Positions 1 through 64,000 of a stretch of 64,000 nucleotides of DNA are shown here, in pieces. Made by a program: the position numbers and the translations under genes. The notes beneath the pieces were generated by a model that had not been told where the DNA came from, did no database searches, and was given only the letters and a program-made list of their open reading frames with translations. Positions within the stretch are counted from its first letter, which is position 1, and each line of letters starts with the position of its first letter. The stretch spans positions 1,242,501-1,306,500 of the forward strand of contig NZ_JALKBG010000008.1 of NCBI RefSeq assembly GCF_023016155.1. Reading direction: 5' to 3'. Source of the stretch: Aliiroseovarius sp. F20344. GTDB taxonomy: Bacteria; Pseudomonadota; Alphaproteobacteria; Rhodobacterales; Rhodobacteraceae.

Positions 1-280
1 GTCAGAGGATCGCTGACCTCGACCCTGTAGGGTGCGTTGCGTGATCTGCCCGGGCGATGAGCGTTCACCTCAACCTCGACGGTCGCCATGTCACCCGGCT
101 GCACTTCGGTGACCGAGGCGCGAAACTTGCGGTCAATCCCGGCATGCGGCAACCAGAACAGAAGGTCACGCGGCAAGGTAATACCCAAGCCTTCCAAGGC
201 CTTAGCTGTTTTCGGCCCAATGCCGCCAAGCGTTTCAAGCTCGGCAAACAAAGGAAACAGTATTTCAGGCCGGGTCGACA

Positions 281-281
<1 letters not shown>
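1..281 (-). CDS. recG: ATP-dependent DNA helicase RecG, N-terminal part (cut by window edge)
   Basis: Only the first 93 codons are present; the gene runs off the left edge. The translation begins MSTRPEILFPLFAELETLGG and continues with GIGPKTAKALEGLGITLPRDLLF, the helix-hairpin-helix-like start of the RecG wedge region, then a stretch (VTEVQPGDMATVEVEV) that opens the OB-fold. RecG remodels stalled replication forks and branched DNA. Its ATG shares one base with the TAA stop of ligA (TAATG), so the two are translationally coupled, and ligA-recG neighbourhood is common in alphaproteobacteria. The motor domains cannot be checked here. Confidence 0.85.
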
Positions 282-2494
<2,213 letters not shown>

Positions 2495-2621
2495 TCATGT
2501 GCAAGTCCTTGAAATTCCGCGACCCGATCGGACCGAAGGATACAAATAGATAACACGTGCTATTGCCGATCCGGCCCCAAGCACATAAGTTTTACGCGAG
2601 AAGAAATGGGAACCCTCCTAC

Positions 2622-3368
2622 ATGAACGAAGAAGACGACCACCACAGGCGCAAGTGGCGCCCCTTTACCGGTCTGCGCAACAACTTCCTTGCGGGCCTCG
2701 TGGTCGTGGTTCCCATTGCCATTACCATGTGGATGATCTGGACCTTCGTTGGCTGGATCGATAGCTGGGTTCTACCCTTTGTACCTGCCTCTTATCATCC
2801 TGATGCGCTGATCGATTGGCTGTTTGGTGACAGCGAATGGTTCAAGATGCTGTTTGGCGAAGACGTGCGCGTGAATGTACGCGGTCTTGGCGTTGTGGTG
2901 TTCCTGATCTTTACCGTGCTTGTGGGCTGGATCACGAAAGGTTTGATCGGACGTTCTTTCCTGGCTTGGGGGGAACGGGTGGTCGATCGCATGCCGGTCG
3001 TACGGTCGCTTTACAACGGATTGAAACAAATCGCGGAAACCGTGTTCAGCCAATCCACAGATACCAAGTTCGACAAAGCCTGCCTTGTTGAATACCCACG
3101 CAAAGGCATCTGGGCGATTGCGTTCATTTCAACCAAAGCGAAGGGTGAAGTGGATGCGCGTATTCCGGTGAACGAGGATATCATCTCGGTCTTTCTGCCA
3201 ACGACGCCGAATCCGACTTCTGGCTTTTTGCTGTTCGTTCCGCGCCATTCCGTGGTCGAGTTGGACATGACGGTCGAAGATGCCGCCAAACTGGTGATCT
3301 CAGCTGGGCTGGTTTATCCGAACTCCAAGGATCCTTCTGAACCTGTTGAAGGCGAAGAAAACGCATGA
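2622..3368 (+). CDS. DUF502 family membrane protein
   Basis: 248-residue inner-membrane protein of the DUF502 family, function unknown. Two strong hydrophobic segments are visible, at about residues 24-46 (FLAGLVVVVPIAITMWMIWTF) and 90-110 (LGVVVFLIFTVLVGWITKGL), followed by the conserved family stretch VVRSLYNGLKQIAETVFS and a soluble beta-rich tail. The N-terminus is charged and His-rich (EEDDHHRRKWRP). The ATG follows a weak purine-rich stretch. Its end overlaps the lysE-family start by ATGA, so the two are co-translated. In many alphaproteobacteria DUF502 genes sit next to recG; here the pair is divergent from ligA-recG. Confidence 0.88.
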   Translation: MNEEDDHHRRKWRPFTGLRNNFLAGLVVVVPIAITMWMIWTFVGWIDSWVLPFVPASYHPDALIDWLFGDSEWFKMLFGEDVRVNVRGLGVVVFLIFTVLVGWITKGLIGRSFLAWGERVVDRMPVVRSLYNGLKQIAETVFSQSTDTKFDKACLVEYPRKGIWAIAFISTKAKGEVDARIPVNEDIISVFLPTTPNPTSGFLLFVPRHSVVELDMTVEDAAKLVISAGLVYPNSKDPSEPVEGEENA

Positions 3369-3994
3369 GCTTTGCGCCAGGTTTAACCGGGTTTGCCACT
3401 GGCTTTTCGCTGATCTTGGCGATCGGAGCACAGAACGCATTTGTGTTGCGTCAAGGTTTGATGAAGCAACACGTCTTCTGGCTGTGCCTGTTTTGCGCAG
3501 CCTCTGACGCGCTTTTGATCGCTGCAGGCGTTGCAGGTTTCGGCGTCCTGGTCGAGGCGCTGCCCTCCCTTCCGCTTGTCATGGCCCTTGCTGGCGCCGC
3601 CTTCCTAATTGTCTACGGGTTGATGCGCTTTCTGGCCGCATGGAAAGGCGACTACGCGATGGAGATCGCAGGCCAGTCACGCGGGCTTTGGGCGACCTTG
3701 GCGATTGCCGCGGCTTTCACTTGGGCGAACCCGCATGTCTATCTGGATACGCTGGGATTGATCGGGGCGATCTCGACGTCGTATGCCGATTGGGACGCGC
3801 GCATCATCTTCGGTGCCGGTGCCGTAATTTCCAGCTTCGTTTTCTTTTTCTCGCTGGGCTATGGCGCACGTTTCTTGGCACCTATCATGCAAAAACCCGC
3901 CTCTTGGCGGGTTCTTGATGTGATCATCGGCGTGGTTATGTGGGCCATTGCCGCAAAGCTTTTGCTTGGCATGGTGAACGGCACGCTACACTAG
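3365..3994 (+). CDS. LysE/ArgO family amino-acid exporter
   Basis: 209-residue membrane protein with about six hydrophobic segments and the LysE/ArgO signature near the N-terminus (GFSLILAIGAQNAFVLRQGL). Members export basic amino acids such as lysine and arginine; the actual substrate cannot be read from sequence. The later motif FTWANPHVYLDTLGLIG also matches ArgO/LysE rather than RhtB proteins. It overlaps the DUF502 gene by four bases. Its 3' end lies only five bases from the convergent patatin gene, and the coding sequence contains a terminator-like hairpin for the opposite strand (3894-3913). Confidence 0.88.
   Translation: MSFAPGLTGFATGFSLILAIGAQNAFVLRQGLMKQHVFWLCLFCAASDALLIAAGVAGFGVLVEALPSLPLVMALAGAAFLIVYGLMRFLAAWKGDYAMEIAGQSRGLWATLAIAAAFTWANPHVYLDTLGLIGAISTSYADWDARIIFGAGAVISSFVFFFSLGYGARFLAPIMQKPASWRVLDVIIGVVMWAIAAKLLLGMVNGTLH
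3894..3913 (-). terminator. intrinsic terminator embedded in the lysE-family gene
   Basis: Perfect 8-bp stem AACCCGCC / GGCGGGTT with a TCTT loop. Read on the minus strand it is followed by five T residues, the layout of a Rho-independent terminator. It lies about 87-106 bases past the stop of the minus-strand patatin gene, inside the coding sequence of the convergent transporter gene, and probably ends the bdhA-patatin transcript. Confidence 0.6.
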
Positions 3995-3999
3995 CCCTG

Positions 4000-5052
4000 T
4001 CAGCTGAACATCTCTTCCAGATCAACCGTGCTGTTTGTGTTCAGATCATCCCGGTGCGCGGACAAAAACGTCTTTGCGGCGGCCCTTCCCGCCTCTTTCA
4101 AACGGGACAACATCACAGCCGTCGGGATCAGCTTGGTCGCAATCGACAGATCCCGCATAAGCGCGTCATCCGAGATCATGTGAACCAAGATATCCCGCAT
4201 CTGATCAGACGACATCTGCCCTTCCGAAATCAGACGTTTCACAAATCGGATCGCACGCAACTCGCGCAGGAGCGACGAGTTAAAGCTGATCTCGTTGATG
4301 CGGTTCTGAATGTCCTGCCCCGTGGTTGGCACATCCGGTCGGAACAACGGGTTGATATTCACCACAACCAAGTCTGCAGGAAGCGCGCGATCGAACAGCG
4401 GGAACAGAGCTGGGTTTCCAGTGTAGCCCCCATCCCAGAAGGCCTCTACCTGACCGGTCTTGGGGTCTTCCAGTTCCACGGCTTGAAACAAGGTTGGCAG
4501 GCATGCGGATGCCAAAATCGCTTCGGTCGAAATCTCGTCGCCCTGAAACACCCGAATTTTGCCCGTTCGAACGTTGGTTGCTGACACAAAAAGCCGCGGG
4601 CCGGTTTTGGCGCAGACCTGATCGTAGTTGAACACCTCAACCACCGGTTTGAGCGGGTTCGCATAAAACGGGCCATAGGCATAGGGGCTGACCACACGGC
4701 TGGCCATATCTGCCCACGCGAACACGGGCGTCGCTTCGAGCGTTTGACTGATCAGATCGCTTTGCGGGACAAACTGCGCAAACCAAGTGGTCAGACGCAG
4801 GTCATTCACACCAGCAAGCCGGTGCCACAACGCATCAAGGGCCGCACGGGCCGCATCGCGATCCTGCCCCTTGCCATCTGACACAAGCCCGGCTTTCAAC
4901 GCGGCACCATTCAGTGCCCCTGCTGACGTGCCGGAAATCGCGGCGATCTCGATCCCTTCATCTTCCAGAAGGCAATCCAGAACGCCCCAGGTGAAGGCAC
5001 CATGGGCCCCGCCGCCTTGCAAGGCCAGATTGATCCGCTTGGGAGATGCCAT
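4000..5052 (-). CDS. patatin-like phospholipase family protein
   Basis: 350-residue cytoplasmic hydrolase of the patatin family. It shows the oxyanion glycine-rich loop (LALQGGGAHGAF, residues 9-20), the nucleophile elbow GTSAG (about residues 41-45) and the DGG of the Ser-Asp dyad (EAFWDGGYTGNP). Such enzymes cleave acyl esters; in bacteria that store polyhydroxybutyrate some relatives act as lipases or intracellular depolymerases. It starts three bases after the stop of the 3-hydroxybutyrate dehydrogenase gene, so they form an operon. The context suggests acyl-ester or storage-polymer turnover, which is inference. Confidence 0.9.
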   Translation of the reverse strand: MASPKRINLALQGGGAHGAFTWGVLDCLLEDEGIEIAAISGTSAGALNGAALKAGLVSDGKGQDRDAARAALDALWHRLAGVNDLRLTTWFAQFVPQSDLISQTLEATPVFAWADMASRVVSPYAYGPFYANPLKPVVEVFNYDQVCAKTGPRLFVSATNVRTGKIRVFQGDEISTEAILASACLPTLFQAVELEDPKTGQVEAFWDGGYTGNPALFPLFDRALPADLVVVNINPLFRPDVPTTGQDIQNRINEISFNSSLLRELRAIRFVKRLISEGQMSSDQMRDILVHMISDDALMRDLSIATKLIPTAVMLSRLKEAGRAAAKTFLSAHRDDLNTNSTVDLEEMFS

Positions 5053-5055
5053 GAT

Positions 5056-5841
5056 TTACAGTGCCGTCCAGCCGCCATCGACCGAAATGGTCGTGCCGGT
5101 GATTTGTGCCGCCGCGTCCGAACATAGGAAGGTCGCGGTGCCGCCCATCTGCTCAACCGTTGCAAAGTCTTTCGAGGGCTGGCGGGCCAACATAACTTCG
5201 CGAACCACCTGATCGCGGTCCATGCCGTGTGTTTTCATCTGATCCGGAATCTGGCTTTCCACCAGCGGGGTCAGCACATAGCCGGGACAGATCGCATTCA
5301 CTGTGATCGGGTCTTCAGCGGTCTCTAGCGCGACGGTTTTGGTCAATCCAACCACACCGTGTTTGGCAGCAACATAGGCCGACTTATAGGGGGATGCGGT
5401 CAAGCCATGCGCCGACGCGATGTTGATCACCCGCCCCCATCCATTTGCGCGCATTTGCGGCACGGCAGCCGCCGTGGTGTGAAAAGCCGAGCTCATGTTG
5501 ATCGCGATAATGGCGTCCCATTTCTCAACCGGGAAGTCTTCCACCGGGGCCACATACTGAATGCCCGCGTTGTTCACCAGAATATCGCAGCGCCCGGCCT
5601 TCTCAACCAATGCGCGGCAATCCGCAGCTTTGGACATATCGGCCTGCACATACCGCGCAGTCACCCCAAATTCCTGCGCGATGGCATCGGCAATGGCGTG
5701 GTCTTCCGGCGAATCGGTGAACGAGTTCAAAACGACATTTGCCCCTGCCCGCGCCAGTTCCCGCGCGACCCCAAGCCCAATGCCGGAATTCGATCCCGTA
5801 ATGACAGCAGTTTTACCTTCCAACGACGTAGTAATGGCCAT
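5056..5841 (-). CDS. bdhA: 3-hydroxybutyrate dehydrogenase (SDR family)
   Basis: 261-residue short-chain dehydrogenase that interconverts (R)-3-hydroxybutyrate and acetoacetate with NAD+, an enzyme of ketone-body and polyhydroxybutyrate catabolism. The cofactor loop TGSNSGIGLGVA, the NNAG motif (ILVNNAGIQYV), the catalytic Ser (NIASAHGL) and the YxxxK motif (SAYVAAKHGVVG) are intact. The C-terminal part (NAICPGYVLTPLVESQIPDQ) matches D-beta-hydroxybutyrate dehydrogenases better than generic SDRs. First gene of a two-gene operon with a patatin-like hydrolase. Confidence 0.9.
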   Translation of the reverse strand: MAITTSLEGKTAVITGSNSGIGLGVARELARAGANVVLNSFTDSPEDHAIADAIAQEFGVTARYVQADMSKAADCRALVEKAGRCDILVNNAGIQYVAPVEDFPVEKWDAIIAINMSSAFHTTAAAVPQMRANGWGRVINIASAHGLTASPYKSAYVAAKHGVVGLTKTVALETAEDPITVNAICPGYVLTPLVESQIPDQMKTHGMDRDQVVREVMLARQPSKDFATVEQMGGTATFLCSDAAAQITGTTISVDGGWTAL

Positions 5842-6192
5842 GTTTGCGTTCCTTATCCACCAAGTGAAATCTGTTGCAGTGCAGCATAACGCAAGGAATC
5901 CAAGGCACCAGTGCTTTCAACGGGGGAAAAACCGTTAAGGAATCACCCGATTCTTCACTACGAGCTGAACAGGAGTTGATTTGATTTCCGAACAGGATTC
6001 GCCATAAAAAAAACGCCCGCACAAGGCGGGCGTAAAGTTATTGAGGCAGGTTTCATACAGGCAAGAAACCTATCGAGCAGTGCATTCTTTATAAGCGGTT
6101 AGGCGCCTTTATCCAAGCTAAAAGTTTGAAAAGACGGATTTCCGCCTCTAGTCTTTCCCAAACAAATCAGGGACGTGAAGGATTGTTGCGCC
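5842..6192. other. 351-base gap between divergent genes
   Basis: Space between the divergent bdhA and solute-binding protein genes. It holds both promoters (not individually resolvable) and a strong minus-strand terminator hairpin at 6013-6033 that follows no annotated minus-strand gene. No convincing coding sequence is seen. Confidence 0.6.
6013..6033 (-). terminator. orphan intrinsic terminator
   Basis: Perfect stem ACGCCCGC / GCGGGCGT with a five-base loop. On the minus strand it is followed by eight T residues (6006-6013). No gene lies upstream of it on that strand: the next gene to the right is transcribed the other way. It may end a small RNA starting between about 6035 and 6180. Confidence 0.65.
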
Positions 6193-8013
6193 ATGAGAAC
6201 AAATATAACCCAAAAGCTTCGTGGAATAATCGCAACGGGTGCGATTACGCTTTCTTCGGCGTTTGCCGTACAGGCAGAACCCATGCACGGCATTGCGATG
6301 TATGGCACACCTGCCCTGCCCGCTGATTTCACCGCACTGCCGCATGTGAACCCTGACGCCCCCAAAGGCGGGCGCATCACCTTTGCCGAGGCCGGGGGAT
6401 TCGACAGCCTGCATCCCTACATCCGCAAAGGCAGCACTCCATGGCAGCTGCGCTTTATGCTCGCCGAAAGTCTGATGGGACGTTCCTATGACGAACCCTT
6501 CACGCTTTACGGTCTGCTGGCAGAAAGCGTCGAAACTGATGACGCACGCACGTGGGTCGAATTCACGTTGCGGGAAAATGCCCAATTCTCGGATGGCGCC
6601 CCTGTGACGGTGGAAGATGTCATGTGGTCTTACGAGACACTCGGCACCAAAGGTCACCCGCGCTACCACGGGGCTTGGGGCAAAATTGCCTCGATGGAGA
6701 AAACTGGGCCACGCTCGATTAAATTCACGTTTAACACCGAAGACCGCGAACTGGCTTTGATCCTTGGTATGCGCCCAATCCTGAAGAAAGCACAGTGGGA
6801 GGGTAAGGATTTCGAAGCCTCCGGCGTTGATGTTCTGCCGATCACCTCTGGCCCTTATGTGATTGGGGATTTTGAACCGGGTCGTTATCTGACGCTGAAA
6901 CGCAATCCTGACTACTGGGGCAAAGATGTGCCCTTCATGCGCGGACAAGCCAACCTGGATGAGATACGATTTGACTATTACGGGGATGGCGGTGTGACCT
7001 TTGAGGCTTTCAAAGCCGGAGAAGCCAACACCCACCGCGAAACAAACGAACATAAATGGGCAACGCAGTTCGACTTCCCTTCCGTCCAATCGGGCGACGT
7101 TGTGATGTCTGACATCCCACATCAGCGCCCCACCGGCATCAAGGGCTACGTGATGAACACGCGACGTCCGGTCTTTGAGGATATTCGCGTGCGCGATGCA
7201 ATGATCCACGCCTTCAACTATGAATTCGTGAACCAGACCATTCATGGCGGCACCAAGAAACGCATTCAATCGTTCTTCCACAACTCGGTTCTGGGTATGG
7301 AGCCCGGCACTGAGGCCAGCGGCAAAGTGCGGGCACTTCTTGAGCAGTTTGCGGGTGACCTGCCCGCAGGTGCGATCGAAGGTTATGCAGTACCCACATC
7401 AGATGGGTCCGAGCGTAATCGCGCGGGCATCCGCAAGGCGATGGGCCTGATGGAAGAGGCCGGTTGGACGGTCCAAGACGGCGTTATGAAGAACGCCGCC
7501 GGCGAGCCCTTCACCTTCGAGGTGCTGCTGAAAACTGGTGCTGATGAGAACCGGCAGGAAATCGATATCTTTGTTGCGGCCCTTTCGCGTCTGGGCATTT
7601 CGCCGACCGTCACCTCAGTCGATAGCGCGCAATACAAAGAACGGACCACCGCATTTGACTTCGATATGGCCTATTACTGGCGCGGGCTGTCTCTGTCGCC
7701 GGGCAATGAACAAAAGCTCTATTGGGGTGCAGGAAGCGCCGATACAGAAGGCTCGCGCAACTGGATGGGTGTGACCAATCCGGCGATTGACGGGTTGATT
7801 GACGCGATGCTGACGGCAGAAGATCAGGATGGGTTCCGCGCCGCTGTAAAGGCCTTGGATCGCGTATTGACCGCAAGCCGATTGGTTATTCCGTTGGGAT
7901 ATAACGACAGGTCCCACATCGCCCACGCCAAACAACTGCACTTCCCTGCCCGCATTCCGATGTATGGCGACTATCTTGGGTTCCAGCCCGAAACATGGTG
8001 GTGGGAAGACTAA
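6193..8013 (+). CDS. YejA-type extracellular solute-binding protein (ABC transporter family 5)
   Basis: About 606 residues. The N-terminus is a Sec signal peptide (MRTNITQKLRGIIATGAITL then SSAFAVQAEP) and the mature start reads HGIAMYGTPALPADFTALPHVNPDAPKGGRI, the hallmark of YejA-like periplasmic binding proteins for oligopeptides or microcin-C-like compounds. The ATG at 6193 has AAGGA ten bases upstream and is preferred over the upstream GTG at 6175. The permease and ATPase genes normally linked to yejA (yejB, yejE, yejF) are absent on both sides, so the transporter is encoded elsewhere or the gene is an orphan. Confidence 0.9.
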   Translation: MRTNITQKLRGIIATGAITLSSAFAVQAEPMHGIAMYGTPALPADFTALPHVNPDAPKGGRITFAEAGGFDSLHPYIRKGSTPWQLRFMLAESLMGRSYDEPFTLYGLLAESVETDDARTWVEFTLRENAQFSDGAPVTVEDVMWSYETLGTKGHPRYHGAWGKIASMEKTGPRSIKFTFNTEDRELALILGMRPILKKAQWEGKDFEASGVDVLPITSGPYVIGDFEPGRYLTLKRNPDYWGKDVPFMRGQANLDEIRFDYYGDGGVTFEAFKAGEANTHRETNEHKWATQFDFPSVQSGDVVMSDIPHQRPTGIKGYVMNTRRPVFEDIRVRDAMIHAFNYEFVNQTIHGGTKKRIQSFFHNSVLGMEPGTEASGKVRALLEQFAGDLPAGAIEGYAVPTSDGSERNRAGIRKAMGLMEEAGWTVQDGVMKNAAGEPFTFEVLLKTGADENRQEIDIFVAALSRLGISPTVTSVDSAQYKERTTAFDFDMAYYWRGLSLSPGNEQKLYWGAGSADTEGSRNWMGVTNPAIDGLIDAMLTAEDQDGFRAAVKALDRVLTASRLVIPLGYNDRSHIAHAKQLHFPARIPMYGDYLGFQPETWWWED

Positions 8014-8101
8014 GACGTCCCTCACTGGCGCTTAGCGCTTGAACTGACATCGGGCGGCGGCTACCGCTATGCGCAACACAATTTGCCGCCCGGAGGTCAC
8101 C

Positions 8102-9121
8102 ATGGGTCTATTCGAACGTTACCTGTCACTTTGGGTGGCCCTATCGATCATCGCAGGCGTTGTGCTGGGCAACATCGCACCTGATCTATTCGCAATTATC
8201 GCTGGGTTCGAGGTCGCGCGGGTCAACCTTGTGGTTGCCGTGCTGATCTGGGTGATGATCTATCCGATGATGGTGCAGGTCGATTTTGCCTCGATCAAGG
8301 ATGTGGGCAAACGGCCACGTGGGTTGGTGCTGACACTTGTCATCAACTGGCTTGTGAAACCCTTCACCATGGCAGCCCTTGGGTGGCTTTTCTTTCGCGT
8401 TCTGTTCGCTGGCCTCGTCGATCCCGAAACCGCAAGCGAATACATCGCAGGCATGATCCTTTTGGGGGTCGCGCCGTGTACCGCCATGGTCTTTGTCTGG
8501 AGCCAACTGACCAAAGGCGACCCGGCTTATACACTGGTACAGGTCAGCGTGAATGATGTGATCATGATCTTCGCCTTTGCCCCAATCGCAGCCTTTCTGC
8601 TTGGTCTGACCAATGTCACGGTTCCTTGGGAGACATTGCTGCTGTCCGTGGTGCTTTACGTGGTTTTGCCATTGGTCGCAGGCATCCTGACACGGCGCAG
8701 CCTTGCGACAAAGGGTGACGCGGCCCTTGCGGGCTTCCTAGCCCGGCTAAAACCATGGTCCATCGTGGGTCTGCTGGCGACGGTGGTGTTGCTGTTTGGC
8801 TTTCAGGCACAAACCATCTTGGCGCAGCCGCTTGCTATCGTGTTGATTGCTGTGCCCCTTATGATCCAGACCTATGGGATATTTGCCATCGCTTACGGCG
8901 CGGCAAAGGCTATGAAGCTGCCCCATAACATCGCAGCCCCGGCCTGTATGATCGGCACCTCAAACTTCTTTGAGCTGGCTGTGGCCGTTGCGATCTCGCT
9001 GTTTGGCCTGAACTCTGGCGCTGCGCTAGCAACTGTAGTCGGAGTGCTGGTCGAAGTGCCCGTAATGCTATCGCTGGTTGCCTTCGCAAACCGTACGCGT
9101 CACTGGTTCCCGACCGCGTAA
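8102..9121 (+). CDS. ACR3 / bile acid:sodium symporter family transporter
   Basis: 339-residue integral membrane protein with about ten hydrophobic segments. The conserved stretches [42 protein letters not shown] (with the membrane cysteine) and [18 protein letters not shown] are those of Acr3-type arsenite carriers within the BART superfamily. GGAGGT at 8092-8097 precisely precedes the ATG at 8102, which fixes the start over the upstream one at 8069. No arsenate reductase or ArsR gene is adjacent, so an arsenite role is likely but not shown. It converges on the XRE-cupin regulator with seven bases between stops. Confidence 0.88.
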
Positions 9122-9128
9122 CTCGCGC

Positions 9129-9755
9129 TTAGGTCAGCGAGGTTACCCAAAGGATCAGCGCATCCTCTTCGCTGATCGAGATGAGATTATGGCCCATCGA
9201 CGCGTCATAGTAAGCGCTGTCGCCCCGACGCATCTCAACCGGTTCATAGAATTCGGTGATCAGGCGCACAGCGCCGGTCAACACATAGAGGAATTCTTCC
9301 CCATCATGGCGCACCCAGCCATCAAATTCATCAAACGACCGCGCACGCACGCGGGCACGATAGGGCAGCATGGTTTTCTTGGTCAGCGCGCCTGCCAGCA
9401 TCTCGTGCTCATAGGTCGCCGTCGGGTGGGCTGCACCCTCGCCCGATTTGGTAATCGCCATGCGGCCTGACACCTGCGCGGACTTTGGCGCGGTGAAGAG
9501 CTGCGGTACCGAGATCTCAAGCCCAACCGCAAGCTTTTTCAGCGCTTCATAGGTGGGCGACATCTGACCGTTTTCGATCTTCGACAAGGTTGACCGGGCA
9601 AGCCCCGCCTGCCCTGCAGCCTGCTCCAACGTCCAACCGCGCGATTTGCGCAGATCCCGCACCCGTTGCCCCAGATCCAACGGGCTGGGATCAGGCACAT
9701 CTTCACCGGTTTCGCGCGCAAGCTTGATCAGGCTGGGTTGGTAAGGCTTCGTCAT
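9129..9755 (-). CDS. XRE-family transcriptional regulator with cupin domain
   Basis: 208 residues from the ATG at 9755. The helix-turn-helix occupies about residues 28-82 (LGQRVRDLRKSRGWTLEQAAGQAGLARSTLSKIENGQMSPTYEALKKLA) and a cupin sensor domain follows (EEFLYVLTGAVRLITEFYEPVEMRRGDSAYYDASMGH). Regulators of this PuuR/SutR-like type usually sense a small metabolite and control an adjacent gene. It is divergent from an acyl-CoA synthetase gene 78 bases away, the obvious candidate target, although the ligand is unknown. Confidence 0.92.
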   Translation of the reverse strand: MTKPYQPSLIKLARETGEDVPDPSPLDLGQRVRDLRKSRGWTLEQAAGQAGLARSTLSKIENGQMSPTYEALKKLAVGLEISVPQLFTAPKSAQVSGRMAITKSGEGAAHPTATYEHEMLAGALTKKTMLPYRARVRARSFDEFDGWVRHDGEEFLYVLTGAVRLITEFYEPVEMRRGDSAYYDASMGHNLISISEEDALILWVTSLT

Positions 9756-9833
9756 GCCCCTTGAATACAGACAATTGTGGGTGATGCAACCACGCGGCTT
9801 GCATCCGGTGCGATCCCTTGGCACATCAGAACC

Positions 9834-11378
9834 ATGATCTCGGAAATACGCCCCTTAAATCCTCTGCCCCCAGCGCCAGTGCCGTTCAACATGGCACACT
9901 ACGTTCTGCGCCATGCCGCCAAACTTGGCGACAAACCCGCGTTAGAGATCCTATCTGCCGATGGCGCTGAAGATACACAGTGGAGTTATGCCCAGCTTGA
10001 ACGCGCGGTTCAGGGCGTCGCAACAGGGCTTCTGGATCAGGGCCTGTCCCCCGGAGATCGCGTTTTGCTGCGCTTAGGCAATAATGTGGACTTTCCGCTG
10101 GGCTTTCTGGGCGCAATCGCGGCGGGTCTGGTGCCGATCCCCAGTTCATCGCAACTGACCGAGGCTGAGATCACCAAGATGGCGGATCTTGTCACGCCCT
10201 CTTTGATCCTTGCCGATCCCGGCATCGCGTTGCCTACCACCTGCGCCTGCCCGGTGATTGATACCAAGACGCTTCACAGCTTTGCTGAGTTGCCTCCTGC
10301 CAGCTTCCATCAAGGGGAACCCGAACGACCCGCATATATCATCTTCACCTCAGGCACCTCGGGGCAACCGCGCGCCGTAGAACACGCCCATCGTGCCATT
10401 TGGGCCCGTCAGATGATGTGGGACGATTGGTACGGCATCTCGCAAAATGATCTGATCATGCATGCAGGCGCCTTCAATTGGACCTATACGCTTGGCACCG
10501 GATTAATGGACCCTTGGTCCGTTGGTGCAACCGCTCTGATCCCGGCGGCTGGCAGCAAGCCTGAACAACTCGCCGTACTGTTGAAACGATCACAAGCCAG
10601 CATTTTTGCAGCTGCGCCGGGCATTTACAGACAAATGTTAAAGCACAACTTGCCCGCGCTACCACGCCTTCGTCATGGATTGTCTGCCGGGGAGAAACTG
10701 CCCGACGTAACGCGCGCACATTGGGAAGACCAGACAGGCACCCCCGTGCACGAGGCCTTTGGCATGTCGGAATGCTCGACCTTCGTATCTGGCGCGCCTG
10801 CGCGACCCGCACCCAATGGCGCGCTGGGCTTTGCGCAATCGGGACGGCATTTGGCCATTCTGTCCGAAGACGGGACACCCCTTCCCCTGGGCCAAGCTGG
10901 CATTCTGGCGATACATAAAAGCGATCCCGGATTGATGCTGGGCTACTTAAATGCCCCAGACGCCACCCAAGACAAGTTTCGGGGCGACTGGTTTTTAACA
11001 GGTGACAGCGCATCCATGTCCGAAGATGGCGCGATCTTTTATGAAGGCCGGTCTGACGACATCATGAACGCAGGCGGTTTTCGCGTCTCACCGATCGAGG
11101 TCGAGGCCGCAATGGTCAAACACCCCGGCGTGCAAGATGCAGGATGTATTGAAGTTTCCGTGAAAGCCGATGCATCGGTGATCGGTTGCTACTATATCCC
11201 CACGGCTGACCCTATTGACGAAAGCGAACTGACCCGCCATGCGCATGCCCTGCTTGCACACTACAAATGCCCACGGCTGTTCACGCCCGTCGACAGCCTG
11301 CCAAGATCCACCAACAACAAGCTCTCACGCGCGATTTTGCGCCTATCGGTTGAGGAACCTTCTAAGGATATCTCCTGA
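9834..11378 (+). CDS. AMP-dependent acyl-CoA synthetase/ligase
   Basis: About 514 residues. It activates a carboxylic acid through an acyl-adenylate and joins it to CoA. The P-loop motif YIIFTSGTSGQPRAV, the ExFGMSE motif (VHEAFGMSECSTF), the hinge region (FLTGDSASMSEDGAIFYEGRSDDIMNAGGFRVSPIEVE) and the C-terminal catalytic lysine region (RSTNNKLSRA) are all present. The order and length resemble benzoate- or medium-chain-acyl-CoA ligases; the substrate is not determinable. The start at 9834 (MISEIRPLNP) avoids the long unmatched extension from 9777. Likely controlled by the divergent XRE-cupin regulator. Confidence 0.9.
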   Translation: MISEIRPLNPLPPAPVPFNMAHYVLRHAAKLGDKPALEILSADGAEDTQWSYAQLERAVQGVATGLLDQGLSPGDRVLLRLGNNVDFPLGFLGAIAAGLVPIPSSSQLTEAEITKMADLVTPSLILADPGIALPTTCACPVIDTKTLHSFAELPPASFHQGEPERPAYIIFTSGTSGQPRAVEHAHRAIWARQMMWDDWYGISQNDLIMHAGAFNWTYTLGTGLMDPWSVGATALIPAAGSKPEQLAVLLKRSQASIFAAAPGIYRQMLKHNLPALPRLRHGLSAGEKLPDVTRAHWEDQTGTPVHEAFGMSECSTFVSGAPARPAPNGALGFAQSGRHLAILSEDGTPLPLGQAGILAIHKSDPGLMLGYLNAPDATQDKFRGDWFLTGDSASMSEDGAIFYEGRSDDIMNAGGFRVSPIEVEAAMVKHPGVQDAGCIEVSVKADASVIGCYYIPTADPIDESELTRHAHALLAHYKCPRLFTPVDSLPRSTNNKLSRAILRLSVEEPSKDIS

Positions 11379-11432
11379 CCTCTTCCCAATTCTCTCAATC
11401 CCAGATAGAGCTTGTCGCCATAGGAGTTTTAT

Positions 11433-12101
11433 ATGATCCGCTTGGATGTTTTCTCTGACCCGATTTGTCCTTGGTGTTACATCGGAAAAACGAGATTAGA
11501 TTACGCATTGGAAACACGCCCTGAACACCCATTTCAAATTCAGTGGCACCCGTTTCAGCTTAATCCCGAAATGCCGCCCGAAGGCATGGATCGGCGTGAG
11601 TATCTGGAAGCTAAATTTGGCGGCCAGCAGAAAGCTGTCAAAGCCTATATGCCAGTGATCGAAGAAGCTGCAGCCTCGGGGATCGAAATGAACCTTGAAG
11701 CGATTAAGCGTACGCCCAACACGATGAATGCACATAGGCTGGTCCATTGGGCCGGGCTTGAAGGCAAGCAAAACGCAATCGTAGACCGGCTATTTCGCGC
11801 TTATTTTGTTGATGGTCGCGACCTTGGAGACCAAAAAGTGTTATGCGATATCGCTGCCGGTGCTGGCATGGATGCCGATATGGTCGCGCGGCTGATGGAG
11901 TCGTCCGCAGATGCCAGTGATCTTCTGGCCCGCGACATGGACGCCCGCAAAAAGGGTGTCAACTCGGTGCCCACATTCGTGATTGCAAACCAGCACGTTG
12001 TCCCCGGCGCGCAGCCCATCAAACTGTGGCAGCAGGTGATCGACGAAATCACGGAAGAATTGAAAGACGACGGTGCGAACAGCGAGGCATCAACTTCGTG
12101 A
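11433..12101 (+). CDS. DsbA-family oxidoreductase (FrnE/HCCA isomerase-like)
   Basis: 222 residues with a thioredoxin fold and the CPWC active site at residues 13-16 (VFSDPICPWCYIGKTRLDYAL), typical of cytoplasmic FrnE-like dithiol oxidoreductases; no signal peptide is seen. The C-terminal strand GVNSVPTFVIANQHVVPGAQP carries the cis-proline. AGGAG stands eight bases before the ATG. The stop overlaps the GTG start of the next gene, an MFS pump, so both are translated from one message. Substrate unknown. Confidence 0.92.
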   Translation: MIRLDVFSDPICPWCYIGKTRLDYALETRPEHPFQIQWHPFQLNPEMPPEGMDRREYLEAKFGGQQKAVKAYMPVIEEAAASGIEMNLEAIKRTPNTMNAHRLVHWAGLEGKQNAIVDRLFRAYFVDGRDLGDQKVLCDIAAGAGMDADMVARLMESSADASDLLARDMDARKKGVNSVPTFVIANQHVVPGAQPIKLWQQVIDEITEELKDDGANSEASTS

Positions 12102-13318
12102 AGCCACGCACCTTCCCTCCGGTTAAACCGCTGCATCTGCGGGAGTATGTGCTGCTGATCGCAGCGCTGTTTTCCATGGTGGCGTTTTCAATCGATTCCA
12201 TCATGCCCGCGCTGCCAGAGATTGCATCAACGATGGTGCCGGAAGACGTAAACCGGGCGCAGCTTTTGATCAGCTCTTTCGTCATTGGTGCGGGCGCGGG
12301 CCAGCTTATTTTCGGGCCGCTGTCTGACACAATCGGCCGGCGGTATTCGTTGGCTTTGGGCATGATCCTGTACATGCTGGCAGCTTTTGCCGCGCTTTGG
12401 GCCCAATCGCTTGAGGCCTTGCTGTTCTGGCGCTTTGTACAAGGCGCCGGTGCTGCAGGGCCACGCACCTGCGGGATGGCAATGACACGTGATCTTTATG
12501 AGGGGCGTCAGATGGCGCGGGTCAACTCGATGGCCTTTACCTTCTTCGTGCTGGTGCCCGCAATTGCCCCGTTGATCGGCCAATGGGTCGTTTTGGGATT
12601 TGGCTGGCGGCATATGTTCACCACCTACATCCTGATGGCTATTGCTATTCTGACGTGGTTCTTACTGCGCCAACCGGAAACCCTGCCACCCGAGCGCCGC
12701 AGGCCCTTGTCCCCAAGGCCGACATTTGAAGCATTTGCGATTGTCATGAAGACCCGTGTGACGCTGATCTATATGGCAGTCATCACCTTTGCCTTCGCGC
12801 AGCTTATGGCCTTCATCAGCTCGGCCCAACAAATCTTTGTTGATGTGCTTGGTACAGGCACGAAGTTTCCGCTCTATTTTGCTTTGATCACGGTCTTCTC
12901 AGCGGCATCCGGGATGCTGAACGCACAGTTGGTGATGCGCATTGGCATGCGTCGTCTGGCGCAGGCGGGGTTTGCCGCACAGACCGTACTGGCCGGGATC
13001 ACTCTGATGTATTGGTACGTCTACGAGCCGCAAGGGGTCACCGCCCTGATCATCTTCTGTCTTTGGGCAACCACTCTGTTCTTCCTAAACGGGCTGAGTT
13101 TTGGCAACTTAAACGCCCTTGCCATTCAACCGCTTGGTCACGTTGCCGGAACCGCCAGCGCAATTATTGGGGCGCTACCAACAGTTACCGCCATTGCCAT
13201 TGCCGCCCCCATTGGGCTGAGCTTCAACGGCACCCCCCTGCCACTGATGATCGGCGTCACAATATGCTCGGGCCTAGCTTTGGCCATTATGCGGCTGGAT
13301 CGGTACAATAACAGCTAG
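12098..13318 (+). CDS. Bcr/CflA-type MFS multidrug efflux transporter
   Basis: About 406 residues and twelve hydrophobic segments. The first helix (YVLLIAALFSMVAFSIDSIMPALPEIA) and the motif LIFGPLSDTIGRRYSLALGM (motif A of MFS) followed by RFVQGAGAAGPRTCGMAMTRDLYEGRQMARV identify the Bcr/CflA drug:H+ antiporter group. The GTG at 12098 overlaps the preceding stop (GTGA), and the family length agrees with this start rather than the in-frame ATG at 12026, which lies inside the upstream gene. Exported compound unknown. Confidence 0.9.
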   Translation: MKPRTFPPVKPLHLREYVLLIAALFSMVAFSIDSIMPALPEIASTMVPEDVNRAQLLISSFVIGAGAGQLIFGPLSDTIGRRYSLALGMILYMLAAFAALWAQSLEALLFWRFVQGAGAAGPRTCGMAMTRDLYEGRQMARVNSMAFTFFVLVPAIAPLIGQWVVLGFGWRHMFTTYILMAIAILTWFLLRQPETLPPERRRPLSPRPTFEAFAIVMKTRVTLIYMAVITFAFAQLMAFISSAQQIFVDVLGTGTKFPLYFALITVFSAASGMLNAQLVMRIGMRRLAQAGFAAQTVLAGITLMYWYVYEPQGVTALIIFCLWATTLFFLNGLSFGNLNALAIQPLGHVAGTASAIIGALPTVTAIAIAAPIGLSFNGTPLPLMIGVTICSGLALAIMRLDRYNNS

Positions 13319-13351
13319 GTTTCAGGGCAGACAAAGGCTTGCCCCGAAATA

Positions 13352-14806
13352 CTAAAACGGCGCTTCCAGATCACTTAAACGCACGTAAACAGTCTTCAAT
13401 TCGGAATAGTGCTCGATCGCGGCTTTCGAGTTCTCGCGACCAACGCCCGAGGCTTTCGAGCCACCAAATGGCGCTTCGACTGGCGCGTCATTATAGGTGT
13501 TGATGTAGCACGTGCCCGCCTCGAACCCGGCAACAACGCGGTGGGCGCGGGTCAGGTCATTGGTGAAGACGCCTGCGGCCAAGCCGAACTCTGTGTCATT
13601 GGCACGGGCCATAACTTCGGCCTCATCTTCAAAATCCAGTACGGACATGACAGGACCGAAGATCTCTTCGCGTGCGATGGTCATGTCATCGGTCACGTCG
13701 GCAAAGACCGTGGGCTGCAAAAAGAAGCCATTCCCTTTGACGCGCGATCCGCCATAGGCCAGACGCGCGCCCTCTTCTTTGCCCTTTTCGATGTAATTCA
13801 TCACGATGTTTAACTGTCCTTCGCTAACCATCGGCCCGAACGAGGTTTCAGGGTCCAGCGGATCACCAATAACGGCCCCGTCCAAACGTTCAGCCAGACG
13901 TTTGAGGAACGCTTCTTTGATACCCTTCTGAACGAAAACACGCGTCCCGTTTGAACACACCTGCCCCGACGAATAAAAGTTCCCAAGGATCGCGCCCGAC
14001 ACAGCGTTCTCGACATCCGCGTCATCAAAAATGATCATGGGCGACTTGCCACCCAGCTCCATCGTGACATGTTTCATGCCTTCTGCAGCAGCGGCGTATA
14101 CCTTGCGACCCGTCGGTACAGATCCGGTGAGCGAGACTTTGGCCACGCGCGGATCAGTGACCAGCGCAGCCCCCACATCGCCGTAGCCCTGAATGATGTT
14201 GAAGATGCCTGCAGGCGCACCGGCTTCCATCAATATCTCGGCCACTTTCAGCGCGGAAAGAGGCGTGGTTTCCGATGGCTTAAAGATCGACGTGTTGCCG
14301 CAAGCCAGCGCAGGTGCCGCTTTCCAGCACGCGATTTGGGTTGGATAATTCCACGCACCAATCCCCACGCAAACGCCAAGCGCTTCGCGGCGGGTATAGA
14401 CGAAATCCCCTTCTGGCATCTGGATATGCTCGCCGGTCAGAGACGCGGCCAAGCCGCCGAAATACTCCAGCGCATCCGCGCCCGAGGTTGCATCCGCCAC
14501 GCTAGTTTCCTGATATGGCTTGCCGGTATCCAGTGTCTCAAGCACCGACAGATCGTGGTTGCGTTCGCGGATGATGTCGGCGGCACGGCGCAGGATGCGG
14601 CCCCGTTCCGTCCCGGTCATCGCTTCCCAATCGGATTGCGTTGCCTTTGATGAAGCGATGGCTTTCTCGATGATTTCCGGGGTGGCTGAGTGCAGCTTGG
14701 CAATCACCTCGCCCGTTGCGGGGAAGATAACGTCGATTTCAGCACCTGCTGTGTCTTCAACATATTCGCCATTGATGAAGTGGCTGGCTTGAGGTTGCGC
14801 GCGCAT
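13352..14806 (-). CDS. betB: betaine aldehyde dehydrogenase
   Basis: 484 residues. Oxidises betaine aldehyde to glycine betaine with NAD(P)+ for osmoprotection or choline catabolism. Visible ALDH features are [27 protein letters not shown], the NAD loop [13 protein letters not shown], the general-base Glu ([13 protein letters not shown]) and the catalytic Cys ([14 protein letters not shown]). The stretch [20 protein letters not shown] is characteristic of BetB. The ATG at 14806 has AAAGG eight bases upstream and is better than the GTG at 14812. The usual partners betA, betC and betI are not adjacent; the flanking genes are rlmE and an MFS pump. Confidence 0.93.
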
Positions 14807-14986
14807 GGTCACTGCCTTTCGAAAGCGATCCCATAGGTCGATGGGATTCGTGGTTCTGATCGGTTTTGTCCAGTTGTGTCATGGGCGATCAGGGTCTTCT
14901 ACTCAAAAGGCGACAGAAGACTGCCTGCCTTCGACCTTATCATCACATCACACCTGCACCGCTCATGGACATTCAGGGAAAGACAC

Positions 14987-15748
14987 TCATCCCTTGAATC
15001 CCATCGCCACAACGAATTTTTCGGAGCTGTCAGAGCGGCTTGATGGCGGCTTGACGTTCATTACCTTGTTGAACTTGGACTTCAGCAGCTTTTGTAGCTC
15101 GCCTTCCGCCCCACCAGCTAGAACTTTTGCGACAAAGGTGCCGCCTTCGTCCAGCACATCAAAAGCGAAATAGGCCGCTGCTTCGCACAGAGATATGATG
15201 CGCAAGTGGTCGGTCTGCTTGTGACCCGAACTTGAGGCCGCCATGTCAGACATCACCACATCCGCTTTGCCGCCCAGCCAGTCCTGAACAACCTTGTCGG
15301 CGTCGTCTTCCATGAAATCAAGCTGTTCAAAGCGCGCGCCGGCCAAAGGTTCAACCTCTTGCAAATCAACCCCCAGATAGGTGCCAATCTGCTTGCCGGA
15401 CTTCTCGCCCAACGCATTGATCCGCGGCACGGCGACTTGCGCCCACCCGCCGGGTGCGCAGCCAAGATCGACCACACGCGCGCCATTGACCAAGAAGCGG
15501 AACTTGTCGTCAAGCTCCATGATCTTATAGGCCGCGCGCCCGCGATATCCTTCGGCTTTGGCGCGCTGAACATACGGGTCGTTCAACTGCCGCTGAAGCC
15601 AGCGTGTCGACGAATTGCGACGCCCCCGGGCGGTTTTCACCTTCACCGTTAGGTCGCGCTGACCCCGGCCCGAGCTTTTACGCGTGCGTTTCGAGTATTT
15701 ATTGCCGCCACCAGAGGTGCCGCCCGAGCTGCCATCACTTTGAGACAT
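14987..15748 (-). CDS. rlmE: 23S rRNA (uridine-2'-O-)-methyltransferase RlmE/FtsJ
   Basis: 253 residues. Methylates the ribose of U2552 in 23S rRNA during 50S maturation. The SAM site [16 protein letters not shown], the K-D-K-E tetrad residues ([14 protein letters not shown]-like [44 protein letters not shown]) are present. About 45 N-terminal residues rich in Gly, Ser, Lys and Arg precede the conserved [20 protein letters not shown], an extension over the E. coli protein that is common in alphaproteobacteria. Its start overlaps the ppx stop by one base (TGATG). Confidence 0.95.
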
Positions 15749-16860
15749 CAGAAAGGTCCGCCTTCCAACACACCGTCCGAAGACATTTGAGAATAAAGGA
15801 TGCCTTCTCTAAGGCCACGATCCGCAACTGACAAGCGATCCGTCGGCCACACACGCAACAGCGCCTGCAAAATGGCCGAGCCAGACATGATTAGTGATTG
15901 CCGATCCCGCCCGATGTGAGAGTTCACACGGCGGCCCTTTGGCCCCATGGCGAGATAGCCTTGGATCACGCGTTCGATCTGGTCAGAAGTCATGCGAAGC
16001 CCATCAACGCGGGTCCTGTCATACCGGCGCAGCCCCAAATGGGTTGCCGCCACCGTTGTCACCGTGCCCGAGGTGCCGATGATCTGAAACCCTTCACGAG
16101 GGGGTTCATGGTGAAACGGGCTAAAGTCGGCCAGTTGTTCTTCAAAATGCACCGACATCAGCGCATAGCGCCCGGCATCGTCTTCGACATCGTCATACAT
16201 TTCGCGCAAAGTGGCGACGCCCAGCGGAACCGAAATCCAGTCCACAACACTCGCAGCAGGGAAATCCCCGATCCCGCCCTTAAATCCACGCCCCATCCGC
16301 ATAATCGATTGCGGACGATCCAGGGGCGGTACTTTGGACAGGTCGATCCAGACAAGCTCGGTCGAGCCGCCGCCGATATCGACGACCAAAAGCTGTTCGG
16401 TCTTGGTGGACACCAAAGGCGCGCAGGACACAACGGCTAAGCGCGCTTCCTCTTCGGGCTTGATGATTTCAAGCTCCAGCCCGGTTTCGCGGCGGATATT
16501 ATTCATGAAGTTCTTGCCGTTGGACGCCCGGCGGCAAGCCTCGGTTGCGACAAGACGCATCCGTTTCACATCATGCTTGATCAATTTCTTGCGGCAAATG
16601 CGAAGCGCCTGAATGGTACGCGACATGGAGGATCGGCTAAGCCGCCCCGAGGCTTCGAGCCCCCGGCCCAGCTGCACCGATTTCGAAAAGCTGTCCACGA
16701 CGTGAAACTGACTACCCTTTGGTTGGGCAATCAGCATTCGACAACTGTTTGTTCCGAGGTCCAAGGCCGCATACAGGCTGGCCGGATCCACGGGGGATGG
16801 CGCGGGGGCTACAACCGCTTTCGGGAACACGCCCGCACCTTTGGGACGCTTGGGCGCCAT
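15748..16860 (-). CDS. Ppx/GppA-family phosphatase
   Basis: 370 residues, ASKHA fold. Members release phosphate from polyphosphate or convert pppGpp to ppGpp. The phosphate-1 motif ([16 protein letters not shown], about 29-44), the phosphate-2 motif ([16 protein letters not shown]) and the catalytic Glu region ([13 protein letters not shown]) are intact. At this length it lacks the C-terminal HD-like domains of E. coli Ppx, like other short alphaproteobacterial forms. It forms a two-gene unit with rlmE, which it overlaps. Whether it acts as exopolyphosphatase or GppA is open. Confidence 0.9.
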
Positions 16861-17159
16861 GGTCTACGCCCTCCATTTTCGAGTTACTCCCAAGATAGGG
16901 TCTGGGCTGCGCAGTGGCAATCCCTCGCGTATGCCAAAAGCAACACAGTTGCGTCAGGTCATAATTTTCATGAATCGATTTCACGCTCGGCTCCATGGCC
17001 TGCACGCTGCAAATTGCGTATGGCATAGGGGCGGATCGGACATTCCGAAACCTCGTGGACCGGTGGACGTCGTTTGTGAAACCCGGCGTGTCGAAAATCG
17101 ACGCAGAGCCAACCGGCTACGAGATTAGGAATGAAGAACGGAGAGAGGGAGAATCGCAC
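16861..17159. other. 299-base divergent intergenic region
   Basis: Lies between the divergent ppx and one-carbon operon genes. I see no terminator, conserved riboswitch core or convincing reading frame. A purine-rich GAGAGAGGGAG at the right end is the ribosome binding site of the gene at 17160. Confidence 0.5.
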
Positions 17160-17456
17160 ATGCCTGACGTGACCATCGTTTATTGGAGGGACATTCCCGC
17201 CCAAGTGATCGTCGGCAAAGGGCGCCGGGGAAGCAAAGCCCCCCTGCCCGAGCGGTTTGAACAGGCCATTGACCGGGCTGCCATGAAGGTGAACGCAAAA
17301 GACAGCGACGCTTATCTGGCGGAATGGCGCAAGGCTGATCCCTACTCTGTCGAAGGCGACCCGCAAGAGATCGCGACGGCCGAGGCCGCGCGTTTGGATG
17401 CGGAATATGACAAAGAGCGGCTTGTCGCTCTGATTGGCAACGACGGATGGGCTTGA
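17160..17456 (+). CDS. virulence-factor family small protein (PF13769-like)
   Basis: 98 residues, no signal peptide or membrane segment. The pattern VTIVYWRDIPAQVIVGKGRRGSKAPLPERFEQAIDRAAM and LAEWRKADPYSVEGDP matches the small proteins annotated as virulence factor. Despite the name, in alphaproteobacteria this gene is regularly the first of an operon with methylene-tetrahydrofolate reductase and a pterin methyltransferase, as here (26 bases to the next ATG), so a role in one-carbon or corrinoid methyl transfer is more likely. The ATG at 17160 follows a strong GAGGGAG site. Biochemical function unknown. Confidence 0.85.
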   Translation: MPDVTIVYWRDIPAQVIVGKGRRGSKAPLPERFEQAIDRAAMKVNAKDSDAYLAEWRKADPYSVEGDPQEIATAEAARLDAEYDKERLVALIGNDGWA

Positions 17457-17482
17457 TCCCACCCTCTATTAAGGAGGCAGCC

Positions 17483-18421
17483 ATGGCGCTGTTGAACTTC
17501 CGCAAGAAGCCGACCGAAGGTCAGGCCAATGCCGCATCCCCCGAACTTCAGGCGTTTCTGAAGGGCTATTCGATCGAAGTCATGCCCCGCACGGCCACCA
17601 AGGTCGAGGATTTCCGCGATCTTCTGCCCGAAGGCACCCGCGTCTACATTGCGCATATCGAAGGCACGCCAATCGAAGACATGGTCGCCACGGCAAAGCG
17701 CATTATGGAAGAAGGCTTCGACGTGATGCCCCACTTCCCGGCGCGTATCATCAAAGACAAAGCCACACTGGCTGATTGGATTGCCCAGTACCAAGGCGAA
17801 GCTGACGTTAAGCAGGGACTGATCCTTGCTGGCGGCGTGGCCGAGCCTCATGGCGAGTTCGACAGCTCGATGCAGCTTCTGGAAACTGGTCTGTTCGATC
17901 AGGCAGGCTTCACCAATCTGCACGTGGCCGGTCACCCGGAGCCGAACCTGGACATCGACCCCAAAGGCGGGCGTGCCAACACCTATGCGGCGCTGGACTG
18001 GAAGCAGGAGTTCGCGAAACGCACCGATGCGGACATGGCACTGGCCACCCAGTTCTGTTTTGAAGCTGAACCGGTCATCGCATGGGCGAATGAGCTGGCC
18101 GAACGCGGTATGAACCTTCCGATCCATATCGGCATCGCGGGTCCGGCCAAGCTGCAAACCATGATCAAGTTCGCGATTGCCTGTGGCGTTGGCCCGTCCC
18201 TGAAAGTGCTTCAAAAGCGTGCCAAGGACGTATCGAAGCTTCTGTTGCCGCATGAACCCGATGAAATTCTGAACGATTTGGCCCTGCACAAAACCGCCAA
18301 CCCCGACTTCAACATCTCTCAGGTGCATTTCTTCCCGCTGGGCGGAATTAAAACCAATGCAAACTGGGCCATCAACAATGGCGGCGAAAACACCGCCCCC
18401 GTGAACGCGACCAAAGGATAA
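17483..18421 (+). CDS. methylenetetrahydrofolate reductase
   Basis: 312 residues, TIM-barrel flavoprotein of the MetF superfamily that reduces methylene-THF to methyl-THF. Recognisable stretches are VYIAHIEGTPIEDMVATAKRIMEEGFDVMPHFPARII, GLILAGGVAEPHGEFDSSMQLLETG and NLHVAGHPEPNLDIDPKGG. It is a divergent MetF branch rather than the enterobacterial type. AAGGAGG at 17471-17477 sets the ATG at 17483. Its product is the methyl donor for the pterin-binding protein encoded four bases downstream, so the two act in sequence. Confidence 0.88.
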   Translation: MALLNFRKKPTEGQANAASPELQAFLKGYSIEVMPRTATKVEDFRDLLPEGTRVYIAHIEGTPIEDMVATAKRIMEEGFDVMPHFPARIIKDKATLADWIAQYQGEADVKQGLILAGGVAEPHGEFDSSMQLLETGLFDQAGFTNLHVAGHPEPNLDIDPKGGRANTYAALDWKQEFAKRTDADMALATQFCFEAEPVIAWANELAERGMNLPIHIGIAGPAKLQTMIKFAIACGVGPSLKVLQKRAKDVSKLLLPHEPDEILNDLALHKTANPDFNISQVHFFPLGGIKTNANWAINNGGENTAPVNATKG

Positions 18422-18424
18422 ATC

Positions 18425-19498
18425 ATGACCCGTACCATCGTCGAAAGCGCTTCTAAGACCTCGATCATCGGCTTTGACCAGCCGTTCTCGGTCATTGGCG
18501 AACGGATCAACCCGACGGGCCGCAAGATCCTGAACGAGGAACTCGAGCGCGACGATTTCAGCCGCGTAGAAGCCGATGCGCTGGCTCAGGTTGCCGCTGG
18601 CGCAACCATCCTCGACATCAACTCGGGCGCTGTGTTCTCGAACAAGATGGCCGAAGATCCGCGTTATGCCGACAACAACTTTGTTGAACCCGACCTGATG
18701 CGCAAACTGGTCGAAACCGTACAAGCTGTCACCGATTGCCCGCTTTGCATTGACTCGTCGGTTCCTGGCGCACTGGAAGCGGGTCTTGAAGCGGCCAAAG
18801 GCCGTCCGCTTCTGAACTCGGTCACCGGCGAAGAAGAGCGTTTGGAACTGGTTCTGCCACTGGTCAAAAAGTACAACGTTCCAGTCGTCGCGATCTCGAA
18901 CGACGACACCGGCATTTCGGAAGACCCTGAAGTACGCTTCGCGGTTGCCAAGAAGATCGTGGAACGCGCAGCTGATTTCGGCATCCCAGCACATGACATC
19001 GTGGTCGATCCCCTAGTCATGCCGATCGGCGCCATGGGCACCGCTGGCTTGCAGGTCTTTGAACTGAACAATCGTCTGCGCAACGAACTGGGTGTGAACA
19101 CCACCTGTGGCGCCTCGAACATCTCGTTCGGTCTGCCCAACCGCCACGGCATCAACAACGCGTTTCTGCCGATGGCCATGGCAACTGGCATGACGTCGGC
19201 GATCATGAACCCGATCGCCCTGCCCGTTGGCCCCAAGAAATTGGCTGAAAAGAAGGCCGAGATCGAAGCCAAAGGCATCGTTGTGCCAGCTGACATGGAT
19301 GACGAAACCTTCTGTCAGGTCTTCGGCCTGGGCTCGACCAAGCCCAAAGCAGGCAAGGAAATGGAGGCCATCCGCGCCGCCAACTTCCTGACCAACAACG
19401 ACGAAGGCGGCGCCGAGTGGATCAAATTCAACTCGTCCAATGCCGGAGCCGCAGGTGCTGCCGGTGGCCGCCGCGGGGGCCGCCGCCGTCGGGGGTAA
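18425..19498 (+). CDS. pterin-binding methyltetrahydrofolate:corrinoid methyltransferase, stand-alone MetH pterin module
   Basis: 357 residues with a dihydropteroate-synthase-like barrel (FSVIGERINPTGRKILNEELERDDFSRVEADALAQVAAGATILDINSG; CIDSSVPGALEAGL; DIVVDPLVMPIGA; TTCGASNISFGLPNR). This fold passes the methyl group of methyl-THF to cob(I)alamin. It lacks the homocysteine, cobalamin and activation domains of full-length MetH. In Phaeobacter, as I recall from published genetics, such a protein is one part of a split methionine synthase. The C-terminus is an unusual Ala/Gly then Gly/Arg tail (about the last 20 residues, ending RRGGRRRRG). It ends in a good terminator. Confidence 0.88.
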   Translation: MTRTIVESASKTSIIGFDQPFSVIGERINPTGRKILNEELERDDFSRVEADALAQVAAGATILDINSGAVFSNKMAEDPRYADNNFVEPDLMRKLVETVQAVTDCPLCIDSSVPGALEAGLEAAKGRPLLNSVTGEEERLELVLPLVKKYNVPVVAISNDDTGISEDPEVRFAVAKKIVERAADFGIPAHDIVVDPLVMPIGAMGTAGLQVFELNNRLRNELGVNTTCGASNISFGLPNRHGINNAFLPMAMATGMTSAIMNPIALPVGPKKLAEKKAEIEAKGIVVPADMDDETFCQVFGLGSTKPKAGKEMEAIRAANFLTNNDEGGAEWIKFNSSNAGAAGAAGGRRGGRRRRG

Positions 19499-19518
19499 TA
19501 AAGGCTCAATGAAACAAG

Positions 19519-19545
19519 AAAGGCCCGCCAAATCGGCGGGCCTTT
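19519..19545 (+). terminator. intrinsic terminator, usable in both directions
   Basis: Perfect 11-bp stem AAAGGCCCGCC / GGCGGGCCTTT with loop AAATC, 21 bases after the methyltransferase stop. It also lies just past the stop of the convergent lipoprotein gene. Confidence 0.85.
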
Positions 19546-19572
19546 ATCATTCTGCATTAAGACGTACTAGGC

Positions 19573-19971
19573 TTAGTAGCCTTGGCGTGCGGCACTGCCG
19601 GCATCCAACACACCTTTCATTGTACAGCCTTTCGCTGCTGTACCTTCACGGATCTCATCCTTAAGCGCATATGTCTTGGCATTGTATTCCTGGATCTGCT
19701 CCGGCGTATGTCCGCCTTGCGCTTGAAGCTTCGCGATCTTGGCTTCCCAAGCAACGGATTTCCCATGATATTTCGACACGTATAGGCGATGTGATGATTT
19801 CAACGCGCGCGATGCCGCTTCGCCCTCAAGCGATCCACAATCATATGCAATGACGGCCGATTTATCGGGCATCTGCTGAACATGGGTCCAGCCGGGACCA
19901 CCGGACATACAGCCGGATAATGTCGCTGCAACGGCGACCAACGCAATGGATTTGGGAATTCCATGATGCAT
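19573..19971 (-). CDS. small hypothetical lipoprotein
   Basis: 132 residues. A signal peptide ends in the lipobox LSGC at residues 18-21 (IALVAVAATLSGCMSGGPG), so Cys21 is probably lipidated and the protein membrane-anchored facing the periplasm. The mature part is short and charged, with two more cysteines (AYDCGSLEG and AAKGCTMKGV) that could form a disulfide, and a helical segment with EQIQEYNAKTYALKDEI. I recognise no family. It stands alone on the minus strand between plus-strand operons and shares the bidirectional terminator at 19519. Confidence 0.75.
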   Translation of the reverse strand: MHHGIPKSIALVAVAATLSGCMSGGPGWTHVQQMPDKSAVIAYDCGSLEGEAASRALKSSHRLYVSKYHGKSVAWEAKIAKLQAQGGHTPEQIQEYNAKTYALKDEIREGTAAKGCTMKGVLDAGSAARQGY

Positions 19972-20109
19972 GAGAATCTCTCTTCAATAGTTAGCTTACT
20001 GTCATGCAACCTATGATAGCTTTACCCTGAGCAATCAATGCCTTAATTGGACTGTGTTATATACATTAAAGCAGCAGATCATCCGATGCTGCCTCAAAGG
20101 ACATTTCCC

Positions 20110-21270
20110 ATGATCGCCCCTCTTTCCGACATCACAATCCTCGATCTGACACATGTGCTTGCGGGCCCCTATTGTTCGATGATCCTGTCGGACCTTGGGG
20201 CAAAGGTGATCAAGGTGGAACAACCCGGCATCGGAGATGACACACGGCATTTCCCACCGTTTCGGGATGGCCACAGCGCCTATTTCGCAACGATCAATCG
20301 CGATAAGGAATCCATCGCTCTGAACCTGAAAGACGACGCAGACCGCGCGATCTTCGAACGGCTTTTGGCGCAGGTTGATGTGGTAATGGAGAACTATCGC
20401 CCCGGTGTGATGGAGCGTTTGGGCTATGGCTGGGACGCGCTGTCAGAGCGTCACCCGCATCTGATCTACGGTGCGGTTTCCGGCTTTGGGCACACAGGCC
20501 CGGACGCATTGAAACCCGCCTATGACATGGTGGCACAGGCACGTGGTGGTGTCATGTCCATCACGGGCGAGAAAAACCGCGAGCCCGTGCGCGTGGGGGC
20601 CTCGGTCGGGGATATCGTCGCCGGGATGTTTTTGGGACACGGCTTGCTCGCTGCGCTGTATCAGCGCGAGATGACCGGTAAGGGCCAGAAGGTTGACGTC
20701 GCGATGCTGGACAGCCAACTGGCCATCATGGAACACGCCATCGCCATCACAGGTGAAACCGGCAACCCGCCCGAACCTTCAGGTGCGCGCCACCCCTCGA
20801 TTGCGCCGTTCGAAACCTATCACACCGCTGATGGCCTGATGGTCATCGCCTGCGGCAACGATGTGCTGTTTGGCAAGCTGTGTCAGGTGCTGGGCAAACC
20901 ACATTGGGCCACCCTGCCTGAGTTCTCGAACAACCTTGCGCGCTGCGAAAACGTCATGCTACTGCGCCGCCGGATCGAGACCGTGACCCTTGGCCAACCG
21001 CGCGCGCATTGGCTTAAGGTCCTCACCGCCGAAGGCATCCCCTGTGCGCCCATCCAGAACGTTGCCGAAGCAATGCAAGACCCGCAAATCTTGGCACGCA
21101 ACATGGTGAAGAAACTGCCATCGCCCGACGGGGGAAAACCCTTCGTGGCGGCGGGAAACCCGATCAAGATGGGAAGTGTGGATGACCTACGGCAGCCGGG
21201 CGCTGCACCGTTGTTAAACGGCGACCGGGAGGAGATTCTCGCTTGGTTGTCAGAGCAGGAAACGAACTAA
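20110..21270 (+). CDS. CaiB/BaiF family III CoA-transferase
   Basis: 386 residues. Transfers CoA between carboxylic acids through an aspartyl-CoA intermediate. The start LSDITILDLTHVLAGPYCSMILSDLGAKVIKVEQPGIGDDTR and the central stretch GFGHTGPDALKPAYDMVAQARGGVMSITG, with the family's catalytic Asp in AYDMVAQ, are typical. The ATG at 20110 with AAAGGA nine bases upstream is preferred over the in-frame ATG-like start at 20047. Substrates are unknown; relatives handle carnitine, formyl/oxalyl, bile-acid or dicarboxylate CoA esters. Confidence 0.92.
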   Translation: MIAPLSDITILDLTHVLAGPYCSMILSDLGAKVIKVEQPGIGDDTRHFPPFRDGHSAYFATINRDKESIALNLKDDADRAIFERLLAQVDVVMENYRPGVMERLGYGWDALSERHPHLIYGAVSGFGHTGPDALKPAYDMVAQARGGVMSITGEKNREPVRVGASVGDIVAGMFLGHGLLAALYQREMTGKGQKVDVAMLDSQLAIMEHAIAITGETGNPPEPSGARHPSIAPFETYHTADGLMVIACGNDVLFGKLCQVLGKPHWATLPEFSNNLARCENVMLLRRRIETVTLGQPRAHWLKVLTAEGIPCAPIQNVAEAMQDPQILARNMVKKLPSPDGGKPFVAAGNPIKMGSVDDLRQPGAAPLLNGDREEILAWLSEQETN

Positions 21271-21382
21271 ACCGTCTTCTGCGGTAAAAACGGCGTTTCC
21301 GACACACATATGCCGCTCGCAGGCATTGCACCCGGGCGATCCATCCGTAAATTGATCAAAAAACTGTTGGAAAGACGCGCGC

Positions 21383-23428
21383 ATGTCTCAGGATCCTTTG
21401 GTCATTTTCACTCCTTCCGGCAAACGGGGGCATTTCCCAGTCGGCACCCCCATTCTGACCGCCGCGCGGCAGTTGGGCGTGGATTTGGATTCGGTCTGTG
21501 GTGGGCGCGGCATCTGCTCGAAATGTCAGGTGACGCCCAGCTTTGGCGAATTTCCCAAACATGGCGTGACCGTTTCCGAGGATGCGCTGTCCGAATGGAA
21601 CAAGGTCGAGCAGCGATATGACGACATTCGCGGCCTTCCCAAAGGCCGCCGTCTGGGCTGTCAGGCCACTGTGCAGGGTGACATTGTTGTGGACGTCCCG
21701 CCAGAAAGCCAAGTTCACAAGCAAGTGGTCCGAAAACGCGCCGAGGCGCGTGACATCACACTGGACCCGGTCGTGAAGCTTTTCTATGTCGAAGTCGAAG
21801 AGCCTGACATGCATGAGCCTTCGGGCGATCTGGAACGCCTCGTCACCGCGCTCGAAGAACAGTGGGAAATCAAAGGTGTACGCGCTGATCTTCACATACT
21901 TTCATCTCTCCAACCCTGTCTGCGCAAGGGCGAATGGGAGGTCACCGTGGCCGTGCACTTGGGCGACGAGGAAAACCCGCCCCGCGTAATGCATGTATGG
22001 CCCGGCTATCACGAGGGCACGGTCTATGGCATGGCCGTCGATCTTGGTTCGACCACCATCGCCGCGCATCTCTGTGACATGTCGACGGGCGAAGTTGTCG
22101 CCTCATCCGGCCTGATGAACCCACAAATCCGGTTCGGAGAAGACCTGATGAGCCGCGTAAGCTATTCCATGATGAACAGCGATGGCGCGCAGGAAATGAC
22201 CACAGCTGTGCGCGAAGGGATGGACGCCCTGTTCACGCAGATCGCTGCGGATGCTGAGATTGACAAATCCCTGATCATGGACGTTGTGGTGGTCTGCAAC
22301 CCGGTCATGCACCACCTCTTCCTTGGCATTGACCCGTTTGAGCTGGGACAGGCGCCCTTTGCGCTGGCGACGTCTGATGCGTTGCGTCTGCGGGCCACGG
22401 ATGTGGATCTGACCATCCACCCCCTCGCGCGTCTGTACATGCTGCCTTGTATCGCAGGCCATGTGGGCGCGGATGCCGCCGCCGTGGCGCTGTCGGAAGC
22501 GCCTGACAAATCAGAAGACCTTGTGCTGGTCGTTGATGTGGGCACCAATGCCGAGATCCTACTTGGCGACAAGGACGGCGTGCTGGCCTGCTCCTCACCC
22601 ACCGGCCCCGCTTTTGAAGGCGCACAGATCAGCGCGGGGCAACGCGCGGCCCCCGGTGCGATTGAGCGGGTCGAGATCAACCCCGTCACCAAAGAACCCC
22701 GTTTCCGCATGATCGGATCGGATATCTGGTCGGATGAAGACGGCTTCGCCGCCGCGACTGCTGTCACGGGTGTAACCGGCATCTGCGGCTCGGGCATCAT
22801 CGAAGTGATCGCAGAAATGCGCATGGCAGGCCTTGTGGATTCAGGCGGGTTGATCGGATCGGCCGAGCAGACAGGAACCGAACGTTGCATCGCTGACGGC
22901 CGCACAAACGCCTATCGTTTGTGGGATGGCGACGAAGATCAGAAACCGATCACCGTCACCAATGGCGACATTCGCGCCATTCAGATGGCCAAGGCGGCGC
23001 TCTATTCCGGCGCGCGTCTTTTGATGGACAAGCGCGGTGTGGACAAGGTGGACCGCGTGGTGCTGGCAGGCGCGTTTGGGGCCCATATCTCGGCCAAACA
23101 TGCAATGGTTCTGGGCATGATCCCGGATTGCGAATTGGATAAAGTGACTTCGGCAGGGAACGCGGCTGGCACGGGCGCACGCATTGCGCTTTTGAACCGT
23201 GCGGCAAGGGCCGAAATCGAGGAAACTGTACGTAAAATCACCAAGATCGAAACCGCAGTTGAGGCGAAGTTCCAAGAGCATTTTGTGAATGCCTCGGCCA
23301 TGCCAAACTCATCCGATCCTTTCCCGATCCTACGCTCAATCGTGGACCTGCCCGAACCCAGCTTCAACACGGGTGGCGGCGACGGTGAAGACGGTGGCGG
23401 TCGGCGCAGACGTCGTCGCCGCGGCTAA
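21383..23428 (+). CDS. RamA-like reductive activator of corrinoid proteins (2Fe-2S + DUF4445/ASKHA)
   Basis: 681 residues. The N-terminal plant-type ferredoxin domain has cysteines at 39, 45, 48 and 93 (CGGRGICSKC...LGCQA). The remainder is the ASKHA-type DUF4445 region with AVDLGSTTIAAHLCD and VVDVGTNAEILLG nucleotide loops. These proteins use ATP and an electron to return oxidised cob(II)alamin to cob(I)alamin in methyltransferases. With the pterin module at 18425 it fits a split methionine synthase that lacks its own reactivation domain. The C-terminus is a Gly/Asp stretch then seven consecutive arginines (GGGRRRRRRRG), echoing the methyltransferase tail. ORF starts at the ATG at 21383. 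Confidence 0.9.
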   Translation: MSQDPLVIFTPSGKRGHFPVGTPILTAARQLGVDLDSVCGGRGICSKCQVTPSFGEFPKHGVTVSEDALSEWNKVEQRYDDIRGLPKGRRLGCQATVQGDIVVDVPPESQVHKQVVRKRAEARDITLDPVVKLFYVEVEEPDMHEPSGDLERLVTALEEQWEIKGVRADLHILSSLQPCLRKGEWEVTVAVHLGDEENPPRVMHVWPGYHEGTVYGMAVDLGSTTIAAHLCDMSTGEVVASSGLMNPQIRFGEDLMSRVSYSMMNSDGAQEMTTAVREGMDALFTQIAADAEIDKSLIMDVVVVCNPVMHHLFLGIDPFELGQAPFALATSDALRLRATDVDLTIHPLARLYMLPCIAGHVGADAAAVALSEAPDKSEDLVLVVDVGTNAEILLGDKDGVLACSSPTGPAFEGAQISAGQRAAPGAIERVEINPVTKEPRFRMIGSDIWSDEDGFAAATAVTGVTGICGSGIIEVIAEMRMAGLVDSGGLIGSAEQTGTERCIADGRTNAYRLWDGDEDQKPITVTNGDIRAIQMAKAALYSGARLLMDKRGVDKVDRVVLAGAFGAHISAKHAMVLGMIPDCELDKVTSAGNAAGTGARIALLNRAARAEIEETVRKITKIETAVEAKFQEHFVNASAMPNSSDPFPILRSIVDLPEPSFNTGGGDGEDGGGRRRRRRRG

Positions 23429-23478
23429 GCCCATACGCCCTTGAACTTTCAGCACCTGTGGCATACCTCGGGTGCTGC

Positions 23479-23552
23479 GCGGGTGTAGCTCAATGGTAGA
23501 GCAGCAGCTTCCCAAGCTGACGACGAGGGTTCGATTCCCTTCACCCGCTCCA
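23479..23552 (+). tRNA. tRNA-Gly, anticodon CCC
   Basis: Seven-base acceptor stem GCGGGTG / CACCCGC, D arm GCTC...GAGC, anticodon loop TTCCCAA with CCC at 23511-23513, T arm with GGTTCGATTCC and an encoded CCA end. Decodes GGG glycine codons. It is unlinked to other tRNAs. Confidence 0.96.
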
Positions 23553-23616
23553 ACCATTCTGCCACGTGAGCTGACCTGAATATCGGGCCGCTTGGCGCAA
23601 ATGCAGGGCGACCGAT

Positions 23617-24108
23617 ATGAGCGATCTTTACTCTGAAACACCACTTGTCACCCGGCTGAACGCAGACCAGTTGCACAGTATTGGGGTGCCTGAGGGCTGG
23701 AATTACGGACAAGCAGATCGCGTGCGATTTCACGAGCTAGACGCGCTGAACCACGTGAACAACATAGTGTACCTGCGCTGGTTTGAAGATATCCGCATCC
23801 CTTATTTTCAAGACCACGCGATCACCAGTTACAACGCGAAGAATGATCCACAAGTTGTGCTTGCCACCAACTCAGCGCGGTATTTCAAACCCATGTTTCT
23901 TGGTGAAACCTTCGTGGTCACAGCGCGCGCCAGCAGCTATCGCAACAGCTCTTTCGTGCTGGAATACGGTGTTTGGGTCGGATCAGAGCTTCGATGTTCA
24001 GGCGAAACCGTCGTCGTGACGCTGGAGCAGGACGGAAAGACCAAACGCCCGCTGAGCGCGGACGCCATCAGCGCCCTGTCTGCAGATGGAGCGGTCAAGG
24101 CAGATTAA
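23617..24108 (+). CDS. acyl-CoA thioesterase, 4-hydroxybenzoyl-CoA thioesterase-like hotdog fold
   Basis: 163 residues. The central helix motif RVRFHELDALNHVNNIVYLRWFEDIRIPYF matches the YbgC/4HBT group; the Asp that acts in catalysis in this family is at FHELD. The strand region SARYFKPMFLGETFVVTARASSYRNSSFVLEYGVWV supports a hotdog fold. No signal peptide, so cytoplasmic. Substrate chain length cannot be inferred. It converges on the TauE/SafE gene with 15 bases between. Confidence 0.87.
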   Translation: MSDLYSETPLVTRLNADQLHSIGVPEGWNYGQADRVRFHELDALNHVNNIVYLRWFEDIRIPYFQDHAITSYNAKNDPQVVLATNSARYFKPMFLGETFVVTARASSYRNSSFVLEYGVWVGSELRCSGETVVVTLEQDGKTKRPLSADAISALSADGAVKAD

Positions 24109-24123
24109 CCCTGAACGGGACAC

Positions 24124-24948
24124 CTACCAGCCCAAAGCTTTGCGAAGCATATTCAACGCCACCAAGGTCAGAAACACCGCAAACACGCGTTTCAACGGTT
24201 TGGGGTCCATGGCATGTGCCAATTTCACCCCAATGGGCGCTGTGAACAGGGTCATCGACACGATCAAAGCAAAGGCCGGAAGGTTTACCGCCCCCACGGT
24301 GAATGGCGGACGTGCCGCAGGGTCGATCTGCACAAACAGAAATCCAAGGACAGATGGGACAGCGATCAAGACGCCAAACCCTGCTGCGGTGGCCACAGCA
24401 TTGTGGATCGGGCGTCCATGCAAGGTCATCAGCGGCACGCCAAAGCTGCCGCCCCCGATCCCCATAAGCACCGACAGAAACCCCAAAACAGGCGAAAACA
24501 TTGCGACACGCGCGCCTTTCGGCATGGCATCCGCCAGCCTCCAATGGGTTTTACCAAGTCCTAAATAGGCACCAATGCACAGGCCTAGAACGCCGAAAAT
24601 CGCCTGCAGCACTACGGATTTCAGCCCGGAGGCCACAATCACACCGATCAAAGCCCCCGCAGCGATGCCCGGCGCCCACGCTTTCAGGATACCCCAATCC
24701 ACTGCGCCCTTTTTGTTGTGTGACATCACCGACCGCACTGAAGTGACAATGATCGTCGCAAGCGACGTCGCCAGACAGATTTGCATCATCTGATCAGACC
24801 CGTATCCCAAAGCTGAGAACGCATAGAAGAAGGCGGGCACAAGAACGATGCCGCCCCCGACCCCTAACAGCCCGGCAAGCACGCCAGCAAAGCCGCCGAT
24901 CACCGCCAAAAGCGCGATCATCGGAAGAAGCGTGGTCAGGTCAGGCAT
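24124..24948 (-). CDS. TauE/SafE family membrane permease
   Basis: About 274 residues, eight hydrophobic segments in two repeats. The repeated motif is plain: FAGVLAGLLGVGGGIVLVPAFFYAFSALGY near the N-terminus and LGFLSVLMGIGGGSFGVPLMTLHGRP in the second half. Family members are proposed exporters of sulfite, sulfoacetate or related organosulfur anions. The ATG at 24948 begins seven bases after the dusA stop; no strong Shine-Dalgarno is seen, so translation may be coupled. It is 2 kb from the sulfur-oxidation region, but link to it is speculative. Confidence 0.86.
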   Translation of the reverse strand: MPDLTTLLPMIALLAVIGGFAGVLAGLLGVGGGIVLVPAFFYAFSALGYGSDQMMQICLATSLATIIVTSVRSVMSHNKKGAVDWGILKAWAPGIAAGALIGVIVASGLKSVVLQAIFGVLGLCIGAYLGLGKTHWRLADAMPKGARVAMFSPVLGFLSVLMGIGGGSFGVPLMTLHGRPIHNAVATAAGFGVLIAVPSVLGFLFVQIDPAARPPFTVGAVNLPAFALIVSMTLFTAPIGVKLAHAMDPKPLKRVFAVFLTLVALNMLRKALGW

Positions 24949-24955
24949 GGAGTAT

Positions 24956-25963
24956 TCAGTCGACAGGTGCGTGTTCAGGCACAGAAGACAGCGCTTCTTC
25001 AACCAACGCAACCCCTGCACCGGGACGCGTTGCCCCCTCTGACAGGATGCGCCGCCATTTCCGTGCGCCTGGACGGCCGGTGAATAGACCCAGCATATGG
25101 CGGGTGATCGCATGAAGGCGGACACCCTCGGCCAGACGCGCTTCGATGTAGGGGTACATCGCTTCAACCACCTCGTGGGCGGTTGGGGCTGGGGTCGTTT
25201 CGCCAAATATGGCTTGATCCGCCCCCAAAAGAGTGTTGCCGGGATCATGATAGGCTGCGCGCCCAATCATCACGCCATCCATCACATCAAAATGTGCGCG
25301 GGCTTCGTCCAGCGACGTGATCCCCCCGTTGATCGACAGATGCAGATGCGGAAATGCATCTTTCATGCTGTGAACCAGAGGGTAATCCAAGGGGGGAATG
25401 TCTCGGTTCTCTTTCGGGCTTAGTCCTTTCAACCATGCTTTGCGGGCATGGATGGTGAATCGTTCCACGCCGGCTGCGGACACTTTCTCAAGAAAGTCTG
25501 GCAGCACCTCTTCGGGGGATTGATCATCCACACCAATACGGCACTTTACTGTGACTTCAATACTTTGTGCAGCGTCCTTCATGGCAGCCATACAATCGGC
25601 CACCAACGTTGGGTCACGCATCAATACCGCACCGAATGTGCCGGACTGCACCCGATCCGAGGGACAGCCCACATTCAGGTTCACTTCGTCATATCCGCGT
25701 TCAACACAGAGCTTCGTGGCCGCAGCCAGCTCTTTCGGGTCCGACCCACCCAATTGCACCGCAACCGGATGTTCTTCGGCATTGTAGTCGAGGAGATGCA
25801 CAGCCCCCCCACGTACCAAGGCGGGTGCGGTCACCATTTCGGTATAGAGCAACGCATGGCGGCTCATCAGCCGGTGGAAATACCGGCAATGACGGTCCGA
25901 CCAGTCCATCATCGGTGCGACGGACAGGCGGGCTGCTTTGCGTATGGTCGAATGCGTATTCAT
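24956..25963 (-). CDS. dusA: tRNA-dihydrouridine(20/20a) synthase DusA
   Basis: 335 residues, FMN-dependent. Reduces U20/U20a in the tRNA D-loop. The N-terminus SVAPMMDWSDRHCRYFHRLMSRHALLYTEMV, the FMN and substrate region EVNLNVGCPSDRVQSGTFGAVLM with the catalytic Cys, and TIHARKAWLKGLSPKENRDIPPLDY identify the DusA subgroup rather than DusB or DusC. It is followed closely by the TauE/SafE gene. Confidence 0.94.
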   Translation of the reverse strand: MNTHSTIRKAARLSVAPMMDWSDRHCRYFHRLMSRHALLYTEMVTAPALVRGGAVHLLDYNAEEHPVAVQLGGSDPKELAAATKLCVERGYDEVNLNVGCPSDRVQSGTFGAVLMRDPTLVADCMAAMKDAAQSIEVTVKCRIGVDDQSPEEVLPDFLEKVSAAGVERFTIHARKAWLKGLSPKENRDIPPLDYPLVHSMKDAFPHLHLSINGGITSLDEARAHFDVMDGVMIGRAAYHDPGNTLLGADQAIFGETTPAPTAHEVVEAMYPYIEARLAEGVRLHAITRHMLGLFTGRPGARKWRRILSEGATRPGAGVALVEEALSSVPEHAPVD

Positions 25964-26031
25964 CGCGCGCTACATAGGGGATCTGCGCGCGGGATGCCAG
26001 AGGGCGGTCGCCCGCCCCCGGCCAATAGAGT

Positions 26032-26799
26032 TTAGCGCGGTGCCATGCGGACGGCGCCGTCCAGACGGATCACTTCGCCGTTCAGGAACGAGTTTTCGAC
26101 GATATGGCGCACCATGCCCGCGAACTCGGCAGGATCACCAAGGCGCGAGGGAAACGGAACTTGAGCACCAAGGCTGTCCTGAACCTCTTGCGGCAGACCG
26201 GCGACCATCGGGGTTTTGAAGATCCCCGGTGCGATGGCCATCACGCGAATGCCGTCGCGCATCAAGTCGCGCGCCATGGGCAGCGTCATACCGACCACAC
26301 CGCCTTTGGACGAGGCATAGGCCAACTGACCGACTTGCCCGTCCATCGCTGCGATAGAGGCGGTGTTGACGATCACGCCTCGTTCACCGTCATCCGTGAC
26401 CGGATCGGCCATCGCCATGCCTGCTGCGGCTTGGCTGGCACAGTTGAACGTGCCGATCATGTTCACGCCAATCACCTTGGCATATAGGCCCGGATCGTGC
26501 GGTTCACCTTTGGACTGGGTCTTGGCGGCGGGTGCGATGCCCGCGCAGTTCACCATCACACGCTCTTGGCCCAATGTCGCACGAAGAGTTTTGAACCCCT
26601 CGGCAACGGAGGCGGGATCCGACACGTCCACTTTGGCAAACGCGCCACCAAGCTTTTCCGCCATAGCCTGTCCGGCCTCTTCGTTCAGGTCGAAAATGCC
26701 AACCTTGGCGCCCGCGGCTGCGAAGGCCTGTGCGACGGCGCCGCCCAGACCGGAAGCCCCGCCCGAGACGGTGACAACGGTGTTTTTGGTGATCTGCAT
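26032..26799 (-). CDS. SDR-family 3-hydroxyacyl-CoA dehydrogenase (HSD17B10-like)
   Basis: 255 residues. The start TVVTVSGGASGLGGAVAQAFAAAGAKVGIFDLNEEAG, the NCAG motif, the Ser (VNTASIAAMDGQVGQ) and YxxxK (AYASSKGGVVGM) are intact. The asymmetry GASGLG plus the DGQVGQLAYAS and APGIFKTPMVAGLP stretches matches 2-methyl-3-hydroxybutyryl-CoA/3-hydroxyacyl-CoA dehydrogenases of the type-II HSD10 group, used in isoleucine and fatty-acid breakdown. GGAG eight bases upstream supports the ATG at 26799. Substrate is inference. Confidence 0.86.
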   Translation of the reverse strand: MQITKNTVVTVSGGASGLGGAVAQAFAAAGAKVGIFDLNEEAGQAMAEKLGGAFAKVDVSDPASVAEGFKTLRATLGQERVMVNCAGIAPAAKTQSKGEPHDPGLYAKVIGVNMIGTFNCASQAAAGMAMADPVTDDGERGVIVNTASIAAMDGQVGQLAYASSKGGVVGMTLPMARDLMRDGIRVMAIAPGIFKTPMVAGLPQEVQDSLGAQVPFPSRLGDPAEFAGMVRHIVENSFLNGEVIRLDGAVRMAPR

Positions 26800-26894
26800 A
26801 GGAACTCTCCGTATTGGTTGATCAGGCCCTAGCAAGAACTGTACAAGCGTTCAATAAATCCGACCACCCTGCCCCAGATGACGCAGCGTCGCCC

Positions 26895-28637
26895 TTATTT
26901 TACCGGCCCCAAAGCCTGCATCGCAGCATATTGCGTCAGATAGACATCGCCGGACAGATGATCCAGAAAATCGGTGCGCTTCAGGCGGTCCATGACCGGG
27001 CCCTTCACCTCGGACAGGCTAAGGGTGATGCCGCTGTCGCCCAACTGGCGGTCGAGCTCCTCCAATGTTTCCAGGGCCGACAGATCGATTTCATTCACAG
27101 CCGAGCACATCAGGACCACATGTTTCAGCCCACCTCGGGCTGTGCGGGCCAGAAGGTAGTCTTCGATATACCGCGCATTTGCGAAATAGAGGTTTTCGTC
27201 CAGCCGCAGGGTCACCAGCTCGGGATGGGTCAGCACATCGTGGCGGTTAATATTGCGGAAATGCTGCGTTCCGGGGACCAAGCCAACCTCGGCGATATGA
27301 GGCCGTGACGTCTTGTAAAGATACAGCACGATGGACAGCACCACGCCTGCGGAAACACCGATCTCCACGCCAAATCCAAGCGTTAGCAAAATGGTCGCTA
27401 AAACAGCTGTGAAATCTGCGCGGTGATAGCGCCACGTGGATTTCAGGATCTGAAAATCCACCAGACCCAGAACGGCAACAATGATGGTGGCTGCCAGAGT
27501 GGCTTTGGGAAGGAAATACAACAGTGGCGTCAGGAACAAAGCGGCCAGCAAGATGCCAATCGCAGTGAAAGCCCCTGCGGCGGGTGTTTCGGCCCCCGCA
27601 TCAAAGTTAACCACAGAACGGGCGAACCCACCCGTCACCGGGTAACCGCCAGACATCGCGGCAGCGATGTTCGATGCGCCAAGGCCCACAAGCTCTTGAT
27701 CGGGAACGATGCGTTGCCGCTTCTTCGCGGCCAGGGTTTGCGCGACCGAGATCGATTCAACAAAACCAATGATAGAGATCAACAGGGCCGATCCAAACAG
27801 GCTGCTCCACAGGTCAGCGTCAAAGCTTGGCATGGTCAGCGGCGGCATGCCCGACGGCACCGCGCCTACGATAGACACGCCTTTTGATTGCAAGTCAAAA
27901 CCCCAACTAAGAAGCGTCGTGGCCACCACCGCGCCCACGGGTCCGGCTTTGGCCAGCCCATCGGCCAAACGTTCCCCCAGTCCCAGAGACATCAGAAACG
28001 GTTTCAGGCCTTTACGCACCCAAAACAGAAACGCGACCGAACCAGCGCCGATTACAAGCGTGATCAGGTTGGTCTGACTGAGGTGCGAAAAGAACGAGCC
28101 CAGAAGCTCGATCAGCGAATGTCCATGGGCGTTGATCCCAAGAATATGCTTCAACTGACTGGTCGCAATCAGCAGGCCCGAGGCAGTGATGAACCCCGCA
28201 ATCACGGGGTGGCTCAGGAAATTCGCAAGAAAGCCCAGGCGGAACACGCCCATCACCAACAGGATCAGCCCCGACAGGAAGGCCAATGTAATGGCCGCTG
28301 CAATGTATTCCTGCGGCCCGGCCAAATCCAAATTGCCCACCGCAGCAGCGGTCATAAGACTGACCACTGCAACCGGTCCAACGGCCAGTGCACGCGACGT
28401 GCCAAAGATCGCATATGCCACCAATGGAAGGATCGATGCGTAAAGTCCCATCTCAGCCGGAAGCCCCGCCAAAAGCGCATAGGCCAAGGATTGCGGGATC
28501 AGCATGATCGTGACGATCACCGCGGCAAGCAAATCTGCCGACAGAACCTTCTGATCATACTGCCTGCCCCATTCGAGCATCGGCACGAACTGTTTTAGGG
28601 CAGCGCCACGCACTGCCAGTGCCTTGGATACATTCAT
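26895..28637 (-). CDS. SulP-family sulfate/anion transporter with STAS domain
   Basis: 580 residues. The family signature lies in the N-terminal half (ADLLAAVIVTIMLIPQSLAYALLAGLPAEMGLYASILPLVAYAIFGTSRALAVGPVAVVSLM) among about 11-12 hydrophobic segments, and a C-terminal STAS domain follows (LVTLRLDENLYFANARYIEDYL...HVVLMCSAVNEIDLSALETLEELDRQL). It is the last gene of the minus-strand operon that begins at 30838, after the persulfide-handling genes. There it would move sulfate or sulfite, products of sulfur oxidation; direction of transport is not given by sequence. Confidence 0.92.
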   Translation of the reverse strand: MNVSKALAVRGAALKQFVPMLEWGRQYDQKVLSADLLAAVIVTIMLIPQSLAYALLAGLPAEMGLYASILPLVAYAIFGTSRALAVGPVAVVSLMTAAAVGNLDLAGPQEYIAAAITLAFLSGLILLVMGVFRLGFLANFLSHPVIAGFITASGLLIATSQLKHILGINAHGHSLIELLGSFFSHLSQTNLITLVIGAGSVAFLFWVRKGLKPFLMSLGLGERLADGLAKAGPVGAVVATTLLSWGFDLQSKGVSIVGAVPSGMPPLTMPSFDADLWSSLFGSALLISIIGFVESISVAQTLAAKKRQRIVPDQELVGLGASNIAAAMSGGYPVTGGFARSVVNFDAGAETPAAGAFTAIGILLAALFLTPLLYFLPKATLAATIIVAVLGLVDFQILKSTWRYHRADFTAVLATILLTLGFGVEIGVSAGVVLSIVLYLYKTSRPHIAEVGLVPGTQHFRNINRHDVLTHPELVTLRLDENLYFANARYIEDYLLARTARGGLKHVVLMCSAVNEIDLSALETLEELDRQLGDSGITLSLSEVKGPVMDRLKRTDFLDHLSGDVYLTQYAAMQALGPVK

Positions 28638-28675
28638 GGCTGGTTTCCGTATTATTTAGGGCCTAACTGGCCGTG

Positions 28676-29005
28676 TCAGCTCATCGCGAGGGTCCACAGG
28701 ATTTCGCAACGCGTTCCTGTCCGACAATATGCAAAGACCGGACCATCGGCTGCTTCCATCTCGCTCCGAAACGCATCTTTCAAAGCAAGCGCATCTTCGC
28801 GTGTGGACATGGGAAGAAACGCCGTTTTCAGTCCCACGGCCTCAGCTGCAGATTTCACGTCTTCCCAATCCGGTTGCCCGGGGTCTTCGCCATCGGGACG
28901 GTTGCACATCAGCAAGGTAAAGCCTTGATCGCGGATGGCTTTTACATCCTCAACCGCGATCTGATGGCTTACCGTTATCGTGTCATCAAGTTTTCTGCTC
29001 TGCAT
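28676..29005 (-). CDS. TIGR01244/DUF442 family protein (beta-lactamase hydrolase-like phosphatase fold)
   Basis: 109 residues. The fold resembles tyrosine-phosphatase-like BLH domains: ISVSHQIAVEDVKAIRDQGFTLLMCNRPDGEDPGQPDWEDVKSAAEAVGL and the active loop FAYCRTGTRCEILW near residue 95. In other bacteria this domain is fused to or encoded beside a metallo-hydrolase (Blh) that handles hydrogen sulfide and persulfide. Here it follows such a gene by 14 bases and precedes SulP, supporting a role in sulfane-sulfur metabolism. The exact reaction is not established. Confidence 0.87.
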   Translation of the reverse strand: MQSRKLDDTITVSHQIAVEDVKAIRDQGFTLLMCNRPDGEDPGQPDWEDVKSAAEAVGLKTAFLPMSTREDALALKDAFRSEMEAADGPVFAYCRTGTRCEILWTLAMS

Positions 29006-29019
29006 TTAACCTGAACCTC

Positions 29020-29907
29020 TTACAGCGCGTTGACGGGGACTTTTAGGAAAGTCTTTCCGTCTTCATCTGCCGGCGGCATTTCACCAGCGCGCATATTAAC
29101 TTGAAGCGACGGAATGATCAGTCGCGGCATATCCAACTGTGCGTCACGCTCGGTGCGGAATTTCACAAACTCCTCACGCGTTTTGCCTGCGCCCACATGG
29201 ATGTTGTGCTCTTTTTCTTCTGCAACCGTTGTTTCCCACTGAATATCACGGCCGTTTGGGCCGTAATCGTGGCACATAAACAGACGGGTTTCATCAGGAA
29301 GCGAAAGCACTTTCTGGATCGAGTCATAAAGCTCGCCAGCATCCCCTCCCGGGAAGTCAGCACGTGCTGACCCGCCATCGGGCATAAAGAGCGTGTCGCC
29401 CACGAACCCAGCATTGCCAATCACATGCACCATACAAGCGGGCGTGTGACCTGGTGTGTGGATCGCGAAGGCATCCATGTTGCCAATCTTGTACGTGTCG
29501 CCTTCTTCGAACAAGGCGTCGAACTGGCTTCCGTCACGTTGGAATTCGGTGCCTTCATTGAAGACCTTGCCGAACACGTCCTGAACAACTGTGATCTGGC
29601 TGCCAATACCGATTTTGCCACCCAGCTGCTGCTGGATATAGGGCGCACCCGAAAGGTGATCCGCATGGACATGGGTTTCGATCAACCATTCGAGCTTCAA
29701 GCCTTCAGCCTTGATATAGGCAATGATCTCGTCGGCATGTTCAGACGAAATGCGACCTGCGGCATAGTCGATGTCCATGACGCTGTCGATCACGGCACAG
29801 GCGTCAGATGTCGGGTCCTTGACCACATAGGAAATCGTATTCGAGTCCGGCTCGAAGAAAGCTTTTACCTCGGGGACAAGGTCGGTGTTTACTGGATAGT
29901 CGGTCAT
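29020..29907 (-). CDS. MBL-fold metallo-hydrolase, persulfide-dioxygenase-like
   Basis: 295 residues with the metal motif ETHVHADHLSGAPYIQQQLGG (HxHxDH), HTPGHTPACMVHVIGNAGFVGDTLF and the late ligand region FMCHDYGPNGRDIQWETTV. This pattern is shared by ETHE1-type persulfide dioxygenases and Blh proteins, which use one non-haem iron to oxidise glutathione persulfide to sulfite. Flanked by transporters of the YeeE/YedE type, a DUF442 protein and SulP, all pointing to cytoplasmic sulfane sulfur removal. No signal peptide. Confidence 0.9.
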   Translation of the reverse strand: MTDYPVNTDLVPEVKAFFEPDSNTISYVVKDPTSDACAVIDSVMDIDYAAGRISSEHADEIIAYIKAEGLKLEWLIETHVHADHLSGAPYIQQQLGGKIGIGSQITVVQDVFGKVFNEGTEFQRDGSQFDALFEEGDTYKIGNMDAFAIHTPGHTPACMVHVIGNAGFVGDTLFMPDGGSARADFPGGDAGELYDSIQKVLSLPDETRLFMCHDYGPNGRDIQWETTVAEEKEHNIHVGAGKTREEFVKFRTERDAQLDMPRLIIPSLQVNMRAGEMPPADEDGKTFLKVPVNAL

Positions 29908-29947
29908 GACATTTCCTTTCCTTAGGGTCCCGGACCGTTGCCCGGGG

Positions 29948-30391
29948 TTAGCTAGCAGTAACAGCGTCGCGTTTTGCTGCGGTGCGCTGGATCATGAAGC
30001 GCGCAATGAAGATGCCCGCGATTAAGGATGCTGTGAAAATCAGCACGTCAGGGTTCCCGGTCGAGATCACTGGAAGTGATGCCCCAGGGCAGAAACCGGC
30101 CAGACCCCAACCCAATCCGAAGGTGAAGGATCCCCCGACCAGTCGGCGGTCGATCAGTTTGGTGCCGGGCAAAGTGAAGGCGTTGCCAAAGACAGGCTTC
30201 GGACCTTTCAAAACCAAGAAATAGCCGGGTGCTGTGACCAGAATGGCCGCCCCCATCACGAAGATAAGGCTAGGATCCCAGATCCCTGCAAAATCGAAGA
30301 AGTTCAGGACTTTGGCCGGATTGGCCATGCCCGAGATTGAGATACCAAGGCCGAAGATCAGGCCGATGACATAGATGACGATCAAATGCAT
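29948..30391 (-). CDS. half-size YeeE/YedE transporter subunit (DUF6691-like)
   Basis: 147 residues, about four hydrophobic segments. Motifs include YVIGLIFGLGISISGMANPAKVLNFFDFAG and GLGWGLAGFCPGASLPVIST, the latter with a cysteine in a membrane loop. Half-size YeeE/YedE pairs (PmpA/PmpB type) are thought to carry sulfane-sulfur compounds such as thiosulfate or polysulfide. Twelve bases follow the partner gene, so the two probably form one heteromeric channel. Confidence 0.88.
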   Translation of the reverse strand: MHLIVIYVIGLIFGLGISISGMANPAKVLNFFDFAGIWDPSLIFVMGAAILVTAPGYFLVLKGPKPVFGNAFTLPGTKLIDRRLVGGSFTFGLGWGLAGFCPGASLPVISTGNPDVLIFTASLIAGIFIARFMIQRTAAKRDAVTAS

Positions 30392-30403
30392 GTCGGTCCC
30401 TCC

Positions 30404-30838
30404 TTAAAAGCCCAAGATGTGGCGGGTTATGAACACCATGATGGTGATCCCTGCCATGAAGCTGAGCGTCGCGACGAAGCTGCGCGGTGACAAGCGCGAC
30501 ATGCCGCAAACACCGTGACCTGATGTACAGCCCGACCCGTAGGTCACGCCGATACCAACAACGACACCGCCGATGATCATCGACAGGGTGCTTACGGGCA
30601 CTTGAATGGCCGGAAAGCTTCCTGTCATGAAGAGGTAGACGAACGGACCGGTCAGCATGCCCGCAAGGATCGCAGCGCGCCATGCCCAGTCGGCAGAGCT
30701 GTTTGGCTGCAAAAATCCGGCCAGAATGCCCGTTGCCCCCAGCACGTTGCCGCGCACCCACATTAACAGGACAGAAGCCAGCCCGATCAGAGCGCCCCCT
30801 ACTGTTGCCGCCAGCGGTGTGAATTCAGTTTCAATCAT
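30404..30838 (-). CDS. half-size YeeE/YedE transporter subunit
   Basis: 144 residues from the ATG at 30838 (MIETEFTPLAATVGGALIGLAS). It carries the YeeE/YedE cysteine motif GVTYGSGCTSGHGVCGMSRLSPRSF near residues 95-120 and about four hydrophobic segments. First gene of the operon running to the SulP gene at 26895. An exact ATTC-N8-GAAT palindrome sits 71 bases upstream (30909-30924), which implies control by an SqrR/SoxR-type sulfur sensor. Confidence 0.9.
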   Translation of the reverse strand: MIETEFTPLAATVGGALIGLASVLLMWVRGNVLGATGILAGFLQPNSSADWAWRAAILAGMLTGPFVYLFMTGSFPAIQVPVSTLSMIIGGVVVGIGVTYGSGCTSGHGVCGMSRLSPRSFVATLSFMAGITIMVFITRHILGF

Positions 30839-30908
30839 GTCTAGCCTCACCAGAATTTCTGTTCGCGTGTTAAACTTAGGGCGCATCGCTGGGCGGGACA
30901 AGGTATAC

Positions 30909-30924
30909 ATTCACTTTTTTGAAT
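30909..30924. promoter_or_regulatory. SqrR-type operator ATTC-N8-GAAT upstream of the YeeE/YedE operon
   Basis: ATTCACTTTTTTGAAT, the centre of a longer palindrome ACATTCA-N6-TGAATGT. It matches the ATTC-N8-GAAT consensus known for the persulfide-responsive repressor SqrR of Rhodobacter. It is 71 bases from the operon's first ATG, on the promoter side of a terminator. Confidence 0.75.
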
Positions 30925-30954
30925 GTTTTTTTACTTCCCCTCGCGTCAAGCAAA

Positions 30955-30989
30955 AAGGCCCCGCACGTCATAGCGACATGTGGGGCCTT
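30955..30989 (-). terminator. terminator after the DUF302 gene, symmetric
   Basis: Stem AAGGCCCC / GGGGCCTT extended by a partly paired inner helix, flanked by A5 on the left and T5 on the right, so it can act on either strand. It follows the DUF302 stop by 21 bases and insulates the downstream YeeE/YedE operon. Confidence 0.8.
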
Positions 30990-31010
30990 GTTTTTCAAGC
31001 CAAATCGACT

Positions 31011-31472
31011 TTATTCCGCAACGGCTTCCTGAACAATTCCATCCAGCAAAGCCTGCACTTTTTGCATTTCGCCTTCGGGATAGGTCCGGTAACCCACCCG
31101 AACATCACCATCTATATCGGTGACATAAATGCTGTAGGGGCAGAACGAGATATTGGCTGCGTCCGCCTCCATCACTTCACGGCTTACTGTCGCTGAGCAA
31201 AATAGGAAAATATCGGCCGCTTCAAAGATCTTCACGTCTGATCCGACGTCCCCCTTGGTGCGCTCAAGCATATCGCCTGTGTGGCTGACATAGTCTATCA
31301 CCAGCCCCTGCCCCACAATGGCCGATTCAACAGCGAAAGTGGCGTCATCAAAGCTTCCGTCAAAAGCGTAGGTGACAGCATGATCTGACATTTGCTTCCC
31401 ATGGCCGTCGGCAAAAGCTGGGGCCATTCCTGCTGCGGCAACAACCAGTGCCGCGCCTATCATCTTGCGCAT
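31011..31472 (-). CDS. periplasmic DUF302 domain protein
   Basis: 153 residues. A signal peptide (MRKMIGAALVVAAAGMAPAF then ADG) precedes a DUF302 domain (VTYAFDGSFDDATFAVESAIVGQGLVIDYVSHTGDMLERTKGDVG...FLFCSATVSREVMEADAANISFCPYSIYV). Two cysteines lie in FLFCSAT and SFCPYSI. DUF302 proteins are often found near sulfur-oxidation genes but the function is unproven. GAGGAAG sits before the ATG at 31472. It has its own ATTC-N8-GAAT box 93 bases upstream and a terminator after it, so it is a monocistronic member of the sulfur regulon. Confidence 0.87.
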   Translation of the reverse strand: MRKMIGAALVVAAAGMAPAFADGHGKQMSDHAVTYAFDGSFDDATFAVESAIVGQGLVIDYVSHTGDMLERTKGDVGSDVKIFEAADIFLFCSATVSREVMEADAANISFCPYSIYVTDIDGDVRVGYRTYPEGEMQKVQALLDGIVQEAVAE

Positions 31473-31509
31473 TCGTCTTCCTCCTGAATTGAGGGCCGTT
31501 CGCGCCAAG

Positions 31510-31547
31510 CCCGTTTACGTGAAACGGGGCCCGGATGTCCGGACCCC
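31510..31547 (-). other. two competing hairpins in the DUF302 leader
   Basis: One stem pairs CCCGTTT with AAACGGG (31510-31528); the other pairs GGGG plus CCGGA with TCCGG plus CCCC (31526-31547). They share the G-rich bases 31526-31528, so only one complete stem can form at a time. They lie between the operator at 31565 and the DUF302 start and could be a terminator for soxF read-through or a leader structure. Confidence 0.4.
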
Positions 31548-31564
31548 GCGTTCACTTTCAACAT

Positions 31565-31580
31565 ATTCGCCATTGCGAAT
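31565..31580. promoter_or_regulatory. SqrR-type operator ATTC-N8-GAAT upstream of the DUF302 gene
   Basis: ATTCGCCATTGCGAAT; the full palindrome is ATATTCGC-CATT-GCGAATAT with perfect 8-base arms (31563-31582). It is just downstream of the soxF stop and 93 bases from the DUF302 ATG. Confidence 0.75.
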
Positions 31581-31593
31581 ATTGGCAAGCTGA

Positions 31594-32868
31594 TCAGCCA
31601 AACATGTCCGAGGTGATCCCGGCATACCAGCCAACGCTTTCCTCGTAAGTGGCCTGGCGCAGCTCTGCATCCTCACCCACTTTGCTGATGAACCCGTCAA
31701 CCTTGGCGATTTTCTCGTCCGTGGCTTCGTAGCTCGCGCCAACTTTCACACCGTCATTGGTGTCAATCAGCGACCAACAAGTGTTGGTGAACTTGGCCGG
31801 GAATAGCTTCGATCCGGTCAGTGCCGAACGCACGGCCATTGCGGCCACTTTCGCTTGACTATTGGCGGAGAAGCCTGATTTCGGCATATCGCCTTGCGAA
31901 CTTGCGTCGCCCAGAACGTGAATGTTTTCATCAACACGCGATTGCATCGTGTGCGGATTCACAGGCGCCCAGTTGCCTTCGGTGATACCAGCCATGTCGC
32001 AGATCTTGCCTGCCTTCATCGCTGGGATGACGTTACAGACATCTACCTTGTTTTCTTCACCGTCGATGGTGACCGTCATGTCATGTGGGTTCACAGACAC
32101 ATTGCCGCCACCGAAGTCGCCGCCAATCCAGTCGATCATACCGTCGTAGTGACGCGACCAACCATCCTGGAACAGAGCCATTTTCGAGAACTTCTCTTTC
32201 GGGTCAGCGATGATAATCTTCGCTGTCGGGTTCTTTTCCTTCAGGATATGCGCGATCATCGAAATCCGCTCATACGGCCCAGGAGGGCAGCGGAACGGGT
32301 TGGGCGGCGCGACCATGGCGAAGGTGCCGCCTTCTGGCATGGCTTCAACCTGAGCTTTCAAAAGCTCGGATTGCGATCCAGCTTTATAGGCATGCGGCAT
32401 GGCGTTCTGATGGCTGATGTCCCAGCCTTCAACCGCGCCATCAACAAAGTCGATACCCGGCGACAAGACCAATCGGTCATAGTTCAACATGGCCCCGCCA
32501 GCGAGCGACACAGTGCGTGCCTCGCGGTTGATATCAATCGCCCAGTCATGCACAACGTTGATGCCGTATTCCGATGCCAGCTTGCCATAGCTGTGCGCGA
32601 TCGAGCCCAGCTCGGTGAAGCCCGCCATATAAAGGTTCGAGAAGAAGCAGGTGTAATAACTGCGGGTCGGCTCGACCAGCGTGACTTCGATCTCGCCCTT
32701 GCTGTCCTTGGCAATATAGCGCGCAGCAGTTGCACCACCGGCACCGCCACCGATCACAACGACCTTAGGCTTACCGTGACCGGCTGCGTGAACCATTGGT
32801 GCGGACAGAGTGGTAGCTGCCGCACCGGCGGCTGCACCACCCATGAATAAACGTCTGTTAAGTTTCAT
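31594..32868 (-). CDS. soxF: SoxF, flavocytochrome c sulfide dehydrogenase flavoprotein
   Basis: 424 residues. A Tat signal (NRRLFMGGAAAGAAATTLSA) exports it folded with FAD. The Rossmann motif VVVIGGGAGGATAARYI follows, then the region SYYTCFFSNLYMAGF containing the cysteine likely to bind FAD covalently in this family. Further cysteines in FRCPPGPYER and GKICDMAGI may be the redox disulfide. With SoxE it oxidises sulfide in the periplasm and boosts thiosulfate oxidation. GGGAGGAAAT before the ATG at 32868 fixes the start; the soxE stop lies 76 bases upstream. Confidence 0.93.
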   Translation of the reverse strand: MKLNRRLFMGGAAAGAAATTLSAPMVHAAGHGKPKVVVIGGGAGGATAARYIAKDSKGEIEVTLVEPTRSYYTCFFSNLYMAGFTELGSIAHSYGKLASEYGINVVHDWAIDINREARTVSLAGGAMLNYDRLVLSPGIDFVDGAVEGWDISHQNAMPHAYKAGSQSELLKAQVEAMPEGGTFAMVAPPNPFRCPPGPYERISMIAHILKEKNPTAKIIIADPKEKFSKMALFQDGWSRHYDGMIDWIGGDFGGGNVSVNPHDMTVTIDGEENKVDVCNVIPAMKAGKICDMAGITEGNWAPVNPHTMQSRVDENIHVLGDASSQGDMPKSGFSANSQAKVAAMAVRSALTGSKLFPAKFTNTCWSLIDTNDGVKVGASYEATDEKIAKVDGFISKVGEDAELRQATYEESVGWYAGITSDMFG

Positions 32869-32944
32869 AAATTTCCTCCCTGTTGGCCGTGAACTCGCGC
32901 ACGGCCTTCGCGTCAGGCAGACCCGTCCCGGCCCGCCTTCTGTC

Positions 32945-33652
32945 TCACTCGGCCACTTCGAAATAAGCAGCCAAAGCAGCGATCTCGTCATTTGACAAAC
33001 GCCCTGCCATCATCTGCATCACAGGATGTGGGCGGAACTTGTCTTTATAAGCGTGCATTGCGATCACGAAGTCTTCGGCGGGCCATCCGATGATACCCGG
33101 AATACCATCATTGTCACCAGAGAGCTGATGACAGGACGTACATTCCGAAGACAGGTATTCGCCATATTCCGGGTCGCCTTGGATCGCCAGAATATCTGGA
33201 TCAACCGAATGGTCGGTCCCTGCTGCGGTAGGTGCCGCTTCGGGAATATCGCCCGGATTGTCAGAGTACCGGCGCAGGAATGCCAGAAGGTCTGCGCGTT
33301 TCTTTTCGTCCTTCAAGCCCTTGTAAGACATGCGCGTATCCGAGGCGAAAGCCTTCGGGTTTTCGATGTAACGATCCAGCAAATCGAACTCCCAAACGAG
33401 CCCATCTTTGCCCATCCGCGCAAGCCCCTTGGAGTATTTGAACCCCTCTTCAGCCCCGGCGCGACGGCCAAAAATCCCGTTCAAATGCGGCCCTACACGG
33501 TTCTTTGCATCCTTGCCAACCGCATGACAGGATTTGCATTCTTTCCACAGCTTCTCGCCTTCTGCGGCGTTGCCGATTTCGTTTGAAAAAGAAGGCGTTG
33601 CGGCGCAAAGCGCAACCGTCAAACCTATCGCAGCGTTTCGAATCCTAAACAT
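32945..33652 (-). CDS. soxE: SoxE, dihaem c-type cytochrome
   Basis: 235 residues with an N-terminal signal peptide (to about SFSNE) and two haem sites, CKSCH at residues 39-43 and CTSCH at 171-175. The first domain is cytochrome c2-like (VGPHLNGIFGRRAGAEEGFKYSKGL) and the second resembles the FccA/SoxE electron acceptor of flavocytochrome c. It is the electron-accepting partner of SoxF. The gene has its own space upstream beyond the soxD terminator at 33741, so soxE-soxF may have a separate promoter. Confidence 0.92.
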   Translation of the reverse strand: MFRIRNAAIGLTVALCAATPSFSNEIGNAAEGEKLWKECKSCHAVGKDAKNRVGPHLNGIFGRRAGAEEGFKYSKGLARMGKDGLVWEFDLLDRYIENPKAFASDTRMSYKGLKDEKKRADLLAFLRRYSDNPGDIPEAAPTAAGTDHSVDPDILAIQGDPEYGEYLSSECTSCHQLSGDNDGIPGIIGWPAEDFVIAMHAYKDKFRPHPVMQMMAGRLSNDEIAALAAYFEVAE

Positions 33653-33740
33653 GGGCAGAGATTAACCTGTGAAGCGTATCCACTCAATAATTATCATATA
33701 CAAATGCATGCATTAATTGCACGAATGTTGCGCACAAAAA

Positions 33741-33771
33741 ACGGGCGTCTGGGGGATGCCCGGACGCCCGT
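33741..33771 (-). terminator. intrinsic terminator after soxD
   Basis: Stem ACGGGCGTC / GACGCCCGT with a G-rich interior; on the minus strand it ends in six T residues. It lies 20 bases past the soxD stop and separates soxBCD from soxEF. Confidence 0.85.
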
Positions 33772-33791
33772 CATAGCAGTATTGGTTCAGC

Positions 33792-34892
33792 CTACTGGCT
33801 GTGCGATTTCAGGAATTCCAAGATCGCCGCAATGTCCTTGTCTTTCTTCAAGCCCGCAAAAGACATTTTGGTGCCCTTCATGTATTTGCGCGGATTTGCC
33901 AGATAGCCGGATAGTTCAGCCTCATCCCAGACCAGACCGCCTTCTGCAGCGGCTTTCATGGGCTTGGAGTATTTGAAGCCATCAACCGTGGCAGCAGCGC
34001 GGCCAAAGACACCGTTCAGCATCGGGCCAGTGCCGTTCTTGGCTTTGTCGCCGACCTTGTGGCAAGCCTTACATTTCTTAAAGACCTTTTCACCTTTGGC
34101 GACCAGTTCTCCATCCAATGCAGCAGCAGGTGCTGCAGCCTCTTCAACCGGAGCTTTCGTTGCAGGTGCCTCTTCAGAAGGTGCTTCTGTGGCCGGTGCA
34201 GCAGCTTCAGTTGCTGCACCCGCCGTGCCCATCACAGCTTGGCTGATCGGCGTTGCGTCAAAACCCGAGTTCGGGTCGCCGGGGAAAACCACAGTTGTGG
34301 TAATCTCAACTGCGCCCGGTTTACAATCGCTCATGCAGCGGTTGGTGAATTTGCCATATTCCATCTCAGCACGATCATCGACGATGAAGCCTTCCGCATT
34401 GGGCAGAACCACATCTGCAAAAGTCTCTTTCGACAGAACGAAATCGTCGTCCACAAGGTCGTTTGAATAAAGGATGTATGCCACGATTGCGTAGACATCA
34501 TCATCCGACAGTGTACCCGCGGCACCAAATGGCATCGAACGGCGCACATAGTCGAACGTGGTCGACAGATACGGCCAATAGGATCCAACGGTTTTCAGTG
34601 GATCTTCGTGATCCAGCGTATCAGCTCCCCCGGCCAGTTTCGGCCAGTTGCCCGCGCCTTCGGCAAATTCGCCGTGGCACACAGCACAAGCGTCTGCAAA
34701 GACTTCTTCACCGGTCCAGACATCGCCCTTGCCGTCCGGCAGGTTTGATCCGTCCGGGAAAACATCCAGATCCCATGCCGCCACTTCTGCGTCCGTTGCC
34801 GTACGACCAAGGCCCAGTTTTTCGGCCATGGCAGGCGCGGCGGTCAAAGCGGCAACCGAGGCTGCCATCAGAGATTTAGGAAACTTCGACAT
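33792..34892 (-). CDS. soxD: SoxD, dihaem cytochrome c of sulfane dehydrogenase
   Basis: 366 residues, Sec signal peptide (MSKFPKSLMAASVAALTAAP then AMAEK). Haem sites are CAVCH (69-73) and CKACH (274-278). The two cytochrome domains are joined by an Ala/Pro/Glu-rich linker (ATEAAAPATEAPSEEAPATK region, about 215-260). It takes electrons from SoxC during oxidation of protein-bound sulfane sulfur. The ATG at 34892 overlaps the soxC end by 17 bases and has GGGGAGG upstream. SoxCD presence means thiosulfate is oxidised fully without sulfur globules. Confidence 0.94.
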   Translation of the reverse strand: MSKFPKSLMAASVAALTAAPAMAEKLGLGRTATDAEVAAWDLDVFPDGSNLPDGKGDVWTGEEVFADACAVCHGEFAEGAGNWPKLAGGADTLDHEDPLKTVGSYWPYLSTTFDYVRRSMPFGAAGTLSDDDVYAIVAYILYSNDLVDDDFVLSKETFADVVLPNAEGFIVDDRAEMEYGKFTNRCMSDCKPGAVEITTTVVFPGDPNSGFDATPISQAVMGTAGAATEAAAPATEAPSEEAPATKAPVEEAAAPAAALDGELVAKGEKVFKKCKACHKVGDKAKNGTGPMLNGVFGRAAATVDGFKYSKPMKAAAEGGLVWDEAELSGYLANPRKYMKGTKMSFAGLKKDKDIAAILEFLKSHSQ

Positions 34893-36156
34893 TGTTCGCC
34901 TCCCCTTTTGCATTGACGTGCCACGTCTGGATGCAGTTGTTGTGATAGATGGAATTCAGGCCGCGCACGTCGCGCAGTTGCGCCTTCGTGGGCTGTACGT
35001 ACCCAGTTTCGTCCATCGCGCGGGATTGCAGGAACATCTCGGATCCGTCCCAGTTGATGTCCAGATAGAACCGGGTCAGCGCCATCTTCTTTCCGGGTTC
35101 GGCCAAACGCGCCTCTTGCCAAGTCACGCCACCATCCAGCGACACGTCGACCGCGGTAATTGCGCCATTCCCAGACCAGGCCAGACCAGTGATGACCAGC
35201 GGGCCTTTGCCGTGCTTGATTGGCATCTGCGGGCTGGGGCTGGTCACGACGGATTTCGCATCCATCGCCCAGGTCCATTTGCGCGAGGTGCCGTCTTCCA
35301 ACGTGTCGGTGTATTTCGAGGTCTCTTCGCGGCTTTCAACCGGCTTGTCCATCACCTCGATGCGACGCAGCCATTTGACCCACATGTTGCCTTCCCAACC
35401 GGGCACAACCAGACGAACCGGATAGCCATGCTCCATCCGCAGGGCTTCACCATTGGCTTTGAATGCAACCATGCAGTCGTCCAGCGCCTTCTCCATCGGG
35501 ATCGAGCGACCGTTCGACGACGCATCTGCGCCTTCGACATAAACCCACTTGTCCTTCAGATCGCCAGCAGCATCCAGCCCTGCTTCCTCAAGTAGAGTAC
35601 GCAGGCTGACGCCGGTGTATTCCATATTGTGGATCATGCCGTGGGTGTATTGCGCACCGTTCAGCTGCGAGCCCGCCCATTCCATGCCCGTATTCGCCGC
35701 GCATTCCAGGAAGAAGGTCTGCTGCGAACGCGGGAAACGCTCGAGGTCTTCATAAGTGAACACCAGCGGCGTATCGACCAGACCGTTGATCATCAGACGG
35801 TAGTCTTCTTTCTTCAGCGTGATCGCACCCGAGTGGTGGCGTTCGAACGCGCAACCCTGCGGGGTGATCGTACCATCCAGCGCATGGAGCGGCGTGAAGT
35901 TGATCGAGCTGATCTGATCAGCCGTCAGCCATTCCACGTTGCGGCGCACAACGTCGCCTTCGAATTCAATTGGCATGCCGTAAGGCGTGGCGTCCACGCC
36001 CTCGCCCAGACCCGATGCCCATTCCTGCACTTCCGTGATCAGCGGATCACCTTCAGCTCGTGCCGCGCCTGCGGCCCCAACGGCGGCCCCTGCGGCAGCG
36101 GCCCCTTTCAGGAACCCGCGGCGCGAGGTGCCTGCCTCTTTCGTTTCATTCGACAT
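34876..36156 (-). CDS. soxC: SoxC, molybdenum sulfane dehydrogenase subunit
   Basis: 426 residues with a Tat signal (SRRGFLKGAAAAGAAVGAAG). Sulfite-oxidase fold: the Mo-coordinating Cys lies in TFFLECAANTGMEW, and the dimerisation domain follows with GHRIEVMDK-like residues (KWLRRIEVMDKPVES) and SPQMPIKHGKGPLVITGLAWSGNGAI. SoxCD removes six electrons from the cysteine-bound sulfane on SoxYZ. The gene is preceded by soxB (39 bases) and overlaps soxD. Confidence 0.95.
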   Translation of the reverse strand: MSNETKEAGTSRRGFLKGAAAAGAAVGAAGAARAEGDPLITEVQEWASGLGEGVDATPYGMPIEFEGDVVRRNVEWLTADQISSINFTPLHALDGTITPQGCAFERHHSGAITLKKEDYRLMINGLVDTPLVFTYEDLERFPRSQQTFFLECAANTGMEWAGSQLNGAQYTHGMIHNMEYTGVSLRTLLEEAGLDAAGDLKDKWVYVEGADASSNGRSIPMEKALDDCMVAFKANGEALRMEHGYPVRLVVPGWEGNMWVKWLRRIEVMDKPVESREETSKYTDTLEDGTSRKWTWAMDAKSVVTSPSPQMPIKHGKGPLVITGLAWSGNGAITAVDVSLDGGVTWQEARLAEPGKKMALTRFYLDINWDGSEMFLQSRAMDETGYVQPTKAQLRDVRGLNSIYHNNCIQTWHVNAKGEANNVEVS

Positions 36157-36195
36157 ATGTCAAACCCCCTAATTCTGGCTGTTTGGCTAATGGTT

Positions 36196-37893
36196 TCAGG
36201 CGCCCACAACCTGAACCGAATTGTTCGGATCCAGCTTGATGGTGCCTTGTTTCTTGATGTGGCTTTCGACGACATCCCAGATCTGCGGACCCTCAGTGCC
36301 TTCGTTCACACTGGCCCAGCCCGCGACCACATAGGTCTTGGCCGGATCAATTGCTTCGCCGGTTTTCAGAAGCGTCATCTCGGTGATGCGCTCGCCTTGT
36401 GGCTTGTTGATATCGATGCGGTAGCCCATACCACCGATGCGCACCATATCACCGCCCTGCTGATAGTAGGGATCCGGGTTGAACAGGTTATCGCCCACGT
36501 CTTCCAAAATGGTGTGGATGAATTCACCCGTCATTTCAGTCCGGTAAGCTTCACCGTAAGACATCGAGGTCACGTTCCAGATGTCTTCGCGGGTGATCTC
36601 CTGACCCGGCAGAATGCTCGGCCCCCAGCGCACGCCGGGTGACATGGCAATGTCAGCCTCGCGTTCTGAAATAAGCGCATCACAGATCAGGTCATCCCAG
36701 CTGCCGTTGAAGTTGCCACGACGATATAGAAGCGTGTCAGTGGTGCCGATCACCTCTTCCAGCTCGGCCTTATAGGGCGCACGCTGTTCATCGATCAGCG
36801 TGGTGATGGTCGCGTCCGGGGTGATGACATCGGCAAAAATCGGGATCAATTTGTGGCGAATGCCCATCATCTTGCCGTCGCGCACGTCCAGATCGACGCG
36901 GCTGACAAATTTCGAGTTCGAACCTGACGCGATGATGAAGGTCTGTTCAACCTGCACCGGTTCAGGCAGCGCATCATGGGTATGACCCGACAGGATTACG
37001 TCGATGCCGGTCACTTTGCTGGCCATCTTCTTGTCCACGTCAAAGCCATTGTGGCTCAGGCAGACAACAAGTTCAGCACCTGCGGCGCGCACTTCGTCGA
37101 CCATCGCTTGCATGTTTTCATCACGAATGCCGAACGAATACTCCGGGAACATCCAACGTGGGTTCGCGATAGGCATATAGGGGAATGCCTGACCGATCAC
37201 GGCTACCTTCACGCCGCCGCGCTCAAAGAACTTGTAAGGCTTGAACAGCTCGGCGGGTTCGTCCCATTCGGCGTCAAAGATGTTCTGTCCAAGGGCTGCG
37301 AAGGGCAGACCTTCAACGATCTCGTTCACCCGCTCGGATCCCAGCGTGAATTCCCAGTGGAAGGTCATCGCATCAGGCTTCAGCGCGTTCATCACATTGA
37401 CCACGTCCTGACCTTCGGTGTGATGACATGTGTAAGACCCATGCCAGGTGTCACCACCATCCAACAACAGAGCATCCGGGCGGTCAGCACGGATCGCGTT
37501 CACAACGGTCGCCACACGATCCATGCCGCCCACCTTGCCGTAAGCCTGTGCCAGAGACGAAAAGTCGTTATATGTCAATGCATAAGCGTTGGGGGAGCCG
37601 TCCTCGATCCCATAAGCTTTGCGGAAATCCGCACCGGTTACGTGGGGCATCTGGCCGTTTGCCGCGCCAACACCAAGGTTGATCTCGGGCTCGCGGAAAT
37701 AGATCGGTTTCAGCTGGGCGTGAATGTCGGTGATGTGGATCAGGCTGACATTGCCAAACGTGTCGAACTTCAGAAGATCATCTTGGGTCAAAGCCTGCTG
37801 TGCAGCCAGCTTGGCCCAATTGCCAAAGCCCGATGCGCCGTAAAGCGCAGACGCAGCCATCGAGACCTGAAGAAAGTCGCGGCGAGAAATCAT
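36196..37893 (-). CDS. soxB: SoxB, thiosulfohydrolase
   Basis: 565 residues with a Tat-like N-terminus (MISRRDFLQVSMAASALYGA). Dimanganese hydrolase related to 5'-nucleotidases: ligands are in LIHITDIHAQLKPIYF, LLLDGGDTWHGSYTCHHT, ECLSHNG-type VCLSHNGFDVDKKM and ILSGHTHDALPEP. It releases sulfate from SoxYZ-bound sulfonate. The start at 37893 keeps the twin-arginine motif at the N-terminus. It begins a new unit (soxBCD) after the soxA terminator, with a palindrome at 37945-37960 upstream. Confidence 0.95.
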   Translation of the reverse strand: MISRRDFLQVSMAASALYGASGFGNWAKLAAQQALTQDDLLKFDTFGNVSLIHITDIHAQLKPIYFREPEINLGVGAANGQMPHVTGADFRKAYGIEDGSPNAYALTYNDFSSLAQAYGKVGGMDRVATVVNAIRADRPDALLLDGGDTWHGSYTCHHTEGQDVVNVMNALKPDAMTFHWEFTLGSERVNEIVEGLPFAALGQNIFDAEWDEPAELFKPYKFFERGGVKVAVIGQAFPYMPIANPRWMFPEYSFGIRDENMQAMVDEVRAAGAELVVCLSHNGFDVDKKMASKVTGIDVILSGHTHDALPEPVQVEQTFIIASGSNSKFVSRVDLDVRDGKMMGIRHKLIPIFADVITPDATITTLIDEQRAPYKAELEEVIGTTDTLLYRRGNFNGSWDDLICDALISEREADIAMSPGVRWGPSILPGQEITREDIWNVTSMSYGEAYRTEMTGEFIHTILEDVGDNLFNPDPYYQQGGDMVRIGGMGYRIDINKPQGERITEMTLLKTGEAIDPAKTYVVAGWASVNEGTEGPQIWDVVESHIKKQGTIKLDPNNSVQVVGA

Positions 37894-37944
37894 GAGCGGT
37901 TTTCCTTGGTTATCAGCCCCTTGCACGCCTCACCCATGCTTGGG

Positions 37945-37960
37945 ATTGAATATGTTCAAT
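37945..37960. promoter_or_regulatory. palindrome upstream of soxB
   Basis: ATTGAA-TATG-TTCAAT, perfect 6-base arms, 52 bases before the soxB ATG. The half-sites resemble those of the ATTC-N8-GAAT boxes but in another arrangement; a degenerate box ATGC-N8-GAAT (37936-37951) overlaps it. Confidence 0.4.
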
Positions 37961-37965
37961 TACAG

Positions 37966-38000
37966 AAAACCCCGCCCAAGGCATGCCTGGGCGGGGTTTT
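37966..38000 (-). terminator. intrinsic terminator after soxA, symmetric
   Basis: Thirteen-base stem AAAACCCCGCCCA / TGGGCGGGGTTTT enclosing GGCATGCC. It lies four bases beyond the soxA stop and ends the soxXYZA transcript. Confidence 0.85.
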
Positions 38001-38004
38001 TGAT

Positions 38005-38853
38005 TTAGTTGCGGACCGACGGACCTTCGACCGACAGACCATTGCCGCGCGAGGCGACATAGAGTTCGAGAGCAATGAACTCTTCCGAACCTGGGCTGTA
38101 GGTATGGGCACGCGTGTCACGAACGCAGCCTTTGAAGCGCGAATGCACCCCATTCAGCTTGGCGTTCTTCAGACGATAAGTCGGGAAGCCGTTGATCTGA
38201 CCCTGCGACAGGTGGTCGGCGCGGATCATGTTGCCATAGTTGTCTTCATGACAATTGGCACAGCTCATTTCCAGCTGACCAGTGCGGGTGTAGTAGAGCT
38301 CTTTGCCCTGCTCCCACATAGCTTCTGCCGGACCGTCAATGGCCACGTTTACGGGCATGCCGCGCGACACCGATGAAAGCAGAGCTTCCATGTTGATCGC
38401 AGCGGAAGCATCATACTTCCAAGGCTCAGCGCCCATGGCGTTTTCACGACAGTTGTTTACGGCCATCTGAAGGGTATGGACCGTTTCGGCCTTATCATTC
38501 CACTTCGGATATACCGGCTTCACACCGGCCATCTCTTCGGGTTCACCGTGACAATCAGCACAGGATTTGCCCTTGGATCCTTCAACAGTGTTCCAGATCT
38601 CGATGCCTTCTTCGACGCCCAGCATGCCGGGGTTATCAAAGTCGTCCATCTGCATTTCCTGCGTTTGATCCGACCGGAAACGCCAACCAGACAGCACCTC
38701 GTCCAGAGCATCGGAAAGATGCGCGGGCGCGGCTGTTTTGGTGACAATATCGATCTCGCCATTAACGGTGAGTTCTGCGCTTTCGTCGGCCGTGGCTGCG
38801 GCTGCCCCGAAGATGGTCGAGGCAGCCAGTAAAGCTGCGATGCCTTTTTTCAT
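38005..38853 (-). CDS. soxA: SoxA, L-cysteine S-thiosulfotransferase dihaem subunit
   Basis: 282 residues, Sec signal peptide (to about AAAATADES). Two haem sites CADCH (98-102) and CANCH (198-202), and the persulfidated active-site Cys243 in FKGCVRDTRAH that ligates the catalytic haem. With SoxX it attaches thiosulfate to the SoxYZ cysteine. It keeps both haems, as in Paracoccus and Rhodovulum, rather than the single-haem type. Last gene of soxXYZA. Confidence 0.95.
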   Translation of the reverse strand: MKKGIAALLAASTIFGAAAATADESAELTVNGEIDIVTKTAAPAHLSDALDEVLSGWRFRSDQTQEMQMDDFDNPGMLGVEEGIEIWNTVEGSKGKSCADCHGEPEEMAGVKPVYPKWNDKAETVHTLQMAVNNCRENAMGAEPWKYDASAAINMEALLSSVSRGMPVNVAIDGPAEAMWEQGKELYYTRTGQLEMSCANCHEDNYGNMIRADHLSQGQINGFPTYRLKNAKLNGVHSRFKGCVRDTRAHTYSPGSEEFIALELYVASRGNGLSVEGPSVRN

Positions 38854-38877
38854 TATATATTCCTCCCTGCGCTGGCC

Positions 38878-39207
38878 TCAGCCGATGGCGATCGACTTGG
38901 TGGTGTCGTACACGTCACCATCGTCGTCATACCATGTGAATTTGAAATCACCGGCTTCATCGACCTTTGCGTCGAATTCGACGTAAGGGTTGGTCGAGAT
39001 TGCGGGCTCCAGCGTCACGTCGATGACCGACTTGCCGTTAAACTCGCAGGTGAAGCGGTTGATGATCGAACGCGGGATGAGGTTGCCCTCTTTGTCCTTA
39101 CGTTGACCCGATTCCATTTTGTGGCTGATCAGCGTCTTGATTGTCACGACCTCGCCGGCAGCTGCCGTCTTGGGGACCTTTACGCGGGGTTTTGAACCTT
39201 TTGCCAT
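38878..39207 (-). CDS. soxZ: SoxZ, sulfur-carrier partner subunit
   Basis: 109 residues, immunoglobulin-like fold without a signal peptide: it is exported bound to SoxY. The pattern KPRVKVPKTAAAGEVVTIKTLISHKMESGQRKD and CEFNGKSVIDVTLEPAISTNPYVEF is diagnostic. It starts 17 bases after soxY and precedes soxA by 24 bases. Confidence 0.96.
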   Translation of the reverse strand: MAKGSKPRVKVPKTAAAGEVVTIKTLISHKMESGQRKDKEGNLIPRSIINRFTCEFNGKSVIDVTLEPAISTNPYVEFDAKVDEAGDFKFTWYDDDGDVYDTTKSIAIG

Positions 39208-39224
39208 ATCTCTGATCTCCTAAC

Positions 39225-39641
39225 TTAGCCGCCGCAGCCGCCGATGGTGACTTTCACGGTCGATTGCGCTTTCACGAAGCTGCCATCAGCCATTTTGGCG
39301 ATGGCGACAACGTCTTGCGTTCCGGCCAGACGGATACGGGTTGAAGCAGCTTGTGAACCAGCAGCTTCACCGAAGTTGAACTGCGCCACGCCCGGGGTCG
39401 GGTTGCCAGCAGCCAACAGCAGGATCGACGCCGCACCAGGGGCATCAACCGAGATCGGAACAGTGTTGCCGTTTTCAGCAATCTCGGGCGCGGTGAGGGT
39501 GATCCCGCCTTCGCCCATGTCTGCGCCACCAGTGAAGGCCGCGATGGCCTCGTCTGCAGCAGCAAGTGCGCGCATTGGCAACATGGCAACGGCGGTCGCG
39601 CCGAGCCCAAGCGCCAGAGCATCACGTCGAGTGAATTTCAT
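39225..39641 (-). CDS. soxY: SoxY, covalent sulfur carrier
   Basis: 138 residues with a Tat signal (MKFTRRDALALGLGATAVAM) and the swinging-arm C-terminus GGCGG, where Cys136 carries the sulfur intermediates throughout the pathway. The body (ITLTAPEIAENGNTVPISVDAPGA) is the SoxY sandwich. Coupled in one operon with soxX upstream (38 bases) and soxZ downstream. Confidence 0.97.
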   Translation of the reverse strand: MKFTRRDALALGLGATAVAMLPMRALAAADEAIAAFTGGADMGEGGITLTAPEIAENGNTVPISVDAPGAASILLLAAGNPTPGVAQFNFGEAAGSQAASTRIRLAGTQDVVAIAKMADGSFVKAQSTVKVTIGGCGG

Positions 39642-39679
39642 CTCTTGTCTCCTGTGAGTGTTTTCTGTGCCGGATCCGC

Positions 39680-40153
39680 TCAGTCTTTGAGCGTCATCAG
39701 ATAGGCCACAACATCTTCAATCTGCTGAGCACTCAGCAGCGGTTCGACGTCACCTTCATGGGCTTTGCCTGTGTAGGCTTTGCCAAGGCGAATGAAGCCT
39801 TCCGTTTTGTAGAACGACGGCATGACCGATTCATCAAAAGTCATTTTTGCGTCTACAATGATGCCGCGCAGCTCTGCTTCGCTCCAGCGGTCGCCTGCCC
39901 CGTCCAATATCGGGCCGACTTCACCGTGGAACGGCACATCTGCCTGATCCGTGATTTCATGACATGCAACGCAGTTACCCTGCGATTTTGTCGTTACGAC
40001 TTTAGCGCCTTCTACAGGATCCCCTGCAGCGCCAGTCAGCGATTGGGCGACAGCCCCTTCTTCGAAAGCGACAGAGGTGGGTGCCACCGTCTCGGCTTGC
40101 GCCGCTCCTAGCCCTGCAAGCAGAGCGCAAAGCGTGATCGTTGTCCGCTTCAT
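39680..40153 (-). CDS. soxX: SoxX, monohaem cytochrome c of the SoxAX complex
   Basis: 157 residues from the ATG at 40153, with signal peptide (MKRTTITLCALLAGLGAAQA). One haem site CVACH at residues 61-65; the likely axial Met is in MTFDESVMPSFYK. It receives electrons released when SoxA links thiosulfate to SoxY. First gene of soxXYZA, with GGGAGGAAAC before the start and an exact SqrR-type box 63 bases upstream. Confidence 0.94.
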   Translation of the reverse strand: MKRTTITLCALLAGLGAAQAETVAPTSVAFEEGAVAQSLTGAAGDPVEGAKVVTTKSQGNCVACHEITDQADVPFHGEVGPILDGAGDRWSEAELRGIIVDAKMTFDESVMPSFYKTEGFIRLGKAYTGKAHEGDVEPLLSAQQIEDVVAYLMTLKD

Positions 40154-40449
40154 GTTTCCTCCCATAACCGTTGTTCGATCAAACTACTCACATGAAGCAA
40201 TTTTCGCAATATCAAATTCGGTTATTTGAATTATTATGAGGCAAGCGCGAAATATCATTGCGCTGCAAGTGCAAAAAATGCTGCGGACGCGCTACGCATG
40301 CCATTGTATGCATTGGGAAAATCCCGTTGATCGGCCCAACAGGGGCATCTGATCAACATCCATCCGCATGATCTGCTTCGAAGATCATATTCCGGTAAAC
40401 GAACAGTCGCGCTGCCGAAATTGCCTAAATCCGATTCCGTATCGCTTGG
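40154..40449. other. 296-base sox control region between soxX and soxV
   Basis: Lies between the soxV stop and the soxX start, both on the minus strand. It contains the ATTC-N8-GAAT palindrome at 40216-40231 and an adjacent TTGATA (minus strand, 40210-40215) that could be a -35 element. The rest shows no gene or clear terminator. Confidence 0.6.
40216..40231. promoter_or_regulatory. SqrR-type operator ATTC-N8-GAAT upstream of soxX
   Basis: ATTCGGTTATTTGAAT, within AATTC-N8-GAATT; overlapping arms TCAAAT-N6-ATTTGA also pair. It lies 63 bases from the soxX ATG and touches a possible -35 hexamer, so a bound repressor would block RNA polymerase. Confidence 0.75.
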
Positions 40450-41187
40450 TCAGCCAAACGCGCCGAGACCCGGAAAGGTTTCCAACAGCCATTGCCCGAT
40501 GGCATTCACCTTTCCAAAGGCAATCAAGACCGCAAATAGGATCAACATCACCCCCATCGCGCGCTCGACCCAAGGCAGATATTTACGGTTGCGCCCGACC
40601 CAAGCCAGAAACGGCTTGGCAAATAGAGCCGCGAGTACGAATGGGGCTGTCATGGCCAACCCATAGACAGCCAGCAAAAGCGTCCCTCTGGTCAAATCTC
40701 CCATGCCGCTCGCGATCATCAAGATCGATGCCAACGCCGGGCCAACACAGGGGGTCCACCCAAATCCAAAGGCCAGCCCCATCACATAAGCACCAATCAC
40801 CGAGGTTGGGTCAGTTCGGTTTTCGACACGCGCCTCGCGATACAGGAAGGGGATTCGCAAAATGCCAAGGAAATGTAGCCCGAACAGCAACAGCACCCCT
40901 GCCCCAACGAGGCTTAAAGTACCTTGATGCCGTGCAAATGCAGATCCCAACGCGGTCGCGCCAAGTCCAAGCAGCATAAAAATCGTCGTCACCCCTAAGG
41001 CAAACGCGATTGCAGACAGCACAAGCCGTTTTTGCGCCCCCTTACTGATCTGGCCTTCCCCACCAAGCTCAGCCATCGACAACCCGGCCATGTAACACAA
41101 GTAAAACGGTACCATCGGCAGAATGCAGGGCGAGAAGAACGACAAGAGCCCCGCAAGAGCCGCACCGGCAAAGGAGATATCCAGCAT
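40450..41187 (-). CDS. soxV: SoxV, CcdA-type membrane thiol-disulfide transporter
   Basis: 245 residues, six hydrophobic segments, DsbD-beta/CcdA family. The two reactive cysteines are in LLSFFSPCILPMVPFYLCY and GWTPCVGPALASIL. It carries reducing equivalents across the membrane to periplasmic thioredoxins that keep SoxYZ reduced. In Paracoccus soxV pairs with soxW; no soxW is present here, but soxS is divergent 86 bases away. It could therefore serve SoxS or a remote SoxW. Confidence 0.88.
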   Translation of the reverse strand: MLDISFAGAALAGLLSFFSPCILPMVPFYLCYMAGLSMAELGGEGQISKGAQKRLVLSAIAFALGVTTIFMLLGLGATALGSAFARHQGTLSLVGAGVLLLFGLHFLGILRIPFLYREARVENRTDPTSVIGAYVMGLAFGFGWTPCVGPALASILMIASGMGDLTRGTLLLAVYGLAMTAPFVLAALFAKPFLAWVGRNRKYLPWVERAMGVMLILFAVLIAFGKVNAIGQWLLETFPGLGAFG

Positions 41188-41212
41188 GAGGGGTTCCTTG
41201 AATTCACAACAT

Positions 41213-41237
41213 ATTCAATTTATCTATTGCATTGAAT
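41213..41237. promoter_or_regulatory. inverted repeat in the soxV-soxS divergent promoter
   Basis: ATTCAAT-N11-ATTGAAT, perfect seven-base arms in an 86-base intergenic region shared by soxV and soxS. A second small palindrome TGAATTCA lies at 41199-41206. Likely binding site for the SoxR encoded next to it; its spacing differs from the ATTC-N8-GAAT boxes. Confidence 0.55.
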
Positions 41238-41273
41238 GAAAGTTAACCAGATGAAACTGAAACGAGTACCAGA

Positions 41274-41663
41274 ATGCGCAAGGTAGCATTAAGTTTTCTG
41301 TCGATCCTATTGATAGGTCTTGGGGTTTCCGCAAATGCGGCCGAGCTTGTCATGGTCGAAGAACCGGGCTGCGCTTGGTGTGCAAAGTGGGAAAGTGAAC
41401 TGGGCGAGATCTATCCGAAAACCTCTGAGGGAAAATATGCGCCTCTTAGGAAAGTCGAGTTAAGCGAACTAAAGTCAAAAACCGGCCCCGAAACACTTGG
41501 GGTACTTACGATGTCTCCGGTCATCTTCACCCCCACCTTTCTTCTTCTGGAAGACGGGAAAGAGATCGCCCGCCTTCAAGGCTATCCCGGTGAAGACTTC
41601 TTTTGGGGCATTCTGGAGCAGATGCTGGTCAAACACACGGACTACAGCGCACCAGAAAGTTGA
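41274..41663 (+). CDS. soxS: SoxS, periplasmic thioredoxin-like protein
   Basis: 129 residues with a signal peptide (FLSILLIGLGVSANAAE) and a CxxC active site in EEPGCAWCAKWESELGE (cysteines about residues 32 and 35). The cis-proline region is SPVIFTPTFLLLEDGKEIARLQGYPGEDFFW. In Paracoccus SoxS reactivates SoxYZ by reduction. It is divergent from soxV and followed by soxR. Confidence 0.9.
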   Translation: MRKVALSFLSILLIGLGVSANAAELVMVEEPGCAWCAKWESELGEIYPKTSEGKYAPLRKVELSELKSKTGPETLGVLTMSPVIFTPTFLLLEDGKEIARLQGYPGEDFFWGILEQMLVKHTDYSAPES

Positions 41664-41673
41664 ACGCAGGCGC

Positions 41674-41739
41674 ATGAGAACCTGCAAAAGCTATTGCAGC
41701 CAGAACACGACTTGTTTATCGGGCTGCGACGACGATTGA
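41674..41739 (+). CDS. possible 21-residue cysteine-rich leader peptide
   Basis: ATG at 41674 to TGA at 41739 in the soxS-soxR gap. The peptide starts MRTCKSYCSQ and ends GCDDD; its four cysteines are spaced CX3CX5CX3C. The nearest purine-rich AGG is only three bases from the ATG, so initiation would be weak. Its stop is three bases before the in-frame ATG at 41743 that could begin a longer SoxR. Coding status unproven. Confidence 0.3.
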   Translation: MRTCKSYCSQNTTCLSGCDDD

Positions 41740-41802
41740 AAAATGAAAGCCAGCCTATTAATACAGGCCGGTAACGGTAACGGACCACAAGGACCAGTCG
41801 GA

Positions 41803-42171
41803 ATGGCACTGCCGATCATAAAGGAAGACATGTCGCACGACGAGCTGGACAAAATGATGACCAGCGCATGCGATGCCTCAACCCTGTTGAAGGCGATCAG
41901 CCACGAAGGCCGATTGATGATCTTGTGTCATCTGGTCACGGGCGAGAAATCGGTGACCGAGCTTGAAAAGCTTCTGCACGCGCGACAAGCTGCAGTATCG
42001 CAGCAACTTGCCCGCTTGCGGCTTGAGGGTCTTGTGACACCGCGCCGTGATGGCAAAACCATCTACTATTCTCTGACAGATGATCGCCCCCGGCGCATTC
42101 TGGAAGTGATCTACGAGCTGTTCTGCTCAATCGACACTCCGCCCGAGGAAGAACGCAAAGCGGCTGAGTAA
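41803..42171 (+). CDS. soxR: SoxR, ArsR-type sulfur-responsive repressor (SqrR/BigR group)
   Basis: 122 residues from the ATG at 41803, which has AAGGA nine bases upstream. The winged helix is HEGRLMILCHLVTGEKSVTELEKLLHARQAAVSQQLARLRLEGLVTPRRDGKTIYYSL. Cysteines 42 (MILCHL) and 108 (ELFCSID) are 66 residues apart, as are C41 and C107 of SqrR, which form a tetrasulfide link on exposure to persulfide; a third Cys is at SACDAS. Alternative starts are 41743 (three bases after the small ORF) and 41830. It probably represses the sox units and reads sulfane sulfur. Confidence 0.9.
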   Translation: MALPIIKEDMSHDELDKMMTSACDASTLLKAISHEGRLMILCHLVTGEKSVTELEKLLHARQAAVSQQLARLRLEGLVTPRRDGKTIYYSLTDDRPRRILEVIYELFCSIDTPPEEERKAAE

Positions 42172-42227
42172 CAGCCCTTTCGCCACCCGGAGATCATCCA
42201 ACCGCCGACTGGAACTGGGAGGTTCCC

Positions 42228-43286
42228 ATGTTCGACTGGATCAGCGACGCCAACCTAGCCGCGCTTGTCGGATTGGTCGGAGGTATTCTGCTTGGCCTGT
42301 CAGCCCGTTTGGGGCGGTTTTGCACGTTGGGCGCCATCGAAGATGCCCTCTATGCCCGATCAGGTCTGCGGCTTCGCATGTGGGGTGTCGCCATTGGCGT
42401 TGCCATGATTGGCACACATATTCTGATCGCGGCCGGACAGGTGCCTGCGGCCGAGGCTGTCTATCTTAGACTTGGTTGGAACCCAATCGTATCCATCGTT
42501 GGTGGGTTGCTGTTTGGGTATGGGATGGCGATCTCGGGCAATTGTGGATTTGGCGCGCTGGCTCGACTTGGCGGCGGGGACCTGCGGTCCTTTGTGATTG
42601 TGCTGGTGATGGGATTGTCCGCCTATGTCGCGATCTCTGGCCCCTTATCTGGATTGCGCGTTGCGTTGTTTCCAGAAGTTGAGGCAGATCCCAATGCCAT
42701 CCCCTCCATCGCATTTGGGCTGGAACGCGTGACCGGAGTAACGGCTGCACAGATCGGCATCGGATTTGGCGTGGTTTTGCTGGCCGCAATGCTTGCCAAC
42801 CGTGAGCTGCGCCAATCCTGGAACGAGCTTTTCTGGGCGGCCATTGCAGGGCTGGCCGTGATCATTGGCTGGGCGGGAACCGCTTGGGTCTTCGCCAATG
42901 GTTTCTCAAGCATCCCTGTGGAAAGCCACACATATTCTGCCCCACTGGGGGATATGATGATCTATTTGATGACCTCGTCAGGGAACAATCTGAATTTCGG
43001 CGTCGGGTCTGTTGTTGGCGTTCTGGCCGGTGCCTTTATCGGAAGCTTGTTCAAAGGCCACTTCCGCTGGGAAGCCTGCGAAGACCCCCGCGAATTGAAG
43101 CGCCAGATCGTCGGTGCTGTGATTATGGGGATCGGCGCTGTCATTGGATTTGGCTGTTCCATCGGACAAGGCCTGTCGGCGTTTTCGATCCTTTACTACG
43201 GCGCACCCGTGACCTTTCTGGCCATCCTCGCAGGCGCGGCACTTGGGCTACGCCAACTGATTTCGGGCTTTGCAGTGGCCGAATGA
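42228..43286 (+). CDS. full-length YeeE/YedE family transporter (thiosulfate uptake type)
   Basis: 352 residues, about nine to ten hydrophobic segments in two repeats. Cysteine motifs RLGRFCTLGAIEDAL, GMAISGNCGFGALARLGGGDLRS and GFGCSIGQGLSAFSILYYGAPVTF match TsuA-like thiosulfate permeases, where such cysteines pass the anion along the channel. The ATG at 42228 has GGGAGG before it. It follows soxR by 56 bases without a terminator, so it is likely in the soxSR transcript. Confidence 0.9.
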   Translation: MFDWISDANLAALVGLVGGILLGLSARLGRFCTLGAIEDALYARSGLRLRMWGVAIGVAMIGTHILIAAGQVPAAEAVYLRLGWNPIVSIVGGLLFGYGMAISGNCGFGALARLGGGDLRSFVIVLVMGLSAYVAISGPLSGLRVALFPEVEADPNAIPSIAFGLERVTGVTAAQIGIGFGVVLLAAMLANRELRQSWNELFWAAIAGLAVIIGWAGTAWVFANGFSSIPVESHTYSAPLGDMMIYLMTSSGNNLNFGVGSVVGVLAGAFIGSLFKGHFRWEACEDPRELKRQIVGAVIMGIGAVIGFGCSIGQGLSAFSILYYGAPVTFLAILAGAALGLRQLISGFAVAE

Positions 43287-43407
43287 CGCCCTGCCCTCGC
43301 AATGGCCACATTTCGCTCTTTCCACGCCTTTCTGCGCGCTATAGTGTCCGCGCCGAAACGCATGGCGCACCTTGTTCTGACTGCGCTACAACAGGACTGA
43401 GAACTTA

Positions 43408-43902
43408 ATGACCAGCTTCACGCCAAGCCCCGACCATGCGGGTGAGTTCCGACAGGCTTTGGGACAGTTCGCAACTGGCGTCACCGTCGTCACCGCGCCG
43501 TCCGAGGTTGGTCCCATTGCGATGACAGTAAACAGTTTCACATCTGTTTCTCTGGATCCGCCGTTGATCCTTTGGTGCCCTGCGCATGTCTCAGAACGCC
43601 ACGACGGATTTATAAGTGCTCCACATTTCGCGATCCACGTTCTGAAAGAAGATCAAATGGATCTGGCCCGCCACTTTGCCAGTTGCGGCGAGGATTTCTC
43701 GCCCGTCAACCTGATCAACGGCGCACATGATGTTCCACTGTTCGACGATTGCCTCGCGCGGTTCGAATGCAAAACCCATGCAGTTCACAGCGGCGGGGAT
43801 CATTCGATCATGGTCGGAGAAGTCCTGCGTGTGACCCTTGCCCCCGGTGCACCCCTTGCCTTTCAGGCGGGCCATTTCGGGCGCTTCACACCGATCAGCT
43901 AA
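43408..43902 (+). CDS. flavin reductase domain protein
   Basis: 164 residues. FMN-binding split-barrel fold: DHAGEFRQALGQFATGVTVVTAPSEVGPIAMTVNSFTSVSLDPPLILWCPAHVSERHDGF and HSIMVGEVLRVTLAPGAPLAFQAGHFGRF. Such proteins supply reduced flavin to two-component monooxygenases. No monooxygenase is adjacent. AGGA ten bases before the ATG supports the start. A TATAGT hexamer about 70 bases upstream could be its -10. Confidence 0.88.
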   Translation: MTSFTPSPDHAGEFRQALGQFATGVTVVTAPSEVGPIAMTVNSFTSVSLDPPLILWCPAHVSERHDGFISAPHFAIHVLKEDQMDLARHFASCGEDFSPVNLINGAHDVPLFDDCLARFECKTHAVHSGGDHSIMVGEVLRVTLAPGAPLAFQAGHFGRFTPIS

Positions 43903-43916
43903 AGCGTTTTCAAGCC

Positions 43917-44330
43917 TTACGGGATTTGAATCTGGGCACGTTCGAAACGTGCGATGGCCTCTTCGCCATCGTCATAGACAATCCGGACGTCCACAGTGTC
44001 TATCGATTGAAGGTCAAAGGGCAGATACGGTAAAATCTCGTCGACTTTCAGCGCGTTTGGCGTGGCTTCATCTTCATAACAAGGTTCCGCCTCGAAGCGC
44101 TGTTCGTCTTCCTCGTTGACGCTGAAATAGATGGAGTCCAAACCACAGCGCCACGCAAGAAGATGCGTGAAGTATAAAAGATCACGGCCCTCATATTCGC
44201 GAACGGCAATCCAGTTTCCCTGAGTAGCACCTAAAATGGGGCGCACCTCAGCGGCCGTGGTGAAGTTCTGTGCCATCACAGGTGTGGCGAGCCCAAACAT
44301 CAAAGATGCAACTGTCAGGATTTTCCGCAT
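43917..44330 (-). CDS. secreted hypothetical protein
   Basis: 137 residues from the ATG at 44330. A signal peptide (MRKILTVASLMFGLATPVMA) precedes a mature protein starting QNFTTAAEVRPILGATQGNWIAVREYEGRDLLYFTHLLAWRCGLDS. Two cysteines (WRCGLDS and EPCYEDE) could pair in the periplasm. It is acidic, with strands such as VDVRIVYDDGEEAIARFERAQIQIP. Similar secreted proteins occur in other roseobacters but I know no function. It converges on the flavin reductase gene and is divergent from the gene at 44444. Confidence 0.75.
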   Translation of the reverse strand: MRKILTVASLMFGLATPVMAQNFTTAAEVRPILGATQGNWIAVREYEGRDLLYFTHLLAWRCGLDSIYFSVNEEDEQRFEAEPCYEDEATPNALKVDEILPYLPFDLQSIDTVDVRIVYDDGEEAIARFERAQIQIP

Positions 44331-44443
44331 AGCTTCGCCCCTTAGCCAAGGCCTAAGAAAGATCCGCAAACGTGATCGCGCTCTTTCAGACTCGTTTCTT
44401 TCCAGACTATACTGCCCGAAAGAACAGCGCAGGCAAAGCAGTG

Positions 44444-45469
44444 ATGGCAAAATCTTCGAAACGCGCGGGAAAAGCGAAGGGGCGAACAACCACGTCCCCC
44501 AATATCGTTATTGTCGCCCAGGACGGCCGCTTGGCCTATGAAGCGATCCTGTTTGCCGCCACCTTGCGCCACAGCGATCCCGACTTCAAAGGCCGCCTGC
44601 TGGTCGCCGAGCCACAGCCCGGTGACCTGTGGCTGGAGGATCCTCGGCTCAAGCCCCAGATCCGCGAAACGCTTGAGATGCTGGGCGCAGAGATCGTTCC
44701 GTTTGAATGCAAACAGTTTGGGCGACACTATCCTTACGGCAATAAGATCGAAGCATTGCTGGCTTTGCCCGAAGGCGAACCGTTTCTGTTTTTCGATACA
44801 GACACGGTGATCACAGGCAAACTCTCCGAGATACCAATCCCCTATGACCGGCCTTCGGCGTCTATGAAACGCGAAGACACATGGCCCACGATCGAGCTTT
44901 ATGGCCCGGGCTACACTCAGATCTGGAAATCGCTCTACGATAAATTCGGATTGGATTTCGAAGCATCCCTGGACCTGAGCCAACCAGACGAGTACTGGCA
45001 GCGCTACATGTATTTCAACGCAGGTTGGTTCTTCGGCCCTTGCCCGCGCGAATTTGGAAAGCGGTTCAAAGACTACGCCGTGGCCATCCATCATGATGGG
45101 CCAGAAGAGATCGTCTGTCAGACGCTGTATCCCTGGCTCGATCAAATTGCCCTGCCCTTGGTGATTTCCAGCTTTGGCGGTGGGCGCCCCGGGCCAGAGC
45201 TTGATGGGCTTGACGGGGATGTCACCTGCCATTGGCGCATCTTGCCTTTGGCCTACGCACGTGAAAGCGACAAGGTGATCGAGACAATCGAAGCCGCCAC
45301 GGCCCCCAACAAGATCAAAAAGATCCTGAAGGAATACGATCCAATGAAACGGATGATCTTCCAGGGGCGCGGGCAGAAAGTTCGGGCGTTGTTTGACCAA
45401 GACAACCTGCCCCACAAAGAGCAAGCCATCCGCAACACCATCAAACGCGAAGGGTTTTGGATGCGGTGA
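44444..45469 (+). CDS. hypothetical protein with GT-A-like DxD motif
   Basis: 341 residues; the start at 44444 gives a basic N-terminus (MAKSSKRAGKAKGR) without signal or membrane segments. The sequence NIVIVAQDGRLAYEAILFAATLRHSDPDFKGRLLVAEPQPGD, then GNKIEALLALPEGEPFLFFDTDTVITGKLSEI with DTD at 118-120, has the layout of GT-A glycosyltransferases (nucleotide-binding strand then metal-binding DxD). Later it has WFFGPCPREFGKRF and HHDGPEEIVCQTLYPWLDQIALP. No other cell-wall genes are near. I call it glycosyltransferase-like, not proven. Confidence 0.7.
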   Translation: MAKSSKRAGKAKGRTTTSPNIVIVAQDGRLAYEAILFAATLRHSDPDFKGRLLVAEPQPGDLWLEDPRLKPQIRETLEMLGAEIVPFECKQFGRHYPYGNKIEALLALPEGEPFLFFDTDTVITGKLSEIPIPYDRPSASMKREDTWPTIELYGPGYTQIWKSLYDKFGLDFEASLDLSQPDEYWQRYMYFNAGWFFGPCPREFGKRFKDYAVAIHHDGPEEIVCQTLYPWLDQIALPLVISSFGGGRPGPELDGLDGDVTCHWRILPLAYARESDKVIETIEAATAPNKIKKILKEYDPMKRMIFQGRGQKVRALFDQDNLPHKEQAIRNTIKREGFWMR

Positions 45470-45527
45470 AGAACGGGTTCGGCTCGGATCGCAGAGGATC
45501 GCGATCAAGGCAACGCTAAGCGATCCC

Positions 45528-46169
45528 TCAACTCATATAGCTCGGCCCATCAAGCTCTATAAGATGATTAGGCAACTCGTCCGTCTTTGCGCTCGTAACG
45601 GGGAAGTGCTTCAATAACATCTCTCCCGCACCGGCAATAATCTGCAAGAAACCTCTCTCCAACTCGTTTCCCTTAACATCGCGGATGAAGTCACCGATAA
45701 GCTTGTCCCATTCCCGTTGCTGGACCTTCTCATTGATCCCTTTGTCGGCAACCACCGTCACAAATTTCTCATCCCAAGACACGAATATCAGGATGGCACT
45801 GCGCAACTTGGTTTCATGCAGTTGATGCCTGAAAAACTGCTCGGTGGCATATCTTTGGCAGTTCTGTTGCTTCAACAATTTTGGTGTCAGTTTGTGACCA
45901 AGCGGCGTGAAGACAAACAAGCTCGCCAGAAGAATAAAAAGAACTGTCTGATGCGTGAATGTGATGCCAAACTGGGTAAATGGCTCAAGTATAGGCATAA
46001 AAAGGGCCGTTATGGCCGCCATGAACAATGGGAACAGTACGTACCGCGCAGACCGGCGTGTGACGAGACAAACGAGTTCGCTCTCACACTGCCTTTCGAC
46101 CTCCGCAATGCTGTCGCGAATCTTAGATCTTGAAGTCTCATCAATACTTTTCATCTGGGTTCCCAACAT
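45528..46169 (-). CDS. TPM-domain membrane protein
   Basis: 213 residues. It has an N-terminal soluble part (RSKIRDSIAEVERQCESELVCLVTRRSARY), two hydrophobic segments (YVLFPLFMAAITALFMPILE and TVLFILLASLFVF), then a TPM-like region ending with LRSAILIFVSWDEKFVTVVADKGINEKVQQREWDKLIGDFIRDVKGNELERGFLQIIAGAGEML. TPM proteins act in membrane protein quality control in plants; bacterial roles are unclear. Its ATG shares a base with the upstream TPM gene stop (TGATG). The region is poorer in GC than its surroundings. Confidence 0.8.
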   Translation of the reverse strand: MLGTQMKSIDETSRSKIRDSIAEVERQCESELVCLVTRRSARYVLFPLFMAAITALFMPILEPFTQFGITFTHQTVLFILLASLFVFTPLGHKLTPKLLKQQNCQRYATEQFFRHQLHETKLRSAILIFVSWDEKFVTVVADKGINEKVQQREWDKLIGDFIRDVKGNELERGFLQIIAGAGEMLLKHFPVTSAKTDELPNHLIELDGPSYMS

Positions 46170-46831
46170 CACCAGCTCCCCGAAGCGCCGCCGCCACCAA
46201 AGCTGCCGCCGCCACCTGAAAATCCACCTGAGACACTTCCGCCAAAGCCTAGAAATCGACCAATCACAAACAATGGCAAAAAGATCAGATGAAGAAGCTT
46301 TTCCCACGGGAGTTTTTCGCGATACTCACCGCCCAATGCCTCGAGAATGGCTTTGTGACCCGCGACAATTCCTGCTTGCAAGTCGCCGTTTCGGAACTTG
46401 GGAAGAATCTCATTATCAATGATCCGCTGGGCAGTCGCATCGCTCAAAACATCTTCAAGTCCAAGCCCAACCTCGATGCGAACCTTGCGCTCTTTGGGAG
46501 CCACCAGAAGCAAAACACCATTGTTTTTGTCTGATTGACCGATACCCCATTTATTACCCAACCATCGCCCGTATCGCTCAATTGTCCAACCAACCAATGA
46601 ATTCACGGTCACAACAACAACCTGATTTGTGGTCTGCTCCTCAAACCTCTTAGCGTTTGTTGTCAGCGATTGCTCAACTGAAGCACTGAGAACTCCTGCT
46701 TGATCTGTGACCCAATACTGAGTCTGAGGGGCGTTCGGCGGTTCTTGCGAGAAGGCCGCGGAAGAAAGGAAAAAGGGCACAAACAGCGCAACAAATAGTG
46801 TTCTTGTGAACAATCGAAGTGTCTCAGGCAT
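46169..46831 (-). CDS. YgcG/TPM-domain secreted protein
   Basis: 220 residues. A signal peptide (LFVALFVPFFLSSAAFSQEP) leads into a TPM domain (YWVTDQAGVLSASVEQSLTTNAKRFEEQTTNQVVVVTVNSLVGWTIERYGRWLGNKWGIGQSDKNNGVLLLVAPKERKVRIEVGLGLEDVLSDATAQRIIDNEILPKFRNGDLQAG). A late hydrophobic segment (LLHLIFLPLFVIGRFLGFG) and a Gly/Ser-rich tail (GGGGSFGGGGASGSW) follow, typical of YgcG proteins. Together with the downstream TPM gene it makes a two-gene operon in a low-GC patch. Confidence 0.88.
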   Translation of the reverse strand: MPETLRLFTRTLFVALFVPFFLSSAAFSQEPPNAPQTQYWVTDQAGVLSASVEQSLTTNAKRFEEQTTNQVVVVTVNSLVGWTIERYGRWLGNKWGIGQSDKNNGVLLLVAPKERKVRIEVGLGLEDVLSDATAQRIIDNEILPKFRNGDLQAGIVAGHKAILEALGGEYREKLPWEKLLHLIFLPLFVIGRFLGFGGSVSGGFSGGGGSFGGGGASGSW

Positions 46832-46947
46832 TAGGAAAACTCATTTAGTGCGCAATTGGGGTTTCGAAATCAATTTGTATATCGTTGTCAGGTACAAAAG
46901 CGGCAATTTTTTGTTTCTGTGCAAATACTTTTAAGATGCGTAACCGG

Positions 46948-46968
46948 TTAAGGATATCTATTCCTTAA
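46948..46968. promoter_or_regulatory. palindrome upstream of the TPM operon
   Basis: TTAAGGA-TATCTAT-TCCTTAA with perfect seven-base arms, 117 bases before the TPM operon ATG and 72 bases past the stop of the VOC gene. Operator-like; no matching regulator is adjacent. Confidence 0.35.
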
Positions 46969-47039
46969 AGCGATCATTGGTGCGCCTTCGGCGAATGTCA
47001 TTTTATCTGCTGTTCAGACCCTCAAGTGTTCTGGACTGT

Positions 47040-47450
47040 TTAGGTAAACACTCCATCCATATCCTTGAATCCCTTTACCTCAATCGGATTGCCCGATGGG
47101 TCACGAAAGAACATGGTCCATTGCTCGCCCGGTTCACCGATGAAACGTCCGGTAGGAGCAATAACCCAGTCGATACCCACCGCCTCCAGCCGCTCCGACA
47201 GCGCGCGCCAATCGTCATAGGCCAGCACCAAACCGAAATGCGGCATCGCGACCATATGCGCGCCGACTTTGCCGGTGTTTGCGGTCTCGAACGGTTTGCC
47301 CAGATGAAAGCTCAGTTGGTGTCCAAAAAAGCTGAAATCGACCCAAGTGTCGGTCGATCGGCCTTCTTTGCAGCCCAATACGTCGCCATAGAAGCGTCGT
47401 GTCTCGTCCAAATTCGTGACATTGATGGCCAAATGGAACGGGGTCAGCAT
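47040..47450 (-). CDS. VOC/glyoxalase-superfamily protein
   Basis: 136 residues with a single vicinal-oxygen-chelate module pair: LTPFHLAINVTNLDETRRFYGDVLGCKEGRSTDTWVDFSFFGHQLSFHL and MPHFGLVLAYDDWRALSERLEAVGIDWVIAPTGRFIGEPGEQWTMFFRDPSGNPIEVKGF. Candidate metal ligands His and Glu are conserved at the usual spots. Members include dioxygenases and antibiotic-binding proteins; the substrate is unknown. Divergent from metY. Confidence 0.87.
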   Translation of the reverse strand: MLTPFHLAINVTNLDETRRFYGDVLGCKEGRSTDTWVDFSFFGHQLSFHLGKPFETANTGKVGAHMVAMPHFGLVLAYDDWRALSERLEAVGIDWVIAPTGRFIGEPGEQWTMFFRDPSGNPIEVKGFKDMDGVFT

Positions 47451-47551
47451 GAAGTTCTCCAGAATGATTTCCCGCTTAGCTTATCAAAACCAGAACGAAG
47501 GACCAGACCGGGCAGAAAAGGCGACAAGCTGTCTAAAGCGACGATTTTCGC

Positions 47552-47601
47552 AGGCTAAGACTTGCAGAGGCGTTGAAGCCCACGCCCCTTTCCCCTAGCC
47601 T
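47552..47601 (+). other. compact nested hairpin in the metY leader
   Basis: AGGCTA (47552-47557) pairs with TAGCCT (47596-47601), enclosing GGCGT (47569-47573) pairing with ACGCC (47582-47586). It ends 29 bases before the metY start. I do not recognise a SAM-II, SAM/SAH or SAM-I core in it, so it is recorded only as a structured leader. Confidence 0.35.
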
Positions 47602-47630
47602 TCCCGCGACCAAGAATGAGGGAGAGAACC

Positions 47631-48923
47631 ATGTCCGACGAACGCCCACAGGGCTTTGACACGCTGCAAATCCACGCAGGCACCGAACCTGATCCGGCCA
47701 CCGGTGCCCGTCAGGTCCCGATCTATCAGACCACCGCCTATGTCTTCCAAGACGCAGATCACGCCGCGCGTCTGTTTAACCTAGAAGAAGTTGGCTACAT
47801 CTATTCACGCCTAACCAACCCAACTGTTGGCGCACTGGCCAACCGCATCGTTGCACTGGAAGGCGGCGCAGGCGGGTTCTGCTGCTCGTCCGGTCACGCG
47901 GCCCAGATCATGGCTCTGTTCCCGCTGATGGGCCCGGGCCTGAATATCGTGGCGTCGAACAAGCTCTATGGTGGTACCGTCACTCAGTTCACCCAGACCT
48001 TCAAACGGTTCGGCTGGGAAGCCAAACTGGTGGATTTCGACGATCCGGCCGCTGTCGAGGCCGCCATCGACGACAACACCCGCGCCCTGTTCTGCGAAAG
48101 CATCGCGAACCCGGCTGGCGTCCCCACCGATATCCCGGCGATGGCCGCAATTGCTGACAAGGCCGGTGTACCGCTGATCGTCGACAACACCTCGGCGACG
48201 CCCTATCTGGTTCGCCCCATCGAGCAAGGCGCGACCATCGTCGTGCACTCGACCACCAAATACCTGACCGGCAACGGCACCGTGACCGGCGGCTGCGTGG
48301 TGGATTCAGGCAAGTTTGATTGGATGGCCTCCGACAAGTTCCCGTCGCTCAGCCAACCCGAGCCCGCCTATCACGGTCTGACCTTCGGCGCGGCGCTGGG
48401 TCCAATGGCCTATACGTTCCACGGCATCGCCATTGGTTTGCGCGACCTTGGCATGACGATGAACCCACAAGGCGCACACTACACTCTGATGGGAATCGAG
48501 ACCCTGTCGCTTCGCATGCAACGGCACGTAGAGAACGCGCAGGCTCTGGCAGAATGGCTGGAAAAAGACGACCGCATCGAAAGCGTCAGCTATGCGGGCT
48601 TGCCGTCCTCCCCCTATCATGACCGCGCAAAAGCCGTGTCCCCGAAAGGTCCGGGCGCGCTGTTCACTGTGGGCGTTAAAGGCGGGTATGAGGCTTGCGT
48701 GAAGCTGGTCAACAGTCTGAAACTGTTTAGCCATGTTGCCAACCTTGGCGACACGCGCTCGCTGATCATCCACTCGGCCTCGACCACGCACCGTCAGCTG
48801 TCTGAAGAGCAGCAAGTGGCGGCGGGTGCAGCCCCCAACGTGGTGCGCTTGTCCATCGGCACCGAGGACATTGCAGACATCATCGCTGACTTTGATCAAG
48901 CGCTGGCGACGGCTACGACGTAA
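47631..48923 (+). CDS. metY: O-acetylhomoserine sulfhydrylase
   Basis: 430 residues, PLP enzyme of the Cys/Met metabolism family. Makes homocysteine from O-acetylhomoserine and sulfide, the direct-sulfhydrylation route that suits a sulfur-oxidising cell. Motifs: IYQTTAYVFQDADHAARLFNLEEVGYIYSRLTNPTVGALANRI, LIVDNTSATPYL, and the PLP lysine in VVHSTTKYLTGNGTVTGG. The ATG at 47631 follows GGGAGAG. Ends in a strong terminator shared with the convergent SIMPL gene. Confidence 0.94.
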   Translation: MSDERPQGFDTLQIHAGTEPDPATGARQVPIYQTTAYVFQDADHAARLFNLEEVGYIYSRLTNPTVGALANRIVALEGGAGGFCCSSGHAAQIMALFPLMGPGLNIVASNKLYGGTVTQFTQTFKRFGWEAKLVDFDDPAAVEAAIDDNTRALFCESIANPAGVPTDIPAMAAIADKAGVPLIVDNTSATPYLVRPIEQGATIVVHSTTKYLTGNGTVTGGCVVDSGKFDWMASDKFPSLSQPEPAYHGLTFGAALGPMAYTFHGIAIGLRDLGMTMNPQGAHYTLMGIETLSLRMQRHVENAQALAEWLEKDDRIESVSYAGLPSSPYHDRAKAVSPKGPGALFTVGVKGGYEACVKLVNSLKLFSHVANLGDTRSLIIHSASTTHRQLSEEQQVAAGAAPNVVRLSIGTEDIADIIADFDQALATATT

Positions 48924-48942
48924 GCGCATTACGCCAATGAAA

Positions 48943-48967
48943 GAACCCCGCCAAATCGGCGGGGTTC
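48943..48967 (+). terminator. bidirectional intrinsic terminator between metY and the SIMPL gene
   Basis: Perfect ten-base stem GAACCCCGCC / GGCGGGGTTC, loop AAATC, followed by GTTATTTTA on the plus strand and TTTC on the minus. Confidence 0.85.
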
Positions 48968-48993
48968 GTTATTTTACAGCCACTTAGGCGCGC

Positions 48994-49686
48994 TTACTCA
49001 ATCAACTCAAACACCATTGTGACGCTGGAGTTCACACCCAATTCACCCGCAGCGACGGGCATATCAGCCGAGGCACGCTCCATCGCCATCATCACGGGGC
49101 GGCCACCCATGTCACCGCCTTCTTGCATCATAAGTACCGATCCCAGCTTCATCCCGGCGGCTTCGGCCAACACTGTCGCGCGGCTCATCGCATCTTTCAC
49201 AGCTAAGCTGCGTGCGCTGTCTTCAGCCGCGTTACGATCCTGAATATCAAACTGCAATCCGTGGATTTCATTTGCACCCACAGAAGTGACCGCGCTCATG
49301 ATTGCGCCAAGTTTTGTTAGGTCCCGCACGCCAACAGAGAGCGTCGAGTTCGCGATGAAGCCCACCAGTTTTGGCACACCCTCGTTTTGGCGATTGTAAT
49401 CATATTGCGCTGAAAGGCTGACTTGGGTGCTTTGAACATCCCTCTCATCAACCCCAGCTTCGGTCAACTTGGCCAGCATTTGGCCAATTGCGTCCGCCAC
49501 GGCGTCGAATGCGGCGCCTGCATCGTCAGACCGTTCACTGACGCCCAGACTGATCCGCGCCATATCCGGCACGACCTGCGCAACGCCCTGCCCTGTGACC
49601 GTCAACTGCGACGCTTTGGAGATTTCTGCATGGCCAATTCCAGCGGCGGCAATCGAAATTGCGATAATAGATAGCAGTTTGCGCAT
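48994..49686 (-). CDS. periplasmic SIMPL domain (DUF541) protein
   Basis: 230 residues from the ATG at 49686. Signal peptide MRKLLSIIAISIAAAGIGHA, then SQLTVTGQGVAQVVPDMARISLGVSERSDDAGAAFDAVADAIGQMLAKLTEAGVDERDVQSTQVSLSAQYDYN, the SIMPL fold seen in YggE-like proteins. These are outer-envelope proteins linked to oxidative stress defence in a few bacteria; mechanism unknown. AAGGAGAAC upstream supports the start. Divergent from the large GspL/PilP-like gene. Confidence 0.9.
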   Translation of the reverse strand: MRKLLSIIAISIAAAGIGHAEISKASQLTVTGQGVAQVVPDMARISLGVSERSDDAGAAFDAVADAIGQMLAKLTEAGVDERDVQSTQVSLSAQYDYNRQNEGVPKLVGFIANSTLSVGVRDLTKLGAIMSAVTSVGANEIHGLQFDIQDRNAAEDSARSLAVKDAMSRATVLAEAAGMKLGSVLMMQEGGDMGGRPVMMAMERASADMPVAAGELGVNSSVTMVFELIE

Positions 49687-49858
49687 CTTGTTCTCCTTTT
49701 TCGCCAGATTGCGCTGTCTTCCGCCACAGGCAACCCTGCAGCCACGCGCCCCCTTTCCATGCGCGAATTCCTGCTGTAGTTTCAATCCTGTATTTAGCGG
49801 CTGCAAGGCCGCAAAAGGTGTGCCTGATTGTAGGTGGTTTAAGAAGGACTGGGGCTGC

Positions 49859-52681
49859 ATGAAACCAAGCTTTGCGCTTGATCTCAATCACGATGGGATC
49901 GGCCTTGTCCATCGCGGCAAGGGCGGTTGGCAGCTTGTCGGAAAGGTGGGTCTGGACGATCCGGATCTGGGCCTGACGCTGTCTACGCTACGTGACACTG
50001 CAAAGGCGCTGGAACCGGGCGCACTGACGACCAAATTGATTGTGCCCGGATCGCAAATCCTGTTCACATCCATGACCGCACCCGGTCCTGATAAGGTCAC
50101 CCGAGAAGCAAGAATTCGCGAAGGGTTAGAAGGACTTACCCCTTACCCCGTCGATCAGCTGGTGTTCGATTGGCAGGAAGATAGTGCGGAACCCGGCATG
50201 GTTCATGTGGCTGTCGTTGCGCGCGAAACTCTGGACGAGGCTTTGGGGTTTGCGCAAGAGCATGAGATGAACCCGGCCGGTTTCGTTGCCAGACCCAAGG
50301 GCACGTTCTCGGGCGAGGTTTTTTTTGGTCCGGTTGATGCCAACGACACCGATTTCAAGCGCGAGAAACGACCAGTTCCCAATCTTCGGGATGCCGATCA
50401 TTTAGCGTCTGATCCGGTGGTTTCAGCTGTGCCCTTCGACGAAACATTTGCTGAGCAACCCACGCCAGAAACGTCCAGTTCAGCAACTTCGGTGACGTCA
50501 AGCGACATTCCCGAACTGGCCCCCTTCCCACCGACACCGGATGAACCGGAATCGCCCGTTTTGGAGGATGCGCCCAAGCGCCAGCCAAAGCCAAAGAAGT
50601 CAGAAACGACGTCGAAGCCATCAGAATCCAAAGCGCCTGAGGCTCCGTCACCTCAAACACCATCGCCAGCAACTTCGGCAGCAGAACCAGCGCAGCCCGC
50701 AATCGGTTTCTCATCAAGCCGAAGCTCAGACGCAGAGCCGCTGAAGCTGGGTGAGGAATTGGTAGTGCCGTCCCCGGCTGAAACCCCAATTGATGCCCCA
50801 CGGACCGAAGCACGCCTGTCCTTTGGCCTGCCGAAAGCACCAAGCAGCACTGATGACAGCCGCAACACGCCATCCGATGCGCCTGCGGCTCCTGCTCCCC
50901 CCCCAGTACCCAAGCCTGCGACGAAGGTTCATGTACCAGTCACGGCCCCTGTCGCCTTTGACCAGCAAGACACGCCATCCAAGCCGGGAAAAACGAAGGC
51001 CAAACAAGGAAAAGAGAGCTTTGCGAAAGCCGCCCGAAAGGGCGCGGCCGGGTTAACCGCAGCTGCTGAACGCGCCAGTGCGCTTGGACGTCAGGCCGTC
51101 AGCAAAATTCCTGCACCGAAGCACAAGGATCAAGCGACCCAAGATGCGCCCAAGCAGCCATCCGTCACCAGCCGTGCCTCTCAAGCATTATCTGGATTGG
51201 GCGACCAGATCCGCTCCAGATCCAAAGCGAATACGGACAAGGCCAAATCTGGCGGGCCTCAGGTTACAGCCATTGCCCCCCCACCGGGCGGCGCGGAAGC
51301 CACCGCTTCCAAAGGCAACTGGACGCAAGAAGCGGATGCGCTGACGGTCTTCGGTGCGCGCAAAACGCAAAAAGTTGGCGGCAAACCTCGTTTCTTGGGG
51401 CTCTATTTGTTCCTGGGGCTTCTGCTGTTCATGGCCATTCTGGTCATTTGGTCGATGCTGTTCCTGAACGACACCACCGCATCGCTCGATGGTGAAGTCG
51501 ATCAGTTCGAGGCGGCAATCACCTCCGCTCAGCCCACACCCGGGGATGACACGCCCTTTGGGGCTGATAGCAATCTTGTCGATCCGGCCCTAGTGGAAGG
51601 CGACGAGGTGTTGGACACGCAATCGCCTGATCCACTGTCAGAGGAAGCCGCGCAAGCGCGTTATGCCGCCACAGGGATTTGGCAACGCGCCCCAGAACCA
51701 CTGAATGATGTCAATGTTGGGCGCATCGATGATCTTTATGTGGCCTCGATTGACCCAAGCACCTTGGGTCAGGACGCTGTGGCCTTGACGGTCTTTGGAT
51801 CAGATCAGCTTAGTGGGGCAATCCCGAATACAAACCCGCCTCCGCCCCCCGGCACGGTGTTTGAGGTTGACGAACGCGGCTTCGTTCAGGCGACCCCAGA
51901 GGGTGCGCTGACGCCGGAGGGGGCTTTGGTCATCGCGGGCAGCCCACGCGTTGTTCCCGCCCCTGCCCCCCGGCCAGATCGCGCCGAAGCGGATGCCGAA
52001 ATCGCAGACGGCACGGAAGATGCGGAAACGGTGGCCACGCCGACAGAGCCGTCCATTCGCCCACGCGCACGACCCACAGGGCTGGTTGAGGGCAACGAGC
52101 GTCGTATCCTTGGTGGACGCACACGCACAGAGCTGGCCCAGCTACGCCCGCGCGCACGACCTGAAGCTGTTCTTGCCGCAGCGCGCGCGAAGGCCGAGGC
52201 CGAGGCTCAAGCGCAGGCCGACGCCATCGCAGCCGCCTTGTCAGGGGAAAACGCGGCAGCTGCTGGCATCGCGCCAACCGCCTTGGCCATACCCCGATCT
52301 GCTGCACCCAAAGCGCGGCCAAAAAACTTCTCAAAAATCGTTGCCCGCGCCCGCCCGAACGGTGGTGCATCTGATGGAAGCGTTGCCGTTGCAGCTGCGT
52401 CACCCCGTCAGACGACAACTCCGAAGATCCCGACACGCGCCTCCGTTGCAAAACAGGCAACCATCAAGAATGCAATCAACCTGCGCAAAGTCAGCTTGAT
52501 CGGCATCTATGGCTCGTCCTCGTCACGTCGTGCGTTGGTCCGTATGCCCTCGGGCCGCTATGTTAAAGTGGGGGTTGGCAGCCGGTTGGATGGCGGCAAA
52601 GTCGTCTCGATCTCGACCACCAAGCTGATTTACCAAAAAGGCGGTCGCACGGTCACGCTGAACGTCCTGCCCTTCAGCTAG
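49859..52681 (+). CDS. bitopic protein with GspL/PilM-like N-terminus and PilP-like C-terminus
   Basis: 940 residues from the ATG at 49859 (AAGGA ten bases upstream). Residues 1-165 (FALDLNHDGIGLVHRGKGGWQLVGKVGL...PGSQILFTSMTAPGPDKVTREARIREGLEGLTPYPVDQLVFDW) look like the actin-like cytoplasmic domain of GspL/PilM proteins. About 170-505 is low-complexity Pro/Ala/Ser/Lys. A single membrane span is at about 512-535 (FLGLYLFLGLLLFMAILVIWS). The outside part has repeated RPRARP motifs and ends, from about residue 874, in LRKVSLIGIYGSSSSRRALVRMPSGRYVKVGVGSRLDGGKVVSI, a PilP/GspC-like beta domain. No other pilus or secretion genes are adjacent. Function unknown; domain calls are by pattern only. 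Confidence 0.75.
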   Translation: MKPSFALDLNHDGIGLVHRGKGGWQLVGKVGLDDPDLGLTLSTLRDTAKALEPGALTTKLIVPGSQILFTSMTAPGPDKVTREARIREGLEGLTPYPVDQLVFDWQEDSAEPGMVHVAVVARETLDEALGFAQEHEMNPAGFVARPKGTFSGEVFFGPVDANDTDFKREKRPVPNLRDADHLASDPVVSAVPFDETFAEQPTPETSSSATSVTSSDIPELAPFPPTPDEPESPVLEDAPKRQPKPKKSETTSKPSESKAPEAPSPQTPSPATSAAEPAQPAIGFSSSRSSDAEPLKLGEELVVPSPAETPIDAPRTEARLSFGLPKAPSSTDDSRNTPSDAPAAPAPPPVPKPATKVHVPVTAPVAFDQQDTPSKPGKTKAKQGKESFAKAARKGAAGLTAAAERASALGRQAVSKIPAPKHKDQATQDAPKQPSVTSRASQALSGLGDQIRSRSKANTDKAKSGGPQVTAIAPPPGGAEATASKGNWTQEADALTVFGARKTQKVGGKPRFLGLYLFLGLLLFMAILVIWSMLFLNDTTASLDGEVDQFEAAITSAQPTPGDDTPFGADSNLVDPALVEGDEVLDTQSPDPLSEEAAQARYAATGIWQRAPEPLNDVNVGRIDDLYVASIDPSTLGQDAVALTVFGSDQLSGAIPNTNPPPPPGTVFEVDERGFVQATPEGALTPEGALVIAGSPRVVPAPAPRPDRAEADAEIADGTEDAETVATPTEPSIRPRARPTGLVEGNERRILGGRTRTELAQLRPRARPEAVLAAARAKAEAEAQAQADAIAAALSGENAAAAGIAPTALAIPRSAAPKARPKNFSKIVARARPNGGASDGSVAVAAASPRQTTTPKIPTRASVAKQATIKNAINLRKVSLIGIYGSSSSRRALVRMPSGRYVKVGVGSRLDGGKVVSISTTKLIYQKGGRTVTLNVLPFS

Positions 52682-52683
52682 TA

Positions 52684-52717
52684 AAAGCGGCCACCGGATT
52701 TCTCCGGTGGCCGCTTT
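52684..52717 (+). terminator. intrinsic terminator with a 15-bp stem
   Basis: AAAGCGGCCACCGGA pairs perfectly with TCCGGTGGCCGCTTT around a TTTC loop. It lies two bases after the large gene's stop and also just past the hppD stop on the other strand. Confidence 0.88.
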
Positions 52718-52738
52718 CGAATTCATAGACATTGGCGC

Positions 52739-53836
52739 TTAGGCGACGTCGCCCAATTCTCCGCTTTCGATTTGTTCGCGTTCGATGGATTCAAACAAAG
52801 CTTTGAAATTCCCTTCGCCAAAGCCGTCATCCCCTTTGCGCTGGATGAACTCGAAAAAGATCGGGCCAATCACTGTCTTAGAGAAGATCTGCAGTAGGCA
52901 CCGTGTCTCGCCGCCGCCAACAACGCCTTCGCCGTCGATCAGGATGCCGTGTTTCATCATCTCTTCTTTCGGCTCCTGATGACCCGCAACACGCTCATAA
53001 GACATGTCATAATACGCCTCGTTCGGGCCCGGCATGAACTTCAGGCCACGACCTGCGATCGCATCGACAGACGCGTAAATGTCGTTTGTGCCAACCGCGA
53101 TGTGCTGAATGCCTTCACCATTGTATTTTTTTAGATAAGCCACGATCTGACCGGTTTCACCTCGGTCTTCGTTGATCGGAATACGGATTTTGCCGCAAGG
53201 GGACGTCAATGCGCGGCTGAACAGCCCGGTGAATTTCCCTTGGATGTCAAAGAAGCGGATTTCTTCGAAGTTGAACAAGTCGCCATAGAAGTTGAACCAG
53301 ACATCCATGTTTCCTTTGAAGACGTTATGCGTCAGGTGATCGAGGTAGAAGAACCCAACCCCTTCCGGATGCGCGTTGGTGATCCAGTCAAACTCTTCGT
53401 TAAACGCACTTTCATCGAAATAGGTGTCAATGAAATAGATCAGCGACCCACCGATCCCGTAGATCGCAGGCACATCCATAGCTTTACCGGTGCCTTCATA
53501 GGGTTTCGCGCCCTTTTTGACCGCATGGTCGAAGGCATGCTGCGCATCCACAACGCGCCACCCCATGGATGGGGCACAGGGGCCGTGTTCTTCGATGAAC
53601 TCAGCGGCGTGGCTTCCCGGTTCGATGTTCAACAGATAGCTGACATCCCCCTGTTGCCACAGTTCGATCTTGCGGGTCTTGTGATTTCCCACATGGGCAA
53701 ACCCCATCTTGGTGAAAATATCACGAAGCTCCTGCGGTTCGGGATGGGCGAATTCGACAAACTCGAACCCATCTGTACCTGCCGGATTTTCCTCCGAGAT
53801 TGTTGCGCGCGGGGCATCATGTGGAAACGGGCCCAT
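52739..53836 (-). CDS. hppD: 4-hydroxyphenylpyruvate dioxygenase
   Basis: 365 residues. Fe(II) enzyme turning 4-hydroxyphenylpyruvate into homogentisate in tyrosine breakdown. Two VOC modules: GFEFVEFAHPEPQELRDIFTKMGFAHVGNHKTRKIELWQQGDVSYLLN and FFYLDHLTHNVFKGNMDVWFNFYGDLFNFEEIRFFDI with the first His ligand; GIQHIAVGTNDI has the second and FFEFIQRKGDDGFGEGNFKALFESIE the Glu ligand. AGGAG precedes the ATG. Its divergent Lrp-type neighbour is the likely regulator; no fahA or hmgA is adjacent. Confidence 0.95.
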   Translation of the reverse strand: MGPFPHDAPRATISEENPAGTDGFEFVEFAHPEPQELRDIFTKMGFAHVGNHKTRKIELWQQGDVSYLLNIEPGSHAAEFIEEHGPCAPSMGWRVVDAQHAFDHAVKKGAKPYEGTGKAMDVPAIYGIGGSLIYFIDTYFDESAFNEEFDWITNAHPEGVGFFYLDHLTHNVFKGNMDVWFNFYGDLFNFEEIRFFDIQGKFTGLFSRALTSPCGKIRIPINEDRGETGQIVAYLKKYNGEGIQHIAVGTNDIYASVDAIAGRGLKFMPGPNEAYYDMSYERVAGHQEPKEEMMKHGILIDGEGVVGGGETRCLLQIFSKTVIGPIFFEFIQRKGDDGFGEGNFKALFESIEREQIESGELGDVA

Positions 53837-53904
53837 GTCTCACTCCTGTAAGTTCACCTGTTATGAATCGAAGTATCGCGCATCCGGCTTGACCTTTCTG
53901 CGCA

Positions 53905-53937
53905 TTGTATGCAGTAAATTATAAATTATACGCACAA
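53905..53937. promoter_or_regulatory. AT-rich imperfect palindrome between hppD and the Lrp gene
   Basis: TTGT ... ACAA flank an AT-rich core with GTAAATTATAAATTATAC. The shape (inverted ends, AT core, divergent promoter) suits an Lrp/AsnC dimer site controlling hppD and its own gene. Confidence 0.4.
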
Positions 53938-53968
53938 CTCGCGCACTAAATTCAAAAAGGCCGCGCAA

Positions 53969-54439
53969 ATGACGCATCTCGATCGAACGGACCGTAAATT
54001 GCTGAAGGCTCTGCAGCAGAACGCGCAGCTGACGGCACAGGAATTGGGGGATCTTTTGAACCTGTCGGCAAGTCAGGCGGGACGCCGGCGATTACGGTTA
54101 GAGCAATCGGGCCTGATCGAGCGTTACGCCGCACGGATTGATCCCGCCCAGCTTGGGCTGAGCGTGCAATCCTTTGTGCAAGTGCAAATGGCCAGCCAAT
54201 CCCCCGAGGCCGCTCAGGCATTCCTAAGCCTGACCGAACGGCGGGACGAGATTACATCGGTTTGGACCCTGACTGGGGATGCGGATTATCTTATGCGGGT
54301 CTATTGCCATGACCTTGCTAGCCTGAACCGATTGATCCACGAAATTCTGTTGCCGCATGCGTCTGTCGCGCGGGTTCAAAGCCAAATTGTTCTGGATCAC
54401 GTGAAGAAAGACACGCCCCTGCCCACGGACCATAGTTAG
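53969..54439 (+). CDS. Lrp/AsnC-family transcriptional regulator
   Basis: 156 residues: N-terminal helix-turn-helix (LDRTDRKLLKALQQNAQLTAQELGDLLNLSASQAGRRRLRLEQSGLIERYAARIDPAQLGL) and C-terminal RAM ligand-binding domain (VQVQMASQSPEAAQAFLSLTERRDEITSVWTLTGDADYLMRVYCHDLASLNRLIHEILL). Divergent from hppD, so probably an aromatic-amino-acid responsive regulator of tyrosine catabolism; the ligand is inference. Confidence 0.93.
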   Translation: MTHLDRTDRKLLKALQQNAQLTAQELGDLLNLSASQAGRRRLRLEQSGLIERYAARIDPAQLGLSVQSFVQVQMASQSPEAAQAFLSLTERRDEITSVWTLTGDADYLMRVYCHDLASLNRLIHEILLPHASVARVQSQIVLDHVKKDTPLPTDHS

Positions 54440-54533
54440 CAAGGCCAAGCATTCAGGGATCGTACAGGCGATCTTATCGCTCACGAAATATTTCACTTAG
54501 CCTTCCGGTCAGCTTTGTTCTATCGCTAGGGTC

Positions 54534-55052
54534 ATGGCTTTCAACTATGATAAACTCTACAGCGAAACCCCCAACGCACTTGGGTCTCCGACGGATGAAT
54601 TTGTCCGTTTCTTCGACGAATTGGGGATGGATCGCGCAAACGTTTTAGACGTCGGGTGCGGACAAGGGCGCGACGCGCTGTTCATCTCACGGTTGGGACA
54701 CCAAGTGACCGGGGTCGATTTGTCCCCACATGGCATTCGCGATCTTGAGCTGGCAGCCCAAAAGGAAGATCTTAACATCACGGGCATTGTCGCAGATCTC
54801 GCCGAATACACGCCGGACCGTGACTTTGATGTGATCCTTATCGACCGAACGCTTCACATGCTGTCAAAGCCGGATCGGCTCGACGCGCTTGCCCGCCTCA
54901 TTGATCATGTGGCGCCGAATGGTTGGCTTTTGATCGCGGATGAAGCCTCCAATATGAAGGACTTTGACCACATCGTCATGGATCACCATGCGACGTGGAC
55001 AATCACATATCAAAAGCGCGGTTATCTGTTCTGCAGTCGTGATCGCGGGTGA
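54534..55052 (+). CDS. class I SAM-dependent methyltransferase
   Basis: 172 residues. The SAM motif RANVLDVGCGQGRDALFISRLGHQVTGVDLSPHGIRDLEL and post-motif DFDVILIDRTLHMLSKPDRLDALARLIDHVAPNGWLLIADE are those of small TehB/UbiE-like methyltransferases. A distinctive N-terminus (MAFNYDKLYSETPNALGSPTDEFVRFF) resembles TehB-type proteins. Substrate unknown. Its stop adjoins that of convergent cobT. Confidence 0.88.
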   Translation: MAFNYDKLYSETPNALGSPTDEFVRFFDELGMDRANVLDVGCGQGRDALFISRLGHQVTGVDLSPHGIRDLELAAQKEDLNITGIVADLAEYTPDRDFDVILIDRTLHMLSKPDRLDALARLIDHVAPNGWLLIADEASNMKDFDHIVMDHHATWTITYQKRGYLFCSRDRG

Positions 55053-56072
55053 TCAGCCATCAGACACACCTGCTTCTGCAAAAGTAGCCATGCCAGAATG
55101 ACAGGCAACAGCAGATTTCAGGATGTTGATCGCAACGCCAGCACCAGAACCTTCACCCAAACGCATTCCCAGCGACAAAAGGGGCTCTTTGCCCAGTCGC
55201 TTCAATGCATTGGCATGAGCTGATTCAGCCGACACATGTCCAGCAACAGCATGATCCAACGCGCCATCGACGCTTTCATGCAAACACGCGGCCGCTGCGG
55301 TCGAGATAAAGCCATCGATGATCACCGGAATACCCAGAACACGCGCACGCGCCATTGCGCCAGCCATGGCCGCAACTTCACGACCACCAAGGCAACGCAG
55401 GGCCTCAAGCCCATTTCCAACCGCCGTGGGGTTCGCCTTCAGGCCGTCGCGGATCACGCGGGCCTTCAGGCTAAGGCCCTCATCATCCACACCGGTTCCA
55501 CGACCAACCCAATCTTCTGCATCGCCCCCGTAAAGCGCCAAGAACAGCGCGGCGGCAGAGGTGGTGTTGCCGATGCCCATTTCTCCGGTCACCAGAAGAT
55601 CTGCATCTTCGTTAACCGCGTTCCAGCCGACCAGAAGCCCTGCGACGACCTCATCCTCGCTCATCGCGGCGCCTTTGGTGAAATCTTGCGTGGGACGATC
55701 CAGTTCCAGCGCATGCACATCCATCTGAGCACCCGCGGCTTTGGACAATTGGTTGATTGCCGCACCACCGTGCTGAAAGTTCAGAACCATCTGCTCGGTC
55801 ACCTCAGCTGGGAAGGCCGAAACACCTTGTGCAGTCACACCGTGATTGCCCGCAAAAACCACCACCTGAGGGGCGTTTAGCGCAGGACGCCCGTTGCCTT
55901 GCCATCCGGCAACCCAAATCGCCAGCTCTTCAAGACGTCCCAAAGCACCTGGGGGTTTGGTCAACTGACCATTGCGTTCCTCAGCAGCTTGGATTGCTGC
56001 TGCATCAGGGCCTTGCGCCGCCTCAAGCTGTGCCTTGAATTCGGCCAGTGTCGCGTAGGGCTGTTGGGACAT
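55053..56072 (-). CDS. cobT: nicotinate-nucleotide:dimethylbenzimidazole phosphoribosyltransferase
   Basis: 339 residues. Makes alpha-ribazole phosphate for the lower ligand of cobalamin. Conserved parts: [108 protein letters not shown] and the terminal acid region [19 protein letters not shown], where the catalytic Glu lies. Divergent from cobS. Cobalamin supply fits the corrinoid-dependent methyl transfer proteins at 18-23 kb. Confidence 0.95.
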
Positions 56073-56153
56073 GGCAAGACTCCTTGATTGATTCCGTTCC
56101 CCTCACTCTTTACCCATGAGCATCACGTGCAACCAGACCGCAAAAGACCAATT

Positions 56154-56945
56154 ATGACCAAACACGACAGTTCTGCGCAGATCACCGGGCCAATCGCACA
56201 ATTTGCGGATATTCCATCGGCGATCGGGCTTTTAACGCGTCTACCCATACGCGTGAACACCGACCAGGCAACACAACGCGCCGCGTTGTCGGCCTGGGCT
56301 TGGCCGCTGGCGGGGGTGATCCCCGCGATCATTGCTTGGGTTTTGGCAATGGCTGCGGCGGGATTGGGTCTGCCTATTTACTTTGCATCGATCCTTGCCG
56401 TTCTGGGGCAAGTCATGGTGACCGGAGCGCTGCATGAAGACGGGCTTGCCGATGTCGCGGACGGGTTCTGGGGTGGGTTTGACCGCGCGCGCCGCTTGGA
56501 GATCATGAAAGACAGCCGGATCGGGGCCTACGGGGTCATTGCGCTGATCTTGTCGCTTGGGTTGCGCATCACAGCTTTGGCAGCGGTATTGGAGGGGACA
56601 TATGTCGTTCAAGCGTTGATCGTTGCCTCAGTCAGCAGCCGATTGCCGATGGTTTTGCTCATGGCGTCTTTGCCCAATGCACGTGGCAACGGGCTGGCAA
56701 ATCAGGTTGGGCGCCCGTCTGCGGCGACAGCGTGGCTGTCCAGCAGCATAACTGCATTGGTGGTCTTGGTTCTTCTGCCCGCCGCCCTGCCCGCTTTGAT
56801 CCTGTTCTTGGGGGTTGGGGCCATTGCGCTTGCTGCTCTGGCGAAAACCAAGATCGGAGGGCAAACAGGCGATGTGCTTGGGGCGTCGCAACAGATCTCG
56901 GAAATCATTGCGCTTTCGGTTTTGGCGGTGATGCTCAGCCAATAA
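56154..56945 (+). CDS. cobS: cobalamin 5'-phosphate synthase / adenosylcobinamide-GDP ribazoletransferase
   Basis: 263 residues from the ATG at 56154. Joins alpha-ribazole to adenosylcobinamide-GDP, the last step of B12 assembly, in the inner membrane. The motifs FADIPSAIGLLTRLPI, GALHEDGLADVADGFWGGFDRARRLEIMKDSRIGAYGVIAL are characteristic, followed by several hydrophobic segments. Divergent from cobT with 81 bases between, too short for a full cobalamin riboswitch, and none is seen. Confidence 0.93.
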   Translation: MTKHDSSAQITGPIAQFADIPSAIGLLTRLPIRVNTDQATQRAALSAWAWPLAGVIPAIIAWVLAMAAAGLGLPIYFASILAVLGQVMVTGALHEDGLADVADGFWGGFDRARRLEIMKDSRIGAYGVIALILSLGLRITALAAVLEGTYVVQALIVASVSSRLPMVLLMASLPNARGNGLANQVGRPSAATAWLSSSITALVVLVLLPAALPALILFLGVGAIALAALAKTKIGGQTGDVLGASQQISEIIALSVLAVMLSQ

Positions 56946-56950
56946 AAAAA

Positions 56951-56974
56951 CCGCCCGCAATTCAGTGCGGACGG
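56951..56974 (-). terminator. terminator after carD
   Basis: CCGCCCGCA / TGCGGACGG with one mismatch; on the minus strand a run of seven T residues follows (56944-56950). It lies 26 bases past the carD stop and overlaps the region just after cobS. Confidence 0.75.
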
Positions 56975-57000
56975 CTTTGCTAAACGGCGAGTTTCGTCAA

Positions 57001-57513
57001 TCAGGCAGCGGCTGCGCGTGACATCAGAACATCCGAGACCTTTTTCTGTGCAGCAAGCTCATCCCCGCCACCAACGGCCGCAACTTCACGGGTCAAGCGC
57101 TCAAGTGCCGCTTCATAAAGCTGACGTTCGGAATAGCTCTGCTCGCGCTGATCATCCGTGCGGTGCAGGTCGCGCACAACCTCGGCAATGGCGATCAGAT
57201 CGCCCGAGTTAATTTTCTGTTCGTATTCCTGCGCACGACGCGACCACATGGCACGCTTCACACGGGCCTTGCCCTTCAGCGTTGTCATCGCTTGCGCAAT
57301 TTCGTCCGGGCTGGATAGGCCACGCATGCCAACTTCGGTGGCTTTGTTGGTCGGAACACGCAAAGTCATCTTGTCTTTTTCAAACGAGATCACAAACAGC
57401 TCAAGCTTGATCCCGGCAACTTCCTGTTCCTCGATCGATACGACTTGTCCGACGCCATGGGCAGGATAGACAACATATTCATTCGGGCGGAAATCCAGCT
57501 TTTTCTTGCTCAT
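57001..57513 (-). CDS. carD: CarD-family RNA polymerase-interacting regulator
   Basis: 170 residues from the ATG at 57513. The N-terminal Tudor-like RNA-polymerase-binding domain (FRPNEYVVYPAHGVGQVVSIEEQEVAGIKLELFVISFEKDKMTLRVPTNKATEVGMRGLS) and helical C-terminal DNA-backbone domain (ALERLTREVAAVGGGDELAAQKKVSDVLM) are those of CdnL/CarD, which stabilises open promoter complexes and helps rRNA transcription. Its gene stands next to fdxA as in other Rhodobacterales. Confidence 0.93.
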   Translation of the reverse strand: MSKKKLDFRPNEYVVYPAHGVGQVVSIEEQEVAGIKLELFVISFEKDKMTLRVPTNKATEVGMRGLSSPDEIAQAMTTLKGKARVKRAMWSRRAQEYEQKINSGDLIAIAEVVRDLHRTDDQREQSYSERQLYEAALERLTREVAAVGGGDELAAQKKVSDVLMSRAAAA

Positions 57514-57628
57514 TACGGCAATCCTTCGCGTCATAGTTACATATGGGCGCTATGGCTTCAGACAAATCGGACAATATGTTTTTGCGGCGCAAAGTTGCGC
57601 GCAAAACGTCGCGATTTTCCGAAACAAA

Positions 57629-57653
57629 ACGCCCTGTCTCAGGAACAGGGCGT
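57629..57653 (-). terminator. terminator between fdxA and carD
   Basis: Stem ACGCCCTGT / ACAGGGCGT with a seven-base loop; on the minus strand it is followed by TTTTGTTT-like sequence. It is 132 bases past the fdxA stop and upstream of the carD promoter. Confidence 0.6.
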
Positions 57654-57784
57654 CACATTCGACCCAAGCTTTGAAATGAGTATATCACAAAAACAGGGCA
57701 TCGAAAAGCGCTGCAATGCAGAAGTTTGACCGGTCGGTCAGAATTCGCATTGCACCTTTAACACCCGATCAGGGCCAAAAGCAG

Positions 57785-58120
57785 CTACTGCTCTGCCGGA
57801 GCTTCCGAGAAATACTTCTCAAGTTTTCCGTCTTCGCCATCACGCTCTTCCGCTTCGGGCAGCGGGTCCTTGCGTTCGACGATGACCGGCCACAACTCCG
57901 AATACTTACGGTTAAACTCAACCCATGTCTCGGTTCCCGGCTCGGTGTCCGCGCGGATGGCATCTGCCGGGCATTCCGGTTCGCAAACACCACAGTCGAT
58001 GCATTCATCCGGATGGATGACCAGCATATTTTCACCTTCGTAGAAACAATCCACGGGGCAAACTTCTACACAATCGGTGTATTTGCAGGCGATGCAGTTG
58101 TCTTGGACGACATAGGTCAT
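57785..58120 (-). CDS. fdxA: 7Fe ferredoxin FdxA
   Basis: 111 residues. [55 protein letters not shown] carries a [3Fe-4S] site and a [4Fe-4S] site: the first cluster motif has the spacing CxxCxxxxC...CP seen in Azotobacter-type seven-iron ferredoxins. Cytoplasmic electron carrier; possible electron source for the RamA-like activator, which is inference only. The C-terminal 40 residues extend past the clusters. Confidence 0.94.
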
Positions 58121-58169
58121 TGTGGCACCTTTAGTTGGTCTTGCGCCTCACTTAGGCCAGCAAGCGGGA

Positions 58170-58598
58170 TCAATCAAGCATGGACCTGCGGGTTTGATCC
58201 AAGATGCGACGATCTTTCTTGCTTGGTCGCCCCTTCCCGTCGAATTTTGGCGCAGCCGAAGGGGTTTGTGGAACATTGTCCGCAGCTTCCTTTGGGGGAT
58301 CGAGATCTTCATAGAGCCTCTGCGCTTCATCGGCGGGTCCGCGACGTGTCGAAAGGGCGACAACTCGGATCACACGCACCTGCTTGCCCTGGGCGAATGT
58401 CAGTACATCGCCTTCGCCAATTCCATATGATGATTTGCTGATTTTGTCGCCGTTGACCCGCAGGTGACCCGCACCAACAATTTTGGTCGCCAAACTACGG
58501 GTCTTAAAAAAACGCGCGTGCCACAACCATTTGTCCACGCGCATCTTTGATCCTGTTGGGGCGGGCGGTTGACCGCCCTTCCCCTGAGTTTCCGCCAT
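58170..58598 (-). CDS. S4-domain RNA-binding protein (Hsp15-like)
   Basis: 142 residues. The S4 domain is at about 18-85 (KMRVDKWLWHARFFKTRSLATKIVGAGHLRVNGDKISKSSYGIGEGDVLTF), like Hsp15/HslR, which binds stalled 50S subunits carrying nascent chains. The C-terminal part is Pro/Lys/Arg-rich. Its start is six bases after the helicase stop, so it is co-transcribed; this RNA-handling pair is conserved in Rhodobacterales. Confidence 0.9.
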   Translation of the reverse strand: MAETQGKGGQPPAPTGSKMRVDKWLWHARFFKTRSLATKIVGAGHLRVNGDKISKSSYGIGEGDVLTFAQGKQVRVIRVVALSTRRGPADEAQRLYEDLDPPKEAADNVPQTPSAAPKFDGKGRPSKKDRRILDQTRRSMLD

Positions 58599-58604
58599 CG
58601 CGGA

Positions 58605-61433
58605 TCAGCCTTTGTCTTTCAGCCCCATCAGGGCCGCTGCAAAGGGGTTATCCGGATCAATGGCTTTTTCCTTCTTCGGGCCGGACTGATAGCTTTTGGG
58701 CTTCGTGTCACGCGGGCCTTTGTTCGGACCCTTGCCACGTCGGGGCTTGCCACCAGAACGATCACCACGAGGTTTGCCACCCGGCTTGCCTCGCGCGCCT
58801 TCTCCGCGTGGCTTTCCGCCACCGGTGCGTGCACGACCAAGTCCACCCCATGTGAAGGTGAAGAAGGTTTCCAATTCAGGACCGGTCTCTTCGGCGGGGG
58901 CTTCAGCGGCATCGGCAGGTGCTTCTGCAACATCAGCGGCGGCTTCGGCCGGAGCCTCGGCAACGGGCGCCTCTTCCGCAGGTGCATCTTCAGCAGGTGC
59001 ATCTTCAGCAGGTGCATCCGCCACGGCTTCAACCACAGCTTTGACTTTCTCGCGTTCGCCTTTTTCAGCTTTGTAGCCAAGACCCTGCATCAGGTCCGCA
59101 AACTGTTCCAGCGTCATACCTGTGATCGACAGCATATCAGCCTTGGCTTCGAACCCTCCACGGCTGTCTTCCACGCGCAGCTGATCCGCAAGACGCTCCA
59201 ACATGTCGATCCGAATCGCACGGGCCCCTGCGGGACGATACCCCGACAGCAGATAGGCCGAGTGATCCACGCCCTCGACCACCGGGATGGTAACCAGACC
59301 GGGGGGCGGGCTTTCTGGGAATTCCGACAACCCTTTCCAAAGGCTGTCCAGAACCAAGCGCAATCGGGTCGGCGCAGGTTTCAGCAGAAGTGGCATGAAG
59401 ATGGTGAACTGACCAAACCGAACGCCATGCTTGCGCAATGCGCCACGGGCATCCTGATCCAGTTCCTTCACCTCACCCGCAACCTGATCGCGCGGGATGA
59501 TGCCCAAGCTTTCGATCATGCGGAATCCAAAGCCACGGGCCAGGCCGGTCAGCGTCTCGTCCTTTTCGATCATCGCAAGCGGTTCGAAAAGCGCCTGCAC
59601 TTTGCGGTCGATGAAATGCTGCAAACGGCGGGTGACTTTCTCGGCCACGTCGGTGCCGGCTTCATCATCAACGAAAGCTTGCACGCGAGGCTTCGACACG
59701 TCATCGCCTTTGACCAGCTTGCCAACGGCATGCTCGCCCCACATCAGGCCACCTTGTTCTGTGAAGTCCATCTCGGTGTCGGGCGCATTATAGAATCGAT
59801 CCGCACGCAGATGAAATTCGGGCGCCAAAGCCTTTAGGCTGGCCGCACGTAGTGTTTTGGCTTCCTCCGGGGTCTGAGAAGCATCCTGACTAAACCGGAA
59901 CCCTTCCAGACGACCAACAAATTGGTCCTCTACCGTCACTTCACCTTTTTCGTTCACGTCAGCCACAAGGCTCTCCTTCTGCTTCAATCGGCGCAGCAAA
60001 ACGCTGGTGCGCCGATCAACAAATCTTTGGGTCAGGCGTTCGTGTAGAGCATCCGACAGGCGATCTTCTACAGCACGAGTCTCGCCACGCCAATGGCTAA
60101 CATCGTCCAGCCAGTCGCGGCGTTGCGCCACATAGGTCCATGTGCGGATATACGCCAATCGTTTGGACAATGCGTCGATGTCCCCATCCGTGCGGTCGAT
60201 CCGCTTGACCTGCCGTGCAAACCAATCGTGTTTGACCCGGCCATGTTGATGAATGTCATTGAAAAGCTGGGTGATCAGACCGGCATGTTCCCCATGGCTG
60301 ATCCCGCGGAAATCTGGCAGCTGACACAGCTCCCACAACAGAGACACAGACCGCCCGTCGCTGGCCCGCGCCGCAACCTCGGCGTCCTTGGACAAAAGCT
60401 TGAGCGCCATCACATCATCCGCGTCGCGCCCGCGGGTTAGCCAATCATTGCTTGTGGGCGCTTCCAACGAGCGGATCAGCGCCGGGATCGATCCAAACGC
60501 CAGATCGCGATTGCGCCAAAAAAGCTTCTTGTCCGGCGCAAACTGGTGCGAACAGATCGCATCGGCAACTTCGTCCGACAAAAGCGGGGCTTCGCCGGTC
60601 ACGCCAAACGAGCCGTGGTTCATATGCCGCCCTGCCCGGCCTGCGATTTGAGCCAGTTCACTGGGCAACAATTGGCGCATGCGATGGCCGTCAAACTTAG
60701 TCAGCGCTGAAAATGCCACGTGATCGATATCTAGGTTCAGCCCCATGCCAATGGCATCCGTGGCAACCAGATAATCCACATCGCCATTCTGATACATCTT
60801 AACCTGAGCATTTCGTGTGCGCGGGCTGAGCGCGCCCATCACCACAGCAACCCCGCCCTTTTGGCGGCGCATCAGCTCGGCAATCGCATAGAGATTGTCG
60901 ACCGAGAACCCAACGATGGCAGACCGTCCCGGCATGCGGCTAAGTTTCTTGGACCCAGAATGGATCAGCTCGGAAAACCTCTCGCGCCGCAGGAATTGTA
61001 CATCCGGGACCAGTCCCGCGATGGCCGGCCGCATCGTATCTGCACCGAGGAATAAGGTTTCCTGAGTGCCGCGCATGTTCAGCAAGCGGTCGGTAAAAAC
61101 ATGGCCACGTTCGGCGTCCGCACAAAGCTGTATTTCGTCGATGGCGACAAATTCTGCCCCAAGCCCCAAGGGCATCGCTTCGACCGTTGCGACCCAATAC
61201 TGGGCACGATCCGGAACAATGCGTTCTTCCCCGGTGACAAGCGCCACCGCATTCGGACCGCGCAATCCCACCAGTTTGTCATAAACCTCGCGCGCCAATA
61301 GACGCAGCGGCAGGCCGATAACGCCAGTGCGATAGCCCAGCATGCGCTCCAGAGCGTAATGGGTTTTGCCTGTATTCGTGGGGCCAAGAACGGCTGTGAT
61401 CCGTGGGCCACCGCGCGCGCTGTCGGAAACCAT
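58605..61433 (-). CDS. SUV3-like DEAD/DEAH RNA helicase with acidic then basic tail
   Basis: 942 residues from the ATG at 61433. The motor shows Walker A (AVLGPTNTGKTHYALERML), the DEAD-type box (FVAIDEIQLCAD), motif IV/V (LVATDAIGMGLNLDIDHVAFSALTKFDG) and QIAGRAGRHMNHGSFGVTGE, matching mitochondrial SUV3 rather than RhlE. SUV3 relatives unwind RNA for degradation. The last 145 residues are low complexity: an Ala/Pro/Glu stretch (about 800-850) and a Gly/Lys/Arg stretch (about 866-923), then a short conserved IDPDNPFAAALMGLK. A 15-base DNA repeat encodes part of it. Confidence 0.9.
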   Translation of the reverse strand: MVSDSARGGPRITAVLGPTNTGKTHYALERMLGYRTGVIGLPLRLLAREVYDKLVGLRGPNAVALVTGEERIVPDRAQYWVATVEAMPLGLGAEFVAIDEIQLCADAERGHVFTDRLLNMRGTQETLFLGADTMRPAIAGLVPDVQFLRRERFSELIHSGSKKLSRMPGRSAIVGFSVDNLYAIAELMRRQKGGVAVVMGALSPRTRNAQVKMYQNGDVDYLVATDAIGMGLNLDIDHVAFSALTKFDGHRMRQLLPSELAQIAGRAGRHMNHGSFGVTGEAPLLSDEVADAICSHQFAPDKKLFWRNRDLAFGSIPALIRSLEAPTSNDWLTRGRDADDVMALKLLSKDAEVAARASDGRSVSLLWELCQLPDFRGISHGEHAGLITQLFNDIHQHGRVKHDWFARQVKRIDRTDGDIDALSKRLAYIRTWTYVAQRRDWLDDVSHWRGETRAVEDRLSDALHERLTQRFVDRRTSVLLRRLKQKESLVADVNEKGEVTVEDQFVGRLEGFRFSQDASQTPEEAKTLRAASLKALAPEFHLRADRFYNAPDTEMDFTEQGGLMWGEHAVGKLVKGDDVSKPRVQAFVDDEAGTDVAEKVTRRLQHFIDRKVQALFEPLAMIEKDETLTGLARGFGFRMIESLGIIPRDQVAGEVKELDQDARGALRKHGVRFGQFTIFMPLLLKPAPTRLRLVLDSLWKGLSEFPESPPPGLVTIPVVEGVDHSAYLLSGYRPAGARAIRIDMLERLADQLRVEDSRGGFEAKADMLSITGMTLEQFADLMQGLGYKAEKGEREKVKAVVEAVADAPAEDAPAEDAPAEEAPVAEAPAEAAADVAEAPADAAEAPAEETGPELETFFTFTWGGLGRARTGGGKPRGEGARGKPGGKPRGDRSGGKPRRGKGPNKGPRDTKPKSYQSGPKKEKAIDPDNPFAAALMGLKDKG
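58978..59019. repeat. 15-bp tandem repeat in the helicase tail
   Basis: Nearly three copies of GCAGGTGCATCTTCA; read on the minus strand they encode the pentapeptide repeat EDAPA/EEAPA. Copy number may vary between strains. Confidence 0.75.
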
Positions 61434-61469
61434 GTTTTGCCCTCTCAAAGCCCCGCCCATATTCGGGCG

Positions 61470-62024
61470 TTAAATATCCTTCACCCGCTTCTGTTCCAAG
61501 CGGGCCACGGCGCCTTTTATGTCGTCACTGTGGGGATGTATAGCAAGGGCGTGTTGATACGCTTCGAGCGCGCGTTGTTCATCCCCAAGCTCTTCAAGGA
61601 TCAGCCCCAATCCGGTCAAGGCCCCGAAATGGCGCGGCTCAAGTGCCAAGGTGCGTGCGATATCATCAAGCGACAATCCCAGCTCACCCGTCAGATAGAA
61701 AGCTGTCGCGCGAACATTCCAACCTTCGGCAAACTCCGGCGCATGATCCGTCAAGGCACTGAGGTGATCGATCGCGCGCTCCAGATCCCCGGCTTCGATG
61801 GCGTCTTGGCCGCGTTTCAGCAGCAGATCCATTGACGCAGAACCGGACCGCGCCCAAAGCGCCCAGATCTCATCCTCAAGTGCTTGCCAATTGCTGTCAT
61901 CGGCGCTCAGAAGCTGCTCAAACAAGGCATCAAGCTGCACGTGGCGATCCTGCGCTACCAACGGGGCGGGACGGGCCAGCCCTGCCACCAAAAGACACAC
62001 AAAGATCAGCGAAAGAATGCGCAT
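61470..62024 (-). CDS. secreted tetratricopeptide-repeat protein
   Basis: 184 residues from the ATG at 62024. Signal peptide (MRILSLIFVCLLVAGLARPA), then TPR units: AIDHLSALTDHAPEFAEGWNVRATAFYLTGELGLSLDDIARTLALEPRHFGALTGLGLILEELGDEQRALEAYQHALAIHP. Such proteins scaffold periplasmic complexes; partner unknown. It follows the helicase gene closely in orientation but is separated from it by 36 bases. Confidence 0.88.
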   Translation of the reverse strand: MRILSLIFVCLLVAGLARPAPLVAQDRHVQLDALFEQLLSADDSNWQALEDEIWALWARSGSASMDLLLKRGQDAIEAGDLERAIDHLSALTDHAPEFAEGWNVRATAFYLTGELGLSLDDIARTLALEPRHFGALTGLGLILEELGDEQRALEAYQHALAIHPHSDDIKGAVARLEQKRVKDI

Positions 62025-62212
62025 TCCGAATGGTAACGCGCAAAATCGCTCGGGAATAGCCACATTCGCGTGTATGGCTTGATCAAACACCACAAAAATA
62101 CAGGGTTCCCTTGCGTCCATTCATGGATTTCCCGGTTTACGCGCACGGAAGCTTTGATCTAGCATTAGAAGAACATTCACGCCCAGACGGGCTATATTTC
62201 GGAGGATTGCAC

Positions 62213-62503
62213 GTGAGCGACGTGATCAACGCGGCTGTGACCGCCCTGAGCGAAAAAGTTAACGGCGGATTTGACGGTGGAACCGCCAAATTTGTCATCA
62301 ACGGCGAAGGTGCTATCATCATTGACGGCGACGGAGTGCGTGCTGGCGACGACGAGGCGGATGTAACCCTGACCGCTGACGCTGACGTGTTCGAGGAAAT
62401 GCTGTCGGGCGAACTGAACCCGACGACCGCCTTCATGACCGGCAAGTTGGCTGTAGATGGCAACATGGGTCTTGCCATGCAGCTGGGCGCAGTTCTGGCC
62501 TAA
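62213..62503 (+). CDS. SCP2 sterol-binding-domain protein
   Basis: 96 residues. The SCP2 fold is INAAVTALSEKVNGGFDGGTAKFVINGEGAIIIDGDGVRAGDDEADVTLTADADVFEEMLSGELNPTTAFMTGKLAVDGNMGLAMQLGAVL. It binds lipids or acyl-CoA. The GTG at 62213 has GGAGG seven bases upstream and family length agrees, so it is preferred to the ATG at 62111. Forty-three bases precede the lysophospholipase-like gene, so both likely share a transcript and lipid substrate chemistry. Confidence 0.88.
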   Translation: MSDVINAAVTALSEKVNGGFDGGTAKFVINGEGAIIIDGDGVRAGDDEADVTLTADADVFEEMLSGELNPTTAFMTGKLAVDGNMGLAMQLGAVLA

Positions 62504-62546
62504 TCAGGCCTCTGGCTTAGACCCCAATTCGACAAGGATACGCGGC

Positions 62547-63512
62547 ATGCACCACTCTGACGCACCTTTGTTCGACGACATTGCGCAAGGACCTGCCGGT
62601 GGGCGGGCCTTTTGGCGCGAGACCTCGGATGGGGTTCGTCTGCGGTTGGGGCATTGGCCTTCTTCGGAAAATGCAGAAGCTGCGGGCACAATCCTGCTGT
62701 TTCCCGGCCGCACCGAGTATATCGAAAAATATGGCGTCATCGCCGCGGAACTGGCGGAACGTGGCTTTACCACCCTTTGCATTGATTGGCGCGGACAGGG
62801 ATTGTCTGATCGCGCGGATCAAGACCGTCTTCTTGGGCATGTCGGCCAGTTTTCCGAGTACCAGCTGGACATCGTCACCATGCTGGAGCTTGCAGACGAG
62901 CTGGCTCTGCCCAAGCCATTTGTCCTTTTGGGGCATTCGATGGGCGGATGTATCGGCCTACGCGCCCTGCACGAAGGGCTGGACGTAAAAGGGGCGTGCT
63001 TTACGGCCCCAATGTGGGGCATCACCATAAAATCCGCTTTGCGCCCAATTGCATGGGGCGTTTCCTGGGCGCTTCACCACACGCCGTGGAAACTGATGCT
63101 GACACCGGGCACGGCTCGAAAAACATATGTCGATATCCAGCCATTTGCCGACAATATGCTGACCACCGATCCCGAGATGTACGCGTTGATGCAACTTCAA
63201 GCCCGTGCACGCCCGGAGTTAACTCTTGGCGGTCCTACGGCTGGCTGGCTTTACGCTGCCTTGCGAGAAACAACGGACCTTATGAAAATGCGCGCGCCGA
63301 GTGTCCCGTGCGTGACGTTCTTGGGCACTCAGGAACGCATCGTCGAACCCGACCCAATTCACGAGATGATGGGGCGCTGGAAAGAAGGCCGTCTTCAGAT
63401 CATGCCGGGTTGCGAGCACGAAGTTCTGATGGAAGCCGAGCCTCTGCGTGAACAGGTTTATGACGCGATCCACATGCTGGCGCATGCCAAAGACCTTCAA
63501 GGTGCTGCTTGA
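62547..63512 (+). CDS. alpha/beta hydrolase, PldB-like lysophospholipase
   Basis: 321 residues. Nucleophile elbow GHSMGG in FVLLGHSMGGCIGLRAL, the oxyanion region LLFPGRTEYIEKYGVIAAELAERGFTTLCIDWRGQGLSDR, and late Asp/His (FLGTQERIVEPD, PGCEHEVLME). The pattern is of lysophospholipase L2/monoacylglycerol lipases. No signal peptide. Follows an SCP2-domain lipid-binding gene in the same direction. Confidence 0.89.
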   Translation: MHHSDAPLFDDIAQGPAGGRAFWRETSDGVRLRLGHWPSSENAEAAGTILLFPGRTEYIEKYGVIAAELAERGFTTLCIDWRGQGLSDRADQDRLLGHVGQFSEYQLDIVTMLELADELALPKPFVLLGHSMGGCIGLRALHEGLDVKGACFTAPMWGITIKSALRPIAWGVSWALHHTPWKLMLTPGTARKTYVDIQPFADNMLTTDPEMYALMQLQARARPELTLGGPTAGWLYAALRETTDLMKMRAPSVPCVTFLGTQERIVEPDPIHEMMGRWKEGRLQIMPGCEHEVLMEAEPLREQVYDAIHMLAHAKDLQGAA

Positions 63513-63525
63513 TATTAATGCAATA

Positions 63526-64000
63526 TCAAGCCTTTGAAGGTTTTAGCTCACTCAAAACATCAATCATTTTCCGGGTGGACCCATCAAGACCTTCGGCTGT
63601 GGCATCCCCCTCAAGCACAGGTGTTAGAGCAACAGCTAATTCCTTGCCCAGTTCGACGCCCCATTGATCAAATGAATTGATGCCCAACAACACGCCCTCC
63701 ACGAAAACGCGATGTTCATAGAGCGCGATGATGGCCCCCAGAACCTCCGGCGTCAGCTTCGCATAGAGCAATGTTGTTGACGGACGGTTGCCGGGGAACA
63801 CACGATGGGCAGCCTGCCGCTCTAGCTCCTCGCCTTCAAATCCCTTGGCCCGCATCAACTCGCGCGCGACAGGCAAGCTACGCCCGGTCATCAAAGCCTG
63901 AGACTGGGCCAGACAATTGGCGACAAGAAGCTGGTGTTGATGTGCTAGATCGGGCTCATGCCCCTCTGCCCCCAGCATGAACTCACACGGGATGATGTCG
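63526..64000 (-). CDS. pgi: glucose-6-phosphate isomerase, C-terminal part (cut by window edge)
   Basis: About 158 C-terminal residues; the reading frame stays open to the window edge, with DIIPCEFMLGAEGHEPDLAHQHQLLVANCLAQSQALMTGR at its upper end, then FPGNRPSTTLLYAKLTPEVLGAIIALYEHRVFVEGVLLGINSFDQWGVELGKELA. The conserved active-site Lys/His of Pgi are further upstream or in HQHQL. Interconverts glucose- and fructose-6-phosphate. Converges on the lysophospholipase-like gene. Confidence 0.93.
   Translation of the reverse strand, partial: DIIPCEFMLGAEGHEPDLAHQHQLLVANCLAQSQALMTGRSLPVARELMRAKGFEGEELERQAAHRVFPGNRPSTTLLYAKLTPEVLGAIIALYEHRVFVEGVLLGINSFDQWGVELGKELAVALTPVLEGDATAEGLDGSTRKMIDVLSELKPSKA

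Follow-up and report, generated by a model that had tools for sequence, protein, structure and literature searches.

The window analysed here is a stretch of 64,000 nucleotides from the genome of Aliiroseovarius sp. F20344. Its sox genes, soxXYZABCDEF, were read from open reading frames on the minus strand (31594..40165), and their order is the same as in locus L017 and in many of 80 family loci, as far as the contigs reach. Beside this operon, and placed between soxS and soxT, lies soxR on the plus strand (41743..42171, with the real start probably at 41803), identified as an ArsR-type repressor gene by Pfam HTH_5 and by its relatives. The adjoining soxT encodes a YeeE-like transporter (42228..43286, plus strand; Pfam Sulf_transp, E 4e-58). 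The order soxT-soxR-soxS-soxV is found in 72 of the 80 family loci; six of the other eight are without soxR on the stretch covered and two are without soxT beside soxR.

The SoxR start at 41803, which the initial annotation of this DNA used, is likelier than 41743, because stop codons occur in the close SoxR matches of 6 of 20 relatives, all six among those that extend 5′ of 41803. The cysteine pair 66 residues apart, for which the same annotation drew the parallel with residues it named C41 and C107 in SqrR, is present as C62 and C128 (numbering from the ATG at 41743), and these align with both cysteines of the best solved relative, PDB 13ct/6o8l, with which 65 of 98 residues are identical. 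The ArsR winged helix is recognized by PF01022 (37 bits, cut-off 22) and NF033788 (80.9 bits, cut-off 55), and the BigR equivalog NF040642 gives 93.5 bits, under its cut-off of 155. SoxR was found in all 21 genomes of the genus, with both sensor cysteines kept and one recognition helix. In loci fetched by SoxB both cysteines are present in 72 of 74, the remaining two having no aligned residue at C128.

A further unit on the minus strand consists of the PmpAB-like half-transporter pair YeeE1/YeeE2 (29948..30838; YeeE1 by Pfam Sulf_transp, YeeE2 by open reading frame and synteny), a persulfide dioxygenase-like MBL protein (29020..29907), a DUF442/TIGR01244 sulfur transferase (28676..29005; TIGR01244, 106.5 bits, cut-off 85.85) and, at its end, a SulP-type anion transporter (26895..28637; TIGR00815, 475 bits, cut-off 380) that, judging from the spacing, may share one operon with the rest. 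The MBL protein corresponds to the dioxygenase half of Blh, with 380.6 bits against NF040641, under the full-length cut-off of 625.

Between this unit and the sox genes the minus strand encodes a DUF302 protein (31011..31472; PF03625, 24.0 bits, cut-off 23) with a signal peptide as judged by eye. Its Cys92 and Cys111 are invariant in 83 of 83 distinct sequences. A sequence search of solved structures gave no match; the predicted model matches the DUF302 structure 1q9u (Foldseek E 2.2e-6). A consensus scan predicts a promoter, TTGCCA-N17-TATGTT (31560..31588, minus strand), in which, over 20 genus loci, the TTG is kept 18 times and TATGTT 16 times; the scan found 7 promoters against 7.5 by chance and thus no excess. 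Folding of the gap RNA (z −4.27) points to a GC-rich hairpin in the predicted leader (31519..31555, minus strand), where most aligned relatives show a GC-rich inverted repeat.

The ATTC-N8-GAAT palindromes and their conservation

An exact scan of the window recovered ATTC-N8-GAAT at the same three positions that the initial annotation had reported, namely 30909..30924 before YeeE1 (putative operator 1), 31565..31580 before DUF302 and inside its predicted promoter (putative operator 2), and 40216..40231 before soxX (putative operator 3). The open reading frames bear out the intergenic placement of all three, and the distances to the start codons, 70 bases for YeeE1 (ATG at 30838), 92 for DUF302 (ATG at 31472) and 62 for soxX (ATG at 40153), are close to the 63–93 bases given earlier. 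The longest YeeE1 reading frame begins at an ATG at 30910, within operator 1, and the alignment of relatives favours the start at 30838. The uninterrupted arms are 7 (YeeE1), 8 (DUF302) and 5 (soxX) bases long, in line with the 5–8 bases previously noted. The count of exact matches in the window is not significant (3 against a mean of 1.46 in shuffles, with 14 of 100 shuffled windows holding three or more).

In a genus set of 21 genomes we scored the exact core per locus and counted distinct N8 spacers. The exact site is present at 20 of 20 soxX loci, 19 of 20 YeeE1 loci and 17 of 20 DUF302 loci (16 distinct spacers), and elsewhere in the genome at 19 of 19 loci of TsoY, 16 of 18 of a rhodanese, 7 of 9 of a second YeeE pair and 8 of 11 of an SQR-like gene, being absent from two, two and three loci of the last three. 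The spacer varies in the genus while the core halves stay fixed, and by distinct spacers ATTC ranks first of 256 half-sites at six of the seven units; at soxX it shares the top rank with CAAA, which is read from the same operator. In the family set the soxX site is exact at 60 of 74 loci and other spacings at 0–1 of 74. Spacings from 3 to 14 other than 8 gave no match at YeeE1 and exact matches at 0–2 loci at each of the seven units, except for N14 at genus TsoY, which is exact in 17 of 19 loci because a second GAAT lies six bases further.

Beyond the genus we looked at the 29 other genera with the most similar proteins, the genome itself being one of each best 30. Of these 29 genera, 20 have an exact TsoY site and 9 do not, and two exact tandem operators occur in 9 of 29 (loci from the best 30 of 42 TsoY matches). 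The DUF302 operator is exact in 0 of 29 (loci from the best 30 of 76 DUF302 matches); it is thus confined to this genus among the genera examined and is not a general SoxR target. From their sequences, the three window palindromes look like genuine operators of a repressor that senses sulfur, kept at sulfur-gene promoters across this marine genus.

Further gaps of the sox cluster also hold such sequences. A fourth, imperfect site before soxB, in the soxA/soxB gap (37936..37951; ATTC-N8-GCAT on the minus strand, one mismatch), had been missed by the initial annotation. Over 79 loci this gap holds an exact site in 23, with 17 distinct spacers and ATTC ranking first of 256, and a site with at most one mismatch in 60; the soxB/soxC gap holds an exact site in 8 of 57, with ATTC again first of 256. 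That the exact sites before soxB (22 of 79) and soxC (8 of 77) might be shared coding sequence was considered and rejected, since they fall in gaps. The soxS/soxV gap is the place of SoxR action in other species. Here it contains a half-site, ATTGAATATGTTG on the minus strand (41207..41219), which recurs across the genus and stands alone, the exact full site being found in 0 of 21 genus genomes; this, too, had previously been overlooked.

Matches across the genome

The initial annotation had raised the question of whether exact matches concentrate at sulfur genes genome-wide. Most of the 35 in the genome are found elsewhere, and the bare motif is therefore a weak predictor, but the letters flanking it sort the sulfur units to the top. 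The 32 matches outside the window comprise 13 in coding sequence, one overlapping a gene end and 18 that are intergenic, so that at least 13 of the 35 are coding; our conservation counts cover 8 of the 35. A longer pattern drawn from soxX, AATTC-N8-GAATTTGTTG with up to three mismatches, gave 83 genome rows, most without the exact core, and was dropped for a matrix that was trained on 58 soxX sites of other genera and scores only the letters outside the core. This matrix ranks soxX, SQR-like, TsoY, YeeE1, the second YeeE pair, DUF302 and rhodanese, in this order, as 1–7 of 35, which places all three window sites in the top seven, and all seven units are conserved in the genus. Ranked eighth is NAD-isocitrate dehydrogenase, which was meant to serve as negative control but proved unsuitable, its site being exact in 15 of 21 genus genomes; judged from this site, it is a probable SoxR target. 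TsoY scores 524.7 bits against NF047644 (cut-off 150) and has CPGV at its sole widely conserved cysteine (48 of 48). The best model for the SQR-like protein, NF049943, gives 216.7 bits (cut-off 525), and as this curated cut-off is not reached we name it SQR-like only. Among the exact matches outside the eight with conservation counts is one that lies past the gene of a Cys/Met-metabolism enzyme, on its 3′ side.

The conserved sites mark units of import, oxidation and persulfide removal, which speaks for the earlier proposal that one repressor may control all three. The regulon appears wider than the three units named in that proposal.

A putative SoxR regulon and its alternatives

We consider it very probable that the sites are operators of SoxR (from 41803), a SqrR-type ArsR repressor. 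What the sequences show is the sites with their conservation and placement, and one intact sensor; binding, repression and the response to persulfide are inferred from relatives. A reduced SoxR dimer would bind ATTC-N8-GAAT at or beside promoters and block transcription; sulfane sulfur entering the cell would then form a sulfur bridge between C62 and C128, upon which SoxR would leave the DNA. One signal could in this way turn on the separate window units, sox, DUF302 and YeeE1-YeeE2-PDO-DUF442-SulP, and elsewhere in the genome the SQR-like oxidase, the second YeeE pair, the rhodanese and the TsoY-family membrane protein, with NAD-isocitrate dehydrogenase probably under the same switch. Points that weigh against this reading are the uneven placement of the sites at their promoters, the exact site missing from the soxS/soxV gap and from some loci inside and outside the genus, the binding of YgaV to a promoter that has no such motif, and the poor predictive value of the bare motif.

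Alternatively, the palindromes could be conserved operators for a different regulator of this kind, be it a second ArsR-type protein or some unrelated dimer, and SoxR would act at sox only. A second ArsR-type protein, 35–40% identical and with both cysteines, does occur in six genus genomes, and the placement of the sites relative to promoters differs: read by eye, the DUF302 site lies in the −35/−10 spacer, the TsoY site comes after the −10, those of soxX and YeeE1 are just 5′ of the likely −35 and that of the rhodanese is further upstream, an unusual pattern for a simple repressor. We nevertheless find this alternative unlikely, as the genome holds all the sites with SoxR as its sole SqrR-like match at E ≤ 0.001, the recognition helix of the paralogues differs, and the soxX site, an expected SoxR target, has core and flanks in common with the others.

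The DUF302 site could also be an RNA hairpin, serving as terminator, attenuator or stabiliser after soxF, rather than an operator. Its arms of 8 bases around a 4-base loop, the fold of the gap (z −4.27) and the GC-rich hairpin that comes next would suit this, but the 17 exact genus sites keep the inner pairs in only 10, 9, 4 and 4, and for that reason we reject the hairpin as very improbable. Uninterrupted arms are moreover down to 4 bases in three of these 17, the three inexact genus loci are each one letter off, in the left half-site, and the GAATATGTT extension is also present in the soxS/soxV half-site and similar to the soxX flank. We give hardly any credence to chance occurrence of an AT-rich 8-letter palindrome in gaps. 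Three sites in the window fit the shuffle range, at least 13 of the 35 genome matches are coding and conservation counts cover 8; it is not the count that decides here but the conservation with variable spacers, together with the rank among 256 half-sites and the specificity of the spacing.

Relation to known persulfide sensors

For R. capsulatus SqrR the binding site has been deduced to be ATTC-N8-GAAT, and the footprint of YgaV, which also binds one promoter without the motif, contains a similar site (PMC9774250). The candidate targets described here are new ones for a known kind of regulator. Among the genes under the control of R. capsulatus SqrR are sqr and a rhodanese gene (PMC9995734). 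SoxR resembles this protein in 65 of 98 aligned residues, both sensor cysteines, the same deduced operator and putative SQR-like and rhodanese targets. It differs in that its gene is in a soxSRT cluster and that sites are also found at sox, DUF302, YeeE/PDO, TsoY and probably NAD-isocitrate dehydrogenase. The soxS-soxR-soxT order is shared with Hyphomicrobium denitrificans, Paracoccus pantotrophus and Pseudaminobacter salicylatoxidans, whose SoxR is described as repressing sox (PMC11582611).

Relatives of SoxR are reported to let go of DNA in response to polysulfide, by way of a sulfur bridge; DNA binding by H. denitrificans SoxR is stopped by polysulfide (PMC10451225, a paper from which the words ATTC, palindrom and consensus are absent), and in that species sHdrR acts as a further repressor that binds to the same set of four fragments (PMC12423496). 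Unlike in H. denitrificans, where pmpAB is described as unresponsive to thiosulfate (PMC11582611), the YeeE pairs here have conserved operators. The tie between a persulfide sensor and dioxygenase and sulfur-transferase functions recalls BigR of Xylella with Blh, as described in the literature, but here each of the two functions has a gene of its own, and SoxR stays under the BigR cut-off.

The conserved sites outline a putative persulfide-sensor regulon in a marine group that can be put to the test, and they suggest that the SoxR and SqrR regulons, elsewhere described apart, are merged here. We tentatively propose, as a possibility that we hold with somewhat less than even confidence, that one SoxR took over the role of SqrR, with import, oxidation, persulfide removal and a TCA-cycle enzyme all under its control, that TsoY, to date listed just as an orphan membrane protein resembling selenoproteins, is induced by sulfane sulfur across Rhodobacteraceae and uses its single Cys/Sec to act on persulfide or polysulfide, and that DUF302 works with Sox as its periplasmic two-Cys partner under the same switch.

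The promoter evidence would tie TsoY and DUF302, both families without assigned function, to sulfane sulfur. Compared by motif without alignment, CPGV of TsoY fits the UxxV motif of selenoprotein TsoY, the form here having Cys. Among the papers listed, a literature search on TsoY turned up no functional study, and the one paper found on the family gives neither a function nor a link to a sulfur regulator; the spread of its exact site to 20 of 29 other genera (best 30 of 42 matches) could be a first functional handle on the family. For DUF302 in sox clusters our literature search found no functional study among the papers listed; the association itself is already reported for Thermithiobacillus and Sulfitobacter, with no function assigned (PMC5037610 and PMC11034169). 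Unlike those genes, the DUF302 gene described here has its own conserved operator and a likely promoter, seen in this genus only.

Putative operators of the sox cluster

The palindrome ATTC-N8-GAAT, a putative SoxR binding site, occurs exactly three times in the window, and the sequence scan and gene map place these matches where the initial annotation had put them, in the intergenic gaps upstream of YeeE1 (30909-30924), DUF302 (31565-31580) and soxX (40216-40231). Since dinucleotide shuffles of the window contain 1.46 exact sites on average and three were reached in 14 out of 100, the count by itself is no proof. Conservation is the more informative measure at soxX, where the upstream region was usable in 74 of the loci formed by the window and 80 sox loci fetched by SoxB (closest named locus Aliiroseovarius marinus, SoxB 95%). 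The motif is exact in 60 of these 74, while any other spacing from 3 to 14 is found in none or one. Within the genus the site is exact in all 20 loci, the available stretch of the 21st genome being without soxX, and the flank consensus of 58 sites in other genera is AATTCA-N6-TGAATTTGTTG.

A fourth window site, with one mismatch, lies in the gap between soxA and soxB (37936-37951). Its half-degenerate pattern is no rarer than chance (2 in the window against 3.70 expected). The exact motif occurs in 23 of the 79 soxA/soxB gaps of the family set, and in 60 when one mismatch is allowed. ATTC, present in 23 loci with 17 spacers, leads the ranking of the 256 half-sites. By eye, a GC hairpin with trailing T's, resembling a terminator, immediately precedes the window site, which is why soxB may start its own transcript here. 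The soxB/soxC gap has an exact site in 8 of 57 loci, the window not among them; the soxS/soxV gap retains only half of the palindrome, with an exact site in 0 of 21 genus loci, and 39 of 75 soxV upstream regions in the SoxB-fetched set match the palindrome with no more than one mismatch.

The regulator

SoxR is identical to PDB 13ct/6o8l, which we take to be R. capsulatus SqrR, at 65 of 98 aligned positions. It is found in all 21 genus genomes, always with one identical recognition helix and with both members of the cysteine pair to which the initial annotation had drawn attention. A second regulator could conceivably act at these sites in six relatives, as their genomes encode another ArsR-type protein that is 35–40% identical to SoxR and has both sensor cysteines. 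The recognition helix of this protein differs from that of SoxR, however, and in the window genome a SoxR search at E≤0.001 detected no paralogue, SoxR itself being the only match. The proposal that one persulfide-sensing repressor, SoxR, controls separate sulfur units is supported by the genus-conserved sites, with binding predicted from its relatives.

In the cited papers, the deduced SqrR site is given as ATTC-N8-GAAT and a similar site lies within the E. coli YgaV footprint (PMC9774250), polysulfide releases H. denitrificans SoxR from DNA (PMC10451225), and sqr and a rhodanese are under SqrR control in R. capsulatus (PMC9995734). This type of regulation is already known; what is new is the list of targets, chiefly TsoY and the switch of DUF302.

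YeeE1 and DUF302

In the genus the YeeE1 site is exact in 19 of 20 loci and the DUF302 site in 17 of 20 (all 20 if one mismatch is tolerated). At both, ATTC comes first when all 256 half-sites are compared as palindromes with an 8-base spacer, and spacings 3-14 other than 8 give zero matches. The 17 exact DUF302 sites have 16 different spacers. That the DUF302 palindrome is an RNA hairpin rather than an operator is unlikely, because its inner pairs, counted over the 17 exact loci, are retained in just 10, 9, 4 and 4. Returning to the operator reading, the site was absent from all 29 loci of other genera with the most similar DUF302 proteins (from the best 30 of 76 matches), and in a second set of 39 only the window and one family sox locus (L017) have it. 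In the 28 other-genera loci where both genes were located, DUF302 follows soxF by 22-148 bases, so that it looks to be expressed there by read-through from the sox operon. In Aliiroseovarius, DUF302 therefore seems to have acquired a switch of its own.

The DUF302 protein has a signal peptide, as judged by eye, and its cysteines C92 and C111 are invariant in 83 of 83 distinct sequences. Its predicted structure (pLDDT 88.5) matches 1q9u, the crystal structure of a DUF302 protein. DUF302 genes within sox clusters have been reported, with trithionate oxidation as a guessed role (PMC5037610; PMC11034169); we suggest that the protein acts in periplasmic sulfur handling.

The stretch from the DUF302 operator to the start codon contains a GC-rich hairpin (31519-31555, minus strand) and, in addition, another inverted repeat; stem letters vary among relatives and the inverted repeat itself is apparently kept. 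Elsewhere in the window (28676-29907), a persulfide dioxygenase-like protein and a sulfur transferase are encoded by two adjoining genes, whereas in Blh both functions are fused.

Sites elsewhere in the genome

The 3.36 Mb genome, in which the window occupies G000:C8:1242501-1306500, holds 35 exact matches, which we ordered by a matrix built from the 58 other-genera soxX sites that scores only letters outside the eight-letter core. The order is soxX, an SQR-like gene, TsoY, YeeE1, a second YeeE pair, DUF302, rhodanese and NAD-isocitrate dehydrogenase, followed by the rest. Target labels were not set in advance, so no formal probability is claimed for the ranking and conservation, determined in the genus at 8 of the 35 sites, serves as the check. 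Exact sites are present in 19 of 19 genus loci at TsoY, 16 of 18 at rhodanese, 7 of 9 at the second YeeE pair and 8 of 11 at the SQR-like gene, where the three misses are only 37–67% identical and may be non-orthologues. The expected concentration upstream of sulfur genes does not hold for the matches as a whole: a simple codon-score gene finder assigns 13 of the 32 outside the window to coding sequence and 18 to gaps between genes, while one lies over the end of a gene. As predicted from these sites, the regulon is bigger than the initial annotation proposed.

The TsoY locus (G000:C3:73610-76625) codes for a membrane protein of 401 residues, which scores 524.7 with the family model (cut-off 150). 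Among 29 loci of other genera with the most similar proteins (from the best 30 of 42 matches), 20 have an exact site just 5′ of the start codon, in tandem in nine, 24-25 bases apart. The only widely conserved cysteine lies in CPGV (48 of 48), which fits, as a motif with positions not aligned, the UxxV listed for selenoprotein TsoY in PMC13188914. A literature search found no paper on TsoY function among those listed. In one other genus (L322), an SQR-like gene adjoins a tsoY that is without an exact site.

Judged by eye, the putative operators take different places relative to predicted promoters. In this genome that of TsoY begins two bases past a TATAAA box, those of soxX and YeeE1 end a few bases upstream of the likely -35, and that of rhodanese lies farther upstream of a TTGACC-TATATC pair. 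At DUF302 the predicted promoter TTGCCA-N17-TATGTT spans the operator, with TTG in 18 and TATGTT in 16 of 20 genus loci.

Isocitrate dehydrogenase, taken as a negative control, failed as such, since its site is exact in 15 of 21 genus genomes, with ATTC first by distinct spacers and second by loci. This suggests a possible link between central metabolism and sulfur sensing. The site (G000:C3:486810-486825) lies in the gap between the dehydrogenase gene and a divergent ribokinase-like gene. The SQR-like gene (G000:C6:366722-369737) is likewise divergent from its neighbor, an aconitase-like gene named by eye, with the operator in their common gap.
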